A stretch of 64,000 bases of DNA from Planktothrix agardhii NIES-204. GTDB taxonomy: Bacteria; Cyanobacteriota; Cyanobacteriia; Cyanobacteriales; Microcoleaceae. Shown here piece by piece: positions 1-64,000 of the stretch (the stretch's first letter is position 1; each line of letters begins with the position of its first letter). The stretch lies in NCBI GenBank assembly GCA_003609755.1, contig AP017991.1:3769001-3833000 (forward strand), read 5' to 3'. The notes beneath the pieces were generated by a model. It was not told the DNA's origin. It ran no database searches and was given only the letters and a program-made list of their open reading frames with translations. Both the position numbers and the translations under genes were made by a program.

Positions 1-1782
1 TAATTTATTCACATCCACCCCTTCTAATGGCATTTCCTTGGGAAAAATACGACGCCAAATTTCAGCCCGTTGGGTCACATCAGGAAATGGAAACTGCACC
101 ACAAACCGAATTCTTCGCAAAAATGCACTATCTAATGCCCCCTTTAAATTTGTAGTTAAAATTGCTAACCCTCCATAAGCTTCCATCCGTTGTAATAAAT
201 AACTAACCTCAATATTTGCATGGCGGTCATGGGAATCTTTCACATCAGAACGTTTTCCAAATAAAGCATCCGCTTCATCAAAAAGTAAAATCGCTCCACC
301 CGTTTCCGCCGCATCAAAAACCCGTCGCAAATTCTTCTCCGTTTCCCCAATATATTTACTCACCACTGAACTCAGATCAATCCGATATAAATCTAAGTTT
401 AACTCCTGAGCCATCACTTCCGCCGCCGTGGTTTTTCCCGTCCCACTAGGGCCAGCAAATAACGCACTAATTCCTAAACCCCGTCCGCCTTTTTTAGCAA
501 ACCCCCAACCCTCATAAACTTTAACGCGCTGGCGAACATGGGCAATCACCGCTTTCAGAGTTTGTGACTGCATTTCCGGTAATACCAAATCCTCCCAACT
601 GGCACTCGGTTCAATTCGTTGGGCTAAATCTTCCATGCGAGGACGAGCTTGGGCGCGACAAGCCTCCCATAAAGTATTATTTAGCTGATCATAATCCTCA
701 CTTAGCCCGATTTGTCCGAGGGTACTGGCACAAGCCGCAGCAATGGCGGGGGCATTCAGGTTAAATTGTCCGACTAGGTGTTCTATAATCTCCGGCAATT
801 CCTCCCGTTCCATCACCAGCGCCTCCTCCCATAATAGGTATTGTTCTGAGTTTGTAGGTTTGCTAACTTCAAAATTAACTAACGGGCGCTGTCTCTGACT
901 AATCCGATCTCGTGCGGTGATAATCAGAGGACTGTTAATTTGTTCAATGATCTGGGCAACGACATTTCCGTCCCGATCTGAACCGTCTACTTCGTCGCAG
1001 TTCAAGACTAATGCACTATTACACAAAACCGCTTCTCGATCCCACAACCGCAGCAGTTGAGACAGTTCGTTTCTGTTGCTGGGTAAGTGATCGGCACTGA
1101 GTAAATGGGCATCCAGTCCTAATATTTTACAGGCGGATAGGGCGATCGCCCGCTTGCTACTGGTATCTTCTCCACAGAGTTGCACGGCGGGTACAATGTC
1201 ATTTCCGGCACTCTGAGACAGGGTTTCTGCTAACTGTTCGGCTAACTGTTGGTGAGAGGGGACTAATTGATTTTCTTCTTTTAATGGCTCTATTATCCCC
1301 ATCAGTCTCTCATCTAAGTGCTGTACTCCCACCAAATAATGCAGGATGCGCTCGTCAATGCGGAGGGGACTCTGGGTGAGTGCCGATCCACTACCGATCT
1401 CAATTAATCGCCAGTGTCGTAGGGGAGCCGTAGGGGTGAGGGCGTTCCAATGGGGGTTATCCAGGCTACTAAGGGCTAAACTGAAGGTGGGATAAAGTTT
1501 TTGCGAGTCCCCTTGAGCCTGGGCGCACAAGCTGGCAAAACTGGCGTCTAATTCCATACCTGCACAGATCATTAGTAAGTCTCGTTCAAAGGTGGACAAG
1601 CCAAAGATACGGCAGATCTGTTGTAGAGATGAATTATCCGATAGTTCGGAAGTGGCTATTGGCTTTGGAGTTTGACCGTCTTGACTGGCTTTCCATTCCA
1701 GCACCTGTCGCACTTGGGCCAGTGCCACCATCAGGGATTCTTGGTTCGCTTTTTGCCAGTTTTGCACAGAAACAGCGTTCAT
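1..1782 (-). CDS. AAA+ ATPase of contractile injection system (Afp15/Pvc15-like), partial
   Basis: Open for 594 codons from the ATG at 1782 to the left edge, so the C-terminus is missing. The C-terminal ATPase module has Walker A GPSGTGKT at residues 444-451 and Walker B LLFDEAD with D502/E503, followed by a sensor/arginine region (FLRRIRF). The first 400 residues look like a degenerate, ATPase-like N-terminal half, as is usual for the ATPases of eCIS loci. These ATPases are thought to help sheath assembly or recycling, by analogy with ClpV; that role is family knowledge, not visible here. It lies downstream of the Pvc16-like gene on the same strand, with repeats in the 114-bp gap. Homology to Afp15/Pvc15 is inferred from the domain plan and the sheath/tube neighbours. 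The ATPase call itself is secure. Confidence 0.88.
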   Translation of the reverse strand, partial: MNAVSVQNWQKANQESLMVALAQVRQVLEWKASQDGQTPKPIATSELSDNSSLQQICRIFGLSTFERDLLMICAGMELDASFASLCAQAQGDSQKLYPTFSLALSSLDNPHWNALTPTAPLRHWRLIEIGSGSALTQSPLRIDERILHYLVGVQHLDERLMGIIEPLKEENQLVPSHQQLAEQLAETLSQSAGNDIVPAVQLCGEDTSSKRAIALSACKILGLDAHLLSADHLPSNRNELSQLLRLWDREAVLCNSALVLNCDEVDGSDRDGNVVAQIIEQINSPLIITARDRISQRQRPLVNFEVSKPTNSEQYLLWEEALVMEREELPEIIEHLVGQFNLNAPAIAAACASTLGQIGLSEDYDQLNNTLWEACRAQARPRMEDLAQRIEPSASWEDLVLPEMQSQTLKAVIAHVRQRVKVYEGWGFAKKGGRGLGISALFAGPSGTGKTTAAEVMAQELNLDLYRIDLSSVVSKYIGETEKNLRRVFDAAETGGAILLFDEADALFGKRSDVKDSHDRHANIEVSYLLQRMEAYGGLAILTTNLKGALDSAFLRRIRFVVQFPFPDVTQRAEIWRRIFPKEMPLEGVDVNKL

Positions 1783-1797
1783 TTTCAGTAAAAAATT

Positions 1798-1897
1798 GTA
1801 GTAAGTCCTTTAGGACTCTTAACTCGTAGTAAGTCCTTTAGGACTCTTTGCCATATATTGTATATAGGCCCTAAAGAAGCCCTGAAGGGCTTACTAC
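1798..1897. repeat. Dispersed GTAGTAAG palindromes, two direct and one inverted copy
   Basis: Two nearly identical 23-bp copies beginning GTAGTAAGTCCTTTAGGA lie at 1798-1820 and 1826-1848. An inverted relative lies at 1874-1897 (GTAGTAAGCCCTTCAGGG on the minus strand) and touches the stop codon of the upstream gene. Each copy holds a small palindrome (AGTCCTTTAGGACT) that can fold into a hairpin. Related copies occur at 48278-48332. They fill the gap between two same-strand genes and may affect mRNA stability or termination. Confidence 0.8.
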
Positions 1898-3168
1898 TAG
1901 GGGATGGTGATCGTTGGACTAATATACTGATCAAAGGTGGGACTATGGCGATCGCTATCAATTTGACAGAGACTTTCTGCACCATCTACTTGAATCCTCA
2001 CTAAATAGTTGCTATTTTTAATAGCTTTAAGTGAGAAGACAATCCGAGCAGTATTATTATTCCGAGGCTGGGCGTTAAAAATGTAAGAGGCAGGCTGTAG
2101 GCTGGTCTGTTCATTTAAAATCAGAATCACTCGCTGATCTTGACCGATCCTCACATCTGTCACCACTTCTACCTCAGCATCACGAGGCTCGTCGTCTGTT
2201 CCTGACCCATCCAACAGATTCACCTCCTTGATACCAGGTCGCAACACAAACGGAGCCACATTGGACTCAACCCGCTCTTGCATGGGGCCATTAGTGCTTC
2301 CCCTTTCCAACCTTTGACCATGAATTATCTGTAACCCCTGAACCCCGGGTCGGAGTGCCTCTGGTGGCACTAAGGTTAAAGCTAAGGTAATCTCCTGATC
2401 TTGCACCGTACCCGGCGCCACTTCCACACCCCCAATTCTAATCGAGGCATTGGCATTAGCAAGCATTTTACCTCGAATTAATAAGGTACTATGGGTGAAA
2501 ATAGGTTGATATCGACCTTCGGTTGACATGACAAAATCAATCGTCGGTTGTTTGCTAAATGCCCAGGCGTTCAGGCTGCGATCACGGATCGGCAGTGCTA
2601 CCATTGCAGGTTCCTCACCATCTAACACCACAACTGTAATTTTATAAATCACAGATAAAACATAAGGGGTTTGAAAAAAGACCGACCAAACCTTCGATAA
2701 TTCATCCGTTGAAACCGGAACAAATTCCGCTCGGATCATCTCAATTTGTTCCGATAAGTCAGAATTTGCTAAAAAAGGATAACTGGGATCATTCACCGTT
2801 TCTCGAATCATTTGAGAGGATAAAACCGCTCGATCTTCCAGTGTTCGGATTGCACTTCCTAATAAGCGCTGAGGCTCTAATTCGATCTCATTTCCATAAC
2901 AACTTAACAGATAGTATAAATCTATAGGTAATTGATTCCGCTTTGTTAATTCTCCCTTCCTTTGACGGGGTGGCATATCTGCATTCCCTAAAGAGGTATT
3001 GCGCTTCAAATGGTAGAGGTAAATACTAATTCCTGTTTCTGGAGTTCCCCCAGTATTTTCTGGACGGCTTGTTGTCACCCTTGCCCCCTCCACATCCGTC
3101 TGCACAGATTGTTGTAACATCCTCTGCAATGTTGCCGTCACAGTGGCAATACCTAAATAATTACTCAT
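1897..3168 (-). CDS. DUF4255 / Pvc16-like cap (tube terminator) protein of the injection system
   Basis: 423 residues. The N-terminal ~190 residues show the DUF4255 (Pvc16_N) pattern: MSNYLGIATVTATLQRML at the start, a YLYHL segment, PIDLYYLLSCYG, and a conserved FVPVSTDELSKVWS stretch. The C-terminal half is predicted beta-rich and looks like IPT/TIG-type immunoglobulin folds (LLIRGKML..., VEVAPGTV...). In eCIS particles the Pvc16/Afp16 protein caps the tube and stops its growth; I infer the same job here. The stop codon overlaps an inverted repeat copy. It follows the LuxR-type gene by 13 bp and precedes the AAA+ ATPase, so the three probably form one minus-strand operon. Confidence 0.85.
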   Translation of the reverse strand: MSNYLGIATVTATLQRMLQQSVQTDVEGARVTTSRPENTGGTPETGISIYLYHLKRNTSLGNADMPPRQRKGELTKRNQLPIDLYYLLSCYGNEIELEPQRLLGSAIRTLEDRAVLSSQMIRETVNDPSYPFLANSDLSEQIEMIRAEFVPVSTDELSKVWSVFFQTPYVLSVIYKITVVVLDGEEPAMVALPIRDRSLNAWAFSKQPTIDFVMSTEGRYQPIFTHSTLLIRGKMLANANASIRIGGVEVAPGTVQDQEITLALTLVPPEALRPGVQGLQIIHGQRLERGSTNGPMQERVESNVAPFVLRPGIKEVNLLDGSGTDDEPRDAEVEVVTDVRIGQDQRVILILNEQTSLQPASYIFNAQPRNNNTARIVFSLKAIKNSNYLVRIQVDGAESLCQIDSDRHSPTFDQYISPTITIP

Positions 3169-3181
3169 ACTTTAATTAGTT

Positions 3182-3982
3182 TTAAACAAGACCCAGATGT
3201 AACGACCGAACAATCGCTCGACTACGACTATCTACCTCTAATTTTTCAAATATGGTTGTTAAGTGGGCCTTGACTGTTGCTACGGTAATATAAAGGGAAC
3301 TAGCTATTTCTTGATTTCGGTATCCCTCCACCAACAATTTTAAGACTTCCCGTTCTCTATGTGTTAAATTATAGGGATTAGAGCTATTTAATTCCCTCGG
3401 TTGATTAGATGATTTATTGGGTTGAGTGGCTGTTAATTTACCTTGATTTATCTGAAAAGCTCGAAAGAATCTGGCTGCAACTTCTGGACATAAATAAACT
3501 TGATTATTCAGTGCCGCCGTAATAGCAATAAGGAGTTGCGTCGGTAAATTTTCCTTCAATATATATCCCCAAGCTCCAGCTTGCATCGTCTCAAAAATAC
3601 TATTTTCTTCCCCTACAGAAGACAACACTAAAATTTTGCTATCATTCTGATTCTGTTCTGATTTCTGACTTAAACTTCTGATCATTTCAATACCCTGATC
3701 AGGTGTCTTAAATAAATCCCAATCTAGGAAAATTAAACCGGGTTTATATTGGTCAGCCATACTCATGGCAGGTTGAATTGAACTCGTGTTACCAACTAGC
3801 TTAATTTGCCATGACGAACTCAAGTTATAAACCTTAAGTAATACCTGCAAACTCTTGCAAAAAGGCAATTCACTGGCTACAAGCATAACTGCAATTGTTT
3901 TTGGTAAAATGCTCTTAGGTATCTGCCTAGAAACACTTGCTGGCTTTTGATTGGAAGTGTGATTAAGTTGATTTACCCACAT
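3182..3982 (-). CDS. NarL/LuxR-family response regulator, atypical receiver
   Basis: 266 residues. A receiver-like domain spans about 29-165, with the candidate phospho-acceptor D87 in LIFLDWD and the conserved lysine K143 in ILKEN. The acidic pair normally at the end of strand beta-1 is absent: the sequence there is VMLVASE, with no DD. A GerE/LuxR helix-turn-helix lies at about 205-262 (LTHREREVLKLLVEG, ATVKAHLTTIFEKL). It is first in a likely operon with the cap and ATPase genes and is transcribed away from the sheath gene, so it is a good candidate regulator of the locus. The missing acidic residue suggests control that does not depend on normal phosphorylation. Target genes cannot be read from the sequence. 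Confidence 0.87.
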   Translation of the reverse strand: MWVNQLNHTSNQKPASVSRQIPKSILPKTIAVMLVASELPFCKSLQVLLKVYNLSSSWQIKLVGNTSSIQPAMSMADQYKPGLIFLDWDLFKTPDQGIEMIRSLSQKSEQNQNDSKILVLSSVGEENSIFETMQAGAWGYILKENLPTQLLIAITAALNNQVYLCPEVAARFFRAFQINQGKLTATQPNKSSNQPRELNSSNPYNLTHREREVLKLLVEGYRNQEIASSLYITVATVKAHLTTIFEKLEVDSRSRAIVRSLHLGLV

Positions 3983-4396
3983 ATCAAGTCCAATTAAAAC
4001 TAATCTGGTTTTATGCCCCGGAAGGAAGTTTGTGTAATTAACACTATGTTTTAATATAACATCTATCTTCAGATATAAATTTAATTTTGTGACTCAATAC
4101 TCAATACATTTGTATAGAAATCTAACAAATTAATAAGAAAAATAAAGTAATGTTAAATATATCTTGACCAATGGCCGATAATACCCAACATCCAGATAAC
4201 CTTATTCAAAAAGCCCAAAAATTTCGACCAAAGTCTATAACCCCTGGGGTCTATTTCACCTTAATCTAGGCACATTAACGTGCGCGGTGGTATTGCTCCC
4301 CATAGTAAATAGTAATCAGGACAAACCCCATCTTGGCTGCACAGCAAATTGTTGAGCAGCACTCCCAAGCTAAATATTGATATAAGGAAAAGAAAT
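3983..4396. other. Divergent intergenic region between regulator and sheath genes
   Basis: About 410 bp of AT-rich DNA separating the two arms of the injection-system locus. It must carry both promoters, but I see no confident -35/-10 pair. It contains one short open frame (4171-4269) described separately. A Shine-Dalgarno-like TAAGGA at 4383-4388 serves the sheath gene. Confidence 0.5.
4171..4269 (+). CDS. Possible 32-residue ORF upstream of the sheath gene
   Basis: ATG to TAG, 32 residues, beginning MADNTQHPDNLIQ and ending in a PKSITPGVYF... stretch. The TPGVYF part resembles the APGVYVEE start of the sheath protein at 4397, which may mean a decayed second sheath N-terminus or may be chance. 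No clear ribosome binding site precedes the ATG. Low confidence as an expressed gene. Confidence 0.25.
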   Translation: MADNTQHPDNLIQKAQKFRPKSITPGVYFTLI

Positions 4397-6181
4397 ATGG
4401 CAAGACTTGACTATTTTGCTCCAGGTGTGTATGTAGAAGAAGTTGATAGAGGAAGTCGTCCAATAGCAGGAGTCCCCACCGCGATCGCCGGATTTCTCGG
4501 ATTTACCGAAGATGTGCGCGGTGGTGCCGAAATGTTCAAACCCATGTTAGTCACCACTTGGAGCCAATACCTCCAGTATTTTGCCCGCCCCAATTCCGAC
4601 GGCTTCACCGACTTCAACGCCTACCTGCCCTTTTCAGTGTACGGCTGGTTTTTAAACGGTGGCGGCCGTTGTTGGGTCACCAGTATCGGCACCAGATTAC
4701 CAGGTTCTGCCGCCCCAGCACCAACGGAATTAGGCACAGAGGTGATGAACCGCGCCAAACGTCCCGCCCTGCGGTTTTCCCTCAGCGATCCCGGAATTGC
4801 CTCAACCCAGAACATTAACAGTGCTTTGGTATCACCTAGCGAGAGAACCATCCGGGTTAGAATTACCGAAGGACAACCCAAAGCCCCAGCACCCGCCCTA
4901 CCCCCAACCTCCTCAGCAGAGGCAGGTACAGAGGCAACCACAGAGGCAGCTACAGAGGCAAGGGCAATAACTTCTATACCCGCAAACACAGGGGAATACT
5001 TCACCGTTATCATCACCCAAGGTGGCGAGGAACTGGAACGCTACGAACACCTGACCATGAACGCCCAGGCCGATGTCGCCGTAGCAGATTATGTGTTCAA
5101 TGCCCTGCAAGAGTCCAGCTACATTCGGATCACAGACATTTCCCTCACAGGTAGCCCCCTAGCAAAACGCCCCAATAATGGCTTCTATGAAGTCAGTCCC
5201 CCGCCTCTCGACGTTCAGCCCGAACTATTCAGTCAATATGTCGAAGGTGGAAGGGATGATCGCACAGGGGTACGGGGTCTATTTGAAATTGACGACGTGA
5301 CCATTGTTGCCTGTCCCGACTTAATGCGCGTGTACGAAGCCGGATTGATGAATCTCGATCAGCTTCATGGGATCATGGATATGATGCTCAGTCTCAGTGA
5401 AGGTGCGACGGCCGGTGATATCCCCAACCCACCCAACCGGATGGTAATTCTCGATACTCCTCCTGATCGGGTTAAACCCCAAGATGTGGCCCGTTGGCTC
5501 ACCGAAGATTTTAACCGTCGTTCTCAATTTGCGGCCCTCTACTATCCTTGGATCAGAGTTCCCAACCCCCGGAATGCCGGACGTCCGATTTCCATTCCGC
5601 CCTGTGGATATGTTGCAGGCGTCTGGTCACGGGTAGATGAAACCAGAGGCGTCCATAAGGCTCCCGCCAATGAAGTCCCCCGTGGTCTGGTCGGTTTGAG
5701 TTATGACTGTAACTTCCGTGAACAGGAATTATTAAACCCCTTGGGAATTAACTGTGTCCGTAGTTTCCCCAACCGTGGTCTACGGATTTGGGGGGCCCGT
5801 ACCCTGGTGGAAGCGGATAATATTCAATGGCGTTATATTAACGTCCGTCGCTTGATGAGCTACATTGAGAAATCCATTGAACAGGGAACCCAGTGGGTCG
5901 TTTTTGAACCCAACGATGAAGACCTCTGGCAACGGGTTAAACGCACTCTCGGTAATTTCCTCGACTCCCTCTGGCGCGAAGGTGCCCTAGTGGGCGGTAG
6001 TCCGGCTCAAGCCTACTATGTCAAGTGTGACGAAGAAATTAATACCCCACAAACGATGCTCCTAGGTCGTTTGTATGTTGAAGTCGGCGTAGCCCCCGTC
6101 CGTCCTGCTGAATTTGTGATCTTCCGCATGAGTCAGATCACTGGTGATGAAAACGAAGAAGAAGGCGGCGAATTCAGTTAA
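4397..6181 (+). CDS. Contractile injection system tail sheath protein
   Basis: 594 residues from the ATG at 4397, chosen over an upstream in-frame TTG at 4349 because TAAGGA sits 8-14 bases before it and the protein then begins MARLDYFAPGVYVEE, the standard start of phage and eCIS sheath proteins. The C-terminal half carries the conserved sheath domain (AGVWSRVDETRGVHKAPANE; then NIQWRYINVRRLMSYIEKSI near the end). A variable Ala/Pro/Thr/Glu-rich loop lies at about residues 165-190 (repeats of EA-TEA), probably surface exposed. The sheath contracts to drive the inner tube through a membrane. First gene of the plus-strand arm, followed by the tube gene. Confidence 0.95.
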   Translation: MARLDYFAPGVYVEEVDRGSRPIAGVPTAIAGFLGFTEDVRGGAEMFKPMLVTTWSQYLQYFARPNSDGFTDFNAYLPFSVYGWFLNGGGRCWVTSIGTRLPGSAAPAPTELGTEVMNRAKRPALRFSLSDPGIASTQNINSALVSPSERTIRVRITEGQPKAPAPALPPTSSAEAGTEATTEAATEARAITSIPANTGEYFTVIITQGGEELERYEHLTMNAQADVAVADYVFNALQESSYIRITDISLTGSPLAKRPNNGFYEVSPPPLDVQPELFSQYVEGGRDDRTGVRGLFEIDDVTIVACPDLMRVYEAGLMNLDQLHGIMDMMLSLSEGATAGDIPNPPNRMVILDTPPDRVKPQDVARWLTEDFNRRSQFAALYYPWIRVPNPRNAGRPISIPPCGYVAGVWSRVDETRGVHKAPANEVPRGLVGLSYDCNFREQELLNPLGINCVRSFPNRGLRIWGARTLVEADNIQWRYINVRRLMSYIEKSIEQGTQWVVFEPNDEDLWQRVKRTLGNFLDSLWREGALVGGSPAQAYYVKCDEEINTPQTMLLGRLYVEVGVAPVRPAEFVIFRMSQITGDENEEEGGEFS

Positions 6182-6257
6182 ATACAAGCCCGGTTTGGGG
6201 TTTAGGGTTTCAGGTATTAAGGTTAATCAACAGCATTACTGCATAGTAATTATTTTC

Positions 6258-6322
6258 CCCCATTCCCCATTACCCATTACCCATTACCCATTACCCATTA
6301 CCCATTCCCCATTCCCCATTCC
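6258..6322. repeat. Heptameric short tandem repeats (ATTACCC / ATTCCCC)
   Basis: Tandem heptamers of the form CCCATTA and CCCCATT fill the gap between the sheath and first tube genes. They match the short tandemly repeated repetitive (STRR) class known from filamentous cyanobacteria. No spacers of constant size are present, so this is not a CRISPR array. Confidence 0.85.
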
Positions 6323-6360
6323 TAATTTCCCCACTAAAAACTTACAAAAGGAATAAAAAC

Positions 6361-6882
6361 ATGGTCGGAGTTGTTACTACTGTTGCCTCTCGATTTTACG
6401 TTGAGTTTGACGGAATTACTCAGGCTCAAATCAAAAGTATGGCTCAAATTTCCTATGAAGGTAAAGTTACAGGAAATGCCAAACCCATAGGTTCATCAAA
6501 AGGCGGAATTCATGACCGACAAACCACCTCCGGCGGTTACGATTCTAACCCCGCCATGACCGTTGAAGTTTACCTGTGCGATTCCCCCCAAGGTGCCAGC
6601 GCCCAAATGTACAAATGGTTTCAAAAATGCTTACCCGTTAGTGAGGGCGGTAACGGTGACTGGTCAAATAACCGTAAAAGTGGCTCAGTTGTTGTTTATG
6701 ACCCCAACGGTCGGGAAATCCTCCGATGGAATTTAGAACGCGCTTGGCCGAAAAAATACTCCATTGCCGATGCGGACGTCACAGGTCAAGATCTAGCAGT
6801 AGAAACCTATGAACTGGTGGCTGAACGAATTAATAAAGTCAAATCCGTCAGTGGTGCCGCCGTTACTTATGGTGGTCGATGA
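6361..6882 (+). CDS. Inner tube protein (T4 gp19-like), copy 1
   Basis: 173 residues; ATG preceded by AAAAGGAAT. The fold pattern is that of phage T4-like tail tube proteins: N-terminal TVASRFYVEFDGI, a central KPIGSSKGG loop, then EILRWNLERAWPKKY and TGQDLAVETYELV. It would polymerise as hexameric rings inside the sheath. It lies directly downstream of the sheath, the usual eCIS order. It shares the RFYVE and R-W/F-N-x-K/E...P-x-K/S-Y signatures with the next two genes and so belongs to a triplet of paralogues. Confidence 0.92.
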   Translation: MVGVVTTVASRFYVEFDGITQAQIKSMAQISYEGKVTGNAKPIGSSKGGIHDRQTTSGGYDSNPAMTVEVYLCDSPQGASAQMYKWFQKCLPVSEGGNGDWSNNRKSGSVVVYDPNGREILRWNLERAWPKKYSIADADVTGQDLAVETYELVAERINKVKSVSGAAVTYGGR

Positions 6883-6892
6883 CATATAATCA

Positions 6893-7002
6893 ACTACGAA
6901 TTACGAATTACGAATTACGAGACAATTAGCTAACTCCTAATTTATTAATCCATTAACTCCTAATTCATTAATTCGTAATTGATAATTCGTAATTCGTAAT
7001 TG
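6893..7002. repeat. Large inverted repeat of ATTACGA heptamers between tube genes
   Basis: Left arm at 6893-6922 is made of repeated ACGAATT units and right arm at 6971-7002 of the complementary AATTCGT units, about 50 bp apart. In RNA this would form a long AU-rich stem-loop between the first and second tube genes. It could dampen or stabilise expression of one of them. The same heptamer occurs at 18395-18417. Confidence 0.7.
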
Positions 7003-7091
7003 ACAACATACCCCCCGATAAATCGGCGGACATGAGCGACACTAAGTTAAAACAAAATCAATCTAACTATTGACCAGGAGGAATATTTAAA

Positions 7092-7601
7092 ATGACAGCA
7101 GCAACTCAGAGAAGCCTAATGGAATACCTGACAGTTTCTCGCTTTTACTTAGAAATTAATAATAATACAAGGTTACTGATTTCCAAAGCTAGTGGACTTT
7201 CAATTACAATTGATCCGGCTTCTGAAGGTAAGCCCATCGGAACCCGTAAGGGCTTGGCTACGGATACACAAACCACCCCGGCTACCGTCAGTTATCAAAA
7301 TATTACCCTGGAGTTTGTAACAGCAATTGACAACGATATTCTCTTGCAATGGTATGTGGATTCACACCCGCAAGCAATGGGAAAAGGCGGTCGGCAAACC
7401 ATGGCTCGGCGTTATGAAGCTTCCCTGGTTTTCTACAAACAAGATGGTTCAGAAGGCGCCCGATGGAATATTAAAGATGCCATTCCCGCTAAATACAAAA
7501 CTACTCAAGTCAAAGCTGACAGTGCCGATATTTTTAAAGAAACCATTGAGGTTGCCCACGCCGGGATGATTCGGGTTCCTGTTGGGGGAAGCAAGCTTTA
7601 A
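7092..7601 (+). CDS. Tube-type tail protein (gp19-like), copy 2
   Basis: 169 residues; ATG preceded by a strong CAGGAGGAAT site at 7076-7085. Begins MTAATQRSLMEYLTVSRFYLE and carries KPIGTRKG, EGARWNIKDAIPAKY and a C-terminal EVAHAGMIRV, all matching the tube fold of the first copy. In eCIS operons extra tube-like proteins usually act as the initiator or baseplate-proximal rings (the Afp5 role). Which ring it forms cannot be told from sequence alone. Confidence 0.9.
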   Translation: MTAATQRSLMEYLTVSRFYLEINNNTRLLISKASGLSITIDPASEGKPIGTRKGLATDTQTTPATVSYQNITLEFVTAIDNDILLQWYVDSHPQAMGKGGRQTMARRYEASLVFYKQDGSEGARWNIKDAIPAKYKTTQVKADSADIFKETIEVAHAGMIRVPVGGSKL

Positions 7602-7620
7602 GAAGGTGTTGAGGGTTGGC

Positions 7621-7757
7621 GGGTAATGGGTAATGGGTAATGGGTAAAGATATTCTCTATTGCTATTACCTATTGCCCATTCCCTGTCTTTCTCCCATTG
7701 CCCATTGCCTATTCCCTGTCTTTCTCCCATTGCCTATTGCCTATTGCCTATTCCCTA
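7621..7757. repeat. Short tandem repeats upstream of third tube gene
   Basis: GGGTAAT heptamers at 7621-7646 are followed by CCCATTGCC and CCCTGTCTTTCTC units up to 7757. The sequence is open in frame with the downstream gene, which makes a spurious 22-residue N-terminal extension possible in automatic annotation. Confidence 0.8.
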
Positions 7758-7763
7758 TTTGGT

Positions 7764-8288
7764 ATGCAAATTAATCAAGACCAATTAAAACAAAATTTAT
7801 CAGAGATTCTTACCATTGCTCGCTTTTATGTTGAGTTAAAACTAAATGGAAGTAGCGATCCTGTTGATGCTTATTTTATGGAATGCAAAGGGTTTAAATA
7901 TACCCAAAGTTTAATAGAATTAGCTGAAGTTTTTCCCCAACCTTGGGGGAAAGCTAAACGGGGACGAGTCCTCAGAACAAAAATGCCGGGAAATGAAAAA
8001 GTTAATAATATTAATTTGCGTCGCGGTCTAAGTGCATCAACTACCCTATGGAAGTGGATTGAAAATGTGCAAGCAGGTCAATGGGCAACTCAAAGTTATG
8101 ATGGTTCCTTAGTCATCTATCGCCAAAGTAGTGAAGAAGGTGCTCGGTTTAATTTTAAAGGTGCTTGGCCTGTTTCCTACACCGTTGCTGATAACATTGT
8201 TTCTGGTTCAGATCTCGCTTTTGAGGAACTAGAATTAGCAGTAGAAAGCTTTCAGCGAGTTCCTACCCTTCCTAAATCCTTGTCATGA
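7764..8288 (+). CDS. Tube-type tail protein (gp19-like), copy 3
   Basis: 174 residues from ATG 7764. An upstream in-frame start at 7698 was rejected because it would translate the tandem repeats. There is no clear Shine-Dalgarno site, so expression may be weak or coupled. Motifs include ILTIARFYVEL, ARFNFKGAWPVSY and SGSDLAFEELELAVE, matching the tube family. It differs from copies 1 and 2 by an insertion after the first strands (FPQPWGKAKRGRVLRTKMPG), consistent with a special ring position near the baseplate. Its stop overlaps the next ATG (ATGA), showing coupling. Confidence 0.87.
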   Translation: MQINQDQLKQNLSEILTIARFYVELKLNGSSDPVDAYFMECKGFKYTQSLIELAEVFPQPWGKAKRGRVLRTKMPGNEKVNNINLRRGLSASTTLWKWIENVQAGQWATQSYDGSLVIYRQSSEEGARFNFKGAWPVSYTVADNIVSGSDLAFEELELAVESFQRVPTLPKSLS

Positions 8289-8623
8289 TCCAAACTGAAT
8301 TTGAGTTTACCCTACCCAAAGGATACCTAGATGAACAAGGCGACTGTCACCGTCAAGGTGTAATGCGACTATCCCGGGCTATTGATGAAATTGTTCCCAT
8401 GCGTGATCCTAGAGTTAAATCAAATCCAGCCTATGCTACTGTAATTATTCTCTGTCGTGTTATTACTCAGTTAGGCACTTTAGAAGAAATTTCACCCATG
8501 GTAATTGAAAATCTATTTGCCTCCGATTTAAGCTATTTACAAAAGTTTTATCGCTACATCAATGACTTAGAGGAAGACCAACCCGACTCTCCCACCCCAT
8601 CCCCAGTTTATGATCAACCCTGA
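8285..8623 (+). CDS. Phage-tail-assembly-type small protein, copy 1
   Basis: 112 residues, start overlapping the previous stop by 4 bases. Pattern F-x-LPKGYLDEQGDCHRQGVMRLSRAIDEI, then NPAYATVIILCRVITQLG and a C-terminal LQKFYRYIN. This resembles the small tail-assembly proteins placed after tube genes in phages and eCIS loci. It may be a chaperone or baseplate adaptor. The last 15 residues are Pro-rich and probably disordered. Confidence 0.75.
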   Translation: MIQTEFEFTLPKGYLDEQGDCHRQGVMRLSRAIDEIVPMRDPRVKSNPAYATVIILCRVITQLGTLEEISPMVIENLFASDLSYLQKFYRYINDLEEDQPDSPTPSPVYDQP

Positions 8624-8637
8624 ATTAACGATGTTTG

Positions 8638-8961
8638 ATGGAAAACCAATCTCCAATCACCTTTAGTTTTTCCCTACCCGTCGGGTTACTAGACAACCAA
8701 GACAGACGACACCGGGACGGGGAAATGCGTCTAGCCACAGGTAAAGATGAATTGTACCAGACCGACCCCCGCAGCTTGGAAAATCCAGCCTATGGGACTC
8801 TGATCCTACTTTCGCGGGTTATTGTCCAGTTAGGGGAATTATCCCCCGTCACCCCAGAAGATTTAGAAGCACTGTTTCTCACGGACTGGCAATATTTACA
8901 GGAAGTTTACAACGCCATTAACCCCCCAGAATCAACAATTTCTACCACGGGGGAGTTATAG
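8638..8961 (+). CDS. Phage-tail-assembly-type small protein, copy 2
   Basis: 107 residues from ATG 8638 (a TTG codon just before it is also possible). It is a clear paralogue of the preceding gene: FSLPVGLLDNQDRRHRDGEMRL, NPAYGTLILLSRVIVQLG and LQEVYNAIN align with it along the whole length. Duplication of this small gene in tandem implies two versions of one assembly or adaptor function. Its stop codon TAG overlaps the presumed start of the next small gene. Confidence 0.75.
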   Translation: MENQSPITFSFSLPVGLLDNQDRRHRDGEMRLATGKDELYQTDPRSLENPAYGTLILLSRVIVQLGELSPVTPEDLEALFLTDWQYLQEVYNAINPPESTISTTGEL

Positions 8962-9104
8962 GCTACCCCCAAGAGGAGTTATATCGGGAGGTAGCCTTTA
9001 TTGCATTTCACTTTCACTGGTCACGGGAAGAAATTCTGAATTTAGATCATCGAGAACGACAACGTTGGGTTCAGGAAATTGCCTATTTAGTTAATACAGA
9101 TTAA
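8958..9104 (+). CDS. DUF6760-like small eCIS protein, apparently non-ATG start
   Basis: A 47-codon segment after the start codon reads GYPQEELYREVAFIAFHFHW, then SREEILNLDHRERQRWVQEI, matching my memory of the DUF6760 family in cyanobacterial and actinobacterial eCIS loci. No ATG, GTG or TTG lies in frame between the TAA at 8919 and the conserved region. The best candidate start is ATA at 8958: it overlaps the upstream TAG and follows a strong GGGGGAG motif at 8949-8955. Alternatives are ATC at 8931 or a sequencing error in the G run. The family call is good; the start is uncertain. Confidence 0.72.
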   Translation: MGYPQEELYREVAFIAFHFHWSREEILNLDHRERQRWVQEIAYLVNTD

Positions 9105-9145
9105 TGTTATGGCAGGGAACAGGGAACAGGGAGGAAAAGACTTTC

Positions 9146-9787
9146 TCAAAAGTGCATCATTTCCGGTTCCAAATAAGCCGCATCAATCCATTGTTGCATG
9201 GCTGGAAGTGACCAAATCATTTCAACATAAGCTTGTTCAACTTCTCCTAACTTGACATCATAAGTAACAAATCGAGAAATAACCGGGGCAAACATCGCAT
9301 CTGCAATCGTAAAATTTCCGAATAAAAATTCACCATGAGAGCCATATTTTTCTCGACATTCCCGCCAAATTGCCGTGATCCGATCAATATCATTTTGTAC
9401 ATCCGGTTTCATACCTTCTCTGGGGTAACGAGTCCGACAATTCATCGGCATTTGTTGCCTTAAATTGATAAATCCGGCGTGCATTTCATAACTTATACAA
9501 CGCGCATAAGTCCTGGCTTCTAAGTTTTGCGGCCATAAATCATGAATAAAATTTTCAGCAATATATTCACAAATGGCTAAGGATTCCCAAACCGTTAAAT
9601 CTCCATCTAATAATACCGGAACTTTCCCCGATGGAGAATAGCGCCGGATTTGTTTGTAGGTGTTGGGATTGCCTAAATCAATCAAAATTTCAGAAAAATT
9701 AATTCCGGCTTGCTTCAGAAGAAACCAAGGACGCAATGACCAAGAAGAATAATTTTTACTGCCAATCACCAGAGTTAACTGTCCCAT
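9146..9787 (-). CDS. Glutathione S-transferase family protein
   Basis: 213 residues from ATG 9787; an upstream in-frame ATG at 9856 would add 23 residues unlike the family. The thioredoxin-like N-terminal domain has LVIGSKNYSSWSLRPWFLLKQ, with the SxxS-R pattern of the active site, and the cis-proline segment GKVPVLL followed by ESLAICEYIAE. The C-terminal helical domain begins near residue 90 and includes FTIADAMFAPVISRF. Probably cytosolic, conjugating or reducing thiol substrates, but the substrate is unknown. Divergent from hisG across about 100 bp. Confidence 0.88.
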   Translation of the reverse strand: MGQLTLVIGSKNYSSWSLRPWFLLKQAGINFSEILIDLGNPNTYKQIRRYSPSGKVPVLLDGDLTVWESLAICEYIAENFIHDLWPQNLEARTYARCISYEMHAGFINLRQQMPMNCRTRYPREGMKPDVQNDIDRITAIWRECREKYGSHGEFLFGNFTIADAMFAPVISRFVTYDVKLGEVEQAYVEMIWSLPAMQQWIDAAYLEPEMMHF

Positions 9788-9890
9788 AATCTGGTAAATA
9801 AAAGTTAGGGTAATTATTGTCGTTTCAACAGATACCGAATTTTCGGCGAACTGCACTGATAAATCCTAAATCCTATCATTCCTCATTCCT

Positions 9891-10532
9891 ATGATCACCG
9901 TAGCACTGCCTAAAGGCGCTTTATTCATAGATACAATTCGACTTCTGCAAGCCGTTGGACTTGATTTTAGTGCTTTTTTAGATCCCAGCAATCGACAACT
10001 GCAAATTTATGATCCCACCCAAACGGCCAAGGCATTATTAGTGCGGGCGCAAGATGTCCCGGTTTATGTGGAATATGGTCAAGCCCAGTTAGGTATTGTT
10101 GGTTATGATGTCCTGCGAGAGAAAAAGCCTCAAGTAGCTTCACTGGTTGATCTCAAGTTTGGAAAATGCCGGATGTCGGTTGCGGTTAAACAATCAAGTC
10201 CCTATCAAATTCCGGTAGAATTACCACCCCATAGTCGGGTCGCTTCCAAATTTGTCCACTGTGCCAGCGAGTATTTTGAGAGTTTGGATTTACCTGTAGA
10301 AATTATACCTCTCTACGGCTCCGTTGAATTGGGGCCGATTACGGGAATGTCTGAAGCCATTGTGGATTTAGTCTCTACGGGTAAAACATTACAGCAAAAT
10401 GGATTAACGGAAATTGAGGTGTTATTTGAAAGTACGGCCTACTTAATTGCCCATCCCTTAAGTTATCGTTTAAATACGGGCGGACTGAAAGATTTAATTA
10501 CTCAAATCCAAGCACAATTGATTAATGGTTAA
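9891..10532 (+). CDS. hisG: ATP phosphoribosyltransferase, short form
   Basis: 213 residues beginning [20 protein letters not shown]. Conserved features include the [11 protein letters not shown] segment and the C-terminal PRPP-binding stretch [23 protein letters not shown] (read with V for the usual residues). It lacks the C-terminal ACT-like regulatory domain of the ~300-residue long form, so it should need the HisZ subunit, which is not in this window. It catalyses the first step of histidine synthesis: ATP plus PRPP to phosphoribosyl-ATP. Confidence 0.95.
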
Positions 10533-10558
10533 AGCATAATCTTTTTGGATTTAACTAT

Positions 10559-10732
10559 CTAAAGATGATAGGGTTTAGTCGTTGTTTCTTGAGCATTTGC
10601 CCTCAGCATTTGCTCAAAAACCTGGGCTTCTACGGGACGACTAAACCAATATCCCTGTAAACAATCGCAACCATGATCTCGCAAAAATTCTTGTTCGGCT
10701 TTAGTTTCTACTCCTTCTGCAATCACTCTCAT
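10559..10732 (-). pseudogene. EAL-domain C-terminal remnant
   Basis: A 57-codon open frame begins MRVIAEGVETKAEQEFL and continues DHGCDCLQGYWFSRPVEA, which is the last third of a cyclic-di-GMP phosphodiesterase EAL domain. An in-frame TAA three codons before the ATG and the absence of upstream EAL motifs show that the rest is gone. It lies between hisG and the DUF948 gene, both of which are intact, so this looks like a deletion scar. Confidence 0.8.
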
Positions 10733-10756
10733 TTTAATTTAAACTTGCTATAGATC

Positions 10757-11296
10757 CTAATCTCTTTGATTCAAAGAATGATAACTTTCGCCTAAATCTT
10801 CATCTTCTAACTCAAAATTAGTATCCGAATAAAGTTCCAAGCGTTGAATATTTCGTTCCCGTAACTGATGTAAATTTCTGCTATTTCCGGGTAAACGATT
10901 GGCTGCTCGGCGTTGCGATTCAGAAGTAGCAGGTTTGCGAGTAAAAGTTTTCCAAGCCACTCGAATTCCCGTAAAAATACCGCCCGTGGTAGATTGCAAT
11001 TTTCTTGCTTGCAGTCTAGCACTATCTAAGCCTTGATCGACTTGTTTAACCACTTGACCCACACTTTGTACCCCCTCGCTAACATCCTCAGTGAGTTCGG
11101 TAATTTCCAACCCCGTTAACCGAATTGATTCCAAAGTGGGAGGAAATTCCCGCGCCAGAGTATCTGCCAATTTTTCTACACTCCGAGCCGCCCTTGCAAT
11201 AGCTTGCAAAGCAGGTAAAGCCACAATCACAACAGCAGTAAGGCTGACTGCAACAAAAAACAGTGACAGTCCAAGCCAAAATAAAGGTTCAGTCAC
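10757..11296 (-). CDS. DUF948-like membrane protein
   Basis: 179 residues. One membrane segment at about 6-30 (LGLSLFFVAVSLTAVVIVALPALQ, read in part) is followed by an amphipathic, coiled-coil-like region with TLAREFPPTLESIRLTG and DVSEGVQSVGQVVKQ, the DUF948 pattern. The C-terminal 70 residues are charged and probably disordered. Function is unknown; DUF948 proteins often sit beside YtxH-type proteins, as here, and are linked to envelope or stress roles. Likely co-transcribed after the YtxH-like gene. Confidence 0.75.
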   Translation of the reverse strand: MTEPLFWLGLSLFFVAVSLTAVVIVALPALQAIARAARSVEKLADTLAREFPPTLESIRLTGLEITELTEDVSEGVQSVGQVVKQVDQGLDSARLQARKLQSTTGGIFTGIRVAWKTFTRKPATSESQRRAANRLPGNSRNLHQLRERNIQRLELYSDTNFELEDEDLGESYHSLNQRD

Positions 11297-11371
11297 TGGA
11301 TTTCCATTAACAACAAAATATTTTCGTCCGTCACAATTAGTATAGCGATTTTCAGGGAAAATCCCCGATCC

Positions 11372-11719
11372 CTAGCGTTCTCCTGTGGTTTTTGAGGACT
11401 CAGAGATAGGTTTTTGGGCTTCAGGATTATAGAGGGTTTGTTGTTGTTGACTCGCTTCTAATCCAGCCGAAATCGCCTCTTTGAGACGAATCAAGGTTTC
11501 ATCCCAATTGCGTAATGCAGATTCCGAAAGTCGATTAGCCTGCACTTGAACATTAGTAGATAGATCTTCTGCGAGTTCCGGTAAAGCCTCGGCCGATTTT
11601 TTAACTAACTGTCTGGTTTCTTTCCCCGAACGAGGAGCCACCAATAAACCGACTACCGTACCGACCACCGACCCCAAAACCAAACCCCCTAAAAACCGTC
11701 CTAAGCGTTGATTTGACAT
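11372..11719 (-). CDS. YtxH-domain protein
   Basis: 115 residues from ATG 11719; the upstream in-frame start at 11743 adds eight atypical residues. The N-terminal glycine-rich membrane hairpin GRFLGGLVLGSVVGTVVGLL is followed by APRSGKETRQ, the YtxH signature. The rest is an amphipathic helix. YtxH proteins are small membrane proteins of unknown, stress-associated function. It pairs with the DUF948-like gene 75 bp downstream. Confidence 0.82.
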   Translation of the reverse strand: MSNQRLGRFLGGLVLGSVVGTVVGLLVAPRSGKETRQLVKKSAEALPELAEDLSTNVQVQANRLSESALRNWDETLIRLKEAISAGLEASQQQQTLYNPEAQKPISESSKTTGER

Positions 11720-11763
11720 ATTGAATCGCAGTACCAATTCCATCTATTTTAACAATTTTGTTC

Positions 11764-12078
11764 CTAGAGATTTGATTTTCTGGGTTTTCCTCCTTTTGGC
11801 CAGACCCTAACGGCCAAGGAAATTAACCCCAGAGCTTGTTCGAGTTGTTGTTGTTGTACCTGAAGTTGATGATATTTTTGTCGGAGTTTAGTAGTTCCCT
11901 GTTGTCCAGAATTAATAAACTTGGGGGCTTTCTCCAAAACAAAACGGGTGCGTTGTTCCATCAGGATTAACTTTTTTTCCAAACGATTAATTGTTAATGT
12001 CAACATCCAGATTTTTCTCGCTAAATATAAACACAGCAGAGAAATTAAAATATTAATGACAATAACGATAATAACCAT
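11764..12078 (-). CDS. Hypothetical protein with N-terminal membrane helix and coiled coil
   Basis: 104 residues. A hydrophobic N-terminus (MVIIVIVINILISLLCLYLA) is followed by a Lys/Gln-rich helix (QLQVQQQQLEQALGLIS) and a basic tail. I do not recognise a named family. It lies 44 bp upstream of the YtxH-like gene on the same strand and 18 bp downstream of the pentapeptide-repeat gene, so the four genes from 12618 to 10757 probably form one operon of small envelope-associated proteins. Confidence 0.65.
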   Translation of the reverse strand: MVIIVIVINILISLLCLYLARKIWMLTLTINRLEKKLILMEQRTRFVLEKAPKFINSGQQGTTKLRQKYHQLQVQQQQLEQALGLISLAVRVWPKGGKPRKSNL

Positions 12079-12096
12079 TTTTCTAGGGATTATTGT

Positions 12097-12618
12097 TTAA
12101 TATCCATCCGGCCCGATGGTGGTTTGATCACAGTTTGCATCGGATAAATTTGCCATTTTGGATCGGAATAAATTACATCCAGCTAATTGGGCATTTGTTA
12201 ACTTGGCATTTTCCAAATTCGCATTACTCAAATCCGTATGTCTGAGGTCAGCTGACATTAGATTAGCACTCGATAAATCCGCCCCTTGTAAATTACAATA
12301 GCTTAAATTAGCACCCCTTAAATCAGCATGGCGAAGGTTGCATCGAAATAAGGTACTCCCTTGTAAATTCGATTCGGATAAATCCACTTGATAAAGTTGT
12401 GTATCCCCCAGTTGCGCCTCCTGAATTTGGGTTTTCTGTAAATTAGCGTAGCTGAGGTTGGAATAGGGTATATAAATCCGGTTTAAATTACTACCCGCCA
12501 AGCCAATTTCCTCCAGGTTGGCTTCAAATAGATCTGAATCACTTAAATCAATAGCGCCAAAGTCCCGTTTACCCTGACTGTATAAAGCGAGTAATTCCTC
12601 TGAACTAATTTTCTGCAT
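12097..12618 (-). CDS. Pentapeptide-repeat protein
   Basis: 173 residues. After a short N-terminal helix (ISSEELLALYSQGKRDF), nearly the whole protein is built from A(D/N)L-x-x pentapeptides, such as ADLRGANLSYCNLQGADLSS, which fold into a right-handed quadrilateral beta-helix. Such proteins are abundant in cyanobacteria; most have no assigned function. The N-terminal short helix (ELLxLYxxGxRDF) is common in the cyanobacterial subgroup. First gene of the minus-strand run towards 10757. Confidence 0.88.
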   Translation of the reverse strand: MQKISSEELLALYSQGKRDFGAIDLSDSDLFEANLEEIGLAGSNLNRIYIPYSNLSYANLQKTQIQEAQLGDTQLYQVDLSESNLQGSTLFRCNLRHADLRGANLSYCNLQGADLSSANLMSADLRHTDLSNANLENAKLTNAQLAGCNLFRSKMANLSDANCDQTTIGPDGY

Positions 12619-12781
12619 TGTTTATCAAAAATGGGAGCAAAAAGACCCGCACCATAAGGAACTTTGGTGTCGGGAGGATGTCAACTATCAAGCCACGAAA
12701 CCCAAACTACCTCAAAAATTGAGGCGGTTGGAAAAACAGGGAAAATATTTTTGCCTAACCTCTGTCTACTTTAAAACCTAG
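12617..12781 (+). pseudogene. Possible coding remnant without start codon
   Basis: The frame 12617-12781 is open and protein-like (KDPHHKELWCREDVNYQ, then KLRRLEKQGKYFCL), ending at TAG. It has no ATG, GTG or TTG in frame near its beginning. It may be the 3' end of a lost gene or a short gene with an unusual start. I do not recognise the family. Confidence 0.3.
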
Positions 12782-12839
12782 TCCGAAATAGCCATGCTGT
12801 GTTAACAATTTTTTTTGTTTCTATCGGAGGTTACAGGTC

Positions 12840-12923
12840 ATGGCGTTAATAGATTCAGCGATTCGGGGGAAGGAGGGTAAAATTGAATCAGGGGAACACC
12901 AAGCCCGAAAAATCGTACACTAG
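12840..12923 (+). CDS. Possible 27-residue ORF with good ribosome binding site
   Basis: ATG to TAG, beginning MALIDSAIRGKEGKIES. A clear CGGAGGTT site lies at 12825-12832, 7 bases before the ATG. It is hydrophilic and charged with no recognisable family. The rest of the 12619-13030 gap shows nothing else I can name. Either a small protein gene or a leader to the DUF3038 operon. Confidence 0.35.
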   Translation: MALIDSAIRGKEGKIESGEHQARKIVH

Positions 12924-13030
12924 AAAATTGTGTTCTCAAGCGATGGAGATAACGAAGGTTATTATGGCATCGTTGTTGTATATTCCCTAACTATTCCGAT
13001 AACCATTAATGTGTTGACATTAATATTGCT

Positions 13031-13669
13031 GTGAGTGTAATGCAGTTAGAACAGTCTCAAAGTCAGTCAATTCCAATTATATTGGACAGTTTACCCGATC
13101 TACCGTTTGGTGAAAAAGGCCAGGTCGTGAGCCTGTCGAACGGATGTCCACGTCGCGCCCGCTTAGAAATTGATTTAATGTTACTGGCGATTGAAGCCTT
13201 GTATCTGGGGGGGGCAGAATATATGCTGGTCGTGATCTCAGAACTGGATTTACAAACGGTCATCCCCAATCGGGTAGAATTGTGGCGAATCCGCAGTACC
13301 AACCCGTTACGCCGATTTAGCCAGCGTCGGGCGCTGAGTCTGTTAGAAGCCAAAGCCCTAGTCGTGATTATCTCTAACCTGGGAAGACGGTTAACGGCCA
13401 GAATTCGGCAGTTACTCATGGATTATGAAGCCCTAACCCAAAAACAAATTCCGATTGAACGACATTTACAATTGTCCAACTACTTAACCCAATTTCGGGC
13501 GCATTTCCGCAGTCGGATGAATCCCCGGCGGGCGTTGGTGATGGCCTATAGTTCCGATGAAAAGTTAAACCAGTTAGGGATACGTTTGTTAGAGAAACTG
13601 CTTTTTTGTACAGGGACGGCTGGAATGCAGCGATTTTGGATTAGTTTGTTTGATGGAGAATTCTCATGA
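13031..13669 (+). CDS. DUF3038 family protein
   Basis: 212 residues from GTG 13031; an ATG at 13040 is an equally good start. The conserved core reads GCPRRARLEIDLMLLAIEAL, then RVELWRIRSTNPLRR and RALSLLEAKALVVIISNLGRR, which is the cyanobacterial DUF3038 pattern. An unusual 10-12 residue segment (EKGQVVSLSN) lies between LPDLPF and GCPRR and is encoded by a known type of short palindrome-like repeat (GTCGTGAGCCTGTCGAAC). Its stop overlaps the next gene's ATG (ATGA), so it is translationally coupled to the DUF4335 gene. Function unknown. Confidence 0.85.
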   Translation: MSVMQLEQSQSQSIPIILDSLPDLPFGEKGQVVSLSNGCPRRARLEIDLMLLAIEALYLGGAEYMLVVISELDLQTVIPNRVELWRIRSTNPLRRFSQRRALSLLEAKALVVIISNLGRRLTARIRQLLMDYEALTQKQIPIERHLQLSNYLTQFRAHFRSRMNPRRALVMAYSSDEKLNQLGIRLLEKLLFCTGTAGMQRFWISLFDGEFS

Positions 13670-14751
13670 CGATTGAACGTCAATACAGTTTACCGAACTG
13701 CAAACTAATTTTGCAGGGTTACAACACCGGAAGCGATGGTAAATCCGATGGACGGGCTAGTTTAAATGTTCTGATGAATGCAGAATGTCATTTTGTCGGC
13801 TATCCCCAGCCCATCACCGGAGGACGGGAGTTTTTTGAGAGTTTAGTTCGACAGGTTAGTCGCTATGTTCAAGGGTTCCTAAGTGGACTCAGAGCCCCGG
13901 AATCCTTCCGTCAGCAACCGGAGTTAGTTGAGTTACATTCAATTGCGGGAGAATTACATCAATTAACCGTTCATCACCCCCCCCAGGAAAAGTCTTCGGA
14001 TGAAGTTTCCTTAGCTGCTGCGCCGCCAGTTCAGGTCAATTTGACCACGGTACAATTATTTGATTTGGTGGAAGCGGTGGATCAATTTTTGGCCGATAGC
14101 CAGACTTTACCCGAACTGTCTATCCAGTTACAACCCCTGTCTAAACGTTATCTCAAACCGGAACAGCCTATTGCTCAAAGGGCGGTTCCAGCAGCAATTG
14201 GGATATCGAGTCTAGCCTTAACCGCTTTGGCGTTGTTTGCTTTACCGATTCCCGATATTAAACGACCCGAAGACCCGAAACTGCAACCGCAAACCCAAAG
14301 CTCAACGGTTCCTACACCAACAGCCATTCCCCCCCAAGGGTCTTCTCCCCAAACAACCGTACCGCAATCTTTACCCCCTAATCTTTCCAGTCCTCCCCCG
14401 ATTACCAATCCCCAAGAACTTAAGGATTTAAAAGCTCAATTAATTGAAAAGCTCACTCAAGCCTGGATACCGACAGCATCGGTAAAAACTCCCTTAATCT
14501 ATCGGGTGAGCGTGGCCAAAGATGGGGCAATTGTGGGTTATAAGTCTTTGAACCCGGAACTAGGAACGGAAACGAAACAAACACCCCTACCGGATTTATT
14601 GTATAAACCTGTAGGAAGTCGTCAAACCAATGAGCCTTTGGCCGATTTTCAGGTGACGTTTAATCCTGATGGGAATTTAGAGGTGAGTAATTTAGCGAGT
14701 AACACCGAGGCGAATCCCCAAACTTCCCCCAAAACCCCCGCCTCCAATTAA
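13666..14751 (+). CDS. DUF4335 family protein with central membrane segment
   Basis: 361 residues. The N-terminal ~120 residues match DUF4335: MTIERQYSLPNCKLILQGY..., LNVLMNAECHFVGYPQP and a GFLSGL segment. A single hydrophobic helix at about 175-195 (AAIGISSLALTALALFALP) is followed by a long Pro/Thr/Gln-rich linker and a C-terminal domain of about 100 residues (VSVAKDGAIVGYKSLN). The layout suggests an N-terminal domain on one side of a membrane and a C-terminal domain on the other. It overlaps DUF3038 by 4 bp and precedes an OmpA-like gene by 12 bp. Function unknown. Confidence 0.83.
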   Translation: MTIERQYSLPNCKLILQGYNTGSDGKSDGRASLNVLMNAECHFVGYPQPITGGREFFESLVRQVSRYVQGFLSGLRAPESFRQQPELVELHSIAGELHQLTVHHPPQEKSSDEVSLAAAPPVQVNLTTVQLFDLVEAVDQFLADSQTLPELSIQLQPLSKRYLKPEQPIAQRAVPAAIGISSLALTALALFALPIPDIKRPEDPKLQPQTQSSTVPTPTAIPPQGSSPQTTVPQSLPPNLSSPPPITNPQELKDLKAQLIEKLTQAWIPTASVKTPLIYRVSVAKDGAIVGYKSLNPELGTETKQTPLPDLLYKPVGSRQTNEPLADFQVTFNPDGNLEVSNLASNTEANPQTSPKTPASN

Positions 14752-14763
14752 GGAGACCGATTT

Positions 14764-15654
14764 ATGACCCAATCTGCAAAGCCCCGCCCCAAACCTTCCC
14801 AGCCCTCCCCTCGCCGATTTCGAGGCTTCTTATTTTTTGGGACGATGGTGTTTAATCTCCTACTTTTGGGGGTGGGTTCCTCTATTGCTTGGTTGGTGGG
14901 AATGGCCGTGGCTCAGGTCTATCCGAATTCGAGTTCTGAGGTTCCGTTGACGCAGCAATTGCTCAATCAATTTCAGCATCAGGGTTCCCAGGGAATAGTC
15001 CCTCCGCCAATGGTTAGTCCTCCGGCTCCGCAACCGATTCCCGCACCCAGTCAACGGTTAACTGACCCCCAACGTCAACAACTGCGGATACAGTTACAGC
15101 AGTTACAGGGACAGTTAAATACCTTGATTGGACGGACGGCGGCCGTAGAAAGTCAATTGGGAGCCAGTCGTCCCACGGAACCCCTGGAGGAACGTTTACA
15201 AATTCTGGAACAGCAATTGGCTTCTGCACCCCCGATTTCAGGTTCAGGAAGTAATAAACCTGCTCCGCCACCTATTTCAGCCACGCCTGAACGTCGTCAA
15301 AGTTCTAATACCCTGGTGGTGACTTTTCCCAGTGATGTGTTGTTTGATGTGGGTAGTACAATTTTACGTCCCGGGGCTAACGTGATTTTAGATACGATTA
15401 TTGCTGATATTAAAACCTATAAGGGTTCTGCTGTTAGGGTTATGGGTCATACGGATAATCAAGGCAGTTCTCAACAAAATTTAGATTTATCCTTTAGTCG
15501 CGCAGAAGCGGTGATGAAATATTTATCCGAGGCGATTGGTACAGAATACCACTGGGCCGCAATTGGATACGGGGCAAATCGTCCCGCAGTTAATAATAAT
15601 TCTGCAAATAATCGACAACTAAACCATCGAATTGAAGTAGCCATTACCCCATAA
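14764..15654 (+). CDS. OmpA/MotB-domain envelope protein
   Basis: 296 residues; RBS AAGGAG 7-12 bases before the ATG. An N-terminal membrane anchor (residues ~20-48: LFFGTMVFNLLLLGVGSSIA) is followed by a Pro/Gln-rich linker with a short coiled coil. A C-terminal OmpA domain spans about 180-296, with the peptidoglycan-binding motif VMGHTDNQGSSQQN, LSFSRAEAVMKYL and NNRQLNHRIEV. It is anchored in the inner membrane rather than forming an outer-membrane barrel, so it resembles MotB/TolR-type organisation. It completes the DUF3038-DUF4335 operon and suggests that this operon acts at the cell wall. Confidence 0.9.
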   Translation: MTQSAKPRPKPSQPSPRRFRGFLFFGTMVFNLLLLGVGSSIAWLVGMAVAQVYPNSSSEVPLTQQLLNQFQHQGSQGIVPPPMVSPPAPQPIPAPSQRLTDPQRQQLRIQLQQLQGQLNTLIGRTAAVESQLGASRPTEPLEERLQILEQQLASAPPISGSGSNKPAPPPISATPERRQSSNTLVVTFPSDVLFDVGSTILRPGANVILDTIIADIKTYKGSAVRVMGHTDNQGSSQQNLDLSFSRAEAVMKYLSEAIGTEYHWAAIGYGANRPAVNNNSANNRQLNHRIEVAITP

Positions 15655-15656
15655 AT

Positions 15657-15791
15657 CAGTCATCAGTTATCAGTTATCAGTTATCAGTTTAAGAGTTATC
15701 AGTTTAAGAGTTAAGTAATTAACTAATAAAACCAAAACCCAAAACCCAAAACCCAAAACCCATTACCTGTTCCCTGTTCCCTGTTCCCTGA
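15657..15791. repeat. Low-complexity tandem repeats between OmpA-like gene and fmt
   Basis: Units of CAGTTAT (15657-15705), AAAACCC (15737-15760) and TGTTCCC (15767-15790) occur in tandem. The units are heptamers, as elsewhere in this window. The last block ends just before the fmt ATG and leaves no room for a normal Shine-Dalgarno site. Confidence 0.8.
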
Positions 15792-15792
15792 A

Positions 15793-16788
15793 ATGAAAAT
15801 CATTTTTTTTGGTACGCCTGAATTTGCCGTTCCGAGTTTAGAAATATTATTGGCCGACCCTGAATTTGAAGTTTTGGCGGTGGTGACTCAACCGGATAAA
15901 CGCCGAGGTCGGGGAAGTCAATTAACCCCTTCTCCGGTGAAAATGTTGGCTCAAACCCATGAATTATCGGTTTGGCAACCCAAGCGGGTGAAAAAAGATC
16001 AAAACACCTTAAAACTGTTGCGAGAGGCTCAGGCGGATGTTTTTGTGGTGGTGGCCTATGGACAAATTTTGTCCCAGGAAATTCTGGAGATGCCTCGGTT
16101 GGGATGTGTGAATGGTCATGGCTCCATTCTCCCCAAATATCGGGGTGCGGCTCCGATTCAATGGTGTTTATATCACGGGGAAACTGAAACAGGAATGACC
16201 TCGATGTTGATGGATGCGGGGATGGATACCGGGCCGATGTTGTTAAAAGTAGTGACACCCATTGGACTATTAGAAAATGCCACGGATTTAGGACAAAGGT
16301 TAGGCCAATTGGGGGCGAATTTATTAGTAGAAACTTTAATTAAATTAGACCGAGGAGAAATTGTAGCTATTCCTCAAGATAATACTTTGGCGACCTATGC
16401 TCCCTTAATTAAAGATGACGATTATGATTTAGACTGGAGTAAATCTGCGATCGCTTTACATAACCAAATTCGAGCTTTTCACTCTAACTGTATAACATCA
16501 TTTCAAGAAAAACCCTTAAAAGTTTGTGCTACTGTTCCTTTAGCACCGGAATATCATCCTCAATTTCCCCCGGAATACCAAAATTTGTTACAACAATGGC
16601 CAAATTTATCTCAACTTTCAGGACAACCCGGAGAGGTAGTTGCCCTGATTAAGCGTTTTGGGCTAGTAATACAAACAGGTGAGGGATTATTATTACTCAC
16701 CCAAGTCCAATTGGCGGGTAAACGGATGCAGTCCGCTTGGGATTTTGTAAATGGAACCCGTCTGGCGGTGGGGGAAATTTTAGGGTAG
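15793..16788 (+). CDS. fmt: Methionyl-tRNA formyltransferase
   Basis: 331 residues, usual length for Fmt. The N-terminal Rossmann-type domain shows [19 protein letters not shown] and the folate/catalytic region [20 protein letters not shown], with the N-x-H pair, followed by [16 protein letters not shown], which supplies the catalytic aspartate. The C-terminal domain binds tRNA. It transfers a formyl group from 10-formyl-THF to initiator Met-tRNA. The heptamer repeats run directly up to the start, so its translation signal is weak. Confidence 0.96.
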
Positions 16789-16947
16789 AATTGTTTTGGA
16801 GATTAAAATAATAGGGATTTGGGATGCTATTGTCATAACAGAAAAGGATTAGTCCGACTTTTCGCACTTAACCAACGCCTTTTCTTATTTTCTTTTGAGT
16901 ATGATTAAAACAGAGCAGCAAAATTAACAACAACTACTCAGCAAATT

Positions 16948-17952
16948 ATGGAGATGGTTGGTCAAGTCCCAGAAGAAAAATTTCAAATTATCCTAACAGG
17001 AGATATTGCCTATGTTCGTTTACCCGAACGATTGAGTATTTTAGAAGCGGTTTCTTTTAAAAGCACTTTTCAGAATGTTATTTCTCTTAGTCCTCCGCCT
17101 AAAAAAATTATTCTTGATTTTAGCCAAACTATATTTATTGATAGTAGTGGCATTGGGGCTCTGATTAGTAACCTGAAAACCACAAAAGCTAAGGGAATTG
17201 AGTTGGTTTTAAAATCCGTTGGTTCTCAGGTAATGGCGGTTTTTTCCCTGACGTCTCTTGACGAGGTATTAACCATTGAACCTCCTAGTGCGGACGATAA
17301 ACTCAAGGATAAAACCAGAGGGGAACATAGTCTTCCCGTGACCCATCCTTCTGTGCGGTCTTGGCTGAAGCGATTAATTGATATAACGGGTGCTATTGTT
17401 GGTTTAAGTATTTCATCGGTATTAGCGGTTCCAATTATTATTGCGATTCGTTTAGATAGTCCGGGGCCAATTTTCTTTGGTCAGGTGCGTTGTGGTTGGA
17501 TGGGAAAACGATTCCGTATTTGGAAGTTCCGGTCTATGTGTACCAATGCTGAAGCCTTAAAAGATAAAATTCCTAATCAAGCAAAAGGAGCGATTTTTAA
17601 GAATGATAATGACCCTAGAATTACAAAAGTAGGTCAGATTTTGCGGCGAACAAGTTTAGATGAGTTACCACAATTTTGGAATGTTTTAACCGGGGAAATG
17701 AGTTTAGTTGGAACCCGCCCACCGACACCTGATGAGGTAGAACGTTATGAAGTTCCTCAATGGCAACGATTAGATGTTAAACCAGGGATGACGGGGGAAT
17801 GGCAGGTTAATGGTCGTTCTCAGGTTAAAAATTTTGAGGATATTATTCGTTTAGATTTAAAATATCAAGAAAATTGGAGTTTGATGTACGATATGAAGTT
17901 GATTGTTAAAACTATCATGGTTGTATTCAATAGAAATAGCGGTGCTATGTAG
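16948..17952 (+). CDS. STAS domain fused to undecaprenyl-phosphate sugar transferase
   Basis: 334 residues. Residues 10-112 form a STAS (anti-sigma antagonist) domain with IILDFSQTIFIDSSGIGAL, where S66 in D-S-S-G matches the phosphorylated serine of SpoIIAA/RsbV. Residues 125-334 are a bacterial sugar transferase: RLIDITGAIVGLSISSVLAV membrane helix, SPGPIFFGQVRCG, RIWKFRSM, the TSLDELPQFWNVL motif and MSLVGTRPP. It would load the first sugar onto lipid carrier for an exopolysaccharide or O-antigen-like chain. The fusion predicts direct control of this step by partner switching with the kinase encoded next. Confidence 0.9.
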   Translation: MEMVGQVPEEKFQIILTGDIAYVRLPERLSILEAVSFKSTFQNVISLSPPPKKIILDFSQTIFIDSSGIGALISNLKTTKAKGIELVLKSVGSQVMAVFSLTSLDEVLTIEPPSADDKLKDKTRGEHSLPVTHPSVRSWLKRLIDITGAIVGLSISSVLAVPIIIAIRLDSPGPIFFGQVRCGWMGKRFRIWKFRSMCTNAEALKDKIPNQAKGAIFKNDNDPRITKVGQILRRTSLDELPQFWNVLTGEMSLVGTRPPTPDEVERYEVPQWQRLDVKPGMTGEWQVNGRSQVKNFEDIIRLDLKYQENWSLMYDMKLIVKTIMVVFNRNSGAM

Positions 17953-17959
17953 GGAACTG

Positions 17960-18394
17960 ATGAGTAATGCAGCACTACTAGCACAATCAAATCTTCAGGT
18001 AAAAACCGCTTTAACCGCCTTAGAGGAGGTGTTATTTTGGTTTGACAAAATTGCCGCTGATTTTCTACCTGATGGTATTTTGCATCAGTGTCAAATTGCT
18101 TTGACGGAGGGATTTACTAACGCTGTCCGTCATGCTCATTGCGCTTTACCTGAAACAACACCCATTGAGTTAGAAATTAGGATATTTTCCCCCTGGATTG
18201 AAATAAAAATTTGGGACAGGGGGGAACCCTTTAACTTAGAAAAAGCCTTGGAGTCTGTACTTGAAATGCACACTGACCCCTTAGAGCATGAAGGAGGTAG
18301 AGGACTGATTTTTATGTCTAAATTAATGGATGAATTATATTATATACGATTAGAAGATCATCGCAATTGTTTAGTGATGAGAAAACAGATTTAA
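17960..18394 (+). CDS. RsbW/SpoIIAB-like serine kinase (HATPase_c_2)
   Basis: 144 residues from ATG 17960, with TAGGGA 8-13 bases upstream; an upstream start at 17903 would overlap the sugar transferase by 50 bp. The GHKL ATPase motifs are present: N box ALTEGFTNAVRHAH, G1 IWDRGEPF and G2 HEGGRGLIFMSKL. Family members phosphorylate STAS-domain proteins. The neighbouring fused STAS domain is the obvious substrate, which would make this a two-gene switch for polysaccharide initiation. An alternative is a sigma-factor target elsewhere. Confidence 0.88.
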   Translation: MSNAALLAQSNLQVKTALTALEEVLFWFDKIAADFLPDGILHQCQIALTEGFTNAVRHAHCALPETTPIELEIRIFSPWIEIKIWDRGEPFNLEKALESVLEMHTDPLEHEGGRGLIFMSKLMDELYYIRLEDHRNCLVMRKQI

Positions 18395-18417
18395 TTACGA
18401 ATTACGAATTACGAATG
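18395..18417. repeat. ACGAATT heptamer run between convergent genes
   Basis: Three tandem ACGAATT units lie between the kinase gene and the convergent oxoprolinase gene. It is the same heptamer that forms the inverted repeat at 6893-7002. Confidence 0.7.
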
Positions 18418-18435
18418 GGATAAGATTTGTTTGGG

Positions 18436-21400
18436 TTATTGATTGTGCCCGTAGCCTCCGCCACTGGGAGTTTCAATTACAAAAATATCGTTGATATTCA
18501 TTTCTACTGTTGCGGTACTTTCTAAGTTTTCTACAGTGCCATTATCACGAATAATATAATTTTTACCCACTAACCCAGGTTGTCCACCATTTAATCCAAA
18601 GGGGGGAATAATGCGGTGTTCTGATAAAATTCCGGCGGTCATGGTTGCTAAGAATCTAACTTTTCTGATTATACCATTTCCGCCTTTGAATTTTCCTAAA
18701 CCCCCACTATTTTCTCGGATACTAAATTCTTCTAATAATACTGGATAACGCCATTCTAATACTTCCGGGTCAGTTAAACGGGAGTTAGTCATGTGAGTAT
18801 GTACCGCATCGGTTCCATGATAATTAATTCCCGCACCCGACCCGCCACAAATGGTTTCATAATATTGATAATTTTGATTTCCAAAGGTAAAGTTATTCAT
18901 TGTTCCTTGGGAGGCTGACATCACCTTTAAAGCCCCATATAAGGCATCAACAATAACTTGAGAGGTTTCCACATTTCCCGCAACTACAGCCGCCGGATAA
19001 CCGGGGTTTAAAAAACAACCGTCAGGAATAATAATTTCTAAGGGTTTCAAACATCCCGCATTTAAGGGAATATTATCATCAACTAAGGTTCTAAATACAT
19101 ATAAAACCGCAGCTTTACAAATAGATTTTGGAGCATTAAAATTAGTAGGGAGTTGGGGAGAAGTTCCGGTAAAATCAATTTTAGCACTACGGTTATTTTT
19201 ATTAATTTTAATATTAACTTTAATTATTCCCCCATTATCCATTTCATAACTAAATTCACCATCTGTTAATACATTAATGGCTCTACGCACCGATATTTCC
19301 GCATTATCCTGAACAAACTGCATATAGGTTTTAACAGTATTTAACCCATAATATTCAACCATTGTCAAAAGTTCTTGAACACCTTTTTCATTGGCTGCAA
19401 TTTGAGCTTGTAAATCGGCAATATTGGTGGCTGGATTTCGGGCGGGATAGTTTCCAGATGTTAATAAATTCAGGAGTTCTGTTTCTAAAAAATCACCTTC
19501 TTTAACTAATTGAACATTATCAATTAAAATTCCTTCTTGTTCAATATTTGTACTATTCGGTGGCATTGAACCCGGTGTTATTCCCCCAATATCCGCTTGA
19601 TGTCCCCGGGAAGCAACATAAAATAAAATAGCAGGATTTTCCTGATTATTTCCCTCCTTTACTAAGGAGTTCTCCTGATTATTTCCCTCCTTTACTAAGG
19701 AGTTCTCCTGATTATTTCCCTCCTTTACTAAGGAGTTCTCCTGTCTATTTCCCCCTATTACTAAGGGGGGGCTAGGGGGGGTAAAAACCGGAGTAATTAC
19801 AGTAACATCTGGTAAATGTGTTCCCCCATTATAGGGATTATTTAATAAATAAACATCCCCAGGTTTAAGGGTTTCACCTTTTGCAGCAATTAAACTTTCA
19901 ATACTGTCACCCATTGACCCCAAATGGACAGGAATATGGGGCGCATTTGCTACTAATTGACCGTTTTGATCAAAAATGGCACAGGAGAAATCAAGCCGCT
20001 CTTTAATATTAACAGAACTTGCGGTATTTTGCAAGGTAATTCCCATTTGTTCGGCAATAAATTGAAATAGATTTTTAAATATTTCTAATTTTACAGGGTC
20101 AGCTTTTAACCCCCCCTGTCCCCCCCTTAGCAATGGGGAGTGAGATGTTTTTTGTGCACTTCCTTTTCTGGGTAAAGGAGGGTGAGACGTTTGTTGATTT
20201 TCCTGGAAAGATAAAGACAAATTAGAAATTTCTTCCTCACCTTCCCCTCTTAACAAGGGGGGGGTTAACTTCAAGATTAAATAATTTTTTGCTGTTAATT
20301 CTGCTTGCCAACCGGGTTCAATAATATTCGTACCAATAGATTCTATAATCATAGCGGGGCCGTTGATAATATCTTCAGGTTGTAAATCATTTCTTGGGAA
20401 AATGGGGGTATTTTGCCATTGATTATTGGTATATATAGAAACCGTTGCGATAGGTTTTGGAGGTGTGGTTCGAGTTCGGGTTAATATGGGTTCTTCAGGA
20501 GTATCCATTTGTTGAATAATTTCAATATTAATTGATTCAACGATTAAGTTTTTTTTCAGTTTAATAAATCCGTAGCGGGTTTGATGTTGTTGTTCAAATT
20601 GTTGGGTTAAAGTCATTAACACGGAATTGTAATAATTAACCTCTCTTTCTCCCCCCTTACTAAGGGGGGTAGGGGGGGTCAAATTAACCGACAATATAGA
20701 ATCTGTACCCTCATATTTAAGATTGAGTTTAAGAATTATTACTATTTTTGATTCTGGATGTTCTAATTCTGCTTTTGCTTCCGTTTCTAACTCTAAAAAG
20801 CTGGCTTCTAACTCAGAAATTAAATTTCCAGTTAATAGTTTTTCTATGGCTTTTTCTCGTAATATTCTCACATCGGCTAACCCCATCCCATAAGCCGATA
20901 AAACTCCAGCGTAGGGATGAATAAATATCTGTTTAATTCCTAATGTATTGGCTATTAAACAAGCGTGTTGACCGCCTGCACCGCCAAAACAACAAAGGGT
21001 ATAATTAGAAATATCATAACCCCGTTGTAGGGATATTTTTTTAATGGCATTTGCCATATTTTCAACCGCAATAGTAATAAATCCTGTGGCGACTTCTTCC
21101 GGTGTGCGGTTATCGACCGTTTGGGTTTGAATTTCTATTGCTAATTCCCTAAATTTTTGGCGAACAATTTCAGCATCTAAGGGCAAATCGCCGTTTTTTC
21201 CAAATACTTTCGGAAAGAATTGGGGCTGAATTTTCCCTAACATGACATTAGCATCCGTAACCGTTAACGGCCCGCTATTGCGATAACAAGCTGGCCCAGG
21301 ATTTGCGCCTGCTGACTCTGGCCCAACCCGATATCTTGACCCGTCAAACCTTAAAATTGAACCTCCTCCCGCCGCGACGGTATGAATAGCCATCATCGGA

Positions 21401-22506
21401 GTTCGCATTCTCACCCCGGCGATTTCGGTTTCAAATTGTCGTTCATATTCGCCGTTAAAATGGGCGACGTCGGTGGATGTTCCGCCCATATCGAAAGTAA
21501 TAATATTCTGAAATCCGGCTTTTAAACTGGTTTGAACTGCGCCAACAATTCCTCCGGCTGGCCCTGATAATATACTATCTTTTCCTTGGAATTTTTGGGC
21601 ATTGGTTAAGCCACCATTAGATTGCATAAACATTAATTTTATGGGGTTTAACCCCCCCTTGCCCCCCCTTGCTAATGGGGGGATAGAGTTATCATTTTTT
21701 TCAATAGTTTCTAATTTTTCAATAGTTTCTAACTCTAATTCTTCTTTTATTCCTCCCCCCCTTACCAGGGGGGGGACTGAGGGGGGGTGACAATTTAATT
21801 GAGACGCAACTTGATTAATATAACGTTTTAAAATCGGAGATAAATAAGCATCAATAACGGTGGTATCGCCTCGGCTGACTAATTTCATTAACGGACTAAC
21901 TTGATGGGAAACGGAAATTTGAGTAAAGCCGATTTCTTGGGCTAAGGCGGCGATTTGTTGTTCGTGTTGGGGATAGCGATAACCGTGCATTAAAACAATG
22001 GCACAGCTTCTAATTCCGGTTTGATAAACTTGTTGTAATTGAGGTTTTAATATTGCTAAATTAACGGGGTTTAATTCTTCTCCTTGGGCAGTATAACGTT
22101 CTTCAACTTCTATGACTTTTTCATAGAGCATTTCGGGTAAAATAATCTGACGGGCGAAGATATCGGGGCGATTTTGATAGCCAATTCTTAACGCATCTTT
22201 GAAGCCTTTGGTTATAATTAATAAAGTGCAATCGCCTTTTCGTTCTAATAAGGCATTGGTGGCAACGGTGGTTCCCATTTTCACTTCAGAAATTAATTCA
22301 CTGGGAATCAGTTGATGGGGGGATAATTCTAATATTTCTCGGATGCCTTGAATCACTGCATCGGAATAACGTTCGGGATTTTCTGATAATAATTTATGGG
22401 TGATTAATGTGCCATCGGGTTTGCGGGCAACAATATCGGTGAATGTGCCTCCTCGGTCAATCCAAAATTGATAGGTTTTAGCGTTGGGTTGGGGTGTGGA
22501 AATCAT
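18436..22506 (-). CDS. 5-oxoprolinase / hydantoinase, fused HyuA-HyuB, with repeat insertions
   Basis: 1356 residues from ATG 22506 (GTG 22527 is also open). The HyuA half starts [19 protein letters not shown] and contains [15 protein letters not shown] and a [11 protein letters not shown] segment. The HyuB half starts near residue 810 ([17 protein letters not shown]) and ends in ETPSGGGYG. The enzyme opens 5-oxoproline with ATP to give glutamate. It appears roughly 100 residues longer than expected for the family because of at least five in-frame segments rich in PPLxxGG or (K/R)GGxGG, plus an 11-residue tandem repeat ([11 protein letters not shown], three copies). These insertions are translated dispersed palindromes. 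No frame break is seen. Confidence 0.93.
19640..19782. repeat. 33-bp tandem repeat ending in a palindrome inside the oxoprolinase gene
   Basis: Three perfect direct copies of a 33-bp unit (19640-19672, 19673-19705, 19706-19738; starts TCCTGATTATTTCCC) are followed by a diverged fourth that runs into a CCCCCTATTACTAAGG palindrome at 19750-19782. The period is a multiple of three, so the frame is kept and the protein gains 11 residues per copy. Each copy also carries a small palindrome (CTCCTTTACTAAGGAG). Confidence 0.92.
20109..20266. repeat. Two GGGGGG-type palindromes inside the oxoprolinase gene
   Basis: CCCCCCCTTAGCAATGGGGA-like element at 20109-20140 and CCCCTCTTAACAAGGGG at 20245-20262. 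On the coding strand they give [10 protein letters not shown] and [10 protein letters not shown]. They lie between the HyuA and HyuB halves, where an insertion would be tolerated. Confidence 0.8.
20650..20679. repeat. CCCCCCTTACTAAGGGGGG palindrome inside the oxoprolinase gene
   Basis: A near-perfect palindrome followed by TAGGGGGGG. It is translated as [12 protein letters not shown]. It belongs to the same family as the copies at 21651, 21753, 51410, 53417 and 55825. Confidence 0.85.
21651..21788. repeat. Paired palindromes flanking a 17-bp duplication in the oxoprolinase gene
   Basis: CCCCCCTTGCTAATGGGGGG-type copies at 21651-21683 and 21753-21788 flank a short direct repeat (TTTTCAATAGTTTCTAA, twice at about 21699-21732). 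The insertion is translated as VPPLVRGG, then [12 protein letters not shown], then [13 protein letters not shown], within the HyuA domain. Confidence 0.85.
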
Positions 22507-22591
22507 AATCAACTTTTCTCTTGTCACCAGTTTGCCACTATTCTATGACAAATTAAGGTTAGTTTCAAATCAATAATAAAGGAATCAACCC

Positions 22592-22873
22592 ATGAATACC
22601 AACAAAAATAACGGTCTGTCTACTCGTACTAAGATTTGGATGGGAGTGGGAGCTTATATTTTAACTACCGGATTGGGCACCGTGGCGAATGCTGCTACAC
22701 CTCAATCCCCATCTAATTCTATTCAAGAAATTGCCTCTGGAATTTCAACTTCTGGGGATACTTTCACCTCGTCTGAGATGTTACAAGCGTCTACTGACGG
22801 CTACACAGATGGTACAACAGATGATGATAAAGGAGATGAAAGTGGTGAAGGTGGTGAAGGTGGAGAAGGCTAA
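22592..22873 (+). CDS. Small secreted protein with GEGGEG C-terminus
   Basis: 93 residues; RBS AAAGGAATC 6-14 bases before the ATG. A signal-peptide-like N-terminus (RTKIWMGVGAYILTTGLG, then VANAA as a likely cleavage site) is followed by a Ser/Thr-rich segment and an acidic, Gly-rich tail DESGEGGEGGEG. I do not recognise a named family. It lies 6 bp upstream of a PKHD-type dioxygenase gene, so the two are almost certainly co-transcribed. The secreted peptide could be a substrate or a metal-binding partner of that pathway, but this is inference from position only. Confidence 0.7.
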   Translation: MNTNKNNGLSTRTKIWMGVGAYILTTGLGTVANAATPQSPSNSIQEIASGISTSGDTFTSSEMLQASTDGYTDGTTDDDKGDESGEGGEGGEG

Positions 22874-22879
22874 AATCCG

Positions 22880-23551
22880 ATGATTTTTTGTATCGCAGAT
22901 GTTCTCACACCCGAAGAATTAGAAACAACTTTGACGCTACTGCAACAAGCTGAGTTTATAGATGGTAAAACAACTGCTGGTCGGTACGTCAAATCAGTTA
23001 AAAATAATCAACAAATCAAAACCGATACCGAGATTACTTCTGAACTGAGAAATATTGTTCTCGAAGCTTTAAAACGTAACGAACTGTTTCAAGTAGCGGC
23101 ACGTCCTAAAATAATCCGCCCGATTATTTTCAGTCGTTATGATGTGGGAATGTATTATGGTTCCCATTTTGATAATGCGATTATGGGGGATGAATCTATC
23201 TCTCGAACTGATGTTTCATTAACTCTATTTCTCTCTGACCCTAACACCTATCAAGGGGGAGAATTAGTGATTGAAACTTCACTAGGGGAACAGAGTTTTA
23301 AGTTAGATGCAGGTTCGGCAATTGTTTATCCGTCTTCGACTTTGCACCGCGTGGAAACGGTGACTGAAGGGACTCGGTGGGCGGCGGTTACTTGGATTCA
23401 AAGTTTAATTCGTGACCCATCTCAACGAGAAATATTGTTTGATTTAGATACCGCCCGGAGAAGTATTTTTCAACAATATGGCAAAACTATAGAATTTGAC
23501 TTGATTGCCAAAAGTCATGCAAATTTATTGCGAAAATGGGCCGATATTTAA
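22880..23551 (+). CDS. PKHD-type Fe(II)/2-oxoglutarate dioxygenase (PiuC-like)
   Basis: 223 residues, usual length for the PKHD hydroxylase group. The iron ligands are visible as H96 and D98 in GSHFDNAIM and H156 in SSTLHRVETV; R166 in EGTRWAAV would bind 2-oxoglutarate. The C-terminal helical segment (DLDTARRSIFQQYG) is typical. Bacterial PiuC-like members are often iron-regulated and found near TonB receptors; here the only partner is the small secreted protein upstream. Substrate unknown. Confidence 0.9.
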   Translation: MIFCIADVLTPEELETTLTLLQQAEFIDGKTTAGRYVKSVKNNQQIKTDTEITSELRNIVLEALKRNELFQVAARPKIIRPIIFSRYDVGMYYGSHFDNAIMGDESISRTDVSLTLFLSDPNTYQGGELVIETSLGEQSFKLDAGSAIVYPSSTLHRVETVTEGTRWAAVTWIQSLIRDPSQREILFDLDTARRSIFQQYGKTIEFDLIAKSHANLLRKWADI

Positions 23552-23569
23552 CCCAAACTCAATTAAAAC

Positions 23570-23597
23570 GTAGGGACGTTTTATCAAACGTCTCTAC
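23570..23597. terminator. Hairpin between convergent genes
   Basis: GTAGGGACGTTT at 23570-23581 pairs with AAACGTCTCTAC at 23586-23597 (one G:T-type mismatch, 4-base loop). It lies between the end of the dioxygenase gene and the end of the methylase gene, so it may act as a bidirectional terminator. It also looks like a member of a dispersed repeat family. Confidence 0.55.
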
Positions 23598-23670
23598 ACA
23601 TCAGGGCTTGATTCTCAAATTATCGCATATTTTCGATTATAGATAGGGTTGCCATATTATGATTCTTGAG

Positions 23671-26600
23671 CTAATATTCAATTTTGATAGCGTCATATTC
23701 TTGTTCAGTTAATGCAAATTCCGGGTCTATTATTTTTACTTCTTGATATGTTAGTTCGTAAAGTTTATAAACTAAATTATCTATTTTTTGTTCTAATTCT
23801 GATACATCTGCCTTAACATCTTTTTTCTTTTTTTTCAATATCTCATCTACTAATTTTATTACTGGTTGTTGATAATTACCAAAGTTTTTTGGAATAGGAA
23901 AAGTAGCTAACTCATTAACTTTAAATTGAGGAAATATCCCTCTTTGTAGTTTACCAAACTTATGAGCAAACCAATAAGATATTAATTTACTGTTGAAAAT
24001 TCCTAAAATTAACATCGGATTTTCTTGAAGATTAATAATATTCATTGAGTTTCTATCATTTAAAATAATTTCTTGAGTAAAACAAGCATTGATAGAATAG
24101 GGTAAAGGGGAAGGTATTTGTCTGACTAAAATTCGAGGAGTCGAAAATAAAGAAAAATCTTTTCTTGGAGAAGCTAAGTTATCACCATATTTTAAATATT
24201 CGCCACTCCAGCCTAAATAATAACGACAAACATCTTTACCATCTAAATATTTAATATAATCATCATTGATTTTAGTGGTACTATGATAAACTCTATTTTC
24301 TTTGATTTCTTCTGTTTGTGGAGGGTTCCCTTTTCCTCTTTCATAAGCTTGTAAACCTGCTTTAACATCAGCAATTGTTTTTATTTGAATTGATTGTAAT
24401 TCAATTTTTTCTAATAAACTAAGTGATTCAGTATTCTTAAAAGCTTCAATATTAATAATATAATCTTTTTGCTGTAAAAAATAATTAGTTTTTGTTTCAA
24501 AAATAGAATAAAAATTATCTGTATATTCAAATAATTCAATAGATTTATTTTGTTGAGATTTTTCAAACAGTATAATTGAACTATCTACATCAGCACTTTC
24601 AAAAACCTTAGCATAAAAGTTGACTATTTTTATATGAGAATTATCTAAAATAAATTTTCTTAAGTTTTTATTACTACTAATAGTTAGCCAGTTATTCGGT
24701 GTTATATAATCAAGTAAACCTTTATTTTTCAAAAGATTGTACCCTTTCTCAATAAACAAAGGATATAAATTAAGTTGATATTCTGTGACTTGATAGTGCT
24801 TTGGATAATATTCTTTATCAGCTTGAGTTATCCCTTTACTTTTGCTATCTCTAGCGAATACATAAGGAGGATTTCCAATCACAATATCAAAACCCATAGA
24901 AGAATTTTGTTGTATCTCTATTTCTAAAAGTTGTTGTTTAATAATTACAATTTGACTTTGAACAATATTAGCCTGTAAATGACATAAATGAATATTAATA
25001 TTATGTTGACTTAAATGTAAATTAATAGCATCAATTTGAGCATTTAAAGCATTAATTTGTTTATTAGTAGTGACTACTTCTGGACTATCTTTATCTCCTG
25101 CAAATAAATAGGGATTCATCACCTCTGGAAAATCTAATTTCCAATCAAAGAAATGAAGCGGTAACTCTGGTTTAGTTTTCAGTTTATTTAATTGAGTAAT
25201 AGTATTTTTCCAACCAATAGTTTGTAAATATATTTCAGTTTGCTTAGTTAATGTTTTACCTGTGCTAGTCGGTTTAGTTTCCATACCTTTACTTTTAACC
25301 ATTAACTCCAGTTGGCTTATCAGCAAATCAATTTTTAGATTGCGTATATCAGCAGATAGTTTTTTCTTATCACTATCAGGACTAAAAAACTCTTTTTGTT
25401 CTTGACTTATTTGTTTTAATATTTCTTCAGGCTTGAAAACATCAACAAAAATATTTCCTTGTTTACTACCTTTCATTTCCCAATCAATATCAATAATATC
25501 ATCCCCCAACTTACTCACCAAACTATTACCCACCACAATCTTATAATCCAGATTAGGTAAAGCTTTCGGTTCAGGTTCATCTACAATTAAACTCAGCCAG
25601 AAACGCAGTCTAGCAATATCCACCGCCCCCCGTTCAATATCTACACCATAAATACTATTTTGAATAATATTTAGTTTCACACCCGAAGCATTAAAATTAG
25701 TTGTGTTGCCAAATTCAAAAATATGCAGTGTTTGTTTAGCCGTAAATATTTCGTGCAATAAACCCATCGGAAAAGCCCCCGAACCAATCGCCGGATCACA
25801 AATTTTCACCCTATCTAAAGCCTGATTAAATTCAGCAGAATACTGTTTTATTAACTTCTGATCCTGATCATCTAAATTCTTTTTAAGCAACTTCTCAATT
25901 AATATCCGGTCTATTTGTTTAGATTCAGATTCGACTATAATTTCTAACTCTAATTGTCCTTGTCTTCCTTGATTTACAGGAAATAATTCCAGTTGTTCAG
26001 GATTCCCAATACTGGTATAACTAATAATATTATAACCATGGCTTTCAAACCAAGTAGTTAAGTATTCAATTAAACTTTCCTGACACATATAATGGACAAT
26101 CTCTTTAGGCGTATAATATGCGCCTTTATCTTTATTATCTTCTAGTAAGTTCTCAAAAATATGTCCCAACATTTCAGGGTCAACCGCCACAGTATGATCA
26201 TTTGGATCATCTTCATAAATGGTAAAATTATATTGATCAAAAAAGTTAAAAAGATTTTTAAATAATGTTGCAGTAAAAATTAAGTTACGATGATTCTTAT
26301 TTTCTTCTTCAAATAAACCACCATTCAAAAAAGGGATTCTGCAAGGTTTACCTGCTACCAATTCAATTAAATCATTCGGGCGTTTGGTGTTGAGGGTATC
26401 AAAAAATAATACTGATAAAAAATCTTGATAAAAAAGTTCTGGATGGGGAAAACTTTTAAACTGATTAGTTAAAAAGTTATGATCACCTTTTCCCCAAGTT
26501 TCATTTTTTGGCACACCCAACCAGCCTTTTTTCTGGATGAAATATAAAAACACAATCCGCCCTAATAATTTCTTATTAAAATCACGGATAGCTTTTTCGT

Positions 26601-27237
26601 CACCATTAAAAATCGTTTGACTAATTCCTGGTTGTGAAACCATATATTGACAAAAAATATCATAATGTTTTTTATATTCATCAAAAAACGTCTTAGAAAG
26701 TTTCTCGACTGAGAAAGCTTCTTTCACATCATCTAAAGTGACTTTACTCCCTTTTTTAAGAATACGTTCAAACCGTTCAACGGCCGTTCTTATGCTTTCA
26801 CTTTCACCCAATAAATAGGTGTAGCGTTTAGGTTCAGTTTTGATTTTTATAAATTCGCCTTCTGCATCATAGCCCGTTAATTCCGAAACATAAGTAAAAC
26901 GCCAATTGGCACTTTCTGGACGATGATAAGCAATAAAAGCCGCATCAATATTTTGCCAATATTTACGCAATAAATTTCTTAATCCTACCCGATTACGTTC
27001 TAAAATAATACCCGGTGCCAGCGTTACTTCATACACCCCAATTTGTCGCTCAATCCCATTTTCATCTAATATAATATAGCCTAACTTTTGCGCCTGAGCA
27101 GCTACATGATTATCAATACCCGTAAGAGTTTCGGGAGTTGATAATAACTGAGCATTAGCAAAAGTTTTGCCTAGAAATTGTTTCCATTTATCTTGATTGT
27201 AACGTTGGTTGAATATATCTTTAATTTGTTGTGTCAT
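23671..27237 (-). CDS. Eco57I-type DNA adenine methyltransferase / restriction-modification protein
   Basis: 1188 residues. The SAM-binding motif I is DPAIGSGAFPMGLL near residue 479 and the catalytic motif IV is GNPPYVFA near residue 788, placing it with N6-adenine methylases. Family features include AYYTPKEIVHYMCQESL, with the phrase YTPKEIV, and a C-terminal target-recognition-like region ending near 1150. The first ~400 residues resemble the N-terminal part of type IIG/Eco57I enzymes; I cannot see a PD-ExK nuclease motif with confidence. Together with the PLD-helicase upstream it probably forms a restriction or other anti-phage system. The DNA is clearly more AT-rich than flanking genes, suggesting horizontal gain. 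Confidence 0.85.
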   Translation of the reverse strand: MTQQIKDIFNQRYNQDKWKQFLGKTFANAQLLSTPETLTGIDNHVAAQAQKLGYIILDENGIERQIGVYEVTLAPGIILERNRVGLRNLLRKYWQNIDAAFIAYHRPESANWRFTYVSELTGYDAEGEFIKIKTEPKRYTYLLGESESIRTAVERFERILKKGSKVTLDDVKEAFSVEKLSKTFFDEYKKHYDIFCQYMVSQPGISQTIFNGDEKAIRDFNKKLLGRIVFLYFIQKKGWLGVPKNETWGKGDHNFLTNQFKSFPHPELFYQDFLSVLFFDTLNTKRPNDLIELVAGKPCRIPFLNGGLFEEENKNHRNLIFTATLFKNLFNFFDQYNFTIYEDDPNDHTVAVDPEMLGHIFENLLEDNKDKGAYYTPKEIVHYMCQESLIEYLTTWFESHGYNIISYTSIGNPEQLELFPVNQGRQGQLELEIIVESESKQIDRILIEKLLKKNLDDQDQKLIKQYSAEFNQALDRVKICDPAIGSGAFPMGLLHEIFTAKQTLHIFEFGNTTNFNASGVKLNIIQNSIYGVDIERGAVDIARLRFWLSLIVDEPEPKALPNLDYKIVVGNSLVSKLGDDIIDIDWEMKGSKQGNIFVDVFKPEEILKQISQEQKEFFSPDSDKKKLSADIRNLKIDLLISQLELMVKSKGMETKPTSTGKTLTKQTEIYLQTIGWKNTITQLNKLKTKPELPLHFFDWKLDFPEVMNPYLFAGDKDSPEVVTTNKQINALNAQIDAINLHLSQHNINIHLCHLQANIVQSQIVIIKQQLLEIEIQQNSSMGFDIVIGNPPYVFARDSKSKGITQADKEYYPKHYQVTEYQLNLYPLFIEKGYNLLKNKGLLDYITPNNWLTISSNKNLRKFILDNSHIKIVNFYAKVFESADVDSSIILFEKSQQNKSIELFEYTDNFYSIFETKTNYFLQQKDYIINIEAFKNTESLSLLEKIELQSIQIKTIADVKAGLQAYERGKGNPPQTEEIKENRVYHSTTKINDDYIKYLDGKDVCRYYLGWSGEYLKYGDNLASPRKDFSLFSTPRILVRQIPSPLPYSINACFTQEIILNDRNSMNIINLQENPMLILGIFNSKLISYWFAHKFGKLQRGIFPQFKVNELATFPIPKNFGNYQQPVIKLVDEILKKKKKDVKADVSELEQKIDNLVYKLYELTYQEVKIIDPEFALTEQEYDAIKIEY

Positions 27238-27282
27238 AATTTTTTCAAGGGAATGGGGAATAGCAAATGGGCAAATAGCACC

Positions 27283-27702
27283 CTACTGCTGAAATAGGTT
27301 TTGGAATGGTTCTGTATTCTTCCAGCGATAGGTATTGAAGTCTCGATAATCAACGGAAAGAATCCGACCGTGACCAAGTTCTTCAGCCAGAATGACTAGG
27401 GAAGCATCGGCTAAATCCATTGGTAAATCTCTATATTTCTGCATTAGTTGTTCGATACGCAAACAATGACTTTGATTGAGGTCAAATACTTGAAATATTT
27501 CCGTATAAATTTTGCGAATAAACAGTTTTGGAGCATCTATACCTACTCTTTTTTGTAGTAGATAACAGGTTTCCGTAACTACACACCAAGTTGTGATAAA
27601 TTTCTCGTTTTCTAATTTCTGAAATAGGGTTTTTGCGGCTGGATGGGCGGAATCATTTTTATTAGCAAGAGTCAGCCAGAAACCTGTATCAACGATGATC
27701 AT
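27283..27702 (-). CDS. PIN-domain toxin-like RNase (VapC-type)
   Basis: 139 residues from ATG 27702 (ATG 27720 adds six residues). The PIN signature is present: MIIVDTGFWLTLANKND at the N-terminus with the first acidic residue, VVTETCYLL with the second, and LADASLVILAEELG followed by LSVDYRDF with the last acidic residues. The gene overlaps the upstream antitoxin-like gene by 14 bases or more, the usual coupling for VapBC pairs. It sits between the helicase and methylase genes of a defence-like island and could guard that system or be an independent cargo. Confidence 0.83.
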   Translation of the reverse strand: MIIVDTGFWLTLANKNDSAHPAAKTLFQKLENEKFITTWCVVTETCYLLQKRVGIDAPKLFIRKIYTEIFQVFDLNQSHCLRIEQLMQKYRDLPMDLADASLVILAEELGHGRILSVDYRDFNTYRWKNTEPFQNLFQQ

Positions 27703-27931
27703 ATTTTTCCTCAAGTTCATTACTCAAATAGGTTTTATAATTTCTCGCTAAGTCGGGTTCTGCTTCTATACAACCGATGAAGTCTGACCAGTCTTGAGTT
27801 TTGCTTTCTGGAATTTCTGGCTGGTTCGGGAAGTAACTTTTTTTGAGGACACAGACAAGTTCAAAGATAACTTGTTGTGCATCGGGGGGAAGGGATGCTA
27901 TGTCTTGCTGAATGGTATCTAGGTTAATCAT
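27689..27931 (-). CDS. Antitoxin-like protein partner of the PIN toxin
   Basis: 80 residues from ATG 27931; an upstream ATG at 27976 would overlap the helicase stop and add 15 Asn/Lys-rich residues. The segment INLDTIQQDIASLPPDAQQV resembles the DUF2281-type small antitoxins found beside PIN toxins in cyanobacteria. The C-terminal half is acidic (DWSDFIGCIEAEPDL). Its 3' end overlaps the toxin gene. Assignment rests mainly on size, overlap and the toxin partner. Confidence 0.68.
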   Translation of the reverse strand: MINLDTIQQDIASLPPDAQQVIFELVCVLKKSYFPNQPEIPESKTQDWSDFIGCIEAEPDLARNYKTYLSNELEEKYDHR

Positions 27932-27968
27932 ATTTTTTAATTTTCTCTTATTATTGGTTGTATCACAA

Positions 27969-30900
27969 TTATTCAAAAGATTCTGAAATAATTAAAACTG
28001 GTTTCTCAACTTTTCTCTTTTGTCCTTTTTGGATATCCGAGAAATTAACACTATATCGTTCAGCAATTTTATCAATTTCTAAAATCGCCGTATCTAAGTT
28101 TACTTTTTTCTTTTGCAGCTTGTCAACCTCCGAAGGCAAATTAGTATATTTCCCTATATCAATCAGGTTGATAATTTTCTTAATATTATCCCTTTGTTTC
28201 TCCGTTAATTTGGGATGGTTAATCATTCCTGAAAGCCATTTTTTTGCACTTTGCGCCACACCGCCTAATGCTTCCGGGTCTGTTTGCGCCTGAACTAACT
28301 CATATTCAAGTGTTTCAAAATGTTTAATTGCGTTGTTTACATGGTCGTGATGACTGGGGATTAATTTTGCATTTTTTTCGTTTTGATTAGCTTCAAATAT
28401 CTTAAATGCTTCAATGGGTGTAATTTCTCTGGGTTGGTTGTTGCTATCCACCCAATAAAATTCAAACTTTTTATCTGTCTTTAAAAATGCCGCCGTGCCA
28501 TTTTGTAAATCAGGTTTATTAATTTTAGTTGAACTTCTTCCCACCCTTGATTTTAAAGGCATTTTTTTGATTTTATCAAACCAAGTTTTGTTATTTTTCC
28601 TGAAATTGCGTAGGAAGTAAAGAAACTTTAAGCGCTCATCTTGTTCCTCCTTATAAGTTCCACTAAAAAGTTTAACTTCATCTAAAATTTCATCGGTTGA
28701 AAACACTTGATTATCCTCCCCAAATGCGGTATGAAAAGCCTGAATTTTCATAAAAGCAGTTTTATTTAACTGAATTTGCGAATCTCCTTGGGCCGAAGGA
28801 TAAAAAACATAATTATAAATAGCATTTGCTTTAGTACCAATCCGATTCACCCGCCCAATTCTTTGCATCAATTTGGTTGAGTTCCAAGGTGTATCATAGT
28901 GGATAATGACATTAGAACGATGCAAATTTACTCCTTCTGCTAAAACCTCAGTAGTAATAATTATACTGTAATTGTTTACCTGTTTTTCTTCCGCCCAGTT
29001 AGCATCAAAGTTAGTTACTATGGTATCATACAATTGATTTCTATTTTTACTAGAAACTACTAATACATCTTTTCTACCTCTATTTTGTAAAGCCTCGGCT
29101 AAATAATTAACGGTATCTTTTGACTCCGAAAATATTACTAATTTACCTTCTAAATTTGTTTTTTTATCAAGAAATAGTTTATTTAATTGTTCAATAAACA
29201 CATCCAATTTTGGATCGTTTTCTATAGCATTCCAATTTTTAACCAATTCCTTTAAAAGTCGAGAATCATTCTCTAAATTTTCAATAAAATCTGGCTTAAA
29301 ATCAGCTTTTTTAAAAGTTTGGTTTTTCGGATTATCCGCGCTTAGTTTTTCTATTTCCTCCTCAATTTGTTCATCACTCCAACCCTTATCTAACAGCTTG
29401 TTTATATTAGTATCCGGTGCGATAAATATTTTGTCATTAGCAAACATTTCAATCATTCTATCGGTGGCTTGTTGAAAATTGCTTAGGGATTTTTTAAAGG
29501 CATAAAAACTACTTTCTAATCTTTTAATTAACTGAGTTTTCATAATAAATGCTAAGGATTTAGAAACTGTTTCTGCGTTCCCGTAATACTTGCTTTGAAT
29601 TTCTGGGTTTAATCCGGCAATGGCTTGATAACGGCTGTATTTTAGTTGAGCTTTATCCGTCAGACAAATAACAGTTTTATGAAACAACTGATTTAGTTTT
29701 TCATCCATTATATATTCGACTTTTTTAGGTGGTTCTACTTTTGGGAAGTTGATTTCTTGTGCTATTAAGTCTAATTTATATTCAGCAATATTTTCCAGGT
29801 CAGTTCGTGTTCTCCGAATAGTAATAGGTTCAATTACATTTTTACGAATTTTCCCATAAATATCTCTAAGCTTATTTACATCTAATTCTTCAAAGCGTTT
29901 TAGGCTTTTGTATTGCTCCATTAAGGGACTAAAAAAAGCAGTCAAATTTGTCATAGGAAGTGTTGACTGTCTAGCATCCTGAAACATTTGTATTTGATAA
30001 AAAATATCATCGGGTCTGTTATTCAAAGGTGTTGCAGATACTAAAATTACTTTTTTCTGACTACCTTTGATTAAACCTTCCTGATTGGCTCTGGGGCTTT
30101 TGCAAATTAATTGTAAGTTTTGAAAAGCACCTGTTTTGTGATTGCGAAACTTGTGCGCTTCATCCGCTATCACTAAATCATATTCTTCTTTTTTCCAATA
30201 GTCTTGATGGGGTTCCAATATTTTTTCCAGGCTTCCATTCGTGATAAATTTGGTATATTTGTCAATATTAAAATTCTTAAAAGTGTCTTTCCAGTTTTTT
30301 TCAACTGCTGGCGGATAAACAACTAATATTTTTGTATTGTCTCTACCATTTTGGATTAAAAACTTTTTGGCAACCATGGCTGCAATAACAGTTTTACCTA
30401 ATCCCACAACATCAGCTAAGATAAAGCCGTTGTGTTTTAGCAGCATATTAAAGCCTTCATTTACGGCATCAATTTGATAAGAAAGTTTTTTAAAGTTTTG
30501 AGGTAAATCACCTATTGAGTCTGGGTCATAATCAATATTTTTGTCAAAATATTCAGTCAGCAATTTTATATATAATTCAAAGGTACTGGTTTCTTCATTC
30601 AAATAAGTTTCTTTTTTGATACCCTGAATATCAACTGGCAATATATCAACAGATTCAGCCCAAAGTTTTTCAAATTCTGCGGTCGCAAATTGCACATCAG
30701 GATATTCTGTTAGTTGAACATTGAACTCATAATTATAAAAGTTTCCTCCACCCAGTCCCGCATCGGTAAGATTTGAAGAACCCGTGATTACTGTGGCTGG
30801 TGTATGTTGATTAAATGGTTCAGGACGTAAAATATAAACTTTAGCGTGGATTTTTTTTTCGGGATGGGCTTTTACTTGTATTTTTTTTTGAATTATATCG

Positions 30901-31244
30901 TCAATGAATTGTAAAATACCGTTTTCGGTATCTTTATCATAATTGGCTTGTGCAATATCTTTTTGAATTTCCCTGATAAAATCTTCTTTTGTTCTTTGGT
31001 AATTGCTAAAAAAATCAAGCCCAGATTTGTGAGCATCAGCCAGCATTTTGTCAATGTTGATACCCACCAATATTCTAATATTTGGAACTTGGTTTAAAAA
31101 TGGTCGGATTCTGAAATAACCTGATGCTCTGAAGTAGCCTACTAAAGCGTCAAAATATTGAATGTTGGGATTATAGGTAAAAACCCCTTCAAACTTTTTA
31201 ATTAAAGTGTTTTCTTCCCTATTCGTGAAAAATTTTGTTGACAT
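27969..31244 (-). CDS. PLD-nuclease / SNF2-type helicase fusion
   Basis: 1091 residues. Residues ~1-200 form a phospholipase-D-like nuclease domain with one HKD-type motif (KIHAKVYIL near residue 131, then TGSSNLTDAGLGGG). A superfamily 2 helicase follows: Walker A VVGLGKTVIAA near 281, DEAH box VIADEAHKFRN near 360, LVSATPLNNRPDD, and the C-terminal motif VI QRIGRVNRIG near 815. The protein likely tracks along DNA and cuts or remodels it. Pairing with an Eco57I-type methylase fits a self/non-self discrimination system. It is not DISARM or BREX as I know them, since their other core genes are absent. Confidence 0.88.
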   Translation of the reverse strand: MSTKFFTNREENTLIKKFEGVFTYNPNIQYFDALVGYFRASGYFRIRPFLNQVPNIRILVGINIDKMLADAHKSGLDFFSNYQRTKEDFIREIQKDIAQANYDKDTENGILQFIDDIIQKKIQVKAHPEKKIHAKVYILRPEPFNQHTPATVITGSSNLTDAGLGGGNFYNYEFNVQLTEYPDVQFATAEFEKLWAESVDILPVDIQGIKKETYLNEETSTFELYIKLLTEYFDKNIDYDPDSIGDLPQNFKKLSYQIDAVNEGFNMLLKHNGFILADVVGLGKTVIAAMVAKKFLIQNGRDNTKILVVYPPAVEKNWKDTFKNFNIDKYTKFITNGSLEKILEPHQDYWKKEEYDLVIADEAHKFRNHKTGAFQNLQLICKSPRANQEGLIKGSQKKVILVSATPLNNRPDDIFYQIQMFQDARQSTLPMTNLTAFFSPLMEQYKSLKRFEELDVNKLRDIYGKIRKNVIEPITIRRTRTDLENIAEYKLDLIAQEINFPKVEPPKKVEYIMDEKLNQLFHKTVICLTDKAQLKYSRYQAIAGLNPEIQSKYYGNAETVSKSLAFIMKTQLIKRLESSFYAFKKSLSNFQQATDRMIEMFANDKIFIAPDTNINKLLDKGWSDEQIEEEIEKLSADNPKNQTFKKADFKPDFIENLENDSRLLKELVKNWNAIENDPKLDVFIEQLNKLFLDKKTNLEGKLVIFSESKDTVNYLAEALQNRGRKDVLVVSSKNRNQLYDTIVTNFDANWAEEKQVNNYSIIITTEVLAEGVNLHRSNVIIHYDTPWNSTKLMQRIGRVNRIGTKANAIYNYVFYPSAQGDSQIQLNKTAFMKIQAFHTAFGEDNQVFSTDEILDEVKLFSGTYKEEQDERLKFLYFLRNFRKNNKTWFDKIKKMPLKSRVGRSSTKINKPDLQNGTAAFLKTDKKFEFYWVDSNNQPREITPIEAFKIFEANQNEKNAKLIPSHHDHVNNAIKHFETLEYELVQAQTDPEALGGVAQSAKKWLSGMINHPKLTEKQRDNIKKIINLIDIGKYTNLPSEVDKLQKKKVNLDTAILEIDKIAERYSVNFSDIQKGQKRKVEKPVLIISESFE

Positions 31245-31359
31245 ATACTATATACAATAAATTGGTCAACATTATATCATTAAGAATAATCTAAAATTTA
31301 AACCTTAAAGCAAAAATTCACAATAATTAATCCATCTTAATTAACAGTTAGCTTTGTAA

Positions 31360-31379
31360 GGGCGAGGCGCGCCTCGCCC
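31360..31379. terminator. Perfect 20-bp GC-rich palindrome
   Basis: GGGCGAGGCG followed by its exact reverse complement CGCCTCGCCC. It lies between the 122-residue gene and the helicase on the minus strand and stands out in AT-rich surroundings. It may act as a terminator or be a dispersed element; a relative (GGGCGAGG...CCTCGCCC) lies at 42537-42555. Confidence 0.55.
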
Positions 31380-31418
31380 CTACGATTATTTGGATTTCTT
31401 GCTATATTATATTTATAA

Positions 31419-31787
31419 TTATTGCCCTAAATTCTGCTTAGATTCTTGCTCAAACCATTGAATTAACTGTTTAAATGTTAAATCTTGAATAGGAATATTT
31501 TCAGCTTGAGACGCTTGTTTTAAAGGTTTTAATGAAGAAATTACTAATTGACTAAAAAACTGATGAAAATTTCCATCTAATTCTAATTTTTCTTTAAAAC
31601 TATCATCATTTTTAACCCAGGATTGAACTTGTTGGGGTTTAATATCTTCAATTTTAATATCTTCAGTTTTAGCAATTTCTTTTAAACAGCGTAACGCATA
31701 AATCGCTAACCGCGTTGAAAACTTCTCCTTAGAAGATAATAACGCCGCATCAACTTGAATCGCCTCATACTCAGTTAAAAATTCCAT
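31419..31787 (-). CDS. Hypothetical helical protein
   Basis: 122 residues, begins MEFLTEYEAIQVDAALLSSK. Predicted all-helical and charged, with two similar halves: KIEDIKPQQVQSWVKNDDSF and PIQDLTFKQLIQWFEQES. I do not recognise a named family. It lies between the defence-like island and sufR, separated from the helicase by a strong palindrome, so it is probably not part of the island. Clearly a real gene by codon use and length, function unknown. Confidence 0.6.
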   Translation of the reverse strand: MEFLTEYEAIQVDAALLSSKEKFSTRLAIYALRCLKEIAKTEDIKIEDIKPQQVQSWVKNDDSFKEKLELDGNFHQFFSQLVISSLKPLKQASQAENIPIQDLTFKQLIQWFEQESKQNLGQ

Positions 31788-31882
31788 AGTTTTACTTAAT
31801 TTAATATAGCAATTGCAGCAACACAGTTAGGACAAAGACTGATTTAGAAAACCCAGGTTTGTGTCTATTTTTTCCTCCGTTG

Positions 31883-32545
31883 TTACCTGTTCCCTCCGAT
31901 AATTAAATACCCACAACGATGTTCACCATTAACAATCCAATGGGTTCTTTCCACCGTACAATCTGCTAAGATTTCCCCAAACATTTCTAACTCATGGCCA
32001 CAAACACTGGGAAAAGATTCCGCCACATTAGAAATAGCACAATGATGTTCAGTTAATATATAACGTTCATGATTATTAGTATCCAATGGTTCCGACTCCA
32101 GTAAATACCATTCGGCCATATAGCCTTCAGTTTTCCTTAATTCCACTAATTTTTCCACCCGTTCTTTTAACGAACCCTTGCCAACTTTTTCCCGATATTC
32201 TATGGCTTTTCGTTGCCATTGTTTGTGTAAAATTTGACTCACCTTTTCATGTCCGACGGTTTGCGTTAAAGTATCCAGAAAGGAAATCGCAAACTCATCA
32301 TAACGGTTAGGAAAATGTTCCCGTCCTTGAGTTGTGAGTTCATAAACGTGCTGAGGGCGTCCCATCCCCACCTGCACCGAGTTGTAGGCAATTAAACCCT
32401 CCATTTCCAAATCTTTGAGATGGCGACGAATTGCTTGGGGACTGATATCAAGGGTTTCTGCTAACTCCTGGGCCGTCGCCTGTGCTTGTTTCAGGAGGAG
32501 TTGCAGAATATCGTGTTTTGTGGACTGGTGTTGAGTGGTGGCCAT
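31883..32545 (-). CDS. sufR: Iron-sulfur cluster biosynthesis repressor SufR
   Basis: 220 residues from ATG 32545 (an upstream in-frame start at 32587 lies inside an operator-like repeat and is unlikely). An N-terminal DeoR/ArsR-type winged helix (DILQLLLKQAQATAQELAET, SPQAIRRHLKDLEMEGL) is followed by a C-terminal domain with the cysteines that bind a cluster in this family: HHCAIS, PSVCGHE, LADCTVE and HRCGYL. SufR senses Fe-S status and represses sufBCDS and itself. It is divergent from sufB across 154 bp that contain two inverted repeats. Confidence 0.95.
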   Translation of the reverse strand: MATTQHQSTKHDILQLLLKQAQATAQELAETLDISPQAIRRHLKDLEMEGLIAYNSVQVGMGRPQHVYELTTQGREHFPNRYDEFAISFLDTLTQTVGHEKVSQILHKQWQRKAIEYREKVGKGSLKERVEKLVELRKTEGYMAEWYLLESEPLDTNNHERYILTEHHCAISNVAESFPSVCGHELEMFGEILADCTVERTHWIVNGEHRCGYLIIGGNR

Positions 32546-32578
32546 CTTCTTAACAAAAATTAATGAATTTGGACTTTG

Positions 32579-32594
32579 ACAATACACTTATTGT
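32579..32594. promoter_or_regulatory. Possible second SufR operator
   Basis: Inverted repeat ACAATA-CACT-TATTGT, perfect over 6+6 bases. Read as CAAT-N6-ATTG it differs from the CAAC-N6-GTTG SufR consensus (as I recall it from work in Synechocystis) at one base in each half. It lies 34 bp upstream of the sufR start. Confidence 0.5.
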
Positions 32595-32610
32595 TAATGT
32601 AGCCTAAAAT

Positions 32611-32642
32611 AGACTTAAGTAACAAATCTGTTGCTTAAGTCT
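32611..32642. promoter_or_regulatory. Likely main SufR operator of sufBCDS
   Basis: 14-bp arms AGACTTAAGTAACA and TGTTGCTTAAGTCT with a 4-base spacer, one mismatch. On the minus strand its centre reads CAACAGATTTGTTA, that is CAAC-N6-GTTA, one base off the CAAC-N6-GTTG consensus as I recall it. It lies 58 bp upstream of sufB, where a repressor would block transcription. Confidence 0.68.
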
Positions 32643-32699
32643 ACAGCCTACCACCCGTCTGTCATCCGTTGAGAACCATCGAAAACTAAATTTAACCTT

Positions 32700-34136
32700 A
32701 TGAGTGCTTCCGTTAAAACCCTGGTCAACCAACCGTACAAATACGGCTTTGTCACCGATATTGAGTCAGACACCATACCCCGTGGACTCAGTGAGGATGT
32801 TGTCCGCCTGATTTCAGCTAAAAAAAACGAGCCAGAATTCATGCTCAACTTCCGTTTACGAGCCTATAAGCAATGGCTAAAAATGGCAGAACCCACCTGG
32901 CCTCATGTCAACTATCCGGCCATTGATTATCAATCTATTATCTACTATTCCGCGCCCAAAGTTGAACAGAAAAAAACCAGTTTAGACGAAGTTGACCCGA
33001 CTTTATTAGAAACCTTTGAAAAATTAGGCATTCCTTTAAACGAACAAAAACGCCTGTCTAATGTAGCCGTTGATGCGGTTTTTGATAGTGTTTCTATTGC
33101 CACCACCTTTAAAGAAAAATTAGCTGAAGATGGGGTAATTTTCTGTTCTATTTCTGAAGCAGTTAAAGAACATCCTGAACTGATTGAAAAATATTTAGGT
33201 AGTGTGGTTCCCGTTGCCGATAATTTCTTCGCCGCCTTAAATTCTGCCGTGTTTAGTGATGGGTCATTTGTTTATATTCCGAAAGGGGTACAATGTCCGA
33301 TGGATTTGTCTACCTATTTTCGGATTAATAATGGAGATTCTGGACAGTTTGAACGCACCTTAATTGTAGCAGAAGCAGGCAGTTCTGTCACCTATTTAGA
33401 AGGTTGTACCGCCCCGATGTTTGACACGAATCAACTGCATGCGGCTGTGGTAGAATTGGTAACTTTAGATAATGCGGAAATCAAATATTCAACGGTGCAA
33501 AATTGGTACGCCGGAGATGAAGAAGGCAAGGGCGGAATTTACAACTTTGTCACCAAACGAGGATTATGTAAAGGAGTCAATTCTAAGATTTCTTGGACAC
33601 AGGTAGAAACCGGGTCTGCTATTACTTGGAAATATCCCAGTTGTCTATTAGTTGGGGATAATTCCGTAGGAGAATTTTATTCTGTTGCGCTGACTAATAA
33701 TAAACAACAAGCAGACACGGGAACCAAAATGATTCATATTGGTAAAAATACCCGCAGCACGATTATTTCTAAAGGAATTTCTGCCGGGAAATCCTCCAAT
33801 AGTTATCGCGGTTTAGTTAAAATGGGGCCGAAAGCGGCTGGGGCGAGAAATTATTCCCAGTGTGATTCTATGTTAATTGGAGATAGGGCCCAAGCTAATA
33901 CTTTTCCCTATATTCAAGTGGAAAATAATAGTGCCAAAGTTGAACACGAAGCCTCTACTTCTAAAATAGGAGAAGACCAACTTTTCTATTTTTCTCAACG
34001 GGGCATTTCTGCTGAAGATGCTATATCAATGATGATTAGCGGTTTCTGTAAAGATGTGTTCAGTAAATTACCGATGGAATTTGCCGTCGAAGCTGATAAA
34101 TTATTGAGCTTAAAATTAGAAGGAACCGTGGGTTAA
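32700..34136 (+). CDS. sufB: Fe-S cluster assembly scaffold SufB
   Basis: 478 residues, the usual SufB length. Conserved stretches include [39 protein letters not shown] and, near the C-terminus, [21 protein letters not shown]. SufB forms the SufBC2D scaffold on which clusters are built. First gene of the suf operon, 58 bp downstream of the main operator; followed 71 bp later by sufC across a short run of ATCAGTC repeats. Confidence 0.97.
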
Positions 34137-34207
34137 TCAGTCATCAGTCATCAGTTATCAGTGAAATAAATAAAACCTAGACTTCGTAAACATCAGAACT
34201 TGTAATC

Positions 34208-34990
34208 ATGATTAAAGAGAACAGCGAAGTGATTCTATCCGTTAAAAATTTAACGGCTAATATTGAAGATAAGGAAATCCTTAAAGGCTTTAATTTAGAA
34301 GTCAAAGCCGGAGAAATCCATGCTATTATGGGTTTAAATGGTTCGGGAAAAAGCACTTTTTCTAAAGTCTTAAGCGGACATCCCAGCTACCAAGTCACCG
34401 GAGGAGAAATTACCTTTCTGGGTCAAAATTTATTAGAATTAGCACCAGAAGAACGCGCCTTAGCTGGTATTTTCTTAGCGTTTCAATATCCAATTGAAAT
34501 TCCGGGCGTGAGTAATTTAGACTTTTTGAGAGTTGCCTATAATGCCCATCAAAAACATAAAGGGTTAGAAGAATTAGATGCCTTTGATTTTGATGAATTA
34601 GTCCGAGAAAAAATAGATATTGTGAAAATGCGGGATGAATTTTTAGAACGCAGTGTTAATGAAGGTTTTTCTGGAGGTGAGAAAAAACGCAATGAAATTT
34701 TACAAATGGCGTTATTAGAACCAAAATTAGCGATTTTAGATGAAACAGATTCTGGTTTAGATATTGATGCGTTGCGAATTGTCGCCAGTGGAGTCAATCA
34801 ATTAGCCAATGAAAATAACGCTCTATTATTGATTACCCATTATCAACGGTTATTAGATTATATTGTACCGGATTTTGTTCATGTTGTATCGGATGGACGA
34901 ATTATTAAAACCGGGACAAAAGAACTGGCTTTAGAATTGGAAGAACAGGGTTATGATGATGTTGTTTCTGCGTCCATGGTGGGGGTTTAA
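34208..34990 (+). CDS. sufC: Fe-S cluster assembly ATPase SufC
   Basis: 260 residues. ABC-type ATPase: Walker [11 protein letters not shown], signature [13 protein letters not shown], Walker [13 protein letters not shown]. SufC powers the SufBC2D scaffold rather than transport. Its TAA stop shares a base with the sufD ATG (TAATG), so sufC and sufD are translationally coupled. Confidence 0.97.
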
Positions 34991-36357
34991 TGAATAATAT
35001 TACCATCACAGAAAAACAGGAAGTGTCCTATTTAAACCATCTGTTAGAACAAATTCAAGGAGGACTTTCTGAGCCTTCGCTTCCCTCTCAAATTTCCGTT
35101 CAATTGCAACAGATTCGAGATCATGCTTTAACTTGGATTAAGGAATTAGAAATCCCAACAAAACGGGATGAAGAATGGCGGTTTACCGATTTATCTCCTT
35201 TATTAGCCAATCGTTTTAAAATGGCTAATTTTGTTCAGTTAGAAAATCAAGCGATCGCTTCTTTAATTCTACCCGAATCTGAACATAAACGGATAGTATT
35301 TGTTAATGGAATTTATGCCCCCCATCTCTCTGATATTACAGAAATTCCCGATGGTATTTTTATTGGGAATTTAGCAGAACTTCCCGAACAATTTAGAGAT
35401 CGTCTTCCTGACTATCTCAGTCAACAACAGGGAAATCAAGACGTTTTTGCCACCCTCAATTCCACCGGATTAAAGGATGCGGCTGTCCTTTGGGTTGACA
35501 AAAATAAAATTCTTGAAGACCCGATTCATTTATTATTTATTGGCCTACCGGATAATATCCCGGTGATCAATCAACCCCGCACCTTAATTGTAGCAGAAAC
35601 TGGCAGTTCAATAACCTTGATTGAACATTATGCCACGGCGGACATTTTTGGATGTTCTGATCAGGTAAAAGTTCAACCCTATTTTACCAATGCGGTAACA
35701 GAAATCTACCTAGAAGAAAACGCTCAAGTCAATCATACCAGGCTACAACGGGGATCTGGATCTGCATTTCATATTGGTAAAAACGCGGTTTTTCAAGCTC
35801 GAAATAGTCGCTATACTTGCCATGCAATTAGCTTAGGATCTAAACTATCTCGCCATAATTTAGAGGTTTATCAACGGGGAGAAGGGACGGAAACAACCCT
35901 GAATGGATTAACCTTAATTGGAAGTGAACAGTTAGCTGATACCCACAGTTCTATGATGCTGAATCATCAACATGGTACATTTAATCAAGTTCATAAATGT
36001 ATTATTGACGACAAGGCACATGGAATTTTTAATGGTAAAGTATTTGTACCACAAACGGCACAGTTTACTAATGCTAATCAACTGAGTCGGAATTTATTGC
36101 TATCTTCAAAAGGAAGAATAGACACTAAACCCCAGTTAGAAATTGTGGCGGATAATGTTAAATGTTCTCACGGTGCTACCGTCAGTCAATTAGAAGCAGA
36201 TGAAGTCTTCTATTTGCGGAGTCGGGGGTTAAGTGAACAGATGAGTCGTCACCTCTTAATTGATGCTTTTGCAGCAGAAATTTTAGGCAAATTACCATCA
36301 GAAACATTAACCCAAGTTTTATCCCGTTGCGTTTCCTGTCGCACTGACTTCAGTTAA
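34990..36357 (+). CDS. sufD: Fe-S cluster assembly protein SufD
   Basis: 455 residues. The SufD/SufB shared domain is seen in RTLIVAETGSSITLIEHYA and the C-terminal DNVKCSHGATVSQLEADEVF, where cysteine and histidine are at the SufB-SufD interface. The N-terminal TKRDEEWRFTDLSPLL is typical for SufD. It partners SufB and SufC in the scaffold. Overlaps sufC by one base and is followed by an 87-bp gap with a stem-loop before sufS. Confidence 0.97.
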   Translation: MNNITITEKQEVSYLNHLLEQIQGGLSEPSLPSQISVQLQQIRDHALTWIKELEIPTKRDEEWRFTDLSPLLANRFKMANFVQLENQAIASLILPESEHKRIVFVNGIYAPHLSDITEIPDGIFIGNLAELPEQFRDRLPDYLSQQQGNQDVFATLNSTGLKDAAVLWVDKNKILEDPIHLLFIGLPDNIPVINQPRTLIVAETGSSITLIEHYATADIFGCSDQVKVQPYFTNAVTEIYLEENAQVNHTRLQRGSGSAFHIGKNAVFQARNSRYTCHAISLGSKLSRHNLEVYQRGEGTETTLNGLTLIGSEQLADTHSSMMLNHQHGTFNQVHKCIIDDKAHGIFNGKVFVPQTAQFTNANQLSRNLLLSSKGRIDTKPQLEIVADNVKCSHGATVSQLEADEVFYLRSRGLSEQMSRHLLIDAFAAEILGKLPSETLTQVLSRCVSCRTDFS

Positions 36358-36358
36358 C

Positions 36359-36406
36359 CGTTGTTGGGTTTTAACCCACTCTTTTTAGGGTACAAGCCCA
36401 ACAACG
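36359..36406 (+). terminator. Stem-loop between sufD and sufS
   Basis: CGTTGTTGGG at 36359-36368 pairs perfectly with CCCAACAACG at 36397-36406, with a 28-base loop. It may be an attenuator or processing site within the suf operon, or a dispersed repeat. There is no U-run after it, so full termination is not expected. Confidence 0.5.
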
Positions 36407-36444
36407 AAAGGATTTATTAATTTGATTAAAGGATATTCAAAATT

Positions 36445-37704
36445 ATGTTAACTCAAGAAAAAACCCTGGCTGAAATTGTTCGTCAAGATTTCCCTATTTT
36501 GCATCAGGAAGTCAACGGTCATCCTTTAGTCTATTTAGATAATGCGGCAACTTCTCAGAAACCCTTAGCGGTCTTAAATGCCCTGCAAGACTATTATCAA
36601 AATTATAATTCTAATGTGCATCGAGGGGTTCATGCGTTAAGTGCAAAAGCGACGGATACCTACGAAGCCGCCCGGTTGAAAGTTGCCCAATTTATTAAGG
36701 CTAAATCCTATAAAGAAATTGTTTATACCCGCAATGCCAGTGAAGCTATTAATATTGTAGCCTATTCTTGGGGATTAAATACCTTAAAAACCGGAGATGA
36801 AATTATTCTCAGTGTTATGGAACATCATAGTAATTTAGTTCCTTGGCAAATGGTCGCAAAAAAAACCGGAGCGGTGATTAAATTTGTCGAGTTAACAGAA
36901 ACTCAAGAATTTGATTTAGAACAATTTAAAACCCTAATTTCTGACAAGACTAAATTAGTTTCGGTTGTTCATATTTCTAATACATTAGGTTGTATTAATC
37001 CCATTGAAGAAATTACTCAAATTGCCCATCAATACGGCGCAAAAGTATTAATAGATGCTTGCCAAAGTGCGCCCCATACTGCCTTAGATGTGCAGAAAAT
37101 TGATTGTGATTGGTTAGTGGCATCTGGTCATAAAATGTGCGCTCCTACGGGTATCGGCTTTTTATATGGCAAATTAGAGGTATTAGAAGCCATGCCGCCG
37201 TTTTTTGGGGGAGGAGAAATGATTGATGAAGTGTTTTTAGATCATTTTACAGTGGGAGCATTACCCCATAAATTTGAAGCGGGAACTCCGGCGATTGGAG
37301 AAGCAATTGCTTTGGGTGCGGCTATTGATTATTTAACATTAATTGGTATGGATAAAATAGAAGATTATGAGCATGAATTAACCGCCTATTTATTTGAAAG
37401 ATTGCGAGAAATTCCCGAATTAAAACTTTATGGCCCCCAACCCAATGCTAAGGGAGAAGGGAGAGCCGCCTTAGCTTCTTTTAGCGTGGATGGGATTCAT
37501 GCCAATGATTTATCAACTATGTTAGATGATGGGGGGGTTGCTATTCGTTCAGGACATCATTGTACCCAACCCTTACATCGTTATTTAGGCTTAAATTCTA
37601 GCGCCAGAGCGAGTTTGTATTTCTACAATACTAAACAAGAAATTGATGTTTTTATTGTAGCATTAAAAGATGCGATCGCATTTTTTAAAGAAATAATGAG
37701 TTAG
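36445..37704 (+). CDS. sufS: Cysteine desulfurase SufS
   Basis: 419 residues. PLP fold type I: lysine in [14 protein letters not shown], the [13 protein letters not shown] segment near the N-terminus, and the catalytic cysteine in [16 protein letters not shown]. It takes sulfur from cysteine and gives it to the SufBCD scaffold, usually through SufE. Last gene of the suf operon. Confidence 0.96.
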
Positions 37705-37743
37705 TACATAGTTTGAGAATTAACGGGGAATATTGATTCTATT

Positions 37744-38745
37744 TTAATCAACAACCCCAGCCCGAAAAACTCGCCCAATTACATTTTCAATTGGAGGGTC
37801 ACTCACGGTTAAGTCTAGTATATTGAATTCCGCTAATATCTTAGCGACCGTTGTAGTTAAGGTATCGCGCTTGACTAATAAGCGCACAACTTGACCCTCC
37901 ATGGATTCAATTTCTGCATAGGTTAATAATTTCTGACGACAACTTTCTAATACTTCAGGGGAAGAATGTTCTAATTCGATTTTAACTTCTCTATAGGGAG
38001 AAAATTGTTCTAATAACCCCTCTAAACTGCCATCATAAATTAACTGTCCTTGATGAATTAAAATCACCCGTTTACACAATGCTGTAATATCAGCCATATA
38101 GTGACTGGTTAACAAAATTGTAGCTTGATAACGACGATTATATTCAGCTAAAAATTCCCGAACACTGACTTGAGCATTAACATCTAATCCCAAGGTAGGT
38201 TCATCTAAAAACAAGACTTGAGGACGATGTAATAAAGCCGCCATTAATTCCACCTTCATGCGTTCCCCTAAAGACAGTTTTCGCACGGGTTGTTTTAACT
38301 TTCCTTCTAGGGATAACATCTCGCTTAATTCCCCTACCCGTTGACGATATTCACTATCAGAAATTCCATAAACGGCGGCATTAATTCTCAAAGAATCTAA
38401 GGCGGGTAAATCCCAGATTAACTGTTGTTTTTGACCCATAACCAGGGTGATTTTTTGTAAAAACTTAGATTGACGTTTAAAAGGATTATGATGGGCAACT
38501 TCCACAAATCCGCTAGAGGGATAAATTAACCCCGTTAACATTTTTAAAGTTGTGGTTTTTCCGGCTCCATTGGCTCCTAAAAATCCCACTACTTCCCCCG
38601 ATTCAATTTTAAAAGAAACTTCTTTAACAGCTTGTATATTCTGATAGGTTCGTTGGAAAAAATGGCGAATGGTTCCTTTAAATCCGGGTTCTTTGATGGC
38701 GACGGGATAAACTTTACCTAGTTGTTCAGCAATAATAATTGACAT
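37744..38745 (-). CDS. ABC transporter ATP-binding protein (ABC-2/NatA-like)
   Basis: 333 residues. Walker A GFLGANGAGKTTTLKML, signature LSLGERMKVELMAALLHRP, Walker B VLFLDEPTLGLD and the switch histidine in LLTSHYM. The C-terminal ~90 residues (VKIELEHSSPEVLESC onward) form the regulatory extension of ABC-2-type exporters. Cyanobacterial homologues pair with two ABC-2 permeases; none lies in this window, so its partner is elsewhere. Substrate unknown. Convergent with sufS. Confidence 0.9.
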   Translation of the reverse strand: MSIIIAEQLGKVYPVAIKEPGFKGTIRHFFQRTYQNIQAVKEVSFKIESGEVVGFLGANGAGKTTTLKMLTGLIYPSSGFVEVAHHNPFKRQSKFLQKITLVMGQKQQLIWDLPALDSLRINAAVYGISDSEYRQRVGELSEMLSLEGKLKQPVRKLSLGERMKVELMAALLHRPQVLFLDEPTLGLDVNAQVSVREFLAEYNRRYQATILLTSHYMADITALCKRVILIHQGQLIYDGSLEGLLEQFSPYREVKIELEHSSPEVLESCRQKLLTYAEIESMEGQVVRLLVKRDTLTTTVAKILAEFNILDLTVSDPPIENVIGRVFRAGVVD

Positions 38746-38854
38746 AATGGGGAATGGGGATCACGGATTTAAGAGGATTTCACGGATTCTAATTTGTGTT
38801 AATCTGCGTAATCCTTTTTATTGACTATTTTTTATTACTTTAAAACCAAAATAT

Positions 38855-38887
38855 TAGGGTGCATCAACGTTCATTTAACGCACCCTA
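38855..38887. terminator. Hairpin repeat downstream of the DUF3318 gene
   Basis: TAGGGTGC at 38855-38862 pairs with GCACCCTA at 38880-38887. It lies 21 bp past the DUF3318 stop on the minus strand and may end its transcript. A similar AGGGT...ACCCT element lies at 55947-55975, so this is also a dispersed repeat. Confidence 0.5.
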
Positions 38888-38907
38888 GAAACAATGATCA
38901 CTATCAA

Positions 38908-39576
38908 TTAATTAAATACATTTTCCGAACTTGAGGATGCGGTATCAGTTCCGCCTTTAACTCTAGCTTTGGCTTTAGTTGCGCTGCGTTTTAGAGCTTG
39001 TAAACGAGCTTCATAACGGGATTTTTGGCGTTTTTTAGGGGTTTGATCCACTAAGGTTTTTAAGGCACTTCCTAGACTTTTGTAGGCGTTGGGTAGGGTA
39101 TAACCGAAACGGGTGGCCAGAGAAATCGCCTTTTCATCGGCGTCTAAGGATTCCTGTAATGTGCGTTCTCCGTTATTTTTTTGATAGAGACGAAAACCTG
39201 AAACCCCGCATAATGCCAGGGCTAATAATAGCAGTAGTCCGTCCTGTACCCAGAGTTCTCCGACGGCTCCCCCTAGACCAATGGCGAGGGCGGCCATTTC
39301 CCAACCATCTCTGGGAATTGTATCATTTTGAATGCGGGCGACTTCATGCCAAAATAGGAGGTTGCGCTGATCCATTGCCAACTGTTCCCAACGAACCAAG
39401 TCAATTTGAATTTCGACTTGATCTTTGCCAATTTCTTCGCAACGGACGAGGGGCGGGTTGACTTCGACGGTTTTTTCCACCGTCACCCAACTCTGCAACT
39501 CAGGAGGAAGTAAGCCTTTTAATCGCCGGAGTTCGCTCATTTCGGCTCTGGCAGTGGAGGTTGCATAGGATGTCAT
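38908..39576 (-). CDS. DUF3318 family membrane protein
   Basis: 222 residues. Pattern EMSELRRLKGLLPPELQSWV, then QRNLLFWHEVARIQND and two hydrophobic helices at about 90-130 (MAALAIGLGGAVGELWV, GLLLLLALALCGVSGFRL). The C-terminal part is strongly basic (KKRQKSRYEARLQALKRSAT), probably facing the cytoplasm. The DUF3318 family is conserved in cyanobacteria with no known function. Confidence 0.82.
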   Translation of the reverse strand: MTSYATSTARAEMSELRRLKGLLPPELQSWVTVEKTVEVNPPLVRCEEIGKDQVEIQIDLVRWEQLAMDQRNLLFWHEVARIQNDTIPRDGWEMAALAIGLGGAVGELWVQDGLLLLLALALCGVSGFRLYQKNNGERTLQESLDADEKAISLATRFGYTLPNAYKSLGSALKTLVDQTPKKRQKSRYEARLQALKRSATKAKARVKGGTDTASSSSENVFN

Positions 39577-39692
39577 AGTTCCGGCTCAATGAAGTTTCTA
39601 ACCAAAAACAGGGTTTCTTCATATTTTAATGTATTCTAATCCGTTTGCAACAACCGTAAACCTAAAATCAGCAAACTTGATAGTGTTGAGAA

Positions 39693-40568
39693 TCAAATTC
39701 CTAAAAATTCTCGGACATTTTGTAAGTAAGTATCGGGATCTTCTAACATGGGAAAATGAGCCGTATCTTTGAGAATTGCTAACTGAACATTAGGGTTTAA
39801 AGTGGCGGCTTGTCTTCCCATTTCTGCGGGAATAATTTGGTCGTATTCTCCAGCGACTAATAGGGTGGGAACGGTTAATTTTTTAAATTCTGCGGGGAGC
39901 CATTCCGTTGCTGCTTTTGAAACGGAGGTTAATACGGTTCCATAGGCGGCATCAAAATCCGCTAAGAGAAAATCTTCTAAAAAGGCTTGACTCAAATTGC
40001 GAGGAATTGGACGATACAGAAACCGAGCCATAAACATTTTATCCATCCCGGGAATTAAGGTTAACCATTTAGGGCGAAACATGACAACATAACGACTAAA
40101 TTTGTGAAAGGTATTGAAGGTTTTTTCGTCATATTCAAAGATGCCACTACAGGTTAAAATCGCTCGTTCGACTCGTTGGGGGTATTTATTTAAAAATAAC
40201 ATAGCAATGGAACCCCCCATGGAGTGAGCATTGATATAAACTTTGTCTAAATTTAACTGGTCTAATAAAGTGACTAAATCTTCAGCATATTCAATTAATT
40301 CATAACGTTCTGATGGTGATTTATCCGTGACCTCTGGGGAGGAATTTGACCGTCCAAACCCGCGTAAATCATAAATTAAACAATCAAATTCCTGGGATAA
40401 TGCCTGGGCGGTGCTTTCCCAATAGCGTCCCGAACCTCCCCAACCATGAATAAAAACCATTACAGGTTTGCTTCCGGGTGTGGAGTTGGCTGTTGTCACC
40501 CACTCACAATAATGATCGACTCCATTAACAGAAATTACGGTTTTATTTGGATTTGTGGCTACAGTCAT
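39693..40568 (-). CDS. Alpha/beta hydrolase
   Basis: 291 residues. Oxyanion/HG motif VFIHGWGGSGRYW, nucleophile elbow NAHSMGGSIAMLF (catalytic Ser), acid in VAGEYDQIIP and catalytic His in KDTAHFPMLEDP. All triad residues are present, so the enzyme should be active, but the ester or other substrate is not evident. Followed on the same strand by a second hydrolase-like gene that starts upstream. Confidence 0.88.
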   Translation of the reverse strand: MTVATNPNKTVISVNGVDHYCEWVTTANSTPGSKPVMVFIHGWGGSGRYWESTAQALSQEFDCLIYDLRGFGRSNSSPEVTDKSPSERYELIEYAEDLVTLLDQLNLDKVYINAHSMGGSIAMLFLNKYPQRVERAILTCSGIFEYDEKTFNTFHKFSRYVVMFRPKWLTLIPGMDKMFMARFLYRPIPRNLSQAFLEDFLLADFDAAYGTVLTSVSKAATEWLPAEFKKLTVPTLLVAGEYDQIIPAEMGRQAATLNPNVQLAILKDTAHFPMLEDPDTYLQNVREFLGI

Positions 40569-40593
40569 TTTTCTAAATATTGAATGAGTTTCT

Positions 40594-41139
40594 CTAGTTT
40601 AAACTATTAAATACATTTTGAATAAATGTTCTTGCGGTGGTGGGAGTTGCGGTTTTTAATCCCGTTGAGGTTTGATGTATCCACCATCCTTTTGTGGTTT
40701 GGGGCGATCGCCATAATTCTAAATGTTCAACGGCAGGATCGGCATAAAAACTTTCTATTCCTCCTCCTAATAATGCCGAACTCCAATGGGTAAAATAATC
40801 ATGACTGATGCGATAAATCGGGAAATTACCGATTAAAGGAACCCCCCAACCATCAATGGCAATCAATCCTTGAATTTCCCCCCTCAATTGTTGCCAAGCT
40901 AAAGCAGCCCCAATTGCTCCGACAACTCCGGCACTAAAAGCTATAATCATTATAGCAGATTTGGGATTATTTTTATCAATAAAATTCAAAATGTCAAGAC
41001 TAGAATAGGCAGAATAATCTTGAGTGGGAAAAATCAATAATTCTCCCAATTGTTGTTGATTTTTCCAATTTTCTAAAACTCCATCTAAAAAAGATTCCGT
41101 TAATTCCGGTGGATGAATTCCAGGACAAATTAATAGCAT
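40594..41139 (-). CDS. Alpha/beta-hydrolase-like protein of unknown function
   Basis: 181 residues. LLICPGIHPPELTESFLDG begins the protein and IMIIAFSAGVVGAIGAAL resembles a nucleophile elbow with F-S-A-G in place of G-x-S-x-G. A later segment LIAIDGWGVPLIGNFP fits the same fold. It is short for a hydrolase and no clear catalytic acid is seen. It lies 25 bp upstream of the hydrolase gene on the same strand, so they may work together. Conserved in cyanobacteria, as far as I recall. Confidence 0.65.
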   Translation of the reverse strand: MLLICPGIHPPELTESFLDGVLENWKNQQQLGELLIFPTQDYSAYSSLDILNFIDKNNPKSAIMIIAFSAGVVGAIGAALAWQQLRGEIQGLIAIDGWGVPLIGNFPIYRISHDYFTHWSSALLGGGIESFYADPAVEHLELWRSPQTTKGWWIHQTSTGLKTATPTTARTFIQNVFNSLN

Positions 41140-41158
41140 TTGTTGATGGGTAAGTACG

Positions 41159-41200
41159 AATGGGGAATGGGGAATGGGGAATGGGGAATGGGGAATGGGT
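41159..41200. repeat. GGGGAAT heptamer tandem repeat
   Basis: Five to six tandem copies of GGGGAAT (AATGGGG) between divergent genes. It belongs to the same short tandem repeat class as at 6258. Confidence 0.85.
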
Positions 41201-41282
41201 GCTATGATACTACTTCACTGTTTTACCCCATCCCCCTGTAGGGGATGTTAAACTATCAAAGAGAGTCATTCTAAAGGATATA

Positions 41283-41303
41283 CCCCGTCGGATAACGTCG
41301 GGG
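41283..41303 (+). promoter_or_regulatory. Hairpin in the leader of the chelatase gene
   Basis: CCCCGTCG and CGTCGGGG form a stem of seven pairs with one T:T mismatch around a 5-base loop (GATAA), about 50 bp upstream of the TTG start. It could be a leader-RNA control element. No known riboswitch core was recognised. Confidence 0.35.
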
Positions 41304-41354
41304 ACGGTTCCCTAGCAGGACTCGATAGTAGCACTTAAACGTGAGGACAAAAAC

Positions 41355-42527
41355 TTGGTTGCCACTCCTGAGAAACTGGAAAAAATTACTTCAACGCCTA
41401 CCCATACAGACGGTGAAAATCGAGTTGCGGTTTTGCTCATGGGTTATGGTGAAGTCGAAAGTTATGAAGACTTTGCCAATTATAACGAACAGGCTTTGAA
41501 CCTTTTAACGGCTAAATTTGCCCCGGTTCCCACTTGGATTTATCCGCCTTTGGCTAAACTTTTAGCGATGTTTGATCTCCATGAATGGGGTCATCAACAT
41601 GGGAATTTTATTTCTCCCCATAATGCAATTTTTGAAAAACAACGGGCGGGAATTGAGGAACATTTAAAGGAAAAATGGGGCGATCGGATTAAAGTCTTTA
41701 AAGCCTTTAACTTCTGTGCTCCCTTTCTGCCTGAACAGGTTTTAACTCAAATTCAAGCCGAAGGATTTGATAAACTGTTAATTTATCCTCTGTTAGTGGT
41801 TGATTCTATTTTCACCAGTGGAATTGCCGTAGAACAGGTGAATATAGCCCTGGAAAAATTAGCAAATGAAGGTGAACATTGGATAAAAGGTCAACGGTAT
41901 ATCCCTTCTTTTTATAATGAACCTGCCTATATTCAACTGCTAAGACAGTTAGTAGAAGACAAAATTCAACACGATCTCATTGAATCCTGTCTCCCCTCTC
42001 AAATTGGGATTGTTTTAATGAATCATGGTTGTCCTCACAAAGCCAAAGGATTTACCTCTGGAATTGATGAAAGTCAAGCCCTATATGAACAGGTTCGGGA
42101 AAATTTAATTAACCGTTATCCGTTAATTTCTGTGGGTTGGTTAAATCATGATACTCCTTTAATTGAATGGACACAACCTAACGCTCAATTGGCGGCGAAT
42201 AATTTAATTGAATTAGGGGCAAAAGCGATTGTATTTATGCCAATTGGATTTGCCACCGAAAACCATGAAACCCTGTTAGATGTTGAGCATATTATTGAGG
42301 GTTTACGTCGAAAATATGGTGATGTTAAATATGTACAAATGGAGTGTGTTAACGACCATCCAGAGTTTTTAAAAATGTCCGCAGATTGGGCAAACCCCCA
42401 AATTGAAGCATTATTAAATGAAATGGCTTTGGCGGTCAATCCTTCCTTGGTGAGTGTTCATAGCCATGATGATCACCACCACAGTCATGATCATGATCAT
42501 GGTCACGATCATCACCACCACCATTAA
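41355..42527 (+). CDS. Ferrochelatase-family protein with His-rich C-terminal tail
   Basis: 390 residues from a TTG start with GAGGAC 7-12 bases upstream. Ferrochelatase-like features: N-terminal VAVLLMGYGEVESYEDF, active-site-like LMNHGCPHKAKGF with His, and the GFATENHETLLDVEH segment matching the F-x-x-E-H-x-E-T-L motif. The last 22 residues are His/Asp-rich (HDDHHHSHDHDHGHDHHHHH), a metal-binding tail not typical of plant-type HemH. It lacks the CAB-like C-terminal helix usual in cyanobacterial HemH. So it may insert iron into a tetrapyrrole or handle another metal such as cobalt or nickel, with the tail storing ions. Confidence 0.78.
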   Translation: MVATPEKLEKITSTPTHTDGENRVAVLLMGYGEVESYEDFANYNEQALNLLTAKFAPVPTWIYPPLAKLLAMFDLHEWGHQHGNFISPHNAIFEKQRAGIEEHLKEKWGDRIKVFKAFNFCAPFLPEQVLTQIQAEGFDKLLIYPLLVVDSIFTSGIAVEQVNIALEKLANEGEHWIKGQRYIPSFYNEPAYIQLLRQLVEDKIQHDLIESCLPSQIGIVLMNHGCPHKAKGFTSGIDESQALYEQVRENLINRYPLISVGWLNHDTPLIEWTQPNAQLAANNLIELGAKAIVFMPIGFATENHETLLDVEHIIEGLRRKYGDVKYVQMECVNDHPEFLKMSADWANPQIEALLNEMALAVNPSLVSVHSHDDHHHSHDHDHGHDHHHHH

Positions 42528-42536
42528 AACAGGTAG

Positions 42537-42555
42537 GGGCGAGGTCTCCTCGCCC
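42537..42555. terminator. Hairpin between convergent chelatase and mmsA genes
   Basis: GGGCGAGG-TCT-CCTCGCCC, 8-bp perfect stem with a 3-base loop. It lies between two convergent genes and could terminate both. It resembles the palindrome at 31360. Confidence 0.6.
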
Positions 42556-42568
42556 TCCAAATCCACAG

Positions 42569-44047
42569 TTAAAATTGTCGTGACCAGTCAGATAACCACC
42601 TTTCAACCACAACTTTTGTTTGGGTAAAAAACTCAACCGCCTGCTGTCCTTGGCCGTGTAAATCGCCAAAAAAACTATTTTTCCAACCACTAAAAGGAAA
42701 GAATGCCATCGGTGCGGCAACACCAATATTAATCCCAATATTTCCCGCCTGAACTTGATACCGAAACTGTCGCGCCGCCGCCCCACTGCGAGTAAATAAA
42801 CAGGCCATATTGCCGTATTCACTTTGATTAATAAATGCGATCGCTTCTTCCATTGTATTTAGATGAATTAAACTTAATACCGGGCCAAAAATTTCGGTGC
42901 GGGCAATTTCTCCCTGGGGGTTAATATCTTGTAAAATAGTCGGGCGGATAAAATAACCCTGTTCATAGCCGGAAATTTTAGGATTTCTGCCATCAATTAA
43001 AATTTTGCCTCCTTCCTGTTTTCCCTGTTGAATTAATCCTTCAATTCGAGTTTTACTTTCAGCAGAAATAACCGTTCCCATTTGGACATTTTTATTTAAT
43101 CCATAACCAACAATTCGAGTTTCCGCAGCCGAGGCGATCGCATCGGTAAAACTCTGTTTAGCTTGACCAATAGTAATCGCAATTGATGTGGCTAAACATC
43201 GTTGTCCGGCACAACCAAAGGCACTATCAGCAATAATTTTTGTGGTCATTTCTAAATCAGCATCGGGTAAAATAATCGCCGGATTTTTTGCCCCGCCCTG
43301 ACATTGTGCCCGTTTGCCATTAGCAGCAGCCCGACTATAAACATATTTAGCAACGGCCGTGGAACCGACAAAACTAATCGCTTTAATCTGGGGATTTTCT
43401 AAAATAGCATCAACGGTTTCTTTGCCTCCATTGATTAAATTAATCACTCCTGGGGGTAGTCCTAATTGATCAATTAAAGCAAAAACCTTTTGCATGGTTA
43501 AAGGTACTTTTTCCGAGGGTTTAATAATACAAGTATTGCCACAGGCGATCGCATAAGGAAAAAACCAAAACGGAATCATCCCCGGAAAATTAAACGGGGA
43601 AATAATCGCCACAACTCCTAAAGGTTGACGAATCATCATTTCATCAATTCCCCTAGCAATATCTTCGGAATTGTAACCTTGAATTAAGCTAGGAACACCA
43701 CAAGCTACTTCCACATTTTCAATCGCTCGTTGTAATTCTCCTAGGGATTCAGCCAGGGTTTTTCCACATTCTAAGGTAATTGTTTCCGCTAAATCCTGTT
43801 GATTTTGTTCAAGTAATTCTCTGAGTTTAAACAGATAACGAATACGCTCTGTAACTGGGGTTTGTCGCCATGAATTAAAGGATTTTTGGGCGATTTCTGC
43901 CACCTGATCCAGTTCCTTTGCAGGAGAAAGAGGGACTTTTGCTAATACTTCTAAGGTCGCCGGGTTAATGATCTCTAAGGTTTCTGTTGCCTGGGATAAA
44001 TCCCATTTTCCATTAATATAGTTAGGTAAAATTTTAACTGTTTTCAT
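42569..44047 (-). CDS. mmsA: Methylmalonate-semialdehyde dehydrogenase (CoA-acylating) family
   Basis: 492 residues, usual length. ALDH features: [16 protein letters not shown] (cofactor region), [11 protein letters not shown], and the catalytic cysteine in [10 protein letters not shown], which is the MmsA form. The start PNYINGKW and the [11 protein letters not shown] segment are typical. It oxidises methylmalonate or malonate semialdehyde to the CoA ester; in cyanobacteria the physiological substrate is unclear, so the symbol is by family. Confidence 0.88.
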
Positions 44048-44151
44048 TTTTGCTATTCCCTAAAATTTTTACTTTTGACTGATATTTTTCTAGTAAAAGC
44101 TGTTATAATAGTTAATTAACTATAGTAAGCTTTACTATCTTATCCTGCTAA

Positions 44152-44787
44152 TTATTTAGTTCCAAATAGGCGATCGCCCGCATCCCCTAACCCCGGAATA
44201 ATATACCCATGTTTATCCAAATGATCATCAATGGCAGCCGTATATAGAGGAACATCAGGGTGATAGGAATGAAAATTTTTAATCCCTTCGGGAGAGGCAA
44301 TTAAACACAGAAATTTGACCGAAAAAGGGTTGGTTTGTTTCAATCTTTGAATAGCAGCAATGGCTGTATTTCCCGTAGCAATCATCGGATCAACTACTAA
44401 AACTTCCCGTTCTTCTATATCATCAGGAAGTTTGAAATAATATTCAATAGGGATAAAGGTTCTAGGGTCTCGATATAAACCAATATGTCCGACTCTTGCC
44501 GAAGGAATTAATTCTAAAATTCCATCTAAAATTCCCTGACCTGCCCGCATAATGGAAACAATCACCATTTTTTTCTCCGATGCTAAAATCGGTGCTTCCA
44601 TGGCAGCAAGGGGGGTTTGAATTAACTCTTTTCTTAGGGGTAAATCCCTGGTAATTTCATAGGCTAATAACATACTAATTTCCCGCAATAATTGCCGAAA
44701 TTTAGCGGTACTGGTTTGTTCTCGTCGCATCAAGGTGAGTTTATGTTGAACCAAAGGATGCTCAATAATCGTAACGTTAGGATACAT
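44152..44787 (-). CDS. upp: Uracil phosphoribosyltransferase
   Basis: 211 residues, usual length. TREQT-like N-terminus with [20 protein letters not shown]-binding loop [18 protein letters not shown] and the uracil-binding C-terminus [17 protein letters not shown]. It salvages uracil into UMP. One change is visible: ATGNT where many members have ATGGS/N. Confidence 0.96.
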
Positions 44788-44818
44788 AGGTTAAGGGGGA
44801 ATAAAATCTTAATAAAAA

Positions 44819-45133
44819 TTAGCTGGCTGTCAATGATTTAAAACAATAATCAACAGCTTGGTTGATACTAGAAAGATGGCGACGGGTGTTTAATTGTCTC
44901 ATAATTTGATGATTAATCAGTTTTAAAGATTCAGTTTGAGCTAGGGCTAAATTGCGAGGCATAAAATCCATCACACATAGGCTTCCAATGGCAAAACCTT
45001 GATTATTAATTAAGGGAAAACCACCATAAAAACGGATTTTAGGTTCGGATATAACCAGGGGATTATTAATAAATCTTTCATCTTTTAAGGTATTCGGAGC
45101 GGGTATCATAGAGAGGATTGAGTTAAAGTTCAC
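44819..45133 (-). pseudogene. GAF-domain fragment
   Basis: 104 codons. The stretch PNTLKDERFINNPLVISEPK followed by IRFYGGFPLINNQGFAIGSLCVMDFMPR matches the second half of the GAF domains common in cyanobacterial sensor kinases. No N-terminal half of the GAF domain or any kinase domain is present, so it is probably a truncated relic. It follows upp at 31 bp. Confidence 0.7.
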
Positions 45134-45232
45134 TGTTACTATTGTATATTAATTTGAGTTTTCAAGATCAATTATCAAGTTTTATGATGTCAAAAAAAAT
45201 TAAGTTTTTCAAGTCATCTGCGATAATTTTAA

Positions 45233-45445
45233 AAGGAAGTACGCCAAACTAAAACCAATATTGAACGGTTTTCCCATCCCGTATTTAATTATGTGGGTTC
45301 GGTGATGCCGTTTCAATTAGAACCGGGACGGTATTTGTTATCAATTGTTAATAATACTCAGGGTCATACTGATGACTGGTTATGGATGACTACTGAACCC
45401 AAAACCCAATTACAGGATGCCGATCTAAAAATCTTTAGGGGTTAA
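45233..45445 (+). pseudogene. Coding remnant without start codon
   Basis: A 70-codon open segment downstream of an in-frame TAA, reading RFSHPVFNYVGSVMPFQLEP and ending WMTTEPKTQLQDADLK before TAA. It has no start codon at its beginning, although a GTG/ATG pair lies inside. Protein-like codon use suggests the end of a lost gene of unknown family. The remaining part of 45134-45563 shows nothing else I can name. Confidence 0.4.
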
Positions 45446-45563
45446 TGGGGAAGAATGCTATAGTGATTGAGTCTAAAAGTTAGGTTGTATCTTCCGCAAC
45501 CCAACTAATCACCACAATTTGATATTATAGTTGAAGTGCCAATCTTAGTAATTTTGCAGTATT

Positions 45564-45785
45564 ATGACTCTGAGCAAAACGGAATCCAGACAACTTTTAG
45601 AACGTATGATTTTTGATGATGAACTCCCTAGAGACTGGGTACAAGATGTTTGGGATATGAGTCCCATTTTAGGAGAAAATGCCGCTAAACTGCTAGATGC
45701 TTTTGATATGTTAATTGACTGTTGTTCTGAAGAAAAATTAGAAAATCTAGTTGAAAGTTTATATGATGAAATAGAAAATCAATAA
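45564..45785 (+). CDS. Small acidic hypothetical protein
   Basis: 73 residues, begins MTLSKTESRQLLERMIFDDE. Strongly acidic and helical (DMLIDCCSEEKLENLVESLY). No recognised family. The length, coding bias and isolated position suggest a real small gene; its function is unknown. Confidence 0.55.
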   Translation: MTLSKTESRQLLERMIFDDELPRDWVQDVWDMSPILGENAAKLLDAFDMLIDCCSEEKLENLVESLYDEIENQ

Positions 45786-46281
45786 ATTAATTAATCAGTG
45801 GCTTGAGGTACGGTCTGATAGTTCAATTTGGGTTAATATTCATCGCAAACAACTGAATTAATTATGGTTATCAGGAATATTTTCTGGATTTTATATCAAC
45901 AATGATTTAACGCATTGCTAACACAGAAAAATTAATTGATAAAGATTTAACATTTTCATCAATTAAAGTAGGATAACTTTCTTTGATTTTTTCAAAACTA
46001 ATCATTTTTAAAATACCACAATCAATAAAAGCCAATTTTTTGTTTTTGATCGTTGTTTAACAGCAACATAAACTTTAAATTTTGGCTGGCAATGGTGAAC
46101 TTTTGTCGTGAGTTTCATTACACTCAACCCCAGCAACGGAACTCACCCTTAACTGGCAATAGTCAACAGTCAACCGTCAACTCTTGCGGCAGATTGTCCA
46201 TTTAACGCTATAATCTCTGGATTATTTCTTTTTTCTTTATAATCACAGACAGGCTCGACCGCGCCTAGTGAGGAGACACCG
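45786..46281. other. Gene-poor region with one decayed minus-strand open frame
   Basis: About 500 bp. On the minus strand at about 45910-46060 there is an open segment (LAFIDCGILKMISFEKIKES, ending FSVLAMR) with no start and a stop just before it, probably a gene remnant. Near 46160-46190 are short GTCAAC repeats. The 46252-46281 stretch carries the ribosome site GAGGAGA for the next gene. Confidence 0.4.
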
Positions 46282-48213
46282 ATGAACATACTTGGAATTT
46301 CAGCCTACTACCATGACAGCGCCGCGGCGCTCGTCTGTGATGGTAAGATTGTGGCCGCGGCCCAGGAAGAACGGTTTACGCGCAAAAAACACGACCCAGG
46401 ATTTCCCGCCAACGCCATCCGCTACTGTCTTCAGGAAGCGAATATCACCTTTTTTGAAATTGATCAGGTGGTTTTTTATGATAAACCCCTGGTTAAATTT
46501 GAGCGACTCCTCGAAACCTACATCAGCTATGTGCCACGAGGGTTTCGTTCTTTTATGAAGGCCATGCCCGTTTGGTTAAAAGAAAAACTTTACCTAAAAA
46601 CCGTATTAAAAAAAGAATTAGCCACCATAGCCGGAGCTAAAAAAGCTAAACTTCCCCCATTATTATTTACCGAACATCATCAATCCCACGCGGCTTCTGC
46701 CTTCTTTCCTAGTCCCTTTCAAAAAGCGGCGGTAATGTGTTTAGATGGCGTGGGAGAATGGGCGACAACCTCGGTTTGGCTAGGAGATGGCAATAGTTTA
46801 ACCCCGGTTTGGGAAATAGATTTTCCCCATTCTTTGGGTTTACTTTATTCGGCTTTTACCTATTATACCGGGTTTAAAGTTAACTCTGGGGAATATAAAT
46901 TAATGGGATTAGCTCCTTACGGAGAACCCATTTATGTTGATAAAATCCTCACCCATTTAATTGATTTAAAAGATGACGGTACATTCCGATTAAATCTGGA
47001 ATATTTTAATTATGCCGTCGGTCTGACCATGACCAATAGCAAGTTTGATCAACTCTTTGGTGGCCCGCCTCGTAAGGGGGAAAGTCAAATTAGTCAACGG
47101 GAAATGGACATTGCCGCCTCGATTCAAGTTGTCACCGAAGAAGTGGTTTTACGTCTAACCCGCAGTGTCCAGAAGGAGTTAAACGTCGATTATCTATGTT
47201 TAGCCGGAGGTGTGGCCCTCAACTGCGTGGCTAACGGTCGGATTTTGCGGGAAGGGCCCTTTAAAGATATTTGGATTCAACCGGCGGCTGGAGATGCGGG
47301 GGGTGCGTTGGGGGCAGCCTTAGCGGTTTGGTATCAATATCATCAACAACCTCGCAACGTAGAAACCGATCTTGCCTTTGATATTTCGGCGGAAAAACTA
47401 TTAGAAACCAGTGCCGGATCAAAACCTTCCGTTGTGGCGTTAAAAACCCATCAAAAACGATTGGATTATATGCAAGGTTCCTATTTGGGGCCGAAATTTA
47501 GTGATGCTGAAATTCAGGAGTATTTAGACACTGTTGGAGCGAAATATTTACGGTTAGATGATACCGAATTAATGCCTCAGTTAGCCGAAATTTTAGAACA
47601 AGGAAACGTGATCGGATGGTTCCAAGGACGGATGGAATTTGGGCCGAGGGCGTTAGGGGGACGTTCAATTATTGGTGATCCACGCAATCAGAAAATGCAG
47701 TCGGTAATGAACCTAAAAATCAAATATAGAGAATCTTTCCGACCCTTTGCCCCATCGGTGAGGGCTGAACGAGTATCTGATTATTTTGAATTAGATCGCC
47801 CCAGTCCCTATATGTTAATTGTGGCTCCGGTTCAAGAAAGTTTAAGAATTCCTATGACTCCAGAACAGGAACAACTATTTGGGATTGAAAAACTCAATGT
47901 TCCCCGTTCAGAACTTCCCTCTATTACCCATGTTGATTATTCCGCCCGGGTACAAACCATTCACAAAGAAAGTAATCCTCGTTATTATGATTTAATTCAT
48001 CATTTTGAAAAACAAACGGGCTGTCCTGTAATCGTGAATACCTCTTTTAACGTGCGGGGAGAACCGATTGTTGGGAGTCCCGAAGATGCCTACCGTTGTT
48101 TTATGCGAACGGAAATGGATTATCTGGTTTTGGAGAATTTCTTATTAGCTAAAACTGAACAAACGCCCTGGGAAAAAGATGATGCTTGGCAAAAAGAATT
48201 TGAATTAGATTAA
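46282..48213 (+). CDS. Carbamoyltransferase, NodU/CmcH family
   Basis: 643 residues; RBS GAGGAGA 7-13 bases before the ATG. The N-terminal ASKHA-like domain has MNILGISAYYHDSAAALV, ERFTRKKHDPGFP and an HHQSHAASAFFPS segment with the catalytic histidines. The C-terminal Carbam_trans_C domain has MEFGPRALGGRSIIGDPR and GCPVIVNTSFNVRGEPI. It makes carbamoyl adenylate and transfers the carbamoyl group to a hydroxyl. It heads a cluster with SxtJ, DUF5989 and SGNH proteins, which suggests that the acceptor is a lipid-linked or surface glycan. Confidence 0.95.
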   Translation: MNILGISAYYHDSAAALVCDGKIVAAAQEERFTRKKHDPGFPANAIRYCLQEANITFFEIDQVVFYDKPLVKFERLLETYISYVPRGFRSFMKAMPVWLKEKLYLKTVLKKELATIAGAKKAKLPPLLFTEHHQSHAASAFFPSPFQKAAVMCLDGVGEWATTSVWLGDGNSLTPVWEIDFPHSLGLLYSAFTYYTGFKVNSGEYKLMGLAPYGEPIYVDKILTHLIDLKDDGTFRLNLEYFNYAVGLTMTNSKFDQLFGGPPRKGESQISQREMDIAASIQVVTEEVVLRLTRSVQKELNVDYLCLAGGVALNCVANGRILREGPFKDIWIQPAAGDAGGALGAALAVWYQYHQQPRNVETDLAFDISAEKLLETSAGSKPSVVALKTHQKRLDYMQGSYLGPKFSDAEIQEYLDTVGAKYLRLDDTELMPQLAEILEQGNVIGWFQGRMEFGPRALGGRSIIGDPRNQKMQSVMNLKIKYRESFRPFAPSVRAERVSDYFELDRPSPYMLIVAPVQESLRIPMTPEQEQLFGIEKLNVPRSELPSITHVDYSARVQTIHKESNPRYYDLIHHFEKQTGCPVIVNTSFNVRGEPIVGSPEDAYRCFMRTEMDYLVLENFLLAKTEQTPWEKDDAWQKEFELD

Positions 48214-48277
48214 CGTTACTCTGGTTTGTAGGTTATGCCTAGAAATGCTTAGGGGTGGCTCTGTAACCCTGAATATA

Positions 48278-48332
48278 GAAGGCGTGAAGCCTTACTACGA
48301 ATGATTTTAGAGCCCTTCAGGGCTCACTACGG
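48278..48332. repeat. GTAGTAAG-type palindromes
   Basis: Element AAGGCGTGAAGCCTTACTAC at about 48280-48299, followed by AGAGCCCTTCAGGGCTCACT at 48309-48328. Both are relatives of the copies at 1798-1897. Confidence 0.7.
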
Positions 48333-48353
48333 TTGAATTTAATTAAGAAGATT

Positions 48354-48767
48354 ATGACTGATCACGATATTCCTCAACTTGACGCTAAAGGATTACGCGA
48401 ATTTGGACTAACAACCGGAGCCATTATTATTGGCTTATTTGGTCTGGTTTTACCCTTGTTATTCGGACATTGGCCCCCCCGCACTTGGCCCTGGGTGTTA
48501 GGAACCGTTATGATCATTTGGGCTCTAATCTCCCCCAAAACCTTAAATCCCGTGTATCACTACTGGATGAAATTCGGGTTATTCATGGGGGCAATTAACA
48601 GCAAGATTATTCTGGGTGTCGTCTTTTACGTTATGATGGCTCCGATGGGATTTATTAAACGCCTATTCGGTTCTGATGCGATGCGGCGCGAATTAAATCC
48701 CAATCTCTCAACCTATCGGGTTGCGAGTCAAGTTAGAACCAAAGAAAGTATGGAGCGTCCCTTCTAG
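48354..48767 (+). CDS. SxtJ family membrane protein
   Basis: 137 residues from ATG 48354; a TTG at 48333 is open but lies in a repeat. Two N-terminal membrane helices (TTGAIIIGLFGLVLPLLFG; WPWVLGTVMIIWALI) and one later (KIILGVVFYVMMAPMGFI) match the SxtJ family, named from saxitoxin gene clusters but common next to NodU carbamoyltransferases. No direct function is known. Its TAG overlaps the GTG of the next small gene (TAGTG). Confidence 0.83.
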   Translation: MTDHDIPQLDAKGLREFGLTTGAIIIGLFGLVLPLLFGHWPPRTWPWVLGTVMIIWALISPKTLNPVYHYWMKFGLFMGAINSKIILGVVFYVMMAPMGFIKRLFGSDAMRRELNPNLSTYRVASQVRTKESMERPF

Positions 48768-48931
48768 TGTTTGAAGCAACATTAGATTTTTTGAAAGATA
48801 TTTGGGCGTTCATGAGAGAACGCAAAAAGTATTGGTTATTGCCTCTAATTATTACACTCGTTTTATTAGGGGCTTTGATTGTTCTGAGTCATGGTTCGGC
48901 GATCGCACCGTTTATTTATACCTTATTCTAA
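48767..48931 (+). CDS. DUF5989-like small membrane protein
   Basis: 54 residues from a GTG that overlaps the SxtJ stop codon. Sequence: FLKDIWAFMRERKKYWLLPL, then a helix LIITLVLLGALIVLSHGSA and the C-terminus APFIYTLF. This matches DUF5989, a small single-helix family that accompanies SxtJ and NodU-like genes. It is easily missed because of its size and GTG start. Confidence 0.85.
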   Translation: MFEATLDFLKDIWAFMRERKKYWLLPLIITLVLLGALIVLSHGSAIAPFIYTLF

Positions 48932-48934
48932 ACG

Positions 48935-50143
48935 ATGGGGCAGTTGAAAATATGGGCAGTAAATCTAGGGCTGGCTTTAAGTAGTTTAGTCCTGGGTTTT
49001 GCTGTCGGGGAAATCGGTTTAAGGGTAGCCAATATTCAGGGATTAAAAAAACTTCCTGAACCCGGTCATGCGGTTTTTTCTCCCTCCTTTTTTACCCAAT
49101 CCGATCCCGATCTCGGTTGGTCGAATCGACCTGGGGCAAAGGGATGGTGGCAGTATGAAGGTGAATCTTATATTGAAATTAATAGTGATGGATTGAGGGA
49201 TAAGGAATATGCGATCGCCAAACCTAAAAACACCTTTAGAATTGCGGTTTTAGGGGATTCTTTTACCTTAGCTTCCCAGGTTGCAGGGGAGAGTAACTAC
49301 ACTTCAGTATTAGAAAAAACCTTGGGTAAATGTCAGCAATTTGAAGGTAAAAACATTGAAGTTCTCAATTTTGGTGTTGATGGCTATGGAACCGCCCAAC
49401 AATTAATCACCTTGCGGGAAAAAGTAGGAAAATATAATCCTGATTTAGTCATTGTTTCCTTTTTTGTTGGCAATGATGTGATTGATAATTCCCGACAATT
49501 AGAAAATAACTATTATCGGCCGTTTTTTGTGTATAAAAATGGTCAATTAGAACCGGATTTTTCTTTCCGTGATTTGCCCTTGGGCTATAGTAATCGCTAT
49601 TTGATTACAACCGTTGATCATTTTCCCGATTGGTTAGTCAATAACTCTCGGATTTTACAGGTGGCAAAAAAAGCCGAATTAGAATATCGCAAAAATAATT
49701 TGGTTAAACACTCTAATCAATTAAGTGTTAGTACCTTTGGGGAACCTAAAGACTCTAATTGGAAAGAAGCATGGCAAATTACAGAAGATTTACTCACCTC
49801 AATGCAGCAAGAAGTCAAAAATAAAGAAGCTAATTTTTTATTAGTCATTATTGCTGATCCGATGCAAGTTCATCAAGATGAAGCCACCAGAAAATTTTTT
49901 CAAGTCTCTAATAAAATTGATAATTTATATTATCCCAATCAACGGTTAAAATATATCGGGAAACGGAATAATTTCCCTGTCTTAGACTTAGCCCCCGCTT
50001 TTCAGTCCTATGCAACCAAAAATCAAACCTGTTTACATGGGTTTAAAAAAAATGGTACGCTTTGTGGGGGACATTGGAATCCAGACGGACATCGTTTAGC
50101 CGCAGAATTAATTGCTAATCAATTGTGTGAAAATAAAAAATAA
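48935..50143 (+). CDS. SGNH/GDSL hydrolase-like membrane protein, copy 1
   Basis: 402 residues. An N-terminal signal anchor (NLGLALSSLVLGFAVGE) is followed by an SGNH fold: nucleophile block VLGDSFTLASQV, glycine block FGVDGYGTAQQL, asparagine in FFVGNDVIDN and the C-terminal GGHWNPDGHRLAAEL with the catalytic-type histidine. The usual Asp three residues before that His is replaced by Cys (C-G-G-H-W-N). Members of this group act on O-acetyl or similar groups of surface glycans. It starts 3 bp after the DUF5989 stop. Confidence 0.85.
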   Translation: MGQLKIWAVNLGLALSSLVLGFAVGEIGLRVANIQGLKKLPEPGHAVFSPSFFTQSDPDLGWSNRPGAKGWWQYEGESYIEINSDGLRDKEYAIAKPKNTFRIAVLGDSFTLASQVAGESNYTSVLEKTLGKCQQFEGKNIEVLNFGVDGYGTAQQLITLREKVGKYNPDLVIVSFFVGNDVIDNSRQLENNYYRPFFVYKNGQLEPDFSFRDLPLGYSNRYLITTVDHFPDWLVNNSRILQVAKKAELEYRKNNLVKHSNQLSVSTFGEPKDSNWKEAWQITEDLLTSMQQEVKNKEANFLLVIIADPMQVHQDEATRKFFQVSNKIDNLYYPNQRLKYIGKRNNFPVLDLAPAFQSYATKNQTCLHGFKKNGTLCGGHWNPDGHRLAAELIANQLCENKK

Positions 50144-50145
50144 TT

Positions 50146-51372
50146 ATGAAGATTTGGAAGTCGTTAATTTTAAATACAAGCTTAGTTTTTGCGAGTTTAG
50201 TCTTAGCAATTGTTTTGGGGGAAGTGGGATTAAGAATCGCAGGAATTGAACATCAACCGCCCCTTCCGGCGGACTCCGAATCTCTCGCTTATACTGTCAA
50301 AGATCCCGAACGGGGTTGGTCACCTCGACCGAATGCTAAAACAGTTTGGGCGGGGGAAGGAGAGGTTTCGGAAGTGAAAATGAACAGTTTTGGAATGCGC
50401 GATCGCGAACGAACTTTAGAAAAACCAGCTAATAGTTATCGCATTGCTGTACTAGGGGATTCTTTTATGGAAGCTTTGCACGTTCCCCTAGAAAAAACGG
50501 CATTATCAATTATGGAAACTCAATTAAAAACCTGCCCGATTTTAAAGGGGAAAAATATTGAAGTCTTAAATTTTGGAGTTCAGGGTTATGGGACTGCCCA
50601 AGAATTAATGACTTGGCGACATCATGCCCAACAATTTTCTCCCGATTTAGTAATTTTGGGGTTCTATCCAGGGAATGATATTAGAAATAATTTTCGCCCC
50701 TTAGAACATGATCATTTACGTCCCTATTTTGTCGAAAAAAATGGTGAACTTGTGGAAGATGTATCCTTTAGAAAATTAAATCCTAATAGTATTGAACGAG
50801 ATTATTATTTATTTTCTAAAATGGATCAATTACCTTATCCATTAATGACAAATTCTCGAATATTACAAGTAATGAGACAAGCAGAAATGGAATCTAAACG
50901 TCGTCAGTTGCAAAAAGACTATAAGGAAACGGAGATTGATTTTTATAAGGAACCCCCCGATCAAAATTGGCAACAAGCTTGGAAAATTACAGAACAGTTA
51001 ATTACATTACTCAGGGATGAAGTTAAAGCCAAAGGAAAGGATTTTATGCTAATAATGGTGAGTGACTCCTTTCAAGTTATGCCCGACCCCAAAAAACGTC
51101 AAGAATTTATGGAAAAACATCAAATTCAAGATTTATTTTACCCAAACAAGCGAATTGAAGCACTAGGAAAACAAAAGGGATTTCCGGTTTTACAGTTAGC
51201 AAAACCATTACGAAAAGAAGCAGAAAGAGCCGGAATTTGTTTACATGGATTTAAGAATGCGGAAGTCTGTGGCGGACATTGGAACGTTGAGGGAAATCGC
51301 GTCGCCGGGGAATTAATGGCGAGTCAAGTTTGTCAACAACTGATGAGTCAAACCAAAAAAACTCAACCATGA
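50146..51372 (+). CDS. SGNH/GDSL hydrolase-like membrane protein, copy 2
   Basis: 408 residues, starting 2 bp after the previous stop. It is a clear paralogue of copy 1: LGDSFMEALHV, FGVQGYGTAQEL, FYPGNDIRNN and GGHWNVEGNRVAGEL align. It retains the Ser, Gly and Asn blocks and the HWN histidine but has EGN where copy 1 has DGH. The N-terminal anchor is present (LILNTSLVFASLVLAIVLGE). Tandem duplication suggests two related sugar or lipid substrates. Confidence 0.85.
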   Translation: MKIWKSLILNTSLVFASLVLAIVLGEVGLRIAGIEHQPPLPADSESLAYTVKDPERGWSPRPNAKTVWAGEGEVSEVKMNSFGMRDRERTLEKPANSYRIAVLGDSFMEALHVPLEKTALSIMETQLKTCPILKGKNIEVLNFGVQGYGTAQELMTWRHHAQQFSPDLVILGFYPGNDIRNNFRPLEHDHLRPYFVEKNGELVEDVSFRKLNPNSIERDYYLFSKMDQLPYPLMTNSRILQVMRQAEMESKRRQLQKDYKETEIDFYKEPPDQNWQQAWKITEQLITLLRDEVKAKGKDFMLIMVSDSFQVMPDPKKRQEFMEKHQIQDLFYPNKRIEALGKQKGFPVLQLAKPLRKEAERAGICLHGFKNAEVCGGHWNVEGNRVAGELMASQVCQQLMSQTKKTQP

Positions 51373-51409
51373 AGTGTTACGCACTCTTAGAAAAGGGAAC
51401 AGGGAACAG

Positions 51410-51450
51410 CCCCCCAAACCCCCCGTGCACGGGGGGCTAGGGGGGGAGGG
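51410..51450. repeat. CCCCCCGTGCACGGGGGG palindromic element, copy 1
   Basis: Palindrome CCCCCCGTGCACGGGGGG followed by CTAGGGGGGG, flanked by AGGGAAC repeats. Nearly identical copies at 53417-53459 and 55825-55865. Confidence 0.9.
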
Positions 51451-51564
51451 AACAGGATTTAGAAGTGTCCTAACTATAATGCTTAGTGCTATATATGATA
51501 TAGTGATTTTCTTTAGTTATTAACAATTCTGATTTTTTGGTTTTAACTTTATTGTATTACGATT

Positions 51565-52893
51565 ATGAAAAATTTTAAATTCTTTCCTCAAGTTCAACAA
51601 GGTCTAAAAATAGGGTTAATTAACCTAGTTGTTTTATTTGTTCTTTTAGAAATTGGCTCGTTAATTTTTTATTATTCTAAGAATAAACAATTCTATTATA
51701 CCCGGGAACGTACAGAGGATTTACAGAACCTAGGAGTTAATTTAGAAGGGGTGAGAGTCGGGGAATCTATAGTCGAAAGATTGCATCCTTATTTTGGTTA
51801 TATACAGAAACCCGGCCCCGATTTTAGACCGGGATTTAAGTATAATAATTATGGGTTTATTTCCCCTTATGATTACCCCTACACCAAAACCAATAACAAT
51901 CAAGTAATTGTTGGAATTTTAGGTGGTTCCGTTGCATCCAACTATTCAATTTATGAAGTCCAAAATAAAATTTTAGAGAAAAAACTCCAACAACTGCCTC
52001 AATTTAAAGACAAAGAATTAATTATTATCTCTTTAGCCATTGGCGGGTATAAACAACCCCAACAGCTAATTACTTTAAATTATCTACTCTCTTTGGGGCA
52101 AAAATTTGATCTGGTGATTAATATTGATGGCTTTAATGAAGTTGCCCTCGCTAATATTAATAATCAAAATGGATTAGAATTTGCCATGCCCAGTTCATCC
52201 CATGTTCAAGCCTTAACGGGTTTAGCTAATAATAGTTTATCGACTAAAGCCCTCAAAACCCTATTAAGAATTAAAGATAATAAACCTAAAATCAAAAATG
52301 CCTTAGAGACTTTAAAAGATTGTCCCTTAGCTGCTTGTAATGCGGTCATGTCCCTGTATGTTGAAGACTTAGTTAAGAACTATCGCCGAGATGTGGCACG
52401 ATTTGAACGATATCGCCAGAAGCCTACGGAGGAGGGAAGTTCTGCGGAAAGTGTGATTTATTTTTATATGCAAGATCCCATTTTAACCGATGCTAAACTA
52501 TTTCCAAAAATTGCTAATCATTGGGCTAAAAGTTCCATTTTAATCCATGAAGTTTTAAAAGAAAATAATATTCCCTATTTCCATATTTTACAACCTAATC
52601 AATATTATCCCACAAAGCGAGTGTTTAGTGAAGCGGAAAAAAAAGTTGCCTTTAGTCAAGATAGTCCCTATCAAGATGCTGTCAAAAAGGGATATCCCCT
52701 TTTATTAAAAGAGGTGAATGAACTCAAAGCTAATCAAATTAATTTTTTTGATGGAGTAGCTATTCTTGATGATACTAAAGAACCAGCTTATATTGATAAC
52801 TGTTGCCACTATCAGAAAATAGGAGAAAATATTTTATCTAATTTTGTTGCTGACTCAGTTTTTAATGTTCTTAAAAATCAGCCCAGTCCCTAA
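51565..52893 (+). CDS. SGNH-hydrolase-type membrane protein, divergent
   Basis: 442 residues. An N-terminal membrane helix (GLINLVVLFVLLEIGSLIF) precedes an SGNH-like fold: GILGGSVASNYS with the probable nucleophile serine, SLAIGGYKQPQQLIT, INIDGFNEVAL with the Asn block and a C-terminal YIDNCCHYQKIGENI. Its sequence is far from the two preceding copies. It is separated from them by 192 bp containing a palindromic element, so it may be in its own unit. Likely surface-glycan related, substrate unknown. Confidence 0.78.
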   Translation: MKNFKFFPQVQQGLKIGLINLVVLFVLLEIGSLIFYYSKNKQFYYTRERTEDLQNLGVNLEGVRVGESIVERLHPYFGYIQKPGPDFRPGFKYNNYGFISPYDYPYTKTNNNQVIVGILGGSVASNYSIYEVQNKILEKKLQQLPQFKDKELIIISLAIGGYKQPQQLITLNYLLSLGQKFDLVINIDGFNEVALANINNQNGLEFAMPSSSHVQALTGLANNSLSTKALKTLLRIKDNKPKIKNALETLKDCPLAACNAVMSLYVEDLVKNYRRDVARFERYRQKPTEEGSSAESVIYFYMQDPILTDAKLFPKIANHWAKSSILIHEVLKENNIPYFHILQPNQYYPTKRVFSEAEKKVAFSQDSPYQDAVKKGYPLLLKEVNELKANQINFFDGVAILDDTKEPAYIDNCCHYQKIGENILSNFVADSVFNVLKNQPSP

Positions 52894-52910
52894 TAGGTTT
52901 GATTTAATAT

Positions 52911-53399
52911 TTAAAGATCAAATTCAACTCTGTCTAATGCTGCTAATTCGCCGCGGCGTTGCTTCAATTCAAACTCTAACTGTTGAATTTCTTGCATTAA
53001 TTGTTGACGTCTTTTTTCTCCGGAATCTTGTTGTCGAATAAAATAGGCATCAATTTCCGGCCATAATTGCACCCCCCAATCTTTACTAGCGGTTTTTAAT
53101 TCGTTTAATACTTCTACACTTCCATCGGGTTCTAAGATAAATAAAGTATATAATCTTTCAGTAACATTCTGTTTTTGTTTCTTCTTTTCACAAAATAAGT
53201 ATAATCCCGGTTGTTGTGTTGATAATTGATCACATTGATTCACAAAACCGCCCAAAATTGAGTAACCATCGGTGCGACTTTTATCTAAACCATCGACTGA
53301 TTTACACCAATTTCCGGTTTTGATTAAAAACCGACTTTGCCAAAATCCAGGCGCATTAAAAAACGCTTCTCTGAGATTAATTAAAATTGCTTGACTCAT
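52911..53399 (-). CDS. Hypothetical conserved protein with C-terminal coiled coil
   Basis: 162 residues from ATG 53399 (an upstream start at 53426 runs into repeats). Begins MSQAILINLREAFFNAPGFW; the C-terminal part (RRQQLMQEIQQLEFELKQRR) is a coiled coil. I do not recognise the family. Convergent with the SGNH gene and downstream of a GGGGGG palindrome at 53417. Confidence 0.6.
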   Translation of the reverse strand: MSQAILINLREAFFNAPGFWQSRFLIKTGNWCKSVDGLDKSRTDGYSILGGFVNQCDQLSTQQPGLYLFCEKKKQKQNVTERLYTLFILEPDGSVEVLNELKTASKDWGVQLWPEIDAYFIRQQDSGEKRRQQLMQEIQQLEFELKQRRGELAALDRVEFDL

Positions 53400-53416
53400 A
53401 TAGGAATAGGGAATAG

Positions 53417-53459
53417 CCCCCCCCAAACCCCCCGTGCACGGGGGGCTAGGGGGGGAGGG
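53417..53459. repeat. CCCCCCGTGCACGGGGGG palindromic element, copy 2
   Basis: Same core and CTAGGGGGGG tail as the copy at 51410, in the same orientation, again flanked by GGGAACAGG repeats. Confidence 0.9.
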
Positions 53460-53501
53460 AACAGGGAACAGGGAATAGGGAATAGGGGGATTTAGGGGAA
53501 T

Positions 53502-55784
53502 CTAATTAAAATTGTGAATGGTTTGTTGATAAAAATTTTCTAATGCTGGGACAGAACTTTTATCCTCATAGAGTATCCATTGATTTTGTTTAATTTTTTC
53601 TCTAATTGCTAATCTCCATTCTAAATCTAATCCTAACTTTATTGCTATTTTAATATACTCTTCTCGATTTTGGGCAATAGTTTCTGTAATTCCTAATCGG
53701 TTTAATATTCCCGCCGACTGACGACTTCTCATCCATTCTCCCTCACAAGTAACCAGGGGAAGACAACAGGATAAACTATCTAAAGTCGTTAAAAACCCAG
53801 TAAATTGCAGGCTATCTAAGCCAATATCAGCTAAATTATTAAGTTGTAAATAATCTAGTTTATCTAAACGTGGTAAAATTATACAATATTCTTGAATATC
53901 TAAATGATGTTCTGCAAAAGATCGTTTTAGCCGTTGTTTAAACTTTTCGGTAATTGCAGCATTCCAATGGGCTATAAACACAAATTGAGCGGTTTTTACT
54001 TGTTTTGCGATCGCCACTAATATTAAATCAAAATCTGGCAAATACTTAAATAAAGATTGACAGGATAAATATAAAATAGTATCCGCTTTTAATCCAAAAT
54101 CTAACCGAGTTTTTTGAGATTCTAATAACGGAGGTTGAGCATAATTAATTCCTAAATTCGGCAAACAAAATAACCTTTCTGAATAATGGTTTTCAGCCCT
54201 AGGAGGTTCTAATAATTCCGCAGAAATAAAATAATCAATCGTGGGTAAACCCGTAGTAATTGGATGTCCCCAGGCCGCACATTGAATTGGAGCAACTCGT
54301 AACCCGGCTATTTGGGTAAGTTGGGGACACATCCCAATATCTAAAAATACCAGAATATGAATTTGATCAGCTAAAATTTGCTCAACAATATTCTCTAAAT
54401 TACCATAGATATGATAAAATTGATCACTATAAAGTTGAAATAAATTAGTAATAAAATCCGTATCTTTTCCGGTATAATAACAATATATTTCAAATTGATC
54501 GCGATCGCAATCTCTCAACCATCCTAAAAATACTAACCCGACCGTATGCCAGGTTAAATGAGAGGAAATATAACCAACTTTAATTTTTTGATTAGGACTT
54601 AATTGTGTTAATAATAAAGGTTTTGTCCATTCAGGATAATTAGCTTTCATAATTCGATAGACAAATCCACCATATTGTTTTTGTAGCTCTAAATCATCAC
54701 ATCCCTGATATTGTAAATAAAAATGAGTTCCCCTAGCAATAGCGGTTAACGCCTGTTGTTTAACTTCTAAATCCTCTAAATCTGTTTGTTCAATTAATTT
54801 AACTAATTCCTCTGTAAAATCTTGTCTAAACTTAAAAACTTCTGGAGAATTATCATATAAAATTGGTAACAAAGATTGTTTAGCAAATCTGACAGAAATA
54901 TGATTTGTAAACCTATCAATAGATTGTTCAGCTATTTGCAATGCCGTTTGAATTTCTCCCAAACTTTGCCAAACTGAAATTAAAGCTAAATATAATTCTA
55001 TCCCATCGGGAAACCGTTGTAAAGCCTGTTCATAAATAGCAACCGCCTCCCACCCTTGATCTAAATTTTGATAACAGTTTCCCAACCTTAAATAAATATC
55101 AACTGTAGCTAATTGAGTCTGTAAAATATTATGATAAAATTGAATAGCTGTTTCATACTGATCTTGAGATTCTGCGGCTAAAGCAAAATAAAAATCCGCC
55201 CTTTCAGAATTTTGATTAACCCTGAATGCCAATCCCATCTGATATAATAAATCAGCATGATTGGGATGAATATTTAAGGCTGTTTCATAAATAGTGATCG
55301 CATCTTCTACCCGATTTTGTCCTAAAAAAAGATTGCCTAATTTTAAATATCCTATAGCTGTATGGGGTTGTCGATCTATTCCTTGCTGATAATAGAATTG
55401 TGCTGTTTGAAATTCTCCCAATTCTGCCAACAAGTCACCCAATTTTAAACACCCATCTATGCCTTTCTTATCTAAATCAATCCCCAATTTATAGGCTGAA
55501 ATTGCTTCAGTAATATTCCCCAGTTTTTCCCAAACCGAACCCAAACTATAATATTGACTCCCTTGGGTTCCATCTAAGATTAAGCAATGTTCTAAAATTT
55601 CCAATACTTGATCATATTTCTTCTCATAAAAATACGTCCTTGCTAAACCTTGCAACGCCTGAATATTATTCTGATCTAACTCTAAAATCCGTTGATATTT
55701 TGCCTGTGCGGGTTCAAAATATCCCGCCTGTTCCAAGGCTAATGCCTCGGCATATAACCGTTGAATATTAATAAGTAGTTGCAC
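53502..55784 (-). CDS. TPR protein with GT41 (SPINDLY/O-GlcNAc transferase-like) domain
   Basis: 760 residues. Residues 1-310 consist of tetratricopeptide repeats (YQRILELDQNNIQALQGLA; YYSLGSVWEKLGNITEAISA). Residues ~395-760 are a GT41 catalytic domain: KVGYISSHLTWHTVGLVFLG with the conserved histidine, VFLDIGMCPQLTQIAGLRVA, QCAAWGHPITTGLPTIDYF and CEGEWMRSRQSAGILNRLG. It would transfer a sugar to protein Ser/Thr, with the TPRs choosing the substrate. It lies among secreted RTX, HEAT and GT2 genes, so surface-protein glycosylation is a fair guess. Confidence 0.92.
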   Translation of the reverse strand: MQLLINIQRLYAEALALEQAGYFEPAQAKYQRILELDQNNIQALQGLARTYFYEKKYDQVLEILEHCLILDGTQGSQYYSLGSVWEKLGNITEAISAYKLGIDLDKKGIDGCLKLGDLLAELGEFQTAQFYYQQGIDRQPHTAIGYLKLGNLFLGQNRVEDAITIYETALNIHPNHADLLYQMGLAFRVNQNSERADFYFALAAESQDQYETAIQFYHNILQTQLATVDIYLRLGNCYQNLDQGWEAVAIYEQALQRFPDGIELYLALISVWQSLGEIQTALQIAEQSIDRFTNHISVRFAKQSLLPILYDNSPEVFKFRQDFTEELVKLIEQTDLEDLEVKQQALTAIARGTHFYLQYQGCDDLELQKQYGGFVYRIMKANYPEWTKPLLLTQLSPNQKIKVGYISSHLTWHTVGLVFLGWLRDCDRDQFEIYCYYTGKDTDFITNLFQLYSDQFYHIYGNLENIVEQILADQIHILVFLDIGMCPQLTQIAGLRVAPIQCAAWGHPITTGLPTIDYFISAELLEPPRAENHYSERLFCLPNLGINYAQPPLLESQKTRLDFGLKADTILYLSCQSLFKYLPDFDLILVAIAKQVKTAQFVFIAHWNAAITEKFKQRLKRSFAEHHLDIQEYCIILPRLDKLDYLQLNNLADIGLDSLQFTGFLTTLDSLSCCLPLVTCEGEWMRSRQSAGILNRLGITETIAQNREEYIKIAIKLGLDLEWRLAIREKIKQNQWILYEDKSSVPALENFYQQTIHNFN

Positions 55785-55824
55785 AAAATAAATTACCTAG
55801 TTGAGAGAGGGAACACCGGAACAG

Positions 55825-55865
55825 CCCCCCCTAGCCCCCCGTGCACGGGGGGCTAGGGGGGGAGG
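55825..55865. repeat. CCCCCCGTGCACGGGGGG palindromic element, copy 3
   Basis: Third copy of the element, preceded by CCCCCCTAG, which makes both outer arms complementary. It lies in the 227-bp gap between the GT41 and HEAT genes. Confidence 0.9.
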
Positions 55866-55946
55866 GAACAGGGTAGAGGATGTGTAATTAATTTTGTTTA
55901 GGTACTTACTAGGTCGAGGATCATTCATATTCTGAAAACCATTCAT

Positions 55947-55975
55947 AGGGTACGTCAGAAAAGTGTACGCACCCT
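55947..55975. terminator. Possible hairpin downstream of the HEAT-repeat gene
   Basis: AGGGTACG and CGCACCCT form an imperfect stem just past the HEAT-gene stop on the minus strand. Similar to the element at 38855. Confidence 0.4.
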
Positions 55976-56011
55976 GTCCTAATCTTGATGGCGACTGCTA
56001 TACCAAAAAAG

Positions 56012-56944
56012 TTAAGAACCCATACCCCGGGGTTGATTCCCCATAGGCCCAGGAATCGTTCCAGGGCGATTTCCCAGGGGGCGATTTCCCATAGGTCGAT
56101 TTCCGGGTTGATTTCCTTGAGGACTGACCCCAGGCTGATTTGATCGTTGAACCAACAATTGATTAGAGGTGAGTTGATCCAAAGTCATAGCGGCCGTTTG
56201 ACGAATTTGGCGATCGCTATTTTGTAGCGCTTGAGTTACACCCGTAATCCCCGACGCCTGAATATTCCCCAAAGCAAAAGCCGCCCTAGCCCGCACCCCC
56301 ATATCCGGGTGATTCAACGCCTCTTTCAAAGCCGGAACCGCCACCGCACCCATGCGTTTAAGGGCGATCGCCGCCGCCAGTCGGACTTCCTCATCGGTAT
56401 CCTTCAACGCCCCAATTAACGGCGGGATAGTATTTGGGGACTCGGAACCGATGACTCCCAAGCCCAAAGCCGCCCCCTGACGAACGGCGGTATCAGGATG
56501 GTTTAATCGGGGTGTCAACTCCTGAACCGCTTGCTGCAAGGCTTCTGGGGAGGCTGTGGTAATTTGTTTGAGTGCCACAGCCCCATCCATCCGCACCGCC
56601 GACACTGGATCTTTTAAGGTAGCCAACAACGCCGGAACCGCATCCACCGCATCTTGGGCCATCGCCCCCAACGCAAAAGCCGCCCCCCGACGGATGCTTT
56701 CCTGGTCATCAGTTAGGGCTTCGACTAAAATCGGAATTGCCGGAGAACCCAGGGTTTTTAAGGTTTTGATCGCTTCTAAACGGTTCTGTCGGTTAGTATC
56801 AGTTAATTTTTGTAACTGATCAATCACCGCCGTTGTAGTCATAGCTTGGGTTTGAGTTTTTCCCCCAAACAATAGCACCATTGATAAACATAATAATGCT
56901 AATTTTGCAGAATAAAACCCATTAAATTTGGTGTTGGTTTCCAT
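56012..56944 (-). CDS. Secreted HEAT-repeat protein with Gly/Asn/Pro/Arg-rich tail
   Basis: 310 residues. A signal peptide (LALLCLSMVLLFGG, then TQAMT) is followed by PBS-lyase/HEAT repeats from about 55 to 255 (SIRRGAAFALGAMAQDAVDA; AVRQGAALGLGVIGSES). The last ~45 residues are a low-complexity repeat of GN(R/Q)P units such as GNRPMGNRPLGNRPG. HEAT repeats bind other proteins. The tail may be a disordered or wall-interacting segment. The partner is unknown. Confidence 0.82.
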   Translation of the reverse strand: METNTKFNGFYSAKLALLCLSMVLLFGGKTQTQAMTTTAVIDQLQKLTDTNRQNRLEAIKTLKTLGSPAIPILVEALTDDQESIRRGAAFALGAMAQDAVDAVPALLATLKDPVSAVRMDGAVALKQITTASPEALQQAVQELTPRLNHPDTAVRQGAALGLGVIGSESPNTIPPLIGALKDTDEEVRLAAAIALKRMGAVAVPALKEALNHPDMGVRARAAFALGNIQASGITGVTQALQNSDRQIRQTAAMTLDQLTSNQLLVQRSNQPGVSPQGNQPGNRPMGNRPLGNRPGTIPGPMGNQPRGMGS

Positions 56945-56963
56945 AAAAGCTCCTGGGTTTTGT

Positions 56964-57758
56964 TTATAAATTAAAATCGAAAGCGTTACTAAAAACGAAA
57001 TCCAAATCGAAGGTTAACTGAGCAGGTAAAAATCCATCATTAATCACTGCACCCAAAATTCTTCCGTCTAATAATTCCACAATAATATCATTTAAGCCAT
57101 CGCCATTGAGATCATTTTCTTGGGGTAACAAATCAAACCGATCTCTAAATAATGAATTAGAATCAATTTGAGTTCCCACCGGAACCGCGATTTTATCTCC
57201 ATTAAACGGACTGGTTCCCGGTTCAAATTGTCGGATTTCATCTACATTCCGCACCCGAAGACTGGCTTCACCTGGGTCGAAAATAAAGGTATCATTTCCT
57301 AAACCACCGATTAATGTATCAACCCCACCATCCCCATCTACAATATCATTTCCTAAATCACCAAATAGTATATCTCCATCTTCATCACCATAAAGAGTAT
57401 CATTGCCTTGACCGCCATAAATACTATCGGCATTAAATCCTCCTTCTAGGACATCATCCCCGAAATTTCCGAAGATTAAATCATTACCAGAACTGGCAAA
57501 AATCCGATCATTATCTTGTCCACCAAATAGCGTATCAAATCCATTGGATGCGACCAGAGTATCATTTCCTTGATTGCCATTAATCAGTAAGTTATCGTTG
57601 ATATTAGAACTCTGTAAATTATCATTTCCTGCCAATAATAGCACACCGTCTGGATAGGCGGAAACCTGTCCAGAAAATAGAAGAACATTATCATCTTGGG
57701 GACTTGCTAAAAGGGCAAATACACCGGGAATTGTGCTAGGAGTGAGAAAATTAGCCAT
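56964..57758 (-). CDS. RTX (hemolysin-type calcium-binding) repeat protein
   Basis: 264 residues. Central glycine/aspartate nonapeptides of the GGxGxDxLx type: FGGQDNDRIFASSGNDLIFG, EGGFNADSIYGGQGNDTLYG, GGVDTLIGGLGNDTFIFDPG. These bind calcium and fold as a beta-roll after export, normally by a type I secretion system. The C-terminus (residues ~190-264) matches the flanking domain found in cyanobacterial RTX proteins. No enzymatic domain is present. Expected at the cell surface. Confidence 0.88.
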   Translation of the reverse strand: MANFLTPSTIPGVFALLASPQDDNVLLFSGQVSAYPDGVLLLAGNDNLQSSNINDNLLINGNQGNDTLVASNGFDTLFGGQDNDRIFASSGNDLIFGNFGDDVLEGGFNADSIYGGQGNDTLYGDEDGDILFGDLGNDIVDGDGGVDTLIGGLGNDTFIFDPGEASLRVRNVDEIRQFEPGTSPFNGDKIAVPVGTQIDSNSLFRDRFDLLPQENDLNGDGLNDIIVELLDGRILGAVINDGFLPAQLTFDLDFVFSNAFDFNL

Positions 57759-57807
57759 AGTTAAAACTGTCCTAAGTTATTTCTGAACAAACTTTACAGG
57801 GTTTTGG

Positions 57808-59265
57808 TTAGGTTGGCAAACCCCATTGGATAGAATTATAGATCAATACCGCTTGAGGCTCGAAATTGGGGGGAAATAGCTGATAATCGGGATGGGAATA
57901 GATTTTATCATAAAAATTCAGATCCATTGCTTGACCTTCTAACATATTTTGACAGGTTTTTTGTTGAGTATGGAGTCGAAAATAAGATAGAGTTTCTTCG
58001 ACAAAACCGACTTTAAATTGTGCCAATATTCTCCACCATAAATCTAAATCGACTAATTGATTTAATTCGGGGTCAAAACCTGCTATAGTTTTAAATACGG
58101 ATTTTCTTAATAACACGGTGCTGGGTTCTCCAATTTTATTAATCGGATGTTGCCATAAATTGGGATCGGCTAAGAGGTCTTTTCCCCATTGAATTGATTT
58201 TAAATTAGACCAACTTTGATGTAAATTAGCGAATTGTTGATAAACTGCGATTAATTCTAAATTAATATTTTCTTGTTCAAGAAAAAACATTTCTCTAGGT
58301 GAAAACACTAATCCAATATCAGGATCTGTTTCGGCTAAATTAAGCATTTTTTCGATACAATTAGGCATTAAAATATCATCTTGATAGACAAATTTAATAT
58401 ATTTACCCTGAGATTGATTAATACAAAAATTGCTATTTTCTGCTAATCCTAAATTTTGATGAGTTAAAATATTAATCGGAATAGAAGTTTGGGCTTGAAA
58501 AGATTGGGCGATCGCGATGGTATGATCGGAGGAATTATCATCAGAAATAATTAATTCTATCGCGGAATAGGTTTGAGATAAAATACTAGATATCGCTTCA
58601 GCAATAAATCTTTCTCCGTTATAAACCGGAATACAAACACTAACTAAAGGCAATTTTTTAATTTCTTGATTTAAACAATTATTAAATTTAAGCTCACATA
58701 TTTTTTCAGAAAGTTGATGAATAATCAAATTATTTTGACTATTTTTAAACTTAAATTCCCAATTAAAATTATCTATATAATCTTCCTTTAATATAATTTC
58801 CTTTTCCCAAATTGCTTTTCTAAAAATAGATCTAATTTTTACTCCTTCCCCATTTTCCTGAAAACTCTTTAATTCTGGAATTTGATTAACTCCATCTACT
58901 TCTAAATTATTATCTAAAATATTAATAGCTTCTGCCAAACCTTTCGGAAAAAAAGTAACCGGATATTGTACCCAAACAATATAATTACCCTGTGCTTTTG
59001 CAATGGCTTGATTAAAAATTTCTTGACTATTAAAAGCAGGCTCAAAATATAAAACTTGATGACCTTGCAGGTTCAAATAGTTCAGAATCTCAACTAATTC
59101 AAAATCAAATAAATTGCAATTTACTAAAACAATAAATTCATAACTAACCTCTAAATTATACTCTAAATTTGTAATCATATCTAATAAAAAATTCTCCTGT
59201 TTCCAGAGGGTAATAATCATAGATAATTTTATCTTTTCCATCTCCAAACTATTTTGCATCATCAT
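57808..59265 (-). CDS. Family 2 glycosyltransferase with a divergent N-terminal half
   Basis: 485 residues. Residues ~205-430 form a canonical GT2 domain: VSVCIPVYNGERFIAEAISS, IISDDNSSD and the DxD-like YQDDILMPN. Residues ~10-170 look like a second, degenerate GT2-like unit (LSMIITLWKQENFLLDMITN; IVWVQYPVTFF). It probably adds sugars to a surface polysaccharide or protein and lies next to RTX and GT41 genes. Confidence 0.86.
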   Translation of the reverse strand: MMMQNSLEMEKIKLSMIITLWKQENFLLDMITNLEYNLEVSYEFIVLVNCNLFDFELVEILNYLNLQGHQVLYFEPAFNSQEIFNQAIAKAQGNYIVWVQYPVTFFPKGLAEAINILDNNLEVDGVNQIPELKSFQENGEGVKIRSIFRKAIWEKEIILKEDYIDNFNWEFKFKNSQNNLIIHQLSEKICELKFNNCLNQEIKKLPLVSVCIPVYNGERFIAEAISSILSQTYSAIELIISDDNSSDHTIAIAQSFQAQTSIPINILTHQNLGLAENSNFCINQSQGKYIKFVYQDDILMPNCIEKMLNLAETDPDIGLVFSPREMFFLEQENINLELIAVYQQFANLHQSWSNLKSIQWGKDLLADPNLWQHPINKIGEPSTVLLRKSVFKTIAGFDPELNQLVDLDLWWRILAQFKVGFVEETLSYFRLHTQQKTCQNMLEGQAMDLNFYDKIYSHPDYQLFPPNFEPQAVLIYNSIQWGLPT

Positions 59266-59472
59266 TTAATTCTTCAGTCAGAGTTTCTAAGTAGTTACAC
59301 AAAATAAATTACGAAGTATAGTTCTTAATCTTATCAAAATTAATGGCTATCATTCTCCGACAATGACTCAAAGAATGATAGCCGAAAATATTATTGATTT
59401 TTGGCTTTTTCGTACCTAATTTTTGGCAAATTAAACAGCCCTGGGGGGCTTAACCTAGGGTCGGTTGGATAT

Positions 59473-59589
59473 TTAGTCGATATTAAGTTGGTTTCCCCGA
59501 CGATATTGTTGGTACGCCGCAAAAAATAACCCGGATAGGGTAACGACAATTAAACCCAGAACAATTCCCGATAATAATGGTTCTACCAC
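59473..59589 (-). CDS. petG: Cytochrome b6f complex subunit V (PetG)
   Basis: 38 residues from GTG 59589, with GGAG 8-11 bases upstream. Sequence begins [20 protein letters not shown] and continues [14 protein letters not shown], which is unmistakably PetG: one membrane helix with a short basic stromal-side tail. It stabilises the b6f complex in the thylakoid membrane. It is divergent from the CytM-like gene 160 bp away. Too short for usual ORF cut-offs. Confidence 0.95.
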
Positions 59590-59749
59590 TAGATAACTCC
59601 TTGGTGTTAATTTGAGCAATTAATCTCTAATCATACCCTTAACCGTTGACGCTTCACTGTTGAGCGCTCTTGCTCTTAACCAGACAACACGATAAACTGG
59701 GTAGGATGTAAAGATTCTTGTAGATCAGTCTCAAATTATTAGAAACACC

Positions 59750-60130
59750 TTGGATAACCAGCTTGCAATTACAGAAATTGATGTCCTGATCAAACGAGCC
59801 TCCATCACTACCCTGGCCTTGATGGTTTTGATCCTGGGTTGGATTTTTGTCCTTCCTAAGTTACAGGTTTCTGATCCCTATGTGGAGAATGTGCTATCCA
59901 TCAAAGGGGATTTTGTCCGAGGACAGGCAATTTTTCTTTATAACTGTGCCGGGTGTCACGCTTGGCAAACCGATAGTCAAGTAGGGCCAAGTCTTCAGGA
60001 TGTTTCCCAACGGAAATCAGAAGTAGGCATTATTCAGCAAGTCACCGGTGGTAATACCCCACCCATGCCAAAATTTCAACCCAATCCCCAGGAAATGGCC
60101 GACCTGTTGAATTATTTGGAAACTCTATAG
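59750..60130 (+). CDS. CytM-like c-type cytochrome
   Basis: 126 residues from TTG 59750. An N-terminal membrane anchor at about 18-38 (ASITTLALMVLILGWIFVLP) is followed by a monohaem domain with C66-A-G-C69-H70 and axial M106 in PPMPKF. The pattern SDPYVENVLSIKGD...RGQAIF matches cytochrome cM of cyanobacteria. It may carry electrons between the b6f or oxidase chain and others; its role in the family is still debated. Divergent from petG, and separated from tRNA-Thr by 62 bp. Confidence 0.85.
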   Translation: MDNQLAITEIDVLIKRASITTLALMVLILGWIFVLPKLQVSDPYVENVLSIKGDFVRGQAIFLYNCAGCHAWQTDSQVGPSLQDVSQRKSEVGIIQQVTGGNTPPMPKFQPNPQEMADLLNYLETL

Positions 60131-60192
60131 CCCAAAAAAATCTCAAAAAGTCTTGATCAAAATTAGTAACTTTTGCTATAATCGGAAACGTT

Positions 60193-60264
60193 GCTGGTGT
60201 AGCTCAGTGGTAGAGCAGCTGATTTGTAATCAGCCGGTCGCAAGTTCAAATCTTGTCACCAGCT
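60193..60264 (+). tRNA. trnT: tRNA-Thr (UGU)
   Basis: 72-nt cloverleaf without encoded CCA. Acceptor GCTGGTG pairs with CACCAGC; D arm GCTC...GAGC; anticodon stem GCTGA/TCAGC with loop TTTGTAA, so anticodon UGU reads ACA; T arm GTTCAAATC. Lies between the cytochrome and nnr genes. Confidence 0.97.
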
Positions 60265-60352
60265 TTCATGATCTGTGACAATCTTTTCTTGTGCCTTGCT
60301 CACGGATGATTACAGCCCATTACTCTAGCACTGAGAACCTAGAAGAAACGGT

Positions 60353-61924
60353 ATGAATGCTAAGATTAGATCCAAAAAAATTCAACAAATTGTTGTTACG
60401 GCAGAACAGATGCGAAATATCGAAGAACGTATCTTTTCTGCCGGGATACCTGTGGCGGCTTTAATGGAAAAAGTTGCCGGAAAAATTAACCACAGGTTAC
60501 AGACTCTATTCTCAGAAAAATCAATCACTTCGGCTGATAAAATCGGAATATTAGTAGGGCCAGGACATAATGGTGGTGATGGATTAGTGGTAGCGAGGGA
60601 ACTCTATTTTTTGGGTTATAATATTGTAATTTATAGTCCAATTTCAAAGCCTAAAGAATTAACCGAATCCCATGCCAAATATGCTATTAGTTTGGGAATT
60701 AATTTTAGTTCTAATATTAAAGAATTATATGACTGTGATATTTTGATTGATGGGTTATTTGGATTTGGTTTAGAGCGAGAAATTACCGGAAAAATTGCCA
60801 ATGCTATCAATATAATTAATAATTTGAATAAATTTGTCATTAGCATTGATTTACCATCGGGAATTCATACGGATACAGGGGAAATATTAGGAACAGCAAT
60901 TAGAGCAAATATTACCCTCTGTTTGGGACTATGGAAACAAGCATTTTTACAAGATACCGGATTAGATTATATTGGCAGAGCAGAACTGATTGATTTTGAT
61001 ATTCCTAGGGCGGATATTAATGCTGTCATCGGGGAATATCCTATCCTAAATCGCATCACTCAGGACACGGCAATTAATAGTTTACCTTTGCCCCGTCCCG
61101 CTAATCATCATAAATATAAAAACGGTTATTTATTAATTATAGCAGGTTCCAAACAATATACAGGAGCCGCCATTTTAGCTGGATTAGGAGCCAGAGCAAG
61201 CGGTGTGGGAATGCTTTCTATTGCTGTACCCAATTCGATTAAACCCTTGTTAAGTTTGCAACTACCAGAATCCCTAATTATTGGCTGTCCTGAAACTGAA
61301 AATGGAGCTATTCTTGAACTTCCAGAAGATATAGATTTAAACCGCTATCAAACTATTGTTTGTGGCCCTGGATTAACAATAGAAGCTGAAGCTATTGTGG
61401 AAAGAATATTAACAGCAAATTGTGCAATTATTTTAGATGCGGATGCTTTAAATATCTTGGCTAAATTGAATCCAGTTCTCGCCCTATCTTCTCGTAAATT
61501 TCCGACTATTATAACACCCCATTTTGGAGAATTTAAACGGCTATTTCCCGAATTGATAGCATTAGAAAAAAATCAAATAATATTAGCCAAACAAGCCGCC
61601 GAATTAACGGGTGCTATTATTGTTTTAAAAGGGGCTAGAACCTGTGTAGCTACTCCGAATCAAGTTTGGATTAATCCTGATAGTACCCCAGCTTTAGGTC
61701 GTGGGGGAAGCGGGGATGTTTTAACGGGATTATTAGGAGGGCTTTTACCCCCTGTTATTTTAGCGGAAAAACCTGTAGAATTAATAGTTAATACGGCGGT
61801 TTGGTGGCATTCCCAAGCCGGGATTTTAGCCGCAACAGAACGCACGGAATTAGGGGTTGATGCCTATACATTAACTCAATATTTAATTCCAGCTTTAACA
61901 CAGTTCCTAAAAACCATAAATTAA
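60353..61924 (+). CDS. nnr: Bifunctional NAD(P)H-hydrate repair enzyme Nnr
   Basis: 523 residues. The N-terminal YjeF_N epimerase (residues ~15-235) has VTAEQMRNIEERIFSAGIPV, GPGHNGGDGLVVARELY and SIDLPSGIHTDTG. The C-terminal ADP-dependent dehydratase (~245-523) has HHKYKNGYLLIIAGSKQYTG and GRGGSGDVLTGLLGGLLPP. It repairs damaged NADH/NADPH hydrates. Starts 88 bp after the tRNA; followed after 14 bp by the M23 peptidase gene. Confidence 0.95.
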   Translation: MNAKIRSKKIQQIVVTAEQMRNIEERIFSAGIPVAALMEKVAGKINHRLQTLFSEKSITSADKIGILVGPGHNGGDGLVVARELYFLGYNIVIYSPISKPKELTESHAKYAISLGINFSSNIKELYDCDILIDGLFGFGLEREITGKIANAINIINNLNKFVISIDLPSGIHTDTGEILGTAIRANITLCLGLWKQAFLQDTGLDYIGRAELIDFDIPRADINAVIGEYPILNRITQDTAINSLPLPRPANHHKYKNGYLLIIAGSKQYTGAAILAGLGARASGVGMLSIAVPNSIKPLLSLQLPESLIIGCPETENGAILELPEDIDLNRYQTIVCGPGLTIEAEAIVERILTANCAIILDADALNILAKLNPVLALSSRKFPTIITPHFGEFKRLFPELIALEKNQIILAKQAAELTGAIIVLKGARTCVATPNQVWINPDSTPALGRGGSGDVLTGLLGGLLPPVILAEKPVELIVNTAVWWHSQAGILAATERTELGVDAYTLTQYLIPALTQFLKTIN

Positions 61925-61938
61925 ATCAGGAGATAACC

Positions 61939-62661
61939 ATGAAATTACAAGTTTTAGAACATACGATTTTTAAGCTCCATCCGGTTGTAGCCGAAGCTGT
62001 TGCTTATAATGAAAAAATATCGGTTTATTGTGATACAATATTTGAAATAGAAAGTTATTCTGAGGCAGAAGATAACCATTTACAGGTTAATTTCCTATCT
62101 CCCAAACCCAAAAATATGACAACTTGGTTCGTTCCGGCTCATCAAGTTAAACTATTAGAAACCGATGAAGAATTAACCGTATCCCGTTCAGTTTCTTCGG
62201 CTTCCTTTGCGGTGTCTAATTCAGAATGGATATGGCCAATGACCGGAACCAGTATGGGTTCCGTAACTGAATTTGGTTATGCTAGAGGTAGACTTCATGC
62301 AGGTGTTGATATTGGGGGATATACTCCCGATGAATGTTATGCGGCGAGTGATGGAGTGGTTGATTATATTAAAAATGATCCTAGTGGTGCAGAAGGTCGG
62401 GCGATTTATATTAAACGTTCTAATGGTTGGAAGCACGTTTATTTTCATTTACAATCTATTCGGGTTGAAGTGGGTCAAACCATTACCCAAGGTCAATTTA
62501 TCGGGGTGCGGGGCGGTTCGGGTTTTGGGTATGAAGGGTTAGAAATTGATGGGGGAGGATATTCTATTCATCTACACTTTGAAGTTCATAATCCCGATGG
62601 TGAAAAGGTTGATCCCCGTTCCATTTTACCCAATGATGATAGTGTTCCTATTGTGGCTTAA
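61939..62661 (+). CDS. M23-family metallopeptidase-like protein
   Basis: 240 residues; RBS CAGGAG 8-13 bases before the ATG. The N-terminal ~80 residues are a beta-rich module (SVYCDTIFEIESYSEAE), followed by a Peptidase_M23 domain: GRLHAGVDIGGYTPD with H and D zinc ligands, HVYFHLQSIRVEVGQTI and the HLHFEVHNPDG segment. No signal peptide is evident, unusual for a wall endopeptidase. It may cut peptidoglycan if exported by other means. Confidence 0.85.
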   Translation: MKLQVLEHTIFKLHPVVAEAVAYNEKISVYCDTIFEIESYSEAEDNHLQVNFLSPKPKNMTTWFVPAHQVKLLETDEELTVSRSVSSASFAVSNSEWIWPMTGTSMGSVTEFGYARGRLHAGVDIGGYTPDECYAASDGVVDYIKNDPSGAEGRAIYIKRSNGWKHVYFHLQSIRVEVGQTITQGQFIGVRGGSGFGYEGLEIDGGGYSIHLHFEVHNPDGEKVDPRSILPNDDSVPIVA

Positions 62662-63080
62662 ACTAACTTTTGAGCCATGAAATCTAATAAAATTTTTCTA
62701 TGCAGAGTTCCTATTAATCTAACCATTCCTGCCTTTTCAGAATAACATTCTCCGGCTTGAATATCCTCTGGGGTTAATAATCCCATATCCCAGCCTTCAT
62801 GTAAGACTAATTGACTCAAATCAACCGTTAAAGGAGCATAAAAAACAATCCGATTAACCAGAGAATCTGGATAGGAATTGAAGGGTAAAAACGCAGGAAT
62901 ATTATAACCAATTTCTTCGAGTAATTCTCGTTTAAAGGCATTTTCTGGGGTTTCTTCGGGTTCTAAATGTCCCCCAAATAATCCCCAAACCCCAGGATGA
63001 ACAATATTAGGGATATTATCTCGTAACTGCAATAAAAACTTTCCATCTCGATAAAGAATCGCTATAGCAACTTGAATCAT
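62658..63080 (-). CDS. NUDIX hydrolase
   Basis: 140 residues. The NUDIX box reads GGHLEPEETPENAFKRELLE followed by EIG, matching G-x5-E-x7-R-E-x2-E-E-x-G. It hydrolyses a nucleoside diphosphate-linked compound; the substrate is not predictable. Convergent with the M23 gene, sharing 4 bases at the ends. Confidence 0.92.
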   Translation of the reverse strand: MIQVAIAILYRDGKFLLQLRDNIPNIVHPGVWGLFGGHLEPEETPENAFKRELLEEIGYNIPAFLPFNSYPDSLVNRIVFYAPLTVDLSQLVLHEGWDMGLLTPEDIQAGECYSEKAGMVRLIGTLHRKILLDFMAQKLV

Positions 63081-63086
63081 AATTTG

Positions 63087-63132
63087 TTACCCAAAACCCA
63101 AAACCCAAAACCCATTACCCATTACCCATTCT
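63087..63132. repeat. AAAACCC / ATTACCC heptamer repeats
   Basis: Tandem AAAACCC (63090-63113) and CCCATTA (63111-63129) units overlap the start region of the NUDIX gene and the end of the next gene. Same class as at 6258 and 15737. Confidence 0.8.
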
Positions 63133-63534
63133 CTGTTCCCGTTTAATTTCTTTAATATAAACATCTCCAATATCTTTTCCTTTCATCTCCTTAATTAAAA
63201 TACTTTTATATTCTACTTTCCCCTGAATTAATAGGTCTTGTCCGAGGGGTGGTAAAGGTTGAGTGGTAAATACCCAAATTGAACCTGTATTATCTTGGAG
63301 TTGATAAGCGCCAGCCCCTAAAAATGGTGCATAACTTTTTACTTTACCTCTGAGATAAACTTTAGCACCTATTTTCTGTTTTTGTTGTAGCAGTTCAATT
63401 TTAGCTGTATTAAAATTAATCCAACTTTCAGAATGGGAAATACTTTGACAACCGACTAATCCGGTCACAAATAGTAATACAATACTAATGTGCCAGGTTT
63501 TGGTGAGCTTCTGTGGAAATGAAAGGTTCATCAA
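63115..63534 (-). CDS. Lipoprotein with OB-fold-like domain
   Basis: 139 residues. A signal peptide with lipobox LVGC (SIVLLFVTGLVGCQ, residues ~17-30) is followed by a short beta domain: KIGAKVYLRGKVKSYAPFLG, YQLQDNTGSIWVFT and LLIQGKVEYKS, resembling bacterial OB-fold (BOF-like) proteins. The extreme C-terminus (EIKREQRMGNG) is encoded by the heptamer repeats. Function unknown. Confidence 0.75.
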   Translation of the reverse strand: MMNLSFPQKLTKTWHISIVLLFVTGLVGCQSISHSESWINFNTAKIELLQQKQKIGAKVYLRGKVKSYAPFLGAGAYQLQDNTGSIWVFTTQPLPPLGQDLLIQGKVEYKSILIKEMKGKDIGDVYIKEIKREQRMGNG

Positions 63535-63587
63535 AAATTTAGGTTTGAAACCCCGTTGTTCTGCGACGGCTTTATCCTAAAATGTTA

Positions 63588-63606
63588 ACATATTCACAGA
63601 ATATGT
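63588..63606. mobile_element. IS200/IS605-type left-end hairpin
   Basis: Perfect 8-bp stem ACATATTC/GAATATGT with a 3-base loop, 15 bp upstream of the transposase-like gene. Such subterminal hairpins are where TnpA binds in IS200/IS605 elements. Confidence 0.55.
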
Positions 63607-63621
63607 GCTAGAATGTGAGGT

Positions 63622-64000
63622 ATGGAAAAAGCATACAGTTACCGATTTTACCCCACACCAGAACAAGAGTCGCTATTGCGGCGCACCTTGGGCTGTGTAA
63701 GGTTGGTTTACAACAAAGCACTCCATGAACGCACTCAATCTTGGTACAAAAGACAAGAGAGAGTAGGATACACTCAAACGTCCTCAATGCTGACCGATTG
63801 GAAAAAACAGGAAGAATTAAACTTTTTAAACGAAGTTAGTTGTGTTCCTTTACAGCAAGGTTTAAGACATCTACAAACAGCCTTTACCAATTTTTTTGCT
63901 GGTCGTACCAAGTATCCCAACTTTAAGAAAAAACATCAAGGAGGAAGTGCTGAATTTACTAAATCTGCTTTTAAATTTAAAGAAAAACAAATTTATTTAG
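63622..64000 (+). CDS. IS200/IS605-family TnpB (OrfB), partial
   Basis: First 126 residues, running off the right edge. Starts MEKAYSYRFYPTPEQESLLR, then LGCVRLVYNKALHER and TKYPNFKKKHQGG, which is the N-terminal helix-turn-helix/wedge region of TnpB RNA-guided nucleases. No TnpA gene is seen upstream, so the element may be a TnpB-only (IS1341-type) copy. The RuvC active site and the right-end guide RNA lie beyond the window. Confidence 0.9.
   Translation, partial: MEKAYSYRFYPTPEQESLLRRTLGCVRLVYNKALHERTQSWYKRQERVGYTQTSSMLTDWKKQEELNFLNEVSCVPLQQGLRHLQTAFTNFFAGRTKYPNFKKKHQGGSAEFTKSAFKFKEKQIYL

Follow-up and report, generated by a model that had tools for sequence, protein, structure and literature searches.

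Among the described contractile injection systems (CISs), the closest to the locus reported here is the cytoplasmic CIS of Streptomyces coelicolor (CIS-Sc), a member of subtype IId. In Streptomyces, CisA-dependent firing has been described to kill or remodel the producer (PMC12237407). A published survey found CisA in 75 of 120 subtype IId genomes, so CisA does not define the subtype. Subtype IId also includes the CIS of the Chloroflexota (Roseiflexus clade), described in PMC12998442. A cyanobacterial counterpart is the thylakoid-anchored CIS of Anabaena (all3313-all3327). A search of the open-licence literature returned no paper pairing Planktothrix with contractile injection.

The locus lies at the left end of a 64,000-nucleotide stretch of Planktothrix agardhii NIES-204 (C1:3,769,001-3,833,000; the window). 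Pfam and PHROGs matches showed that genes for a sheath, three tube-type proteins, two tail assembly chaperones and a DUF6760 frame on the plus strand are arranged opposite genes for a regulator, a cap and an AAA+ ATPase on the minus strand (Table 1), as the initial annotation had proposed in describing a split CIS locus with its own regulator. Judged by this gene set, the left 9.1 kb is the 'tail engine' half (half A) of one CIS. NCBIfam searches gave no match for the sheath, cap, chaperones, DUF6760 frame or WD40 protein. The top solved-structure match of tube-type protein C was the S. coelicolor tube, and chaperone b may start at TTG 8635 or, likelier, at ATG 8638. The receiver domain of the regulator has lost its acidic pair and retains a phospho-acceptor-like Asp; homologues of this regulator were found at 13 places across the 43 loci scanned.

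Table 1. Features of the CIS locus in the window (positions from the first letter of the window)
Feature	Position	Strand	Evidence and remarks
AAA+ ATPase, Cis15-like	1..1782	-	PF00004 7.8e-27, PF22977 6.2e-20; crosses left edge, full gene 653 aa
Cap / tail terminator, Cis16-like, 423 aa	1897..3168	-	Pvc16_N 7e-44
REC-LuxR regulator	3182..3982	-	GerE 1.4e-17, Response_reg 9.4e-11
Divergent intergenic region, regulator/sheath, 414 bp	3983..4396		promoters presumed, role inferred
Contractile sheath, Cis2, 594 aa from ATG	4397..6181	+	PF17482 2e-20; S. coelicolor sheath 8bky 3.2e-111
Tube-type protein A, gp19 family	6361..6882	+	PF06841 7.2e-18
Tube-type protein B, gp19 family	7092..7601	+	PF06841 3.5e-18
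Tube-type protein C, gp19 family	7770..8288	+	PF06841 1.9e-23 (longer start used); 8bl4_v 8.9e-8
Tail assembly chaperone a	8285..8623	+	PHROGs phrog_508 2.6e-5; Pfam Phage_TAC_7 none
Tail assembly chaperone b	8635..8961	+	PHROGs phrog_508 8.5e-7; Pfam Phage_TAC_7 only 0.0085
Candidate -1 slip site GGGGGAG	8949..8955	+	codons ACG GGG GAG TTA TAG
DUF6760, -1 frame	8964..9104	+	PF20546 4.7e-15

Genome-wide searches (genome completeness 99.99%) returned a single sheath and a single gp25, the latter at C1:117,357-117,620, in a locus (half B) at least 1.1 Mb from half A on the same contig. The window therefore contains no second sheath and no baseplate. This agrees with the earlier claims that the baseplate genes lie outside the window and that none follows the CIS genes to their right. 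Half B, annotated with Pfam, encodes a tube (the fourth gp19 tube, three being in half A), a 4,848-aa repeat protein, a spike, gp25, a wedge of 736 aa, membrane proteins and four eCIS_core effectors, one of which carries an Ntox11 domain. Sheath, tube, spike, gp25, wedge, cap and AAA+ ATPase are thus all found in one genome, indicating a CIS. The membrane anchor and cargo, described initially as not visible, are indeed not in the window, but anchor candidates and cargo do exist in the genome, at this second locus. An ORF adjoining half B, considered as a transposase, was identified by Pfam as a response regulator.

In P. paucivesiculata (G297), both halves form one block of about 60 kb between two flank genes. 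In three of five CIS-less Planktothrix genomes these flank genes are 3.0-4.5 kb apart, and in the other two they are on separate contigs. The contiguous block, together with the empty site in CIS-less relatives, indicates that a single system was split by a recent rearrangement. Among 291 genomes of the order, a sheath of this type was found in 78, the spike in 74 and both in 72; among ten Planktothrix genomes, four contain both halves and six contain neither, and both halves are retained in each of the three split strains. These counts show that the halves are inherited together. We are highly confident that the two halves are one system, which, from its gene order, is a chromosomal island, contiguous in the sister species and cut by rearrangement in NIES-204. 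The initial description of the locus as split is correct for NIES-204, where it reflects the recent rearrangement of a contiguous island. No capsid or terminase gene was recognised by eye among the ORFs of the G297 block and of the 20 kb to the left of the window, three of the leftward ORFs being profiled.

The sheath matched that of S. coelicolor (8bky, 3.2e-111) far better than Anabaena All3325 (1.5e-52), and the spike matched 9gtr (5.1e-40) better than Anabaena All3320 (1.5e-23). The sole structure match of the Cis12 homologue (340 aa) was 9gtp_E of Streptomyces (7.9e-6). By its sheath and spike, which are nearest to IId members, the system is a CIS of the subtype IId (Streptomyces-like) lineage, the label being inferred from published papers. 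In a sheath tree (60 of 91 sheaths, with Streptomyces thinned to 1 in 4), two Chloroflexi sheaths formed the nearest outgroup (98/98). A 'tCIS-type' label given to 13 short cyanobacterial sheaths in this tree proved wrong; the three that were checked matched Streptomyces or 9ezm best. In CIS-Sc, as in the Planktothrix system, the neighbourhood of the baseplate genes encodes a membrane protein that has an extracytoplasmic domain, and the chaperone-DUF6760 junction occurs in the genus Streptomyces. In contrast to CIS-Sc, the Planktothrix system has a Cis12 with an Ig-like N-terminal extension and the added proteins p444 (Cis13-like), dCache, WD40, p849 and p800. A Chloroflexota locus (L192) also has a p444-like gene after Cis12, but its downstream genes are not the same.

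At the junction of chaperone b and DUF6760, the DUF6760 frame was in the -1 frame in all 50 scorable loci, and a G-run slip site was present in 45 of them, compared with 11 of 492 control gene ends; the pattern is conserved between lineages. In the window, 14 open codons precede DUF6760 with no start codon among them; no start was found in 12 of 17 cyanobacterial or Chloroflexi loci, and a possible upstream start was present in the other five and in the Streptomyces copies. From the frame and slip-site counts we newly propose that the second chaperone is probably extended into DUF6760 by a programmed -1 frameshift. The arrangement resembles lambda gpG/gpGT, in which the ribosome shifts to the -1 frame shortly before it reaches the end of a small chaperone gene beside the tube genes (PMC5009743), and at the slip position one relative (L107) carries GGGAAAG. 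It differs in that the motif is GGGGGAR, named as seen in phages in PMC10885494, the extension is DUF6760, the machine is not a phage and the frameshift is a predicted one. Open-licence papers on contractile injection and ribosomal frameshifting concerned only phage tails, judged by title.

CIS-Sc is reported, in PMC12237407, to have no tape-measure gene, whereas the corresponding slot in Planktothrix holds a repeat protein. Its length is very variable (124-4,848 aa), and the NIES-204 protein (4,848 aa, without a Pfam match) comprises 160 counted units, mostly of 25 aa. The slot spans 204-14,596 bp in 34 loci, making a plain linear ruler doubtful. A speculative and rather unlikely reading is that, in the cyanobacterial IId CIS, the repeat protein serves as a tape-measure or cargo scaffold, made of tandem repeats and probably disordered, with its length set by repeat number. 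Chaperones a, b and b-DUF6760, balanced by frameshifting, would bind to it repeatedly; the same I/L-Q-R/K-type motif would help to load effectors and the kinase-like-TM-PBP membrane sensor would license firing. If so, particle length would be a fast-evolving trait. With a helix rise of 0.15 nm per residue, a helical scaffold would give NIES-204 particles about 0.7 micrometre long. A search of the open-licence literature for IQRQ gave no CIS title among the matches listed.

Candidate sensors for firing are the kinase-like-TM-PBP protein p800 (800 aa; PBP_like_2 8.1e-13) and the dCache-HAMP, Ig-TM-WD40 and Ig-TM-Ig proteins, in either the plasma or the thylakoid membrane. The N-domain of Cis12 was related to the N-domains of WD40 and p849 (91% and 88%; six controls at most 4.2%), with the Ig match weaker when whole Cis12 was used (55% and 66%) and Ig-like folds being common. 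Only 12 of 24 loci have the dCache gene after the Cis13-like gene. CIS-Sc has CisA, but no homologue was found in the Planktothrix set: hhalign of p800, WD40, p849 and dCache against four CisA candidates from Streptomyces loci gave 0.1-0.8%, and p800 resembles CisA in architecture only. Neither WD40 nor pseudokinase appeared among the listed matches of an open-licence literature search on CISs.

The initial annotation had raised the possibility of a thylakoid-anchored system. As in Anabaena, extensions of Cis13 and Cis12 would then fix the particle in the thylakoid stacks, and ghost cells would expose it. The host is a filamentous cyanobacterium, the operon has membrane proteins that could serve as an anchor, and, as in Anabaena, there are eCIS_core (DUF4157) effectors and a Cis13-family gene (NCBIfam CIS13_fam 1.3e-9, below cut-off). 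However, p444 of NIES-204 showed no TM segment at threshold (peak 1.37; in some relatives peaks near residue 430 reach as much as 2.2, and G242 has a peak of 3.4 at the extreme N-terminus), and Cis12 lacks the long C-terminal extension placed at residues 610-1,100 in Anabaena. Given the absence of both features and the closer kinship of sheath, spike and Cis12 to Streptomyces, the thylakoid-anchored class was rejected and this reading is improbable. An extracellular CIS (eCIS), in which lysis would set the particles free to attack other organisms by means of the eCIS_core effectors, is somewhat less improbable but still unlikely. The Ntox11 effector, the tail-fibre position of the Cis13-like gene and the detection of cyanobacterial CISs in Lake Zurich water (PMC8894136) are consistent with it, but the lineage is that of the cytoplasmic Streptomyces CIS and sensor-like membrane genes lie within the operon. 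That the cluster was broken by rearrangement and its halves are being lost is very unlikely: six of ten Planktothrix genomes are without a CIS and one genome (G126) has its slot gene interrupted by a DDE transposase ORF, but in NIES-204 (G000) the core ORFs are open in both halves, the slot ORF is open across 4,848 codons with a dN/dS of about 0.42 among repeat units that are not independent, and the split strains keep both halves.

The best explanation as a whole, which we consider reasonably probable, is a IId CIS whose island was cut in two and whose halves, expressed from separate places, would build one cytoplasmic syringe triggered at the membrane. The two chaperones, the second extended into DUF6760 as lambda gpG is into gpGT, would help to load the tube proteins and the slot repeat protein. 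The half B membrane proteins may sense an extracytoplasmic stress or ligand and allow the baseplate to fire, perhaps via the Ig-like extension of Cis12; firing would release the eCIS_core effectors and kill or remodel the producer, by analogy with Streptomyces. Membrane-triggered firing within the cell, taken by itself, is a tentative proposal of slightly less than even probability.

With these findings the bloom-forming lake genus Planktothrix gains a complete, testable CIS of Streptomyces-like lineage. They show that separation on the chromosome of the genes for a large protein machine need not lead to the loss of either part. They name candidate sensors for firing control of an intracellular CIS and make two points testable, namely the length ruler in IId CISs and a lambda-type frameshift in IId tail chaperones.

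The left 9,104 bases of the window carry half of a contractile injection system (half A), and the gene content and coordinates given for them in the initial annotation were correct. The AAA+ gene runs past the left window edge (full length 653 aa), and the right-hand neighbour of half A is a GST-like gene. The baseplate genes had been expected outside the window, as was found. Searches of the whole genome (5.08 Mb in five contigs, the window being C1:3,769,001-3,833,000) yielded one sheath, one gp25 and four gp19-family proteins, three of them in the window; gp25 and the remaining gp19 protein map to C1:117-136 kb. This second locus (half B), read from C1:97-177 kb, is 1.1 Mb from half A if the 4.78-Mb contig C1 is circular and 3.7 Mb otherwise.

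Genes of the two halves, with half B in order of transcription
Gene product	Location	Strand	Match
AAA+ ATPase, Pvc16-type cap, REC-LuxR regulator	half A, within first 9,104 bases of window	minus	
Sheath, three gp19-family tube proteins (A-C), two tail chaperones (a, b), DUF6760 frame	half A, within first 9,104 bases of window	plus	
eCIS_core effectors of 765, 993, 2,330 and 852 aa	half B	minus	993-aa: Ntox11 3.1e-26
YbjN-like protein, p800, 83-aa protein	half B	minus	
Tube D	half B	minus	PF06841 8e-40
Slot protein, 4,848 aa	half B	minus	
Cis7	half B	minus	CIS_tube 1.8e-16
Spike	half B	minus	Phage_base_V 6e-25
gp25	half B	minus	4.3e-21
Wedge, 736 aa	half B	minus	Baseplate_J
Cis12	half B	minus	Tail_P2_I; NCBIfam CIS12_fam 6.9e-13, under curated cut-off
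p444 (Cis13-like)	half B	minus	NCBIfam CIS13_fam 1.3e-9, under curated cut-off
dCache-HAMP, WD40 protein, p849, TPR protein	half B	minus	

Elsewhere in the window, a 32-codon ATG frame (MADNTQHPDNLIQKAQKF...) was observed at 4171-4269 (plus strand) between regulator and sheath, and a 32-bp tandem repeat of 2.7 copies at 7665-7749, immediately 5′ of tube C. The low-GC stretch 23671-31244 (GC 0.29-0.34 between 24 and 32 kb), which encodes a restriction-methylation protein of type IIG (PADLOC 5.2e-106) together with a PLD/SNF2-helicase protein (C3a139 HKD+Snf2 7.5e-39, DrmD-like 7.5e-36), is probably a defence island.

Among 291 genomes of the order, NIES-204 included, a sheath of this type was present in 78 and a spike of this type in 74; 72 had both, six the sheath only and two the spike only. 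Limits were set at score gaps (sheath matches kept at 408 bits or above, next lower 265; spike at 317 or above, next 171), and weaker matches in both lists were other types of injection system. Sheath and spike share a contig in 33 of the 72 genomes, within 3-94 kb in 27 and more than 350 kb apart in six, three of which are Planktothrix; in 39 they are on different contigs, which means little in draft genomes. Four of the ten Planktothrix genomes have both genes and six neither, one of the six being 73% complete.

In P. paucivesiculata (G297) the cluster is unbroken over ~60 kb and bounded by two flank genes 63 kb apart. It runs from the first flank gene, which we take to be Ffh-like, through AAA+, cap, regulator, sheath, tubes, chaperones, effectors, p800 (within a longer merged ORF), tube D, slot protein, Cis7, spike, gp25, wedge, Cis12, p444, dCache, WD40, p849 and TPR to the second, presumably TldD-like. 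In NIES-204 the first flank gene lies beside half A and the second beside half B. Their spacing was examined in five of the six Planktothrix genomes that lack the system, the incomplete sixth being left out: the two genes are 3.5 kb (G255), 4.5 kb (G140) and 3.0 kb (G075) apart, and on different contigs in G239 and G269. Because the cluster is contiguous in G297 and the flank genes are close together in relatives that lack it, these results indicate a single island that was acquired or lost whole and divided afterwards. The break falls 3′ of DUF6760 in NIES-204 and the P. rubescens PCC 7821-like genome G126, and between chaperones a and b in G234, where a DDE_3/HTH_32 transposase pair lies ~8 kb from one cut end. 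The split proposed in the initial annotation is real in NIES-204, but it is a young, ordinary chromosomal rearrangement and no new architecture.

Among solved structures, the nearest matches of sheath, spike and Cis12 belong to the S. coelicolor system: 8bky for the sheath (3.2e-111) and 9gtr for the spike (5.1e-40), with 9gtp_E the sole match of Cis12 (7.9e-6). In contrast, sheath and spike are distant from All3325 (1.5e-52) and All3320 (1.5e-23) of the Anabaena thylakoid system. Tube D differs, with 7adz (presumably an AlgoCIS-type tube; 5.5e-16) and the Anabaena tube 7b5h (1.5e-15) slightly above S. coelicolor 9gtp_a (9.4e-11). In a midpoint-rooted tree of 60 sheaths, which has long branches, 29 cyanobacterial sheaths of this type grouped together (100/100), joined by two from Chloroflexi (98/98), with actinobacteria outside. 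The S. coelicolor structures (8bky/8bl4 and 9gtp/9gtr/9gts) are described in PMC10066040 and PMC12237407. Streptomyces and Chloroflexota systems are assigned to subtype IId in PMC12998442, and that of Planktothrix would belong there too. By sequence, the machine belongs to the Streptomyces-like lineage, with cyanobacterial additions.

Weiss et al. (PMC8894136) tied three features to thylakoid anchoring: a Cis13 transmembrane (TM) helix, a Cis12 extension and Cis19. The TM helix was sought in the Cis13-like protein of NIES-204 and the long extension in its Cis12 homologue, and neither was found; the thylakoid-anchored reading, raised as a possibility in the initial annotation, is not borne out by these two features, and the interpretation given there was supported in part. 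Many cyanobacteria of the order carry a second type of injection system whose sheaths are shorter (391-519 aa across 13 sequences); three of these sheaths, when checked, fitted Streptomyces or 9ezm better than Anabaena; its spike homologue matched as two pieces.

REC-LuxR homologues occur at 13 places in the 43 loci scanned. Four of these are Planktothrix records, with one place represented twice. Of the nine non-Planktothrix homologues, six retain the receiver's acidic pair and L021 retains it partly; it is lost in L016, in L096 (G125, by its sheath the closest relative beyond Planktothrix) and in Planktothrix, where phosphorylation control is doubtful. Regulators described in Streptomyces include the cluster-specific SlpR of S. 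lividans (PMC13277306) and the putative regulator sco4263 (PMC10020575).

DUF6760 is probably a -1 frameshift extension of chaperone b. Its frame is -1 relative to chaperone b, which ends in ACG GGG GAG TTA TAG (8947-8961), and has no ATG, GTG or TTG in 14 open upstream codons. Of 53 distinct DUF6760 loci, 50 had a scorable chaperone stop, and DUF6760 was in the -1 frame in all 50. At least five G within the last 24 nt of the chaperone were found in 45 of them, compared with 11 of 492 control ends taken from eight other genes of the system; the five loci without the G run are actinobacteria outside Streptomyces (L040, L042, L045, L047, L048). Actinobacteria account for 36 of the 50, most of them near copies, so a better test comes from the 17 loci of cyanobacteria and Chloroflexi. 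The G run is present in 16 of these, the remaining one (L107) having GGGAAAG, and in all 17 the -1 frame encodes GG at the slip site, with YP a little further on (GYP in 13, SYP in three, RYP in one). A stop in the -1 frame lies within 12 codons 5′ of YP in four of the 17. GGGGGAA is an observed slip motif (PMC10885494), and Gly-Glu in 20 other ORFs of the NIES-204 system is written NNG GGG GAR in 4 of 38 cases. Speaking against a frameshift, five of the 17 loci have a possible upstream start in the DUF6760 frame (L017, L044, L098, L107, L109), several have one shortly inside the DUF6760 extension, and in Streptomyces copies a GTG overlaps the chaperone stop, so that DUF6760 may be started independently or by coupling there.

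Whereas the S. coelicolor system is reported without a tape-measure gene (PMC12237407, PMC10066040), NIES-204 has the slot ORF between tube D and Cis7. It contains 160 anchored repeat units built on the core PEIPVSTLQKQ, with P, S, I and T abundant; the units are spaced by 25 aa in 129 of 159 cases, 35 in 29 and 50 in one, with dN/dS ~0.42 among units. The slot measures 204-14,596 bp in the 34 loci where both tube D and Cis7 flank it, and many of its proteins have in common a PLG-type stretch at the N-terminus and a LAREIY...RQRLEIERER-type end at the C-terminus, between which the repeats are lineage-specific. The count of the motif [ILVM]Q[RK][QELKP] was above that of every one of 200 shuffles in 11 of the 30 slot proteins tested and not in the other 19; of 431 control ORFs bearing neither a slot nor an effector label, four did likewise, all of them in unlabelled slot positions. 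Two of the four NIES-204 effectors (the 993-aa protein and a 658-aa reading) also exceeded the shuffles and two did not. Streptomyces is known to have tape-measure-like effectors (PMC13277306). Candidate roles for the slot protein are ruler, cargo or scaffold, a plain ruler being disfavoured because very short versions exist. In G126 a DDE transposase ORF (DDE_5 5.7e-40; L092:13203-14468) lies within the slot gene, and G297 has a comparable ORF among its effector genes. Long acidic tandem repeats (such as IVQRSEEEEEPQAKLESG and DISSIQRQEGEEEE) were seen N-terminal to the core domain in eCIS_core effectors (L173:6222-8780 and L010).

The N-terminal part of p800 gave a weak kinase match (NF033483, 0.0061), with HGN in place of the HRD of kinases, followed by one TM-like segment read from the sequence and a C-terminal PBP_like_2 domain (8.1e-13). 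CisA of S. coelicolor, which is required for firing, is described as having its N-terminus in the cytoplasm, a TM segment and, in the periplasm, a domain compared with substrate-binding domains (PMC12237407). The two are alike in plan, but a comparison of p800 with four candidate CisA proteins from Streptomyces loci showed no homology. In both the WD40 protein and p849 a TM-like segment separates Ig-like N-domains from the C-terminal part. Hydropathy peaks at 1.8 or more in 19 of 20 listed WD40 homologues (G136 being the exception) and in every one of the eight p849 homologues that reach 590 aa. The N-domains of the two proteins show a mutual relationship (97%) and a weaker one to the extension at the N-terminus of Cis12 (91% and 88%, with six controls at 4.2% or below); whole Cis12 gave only 55% and 66%. 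The dCache-HAMP protein has two TM segments. Of 24 loci with a Cis13-like gene, 12 have the dCache-HAMP gene directly 3′ of it, and in 16 WD40 comes next, directly or past dCache. These membrane proteins may serve as sensor and dock. Bench work is warranted on this membrane module, as it is on the repeat slot protein and the frameshift signature.
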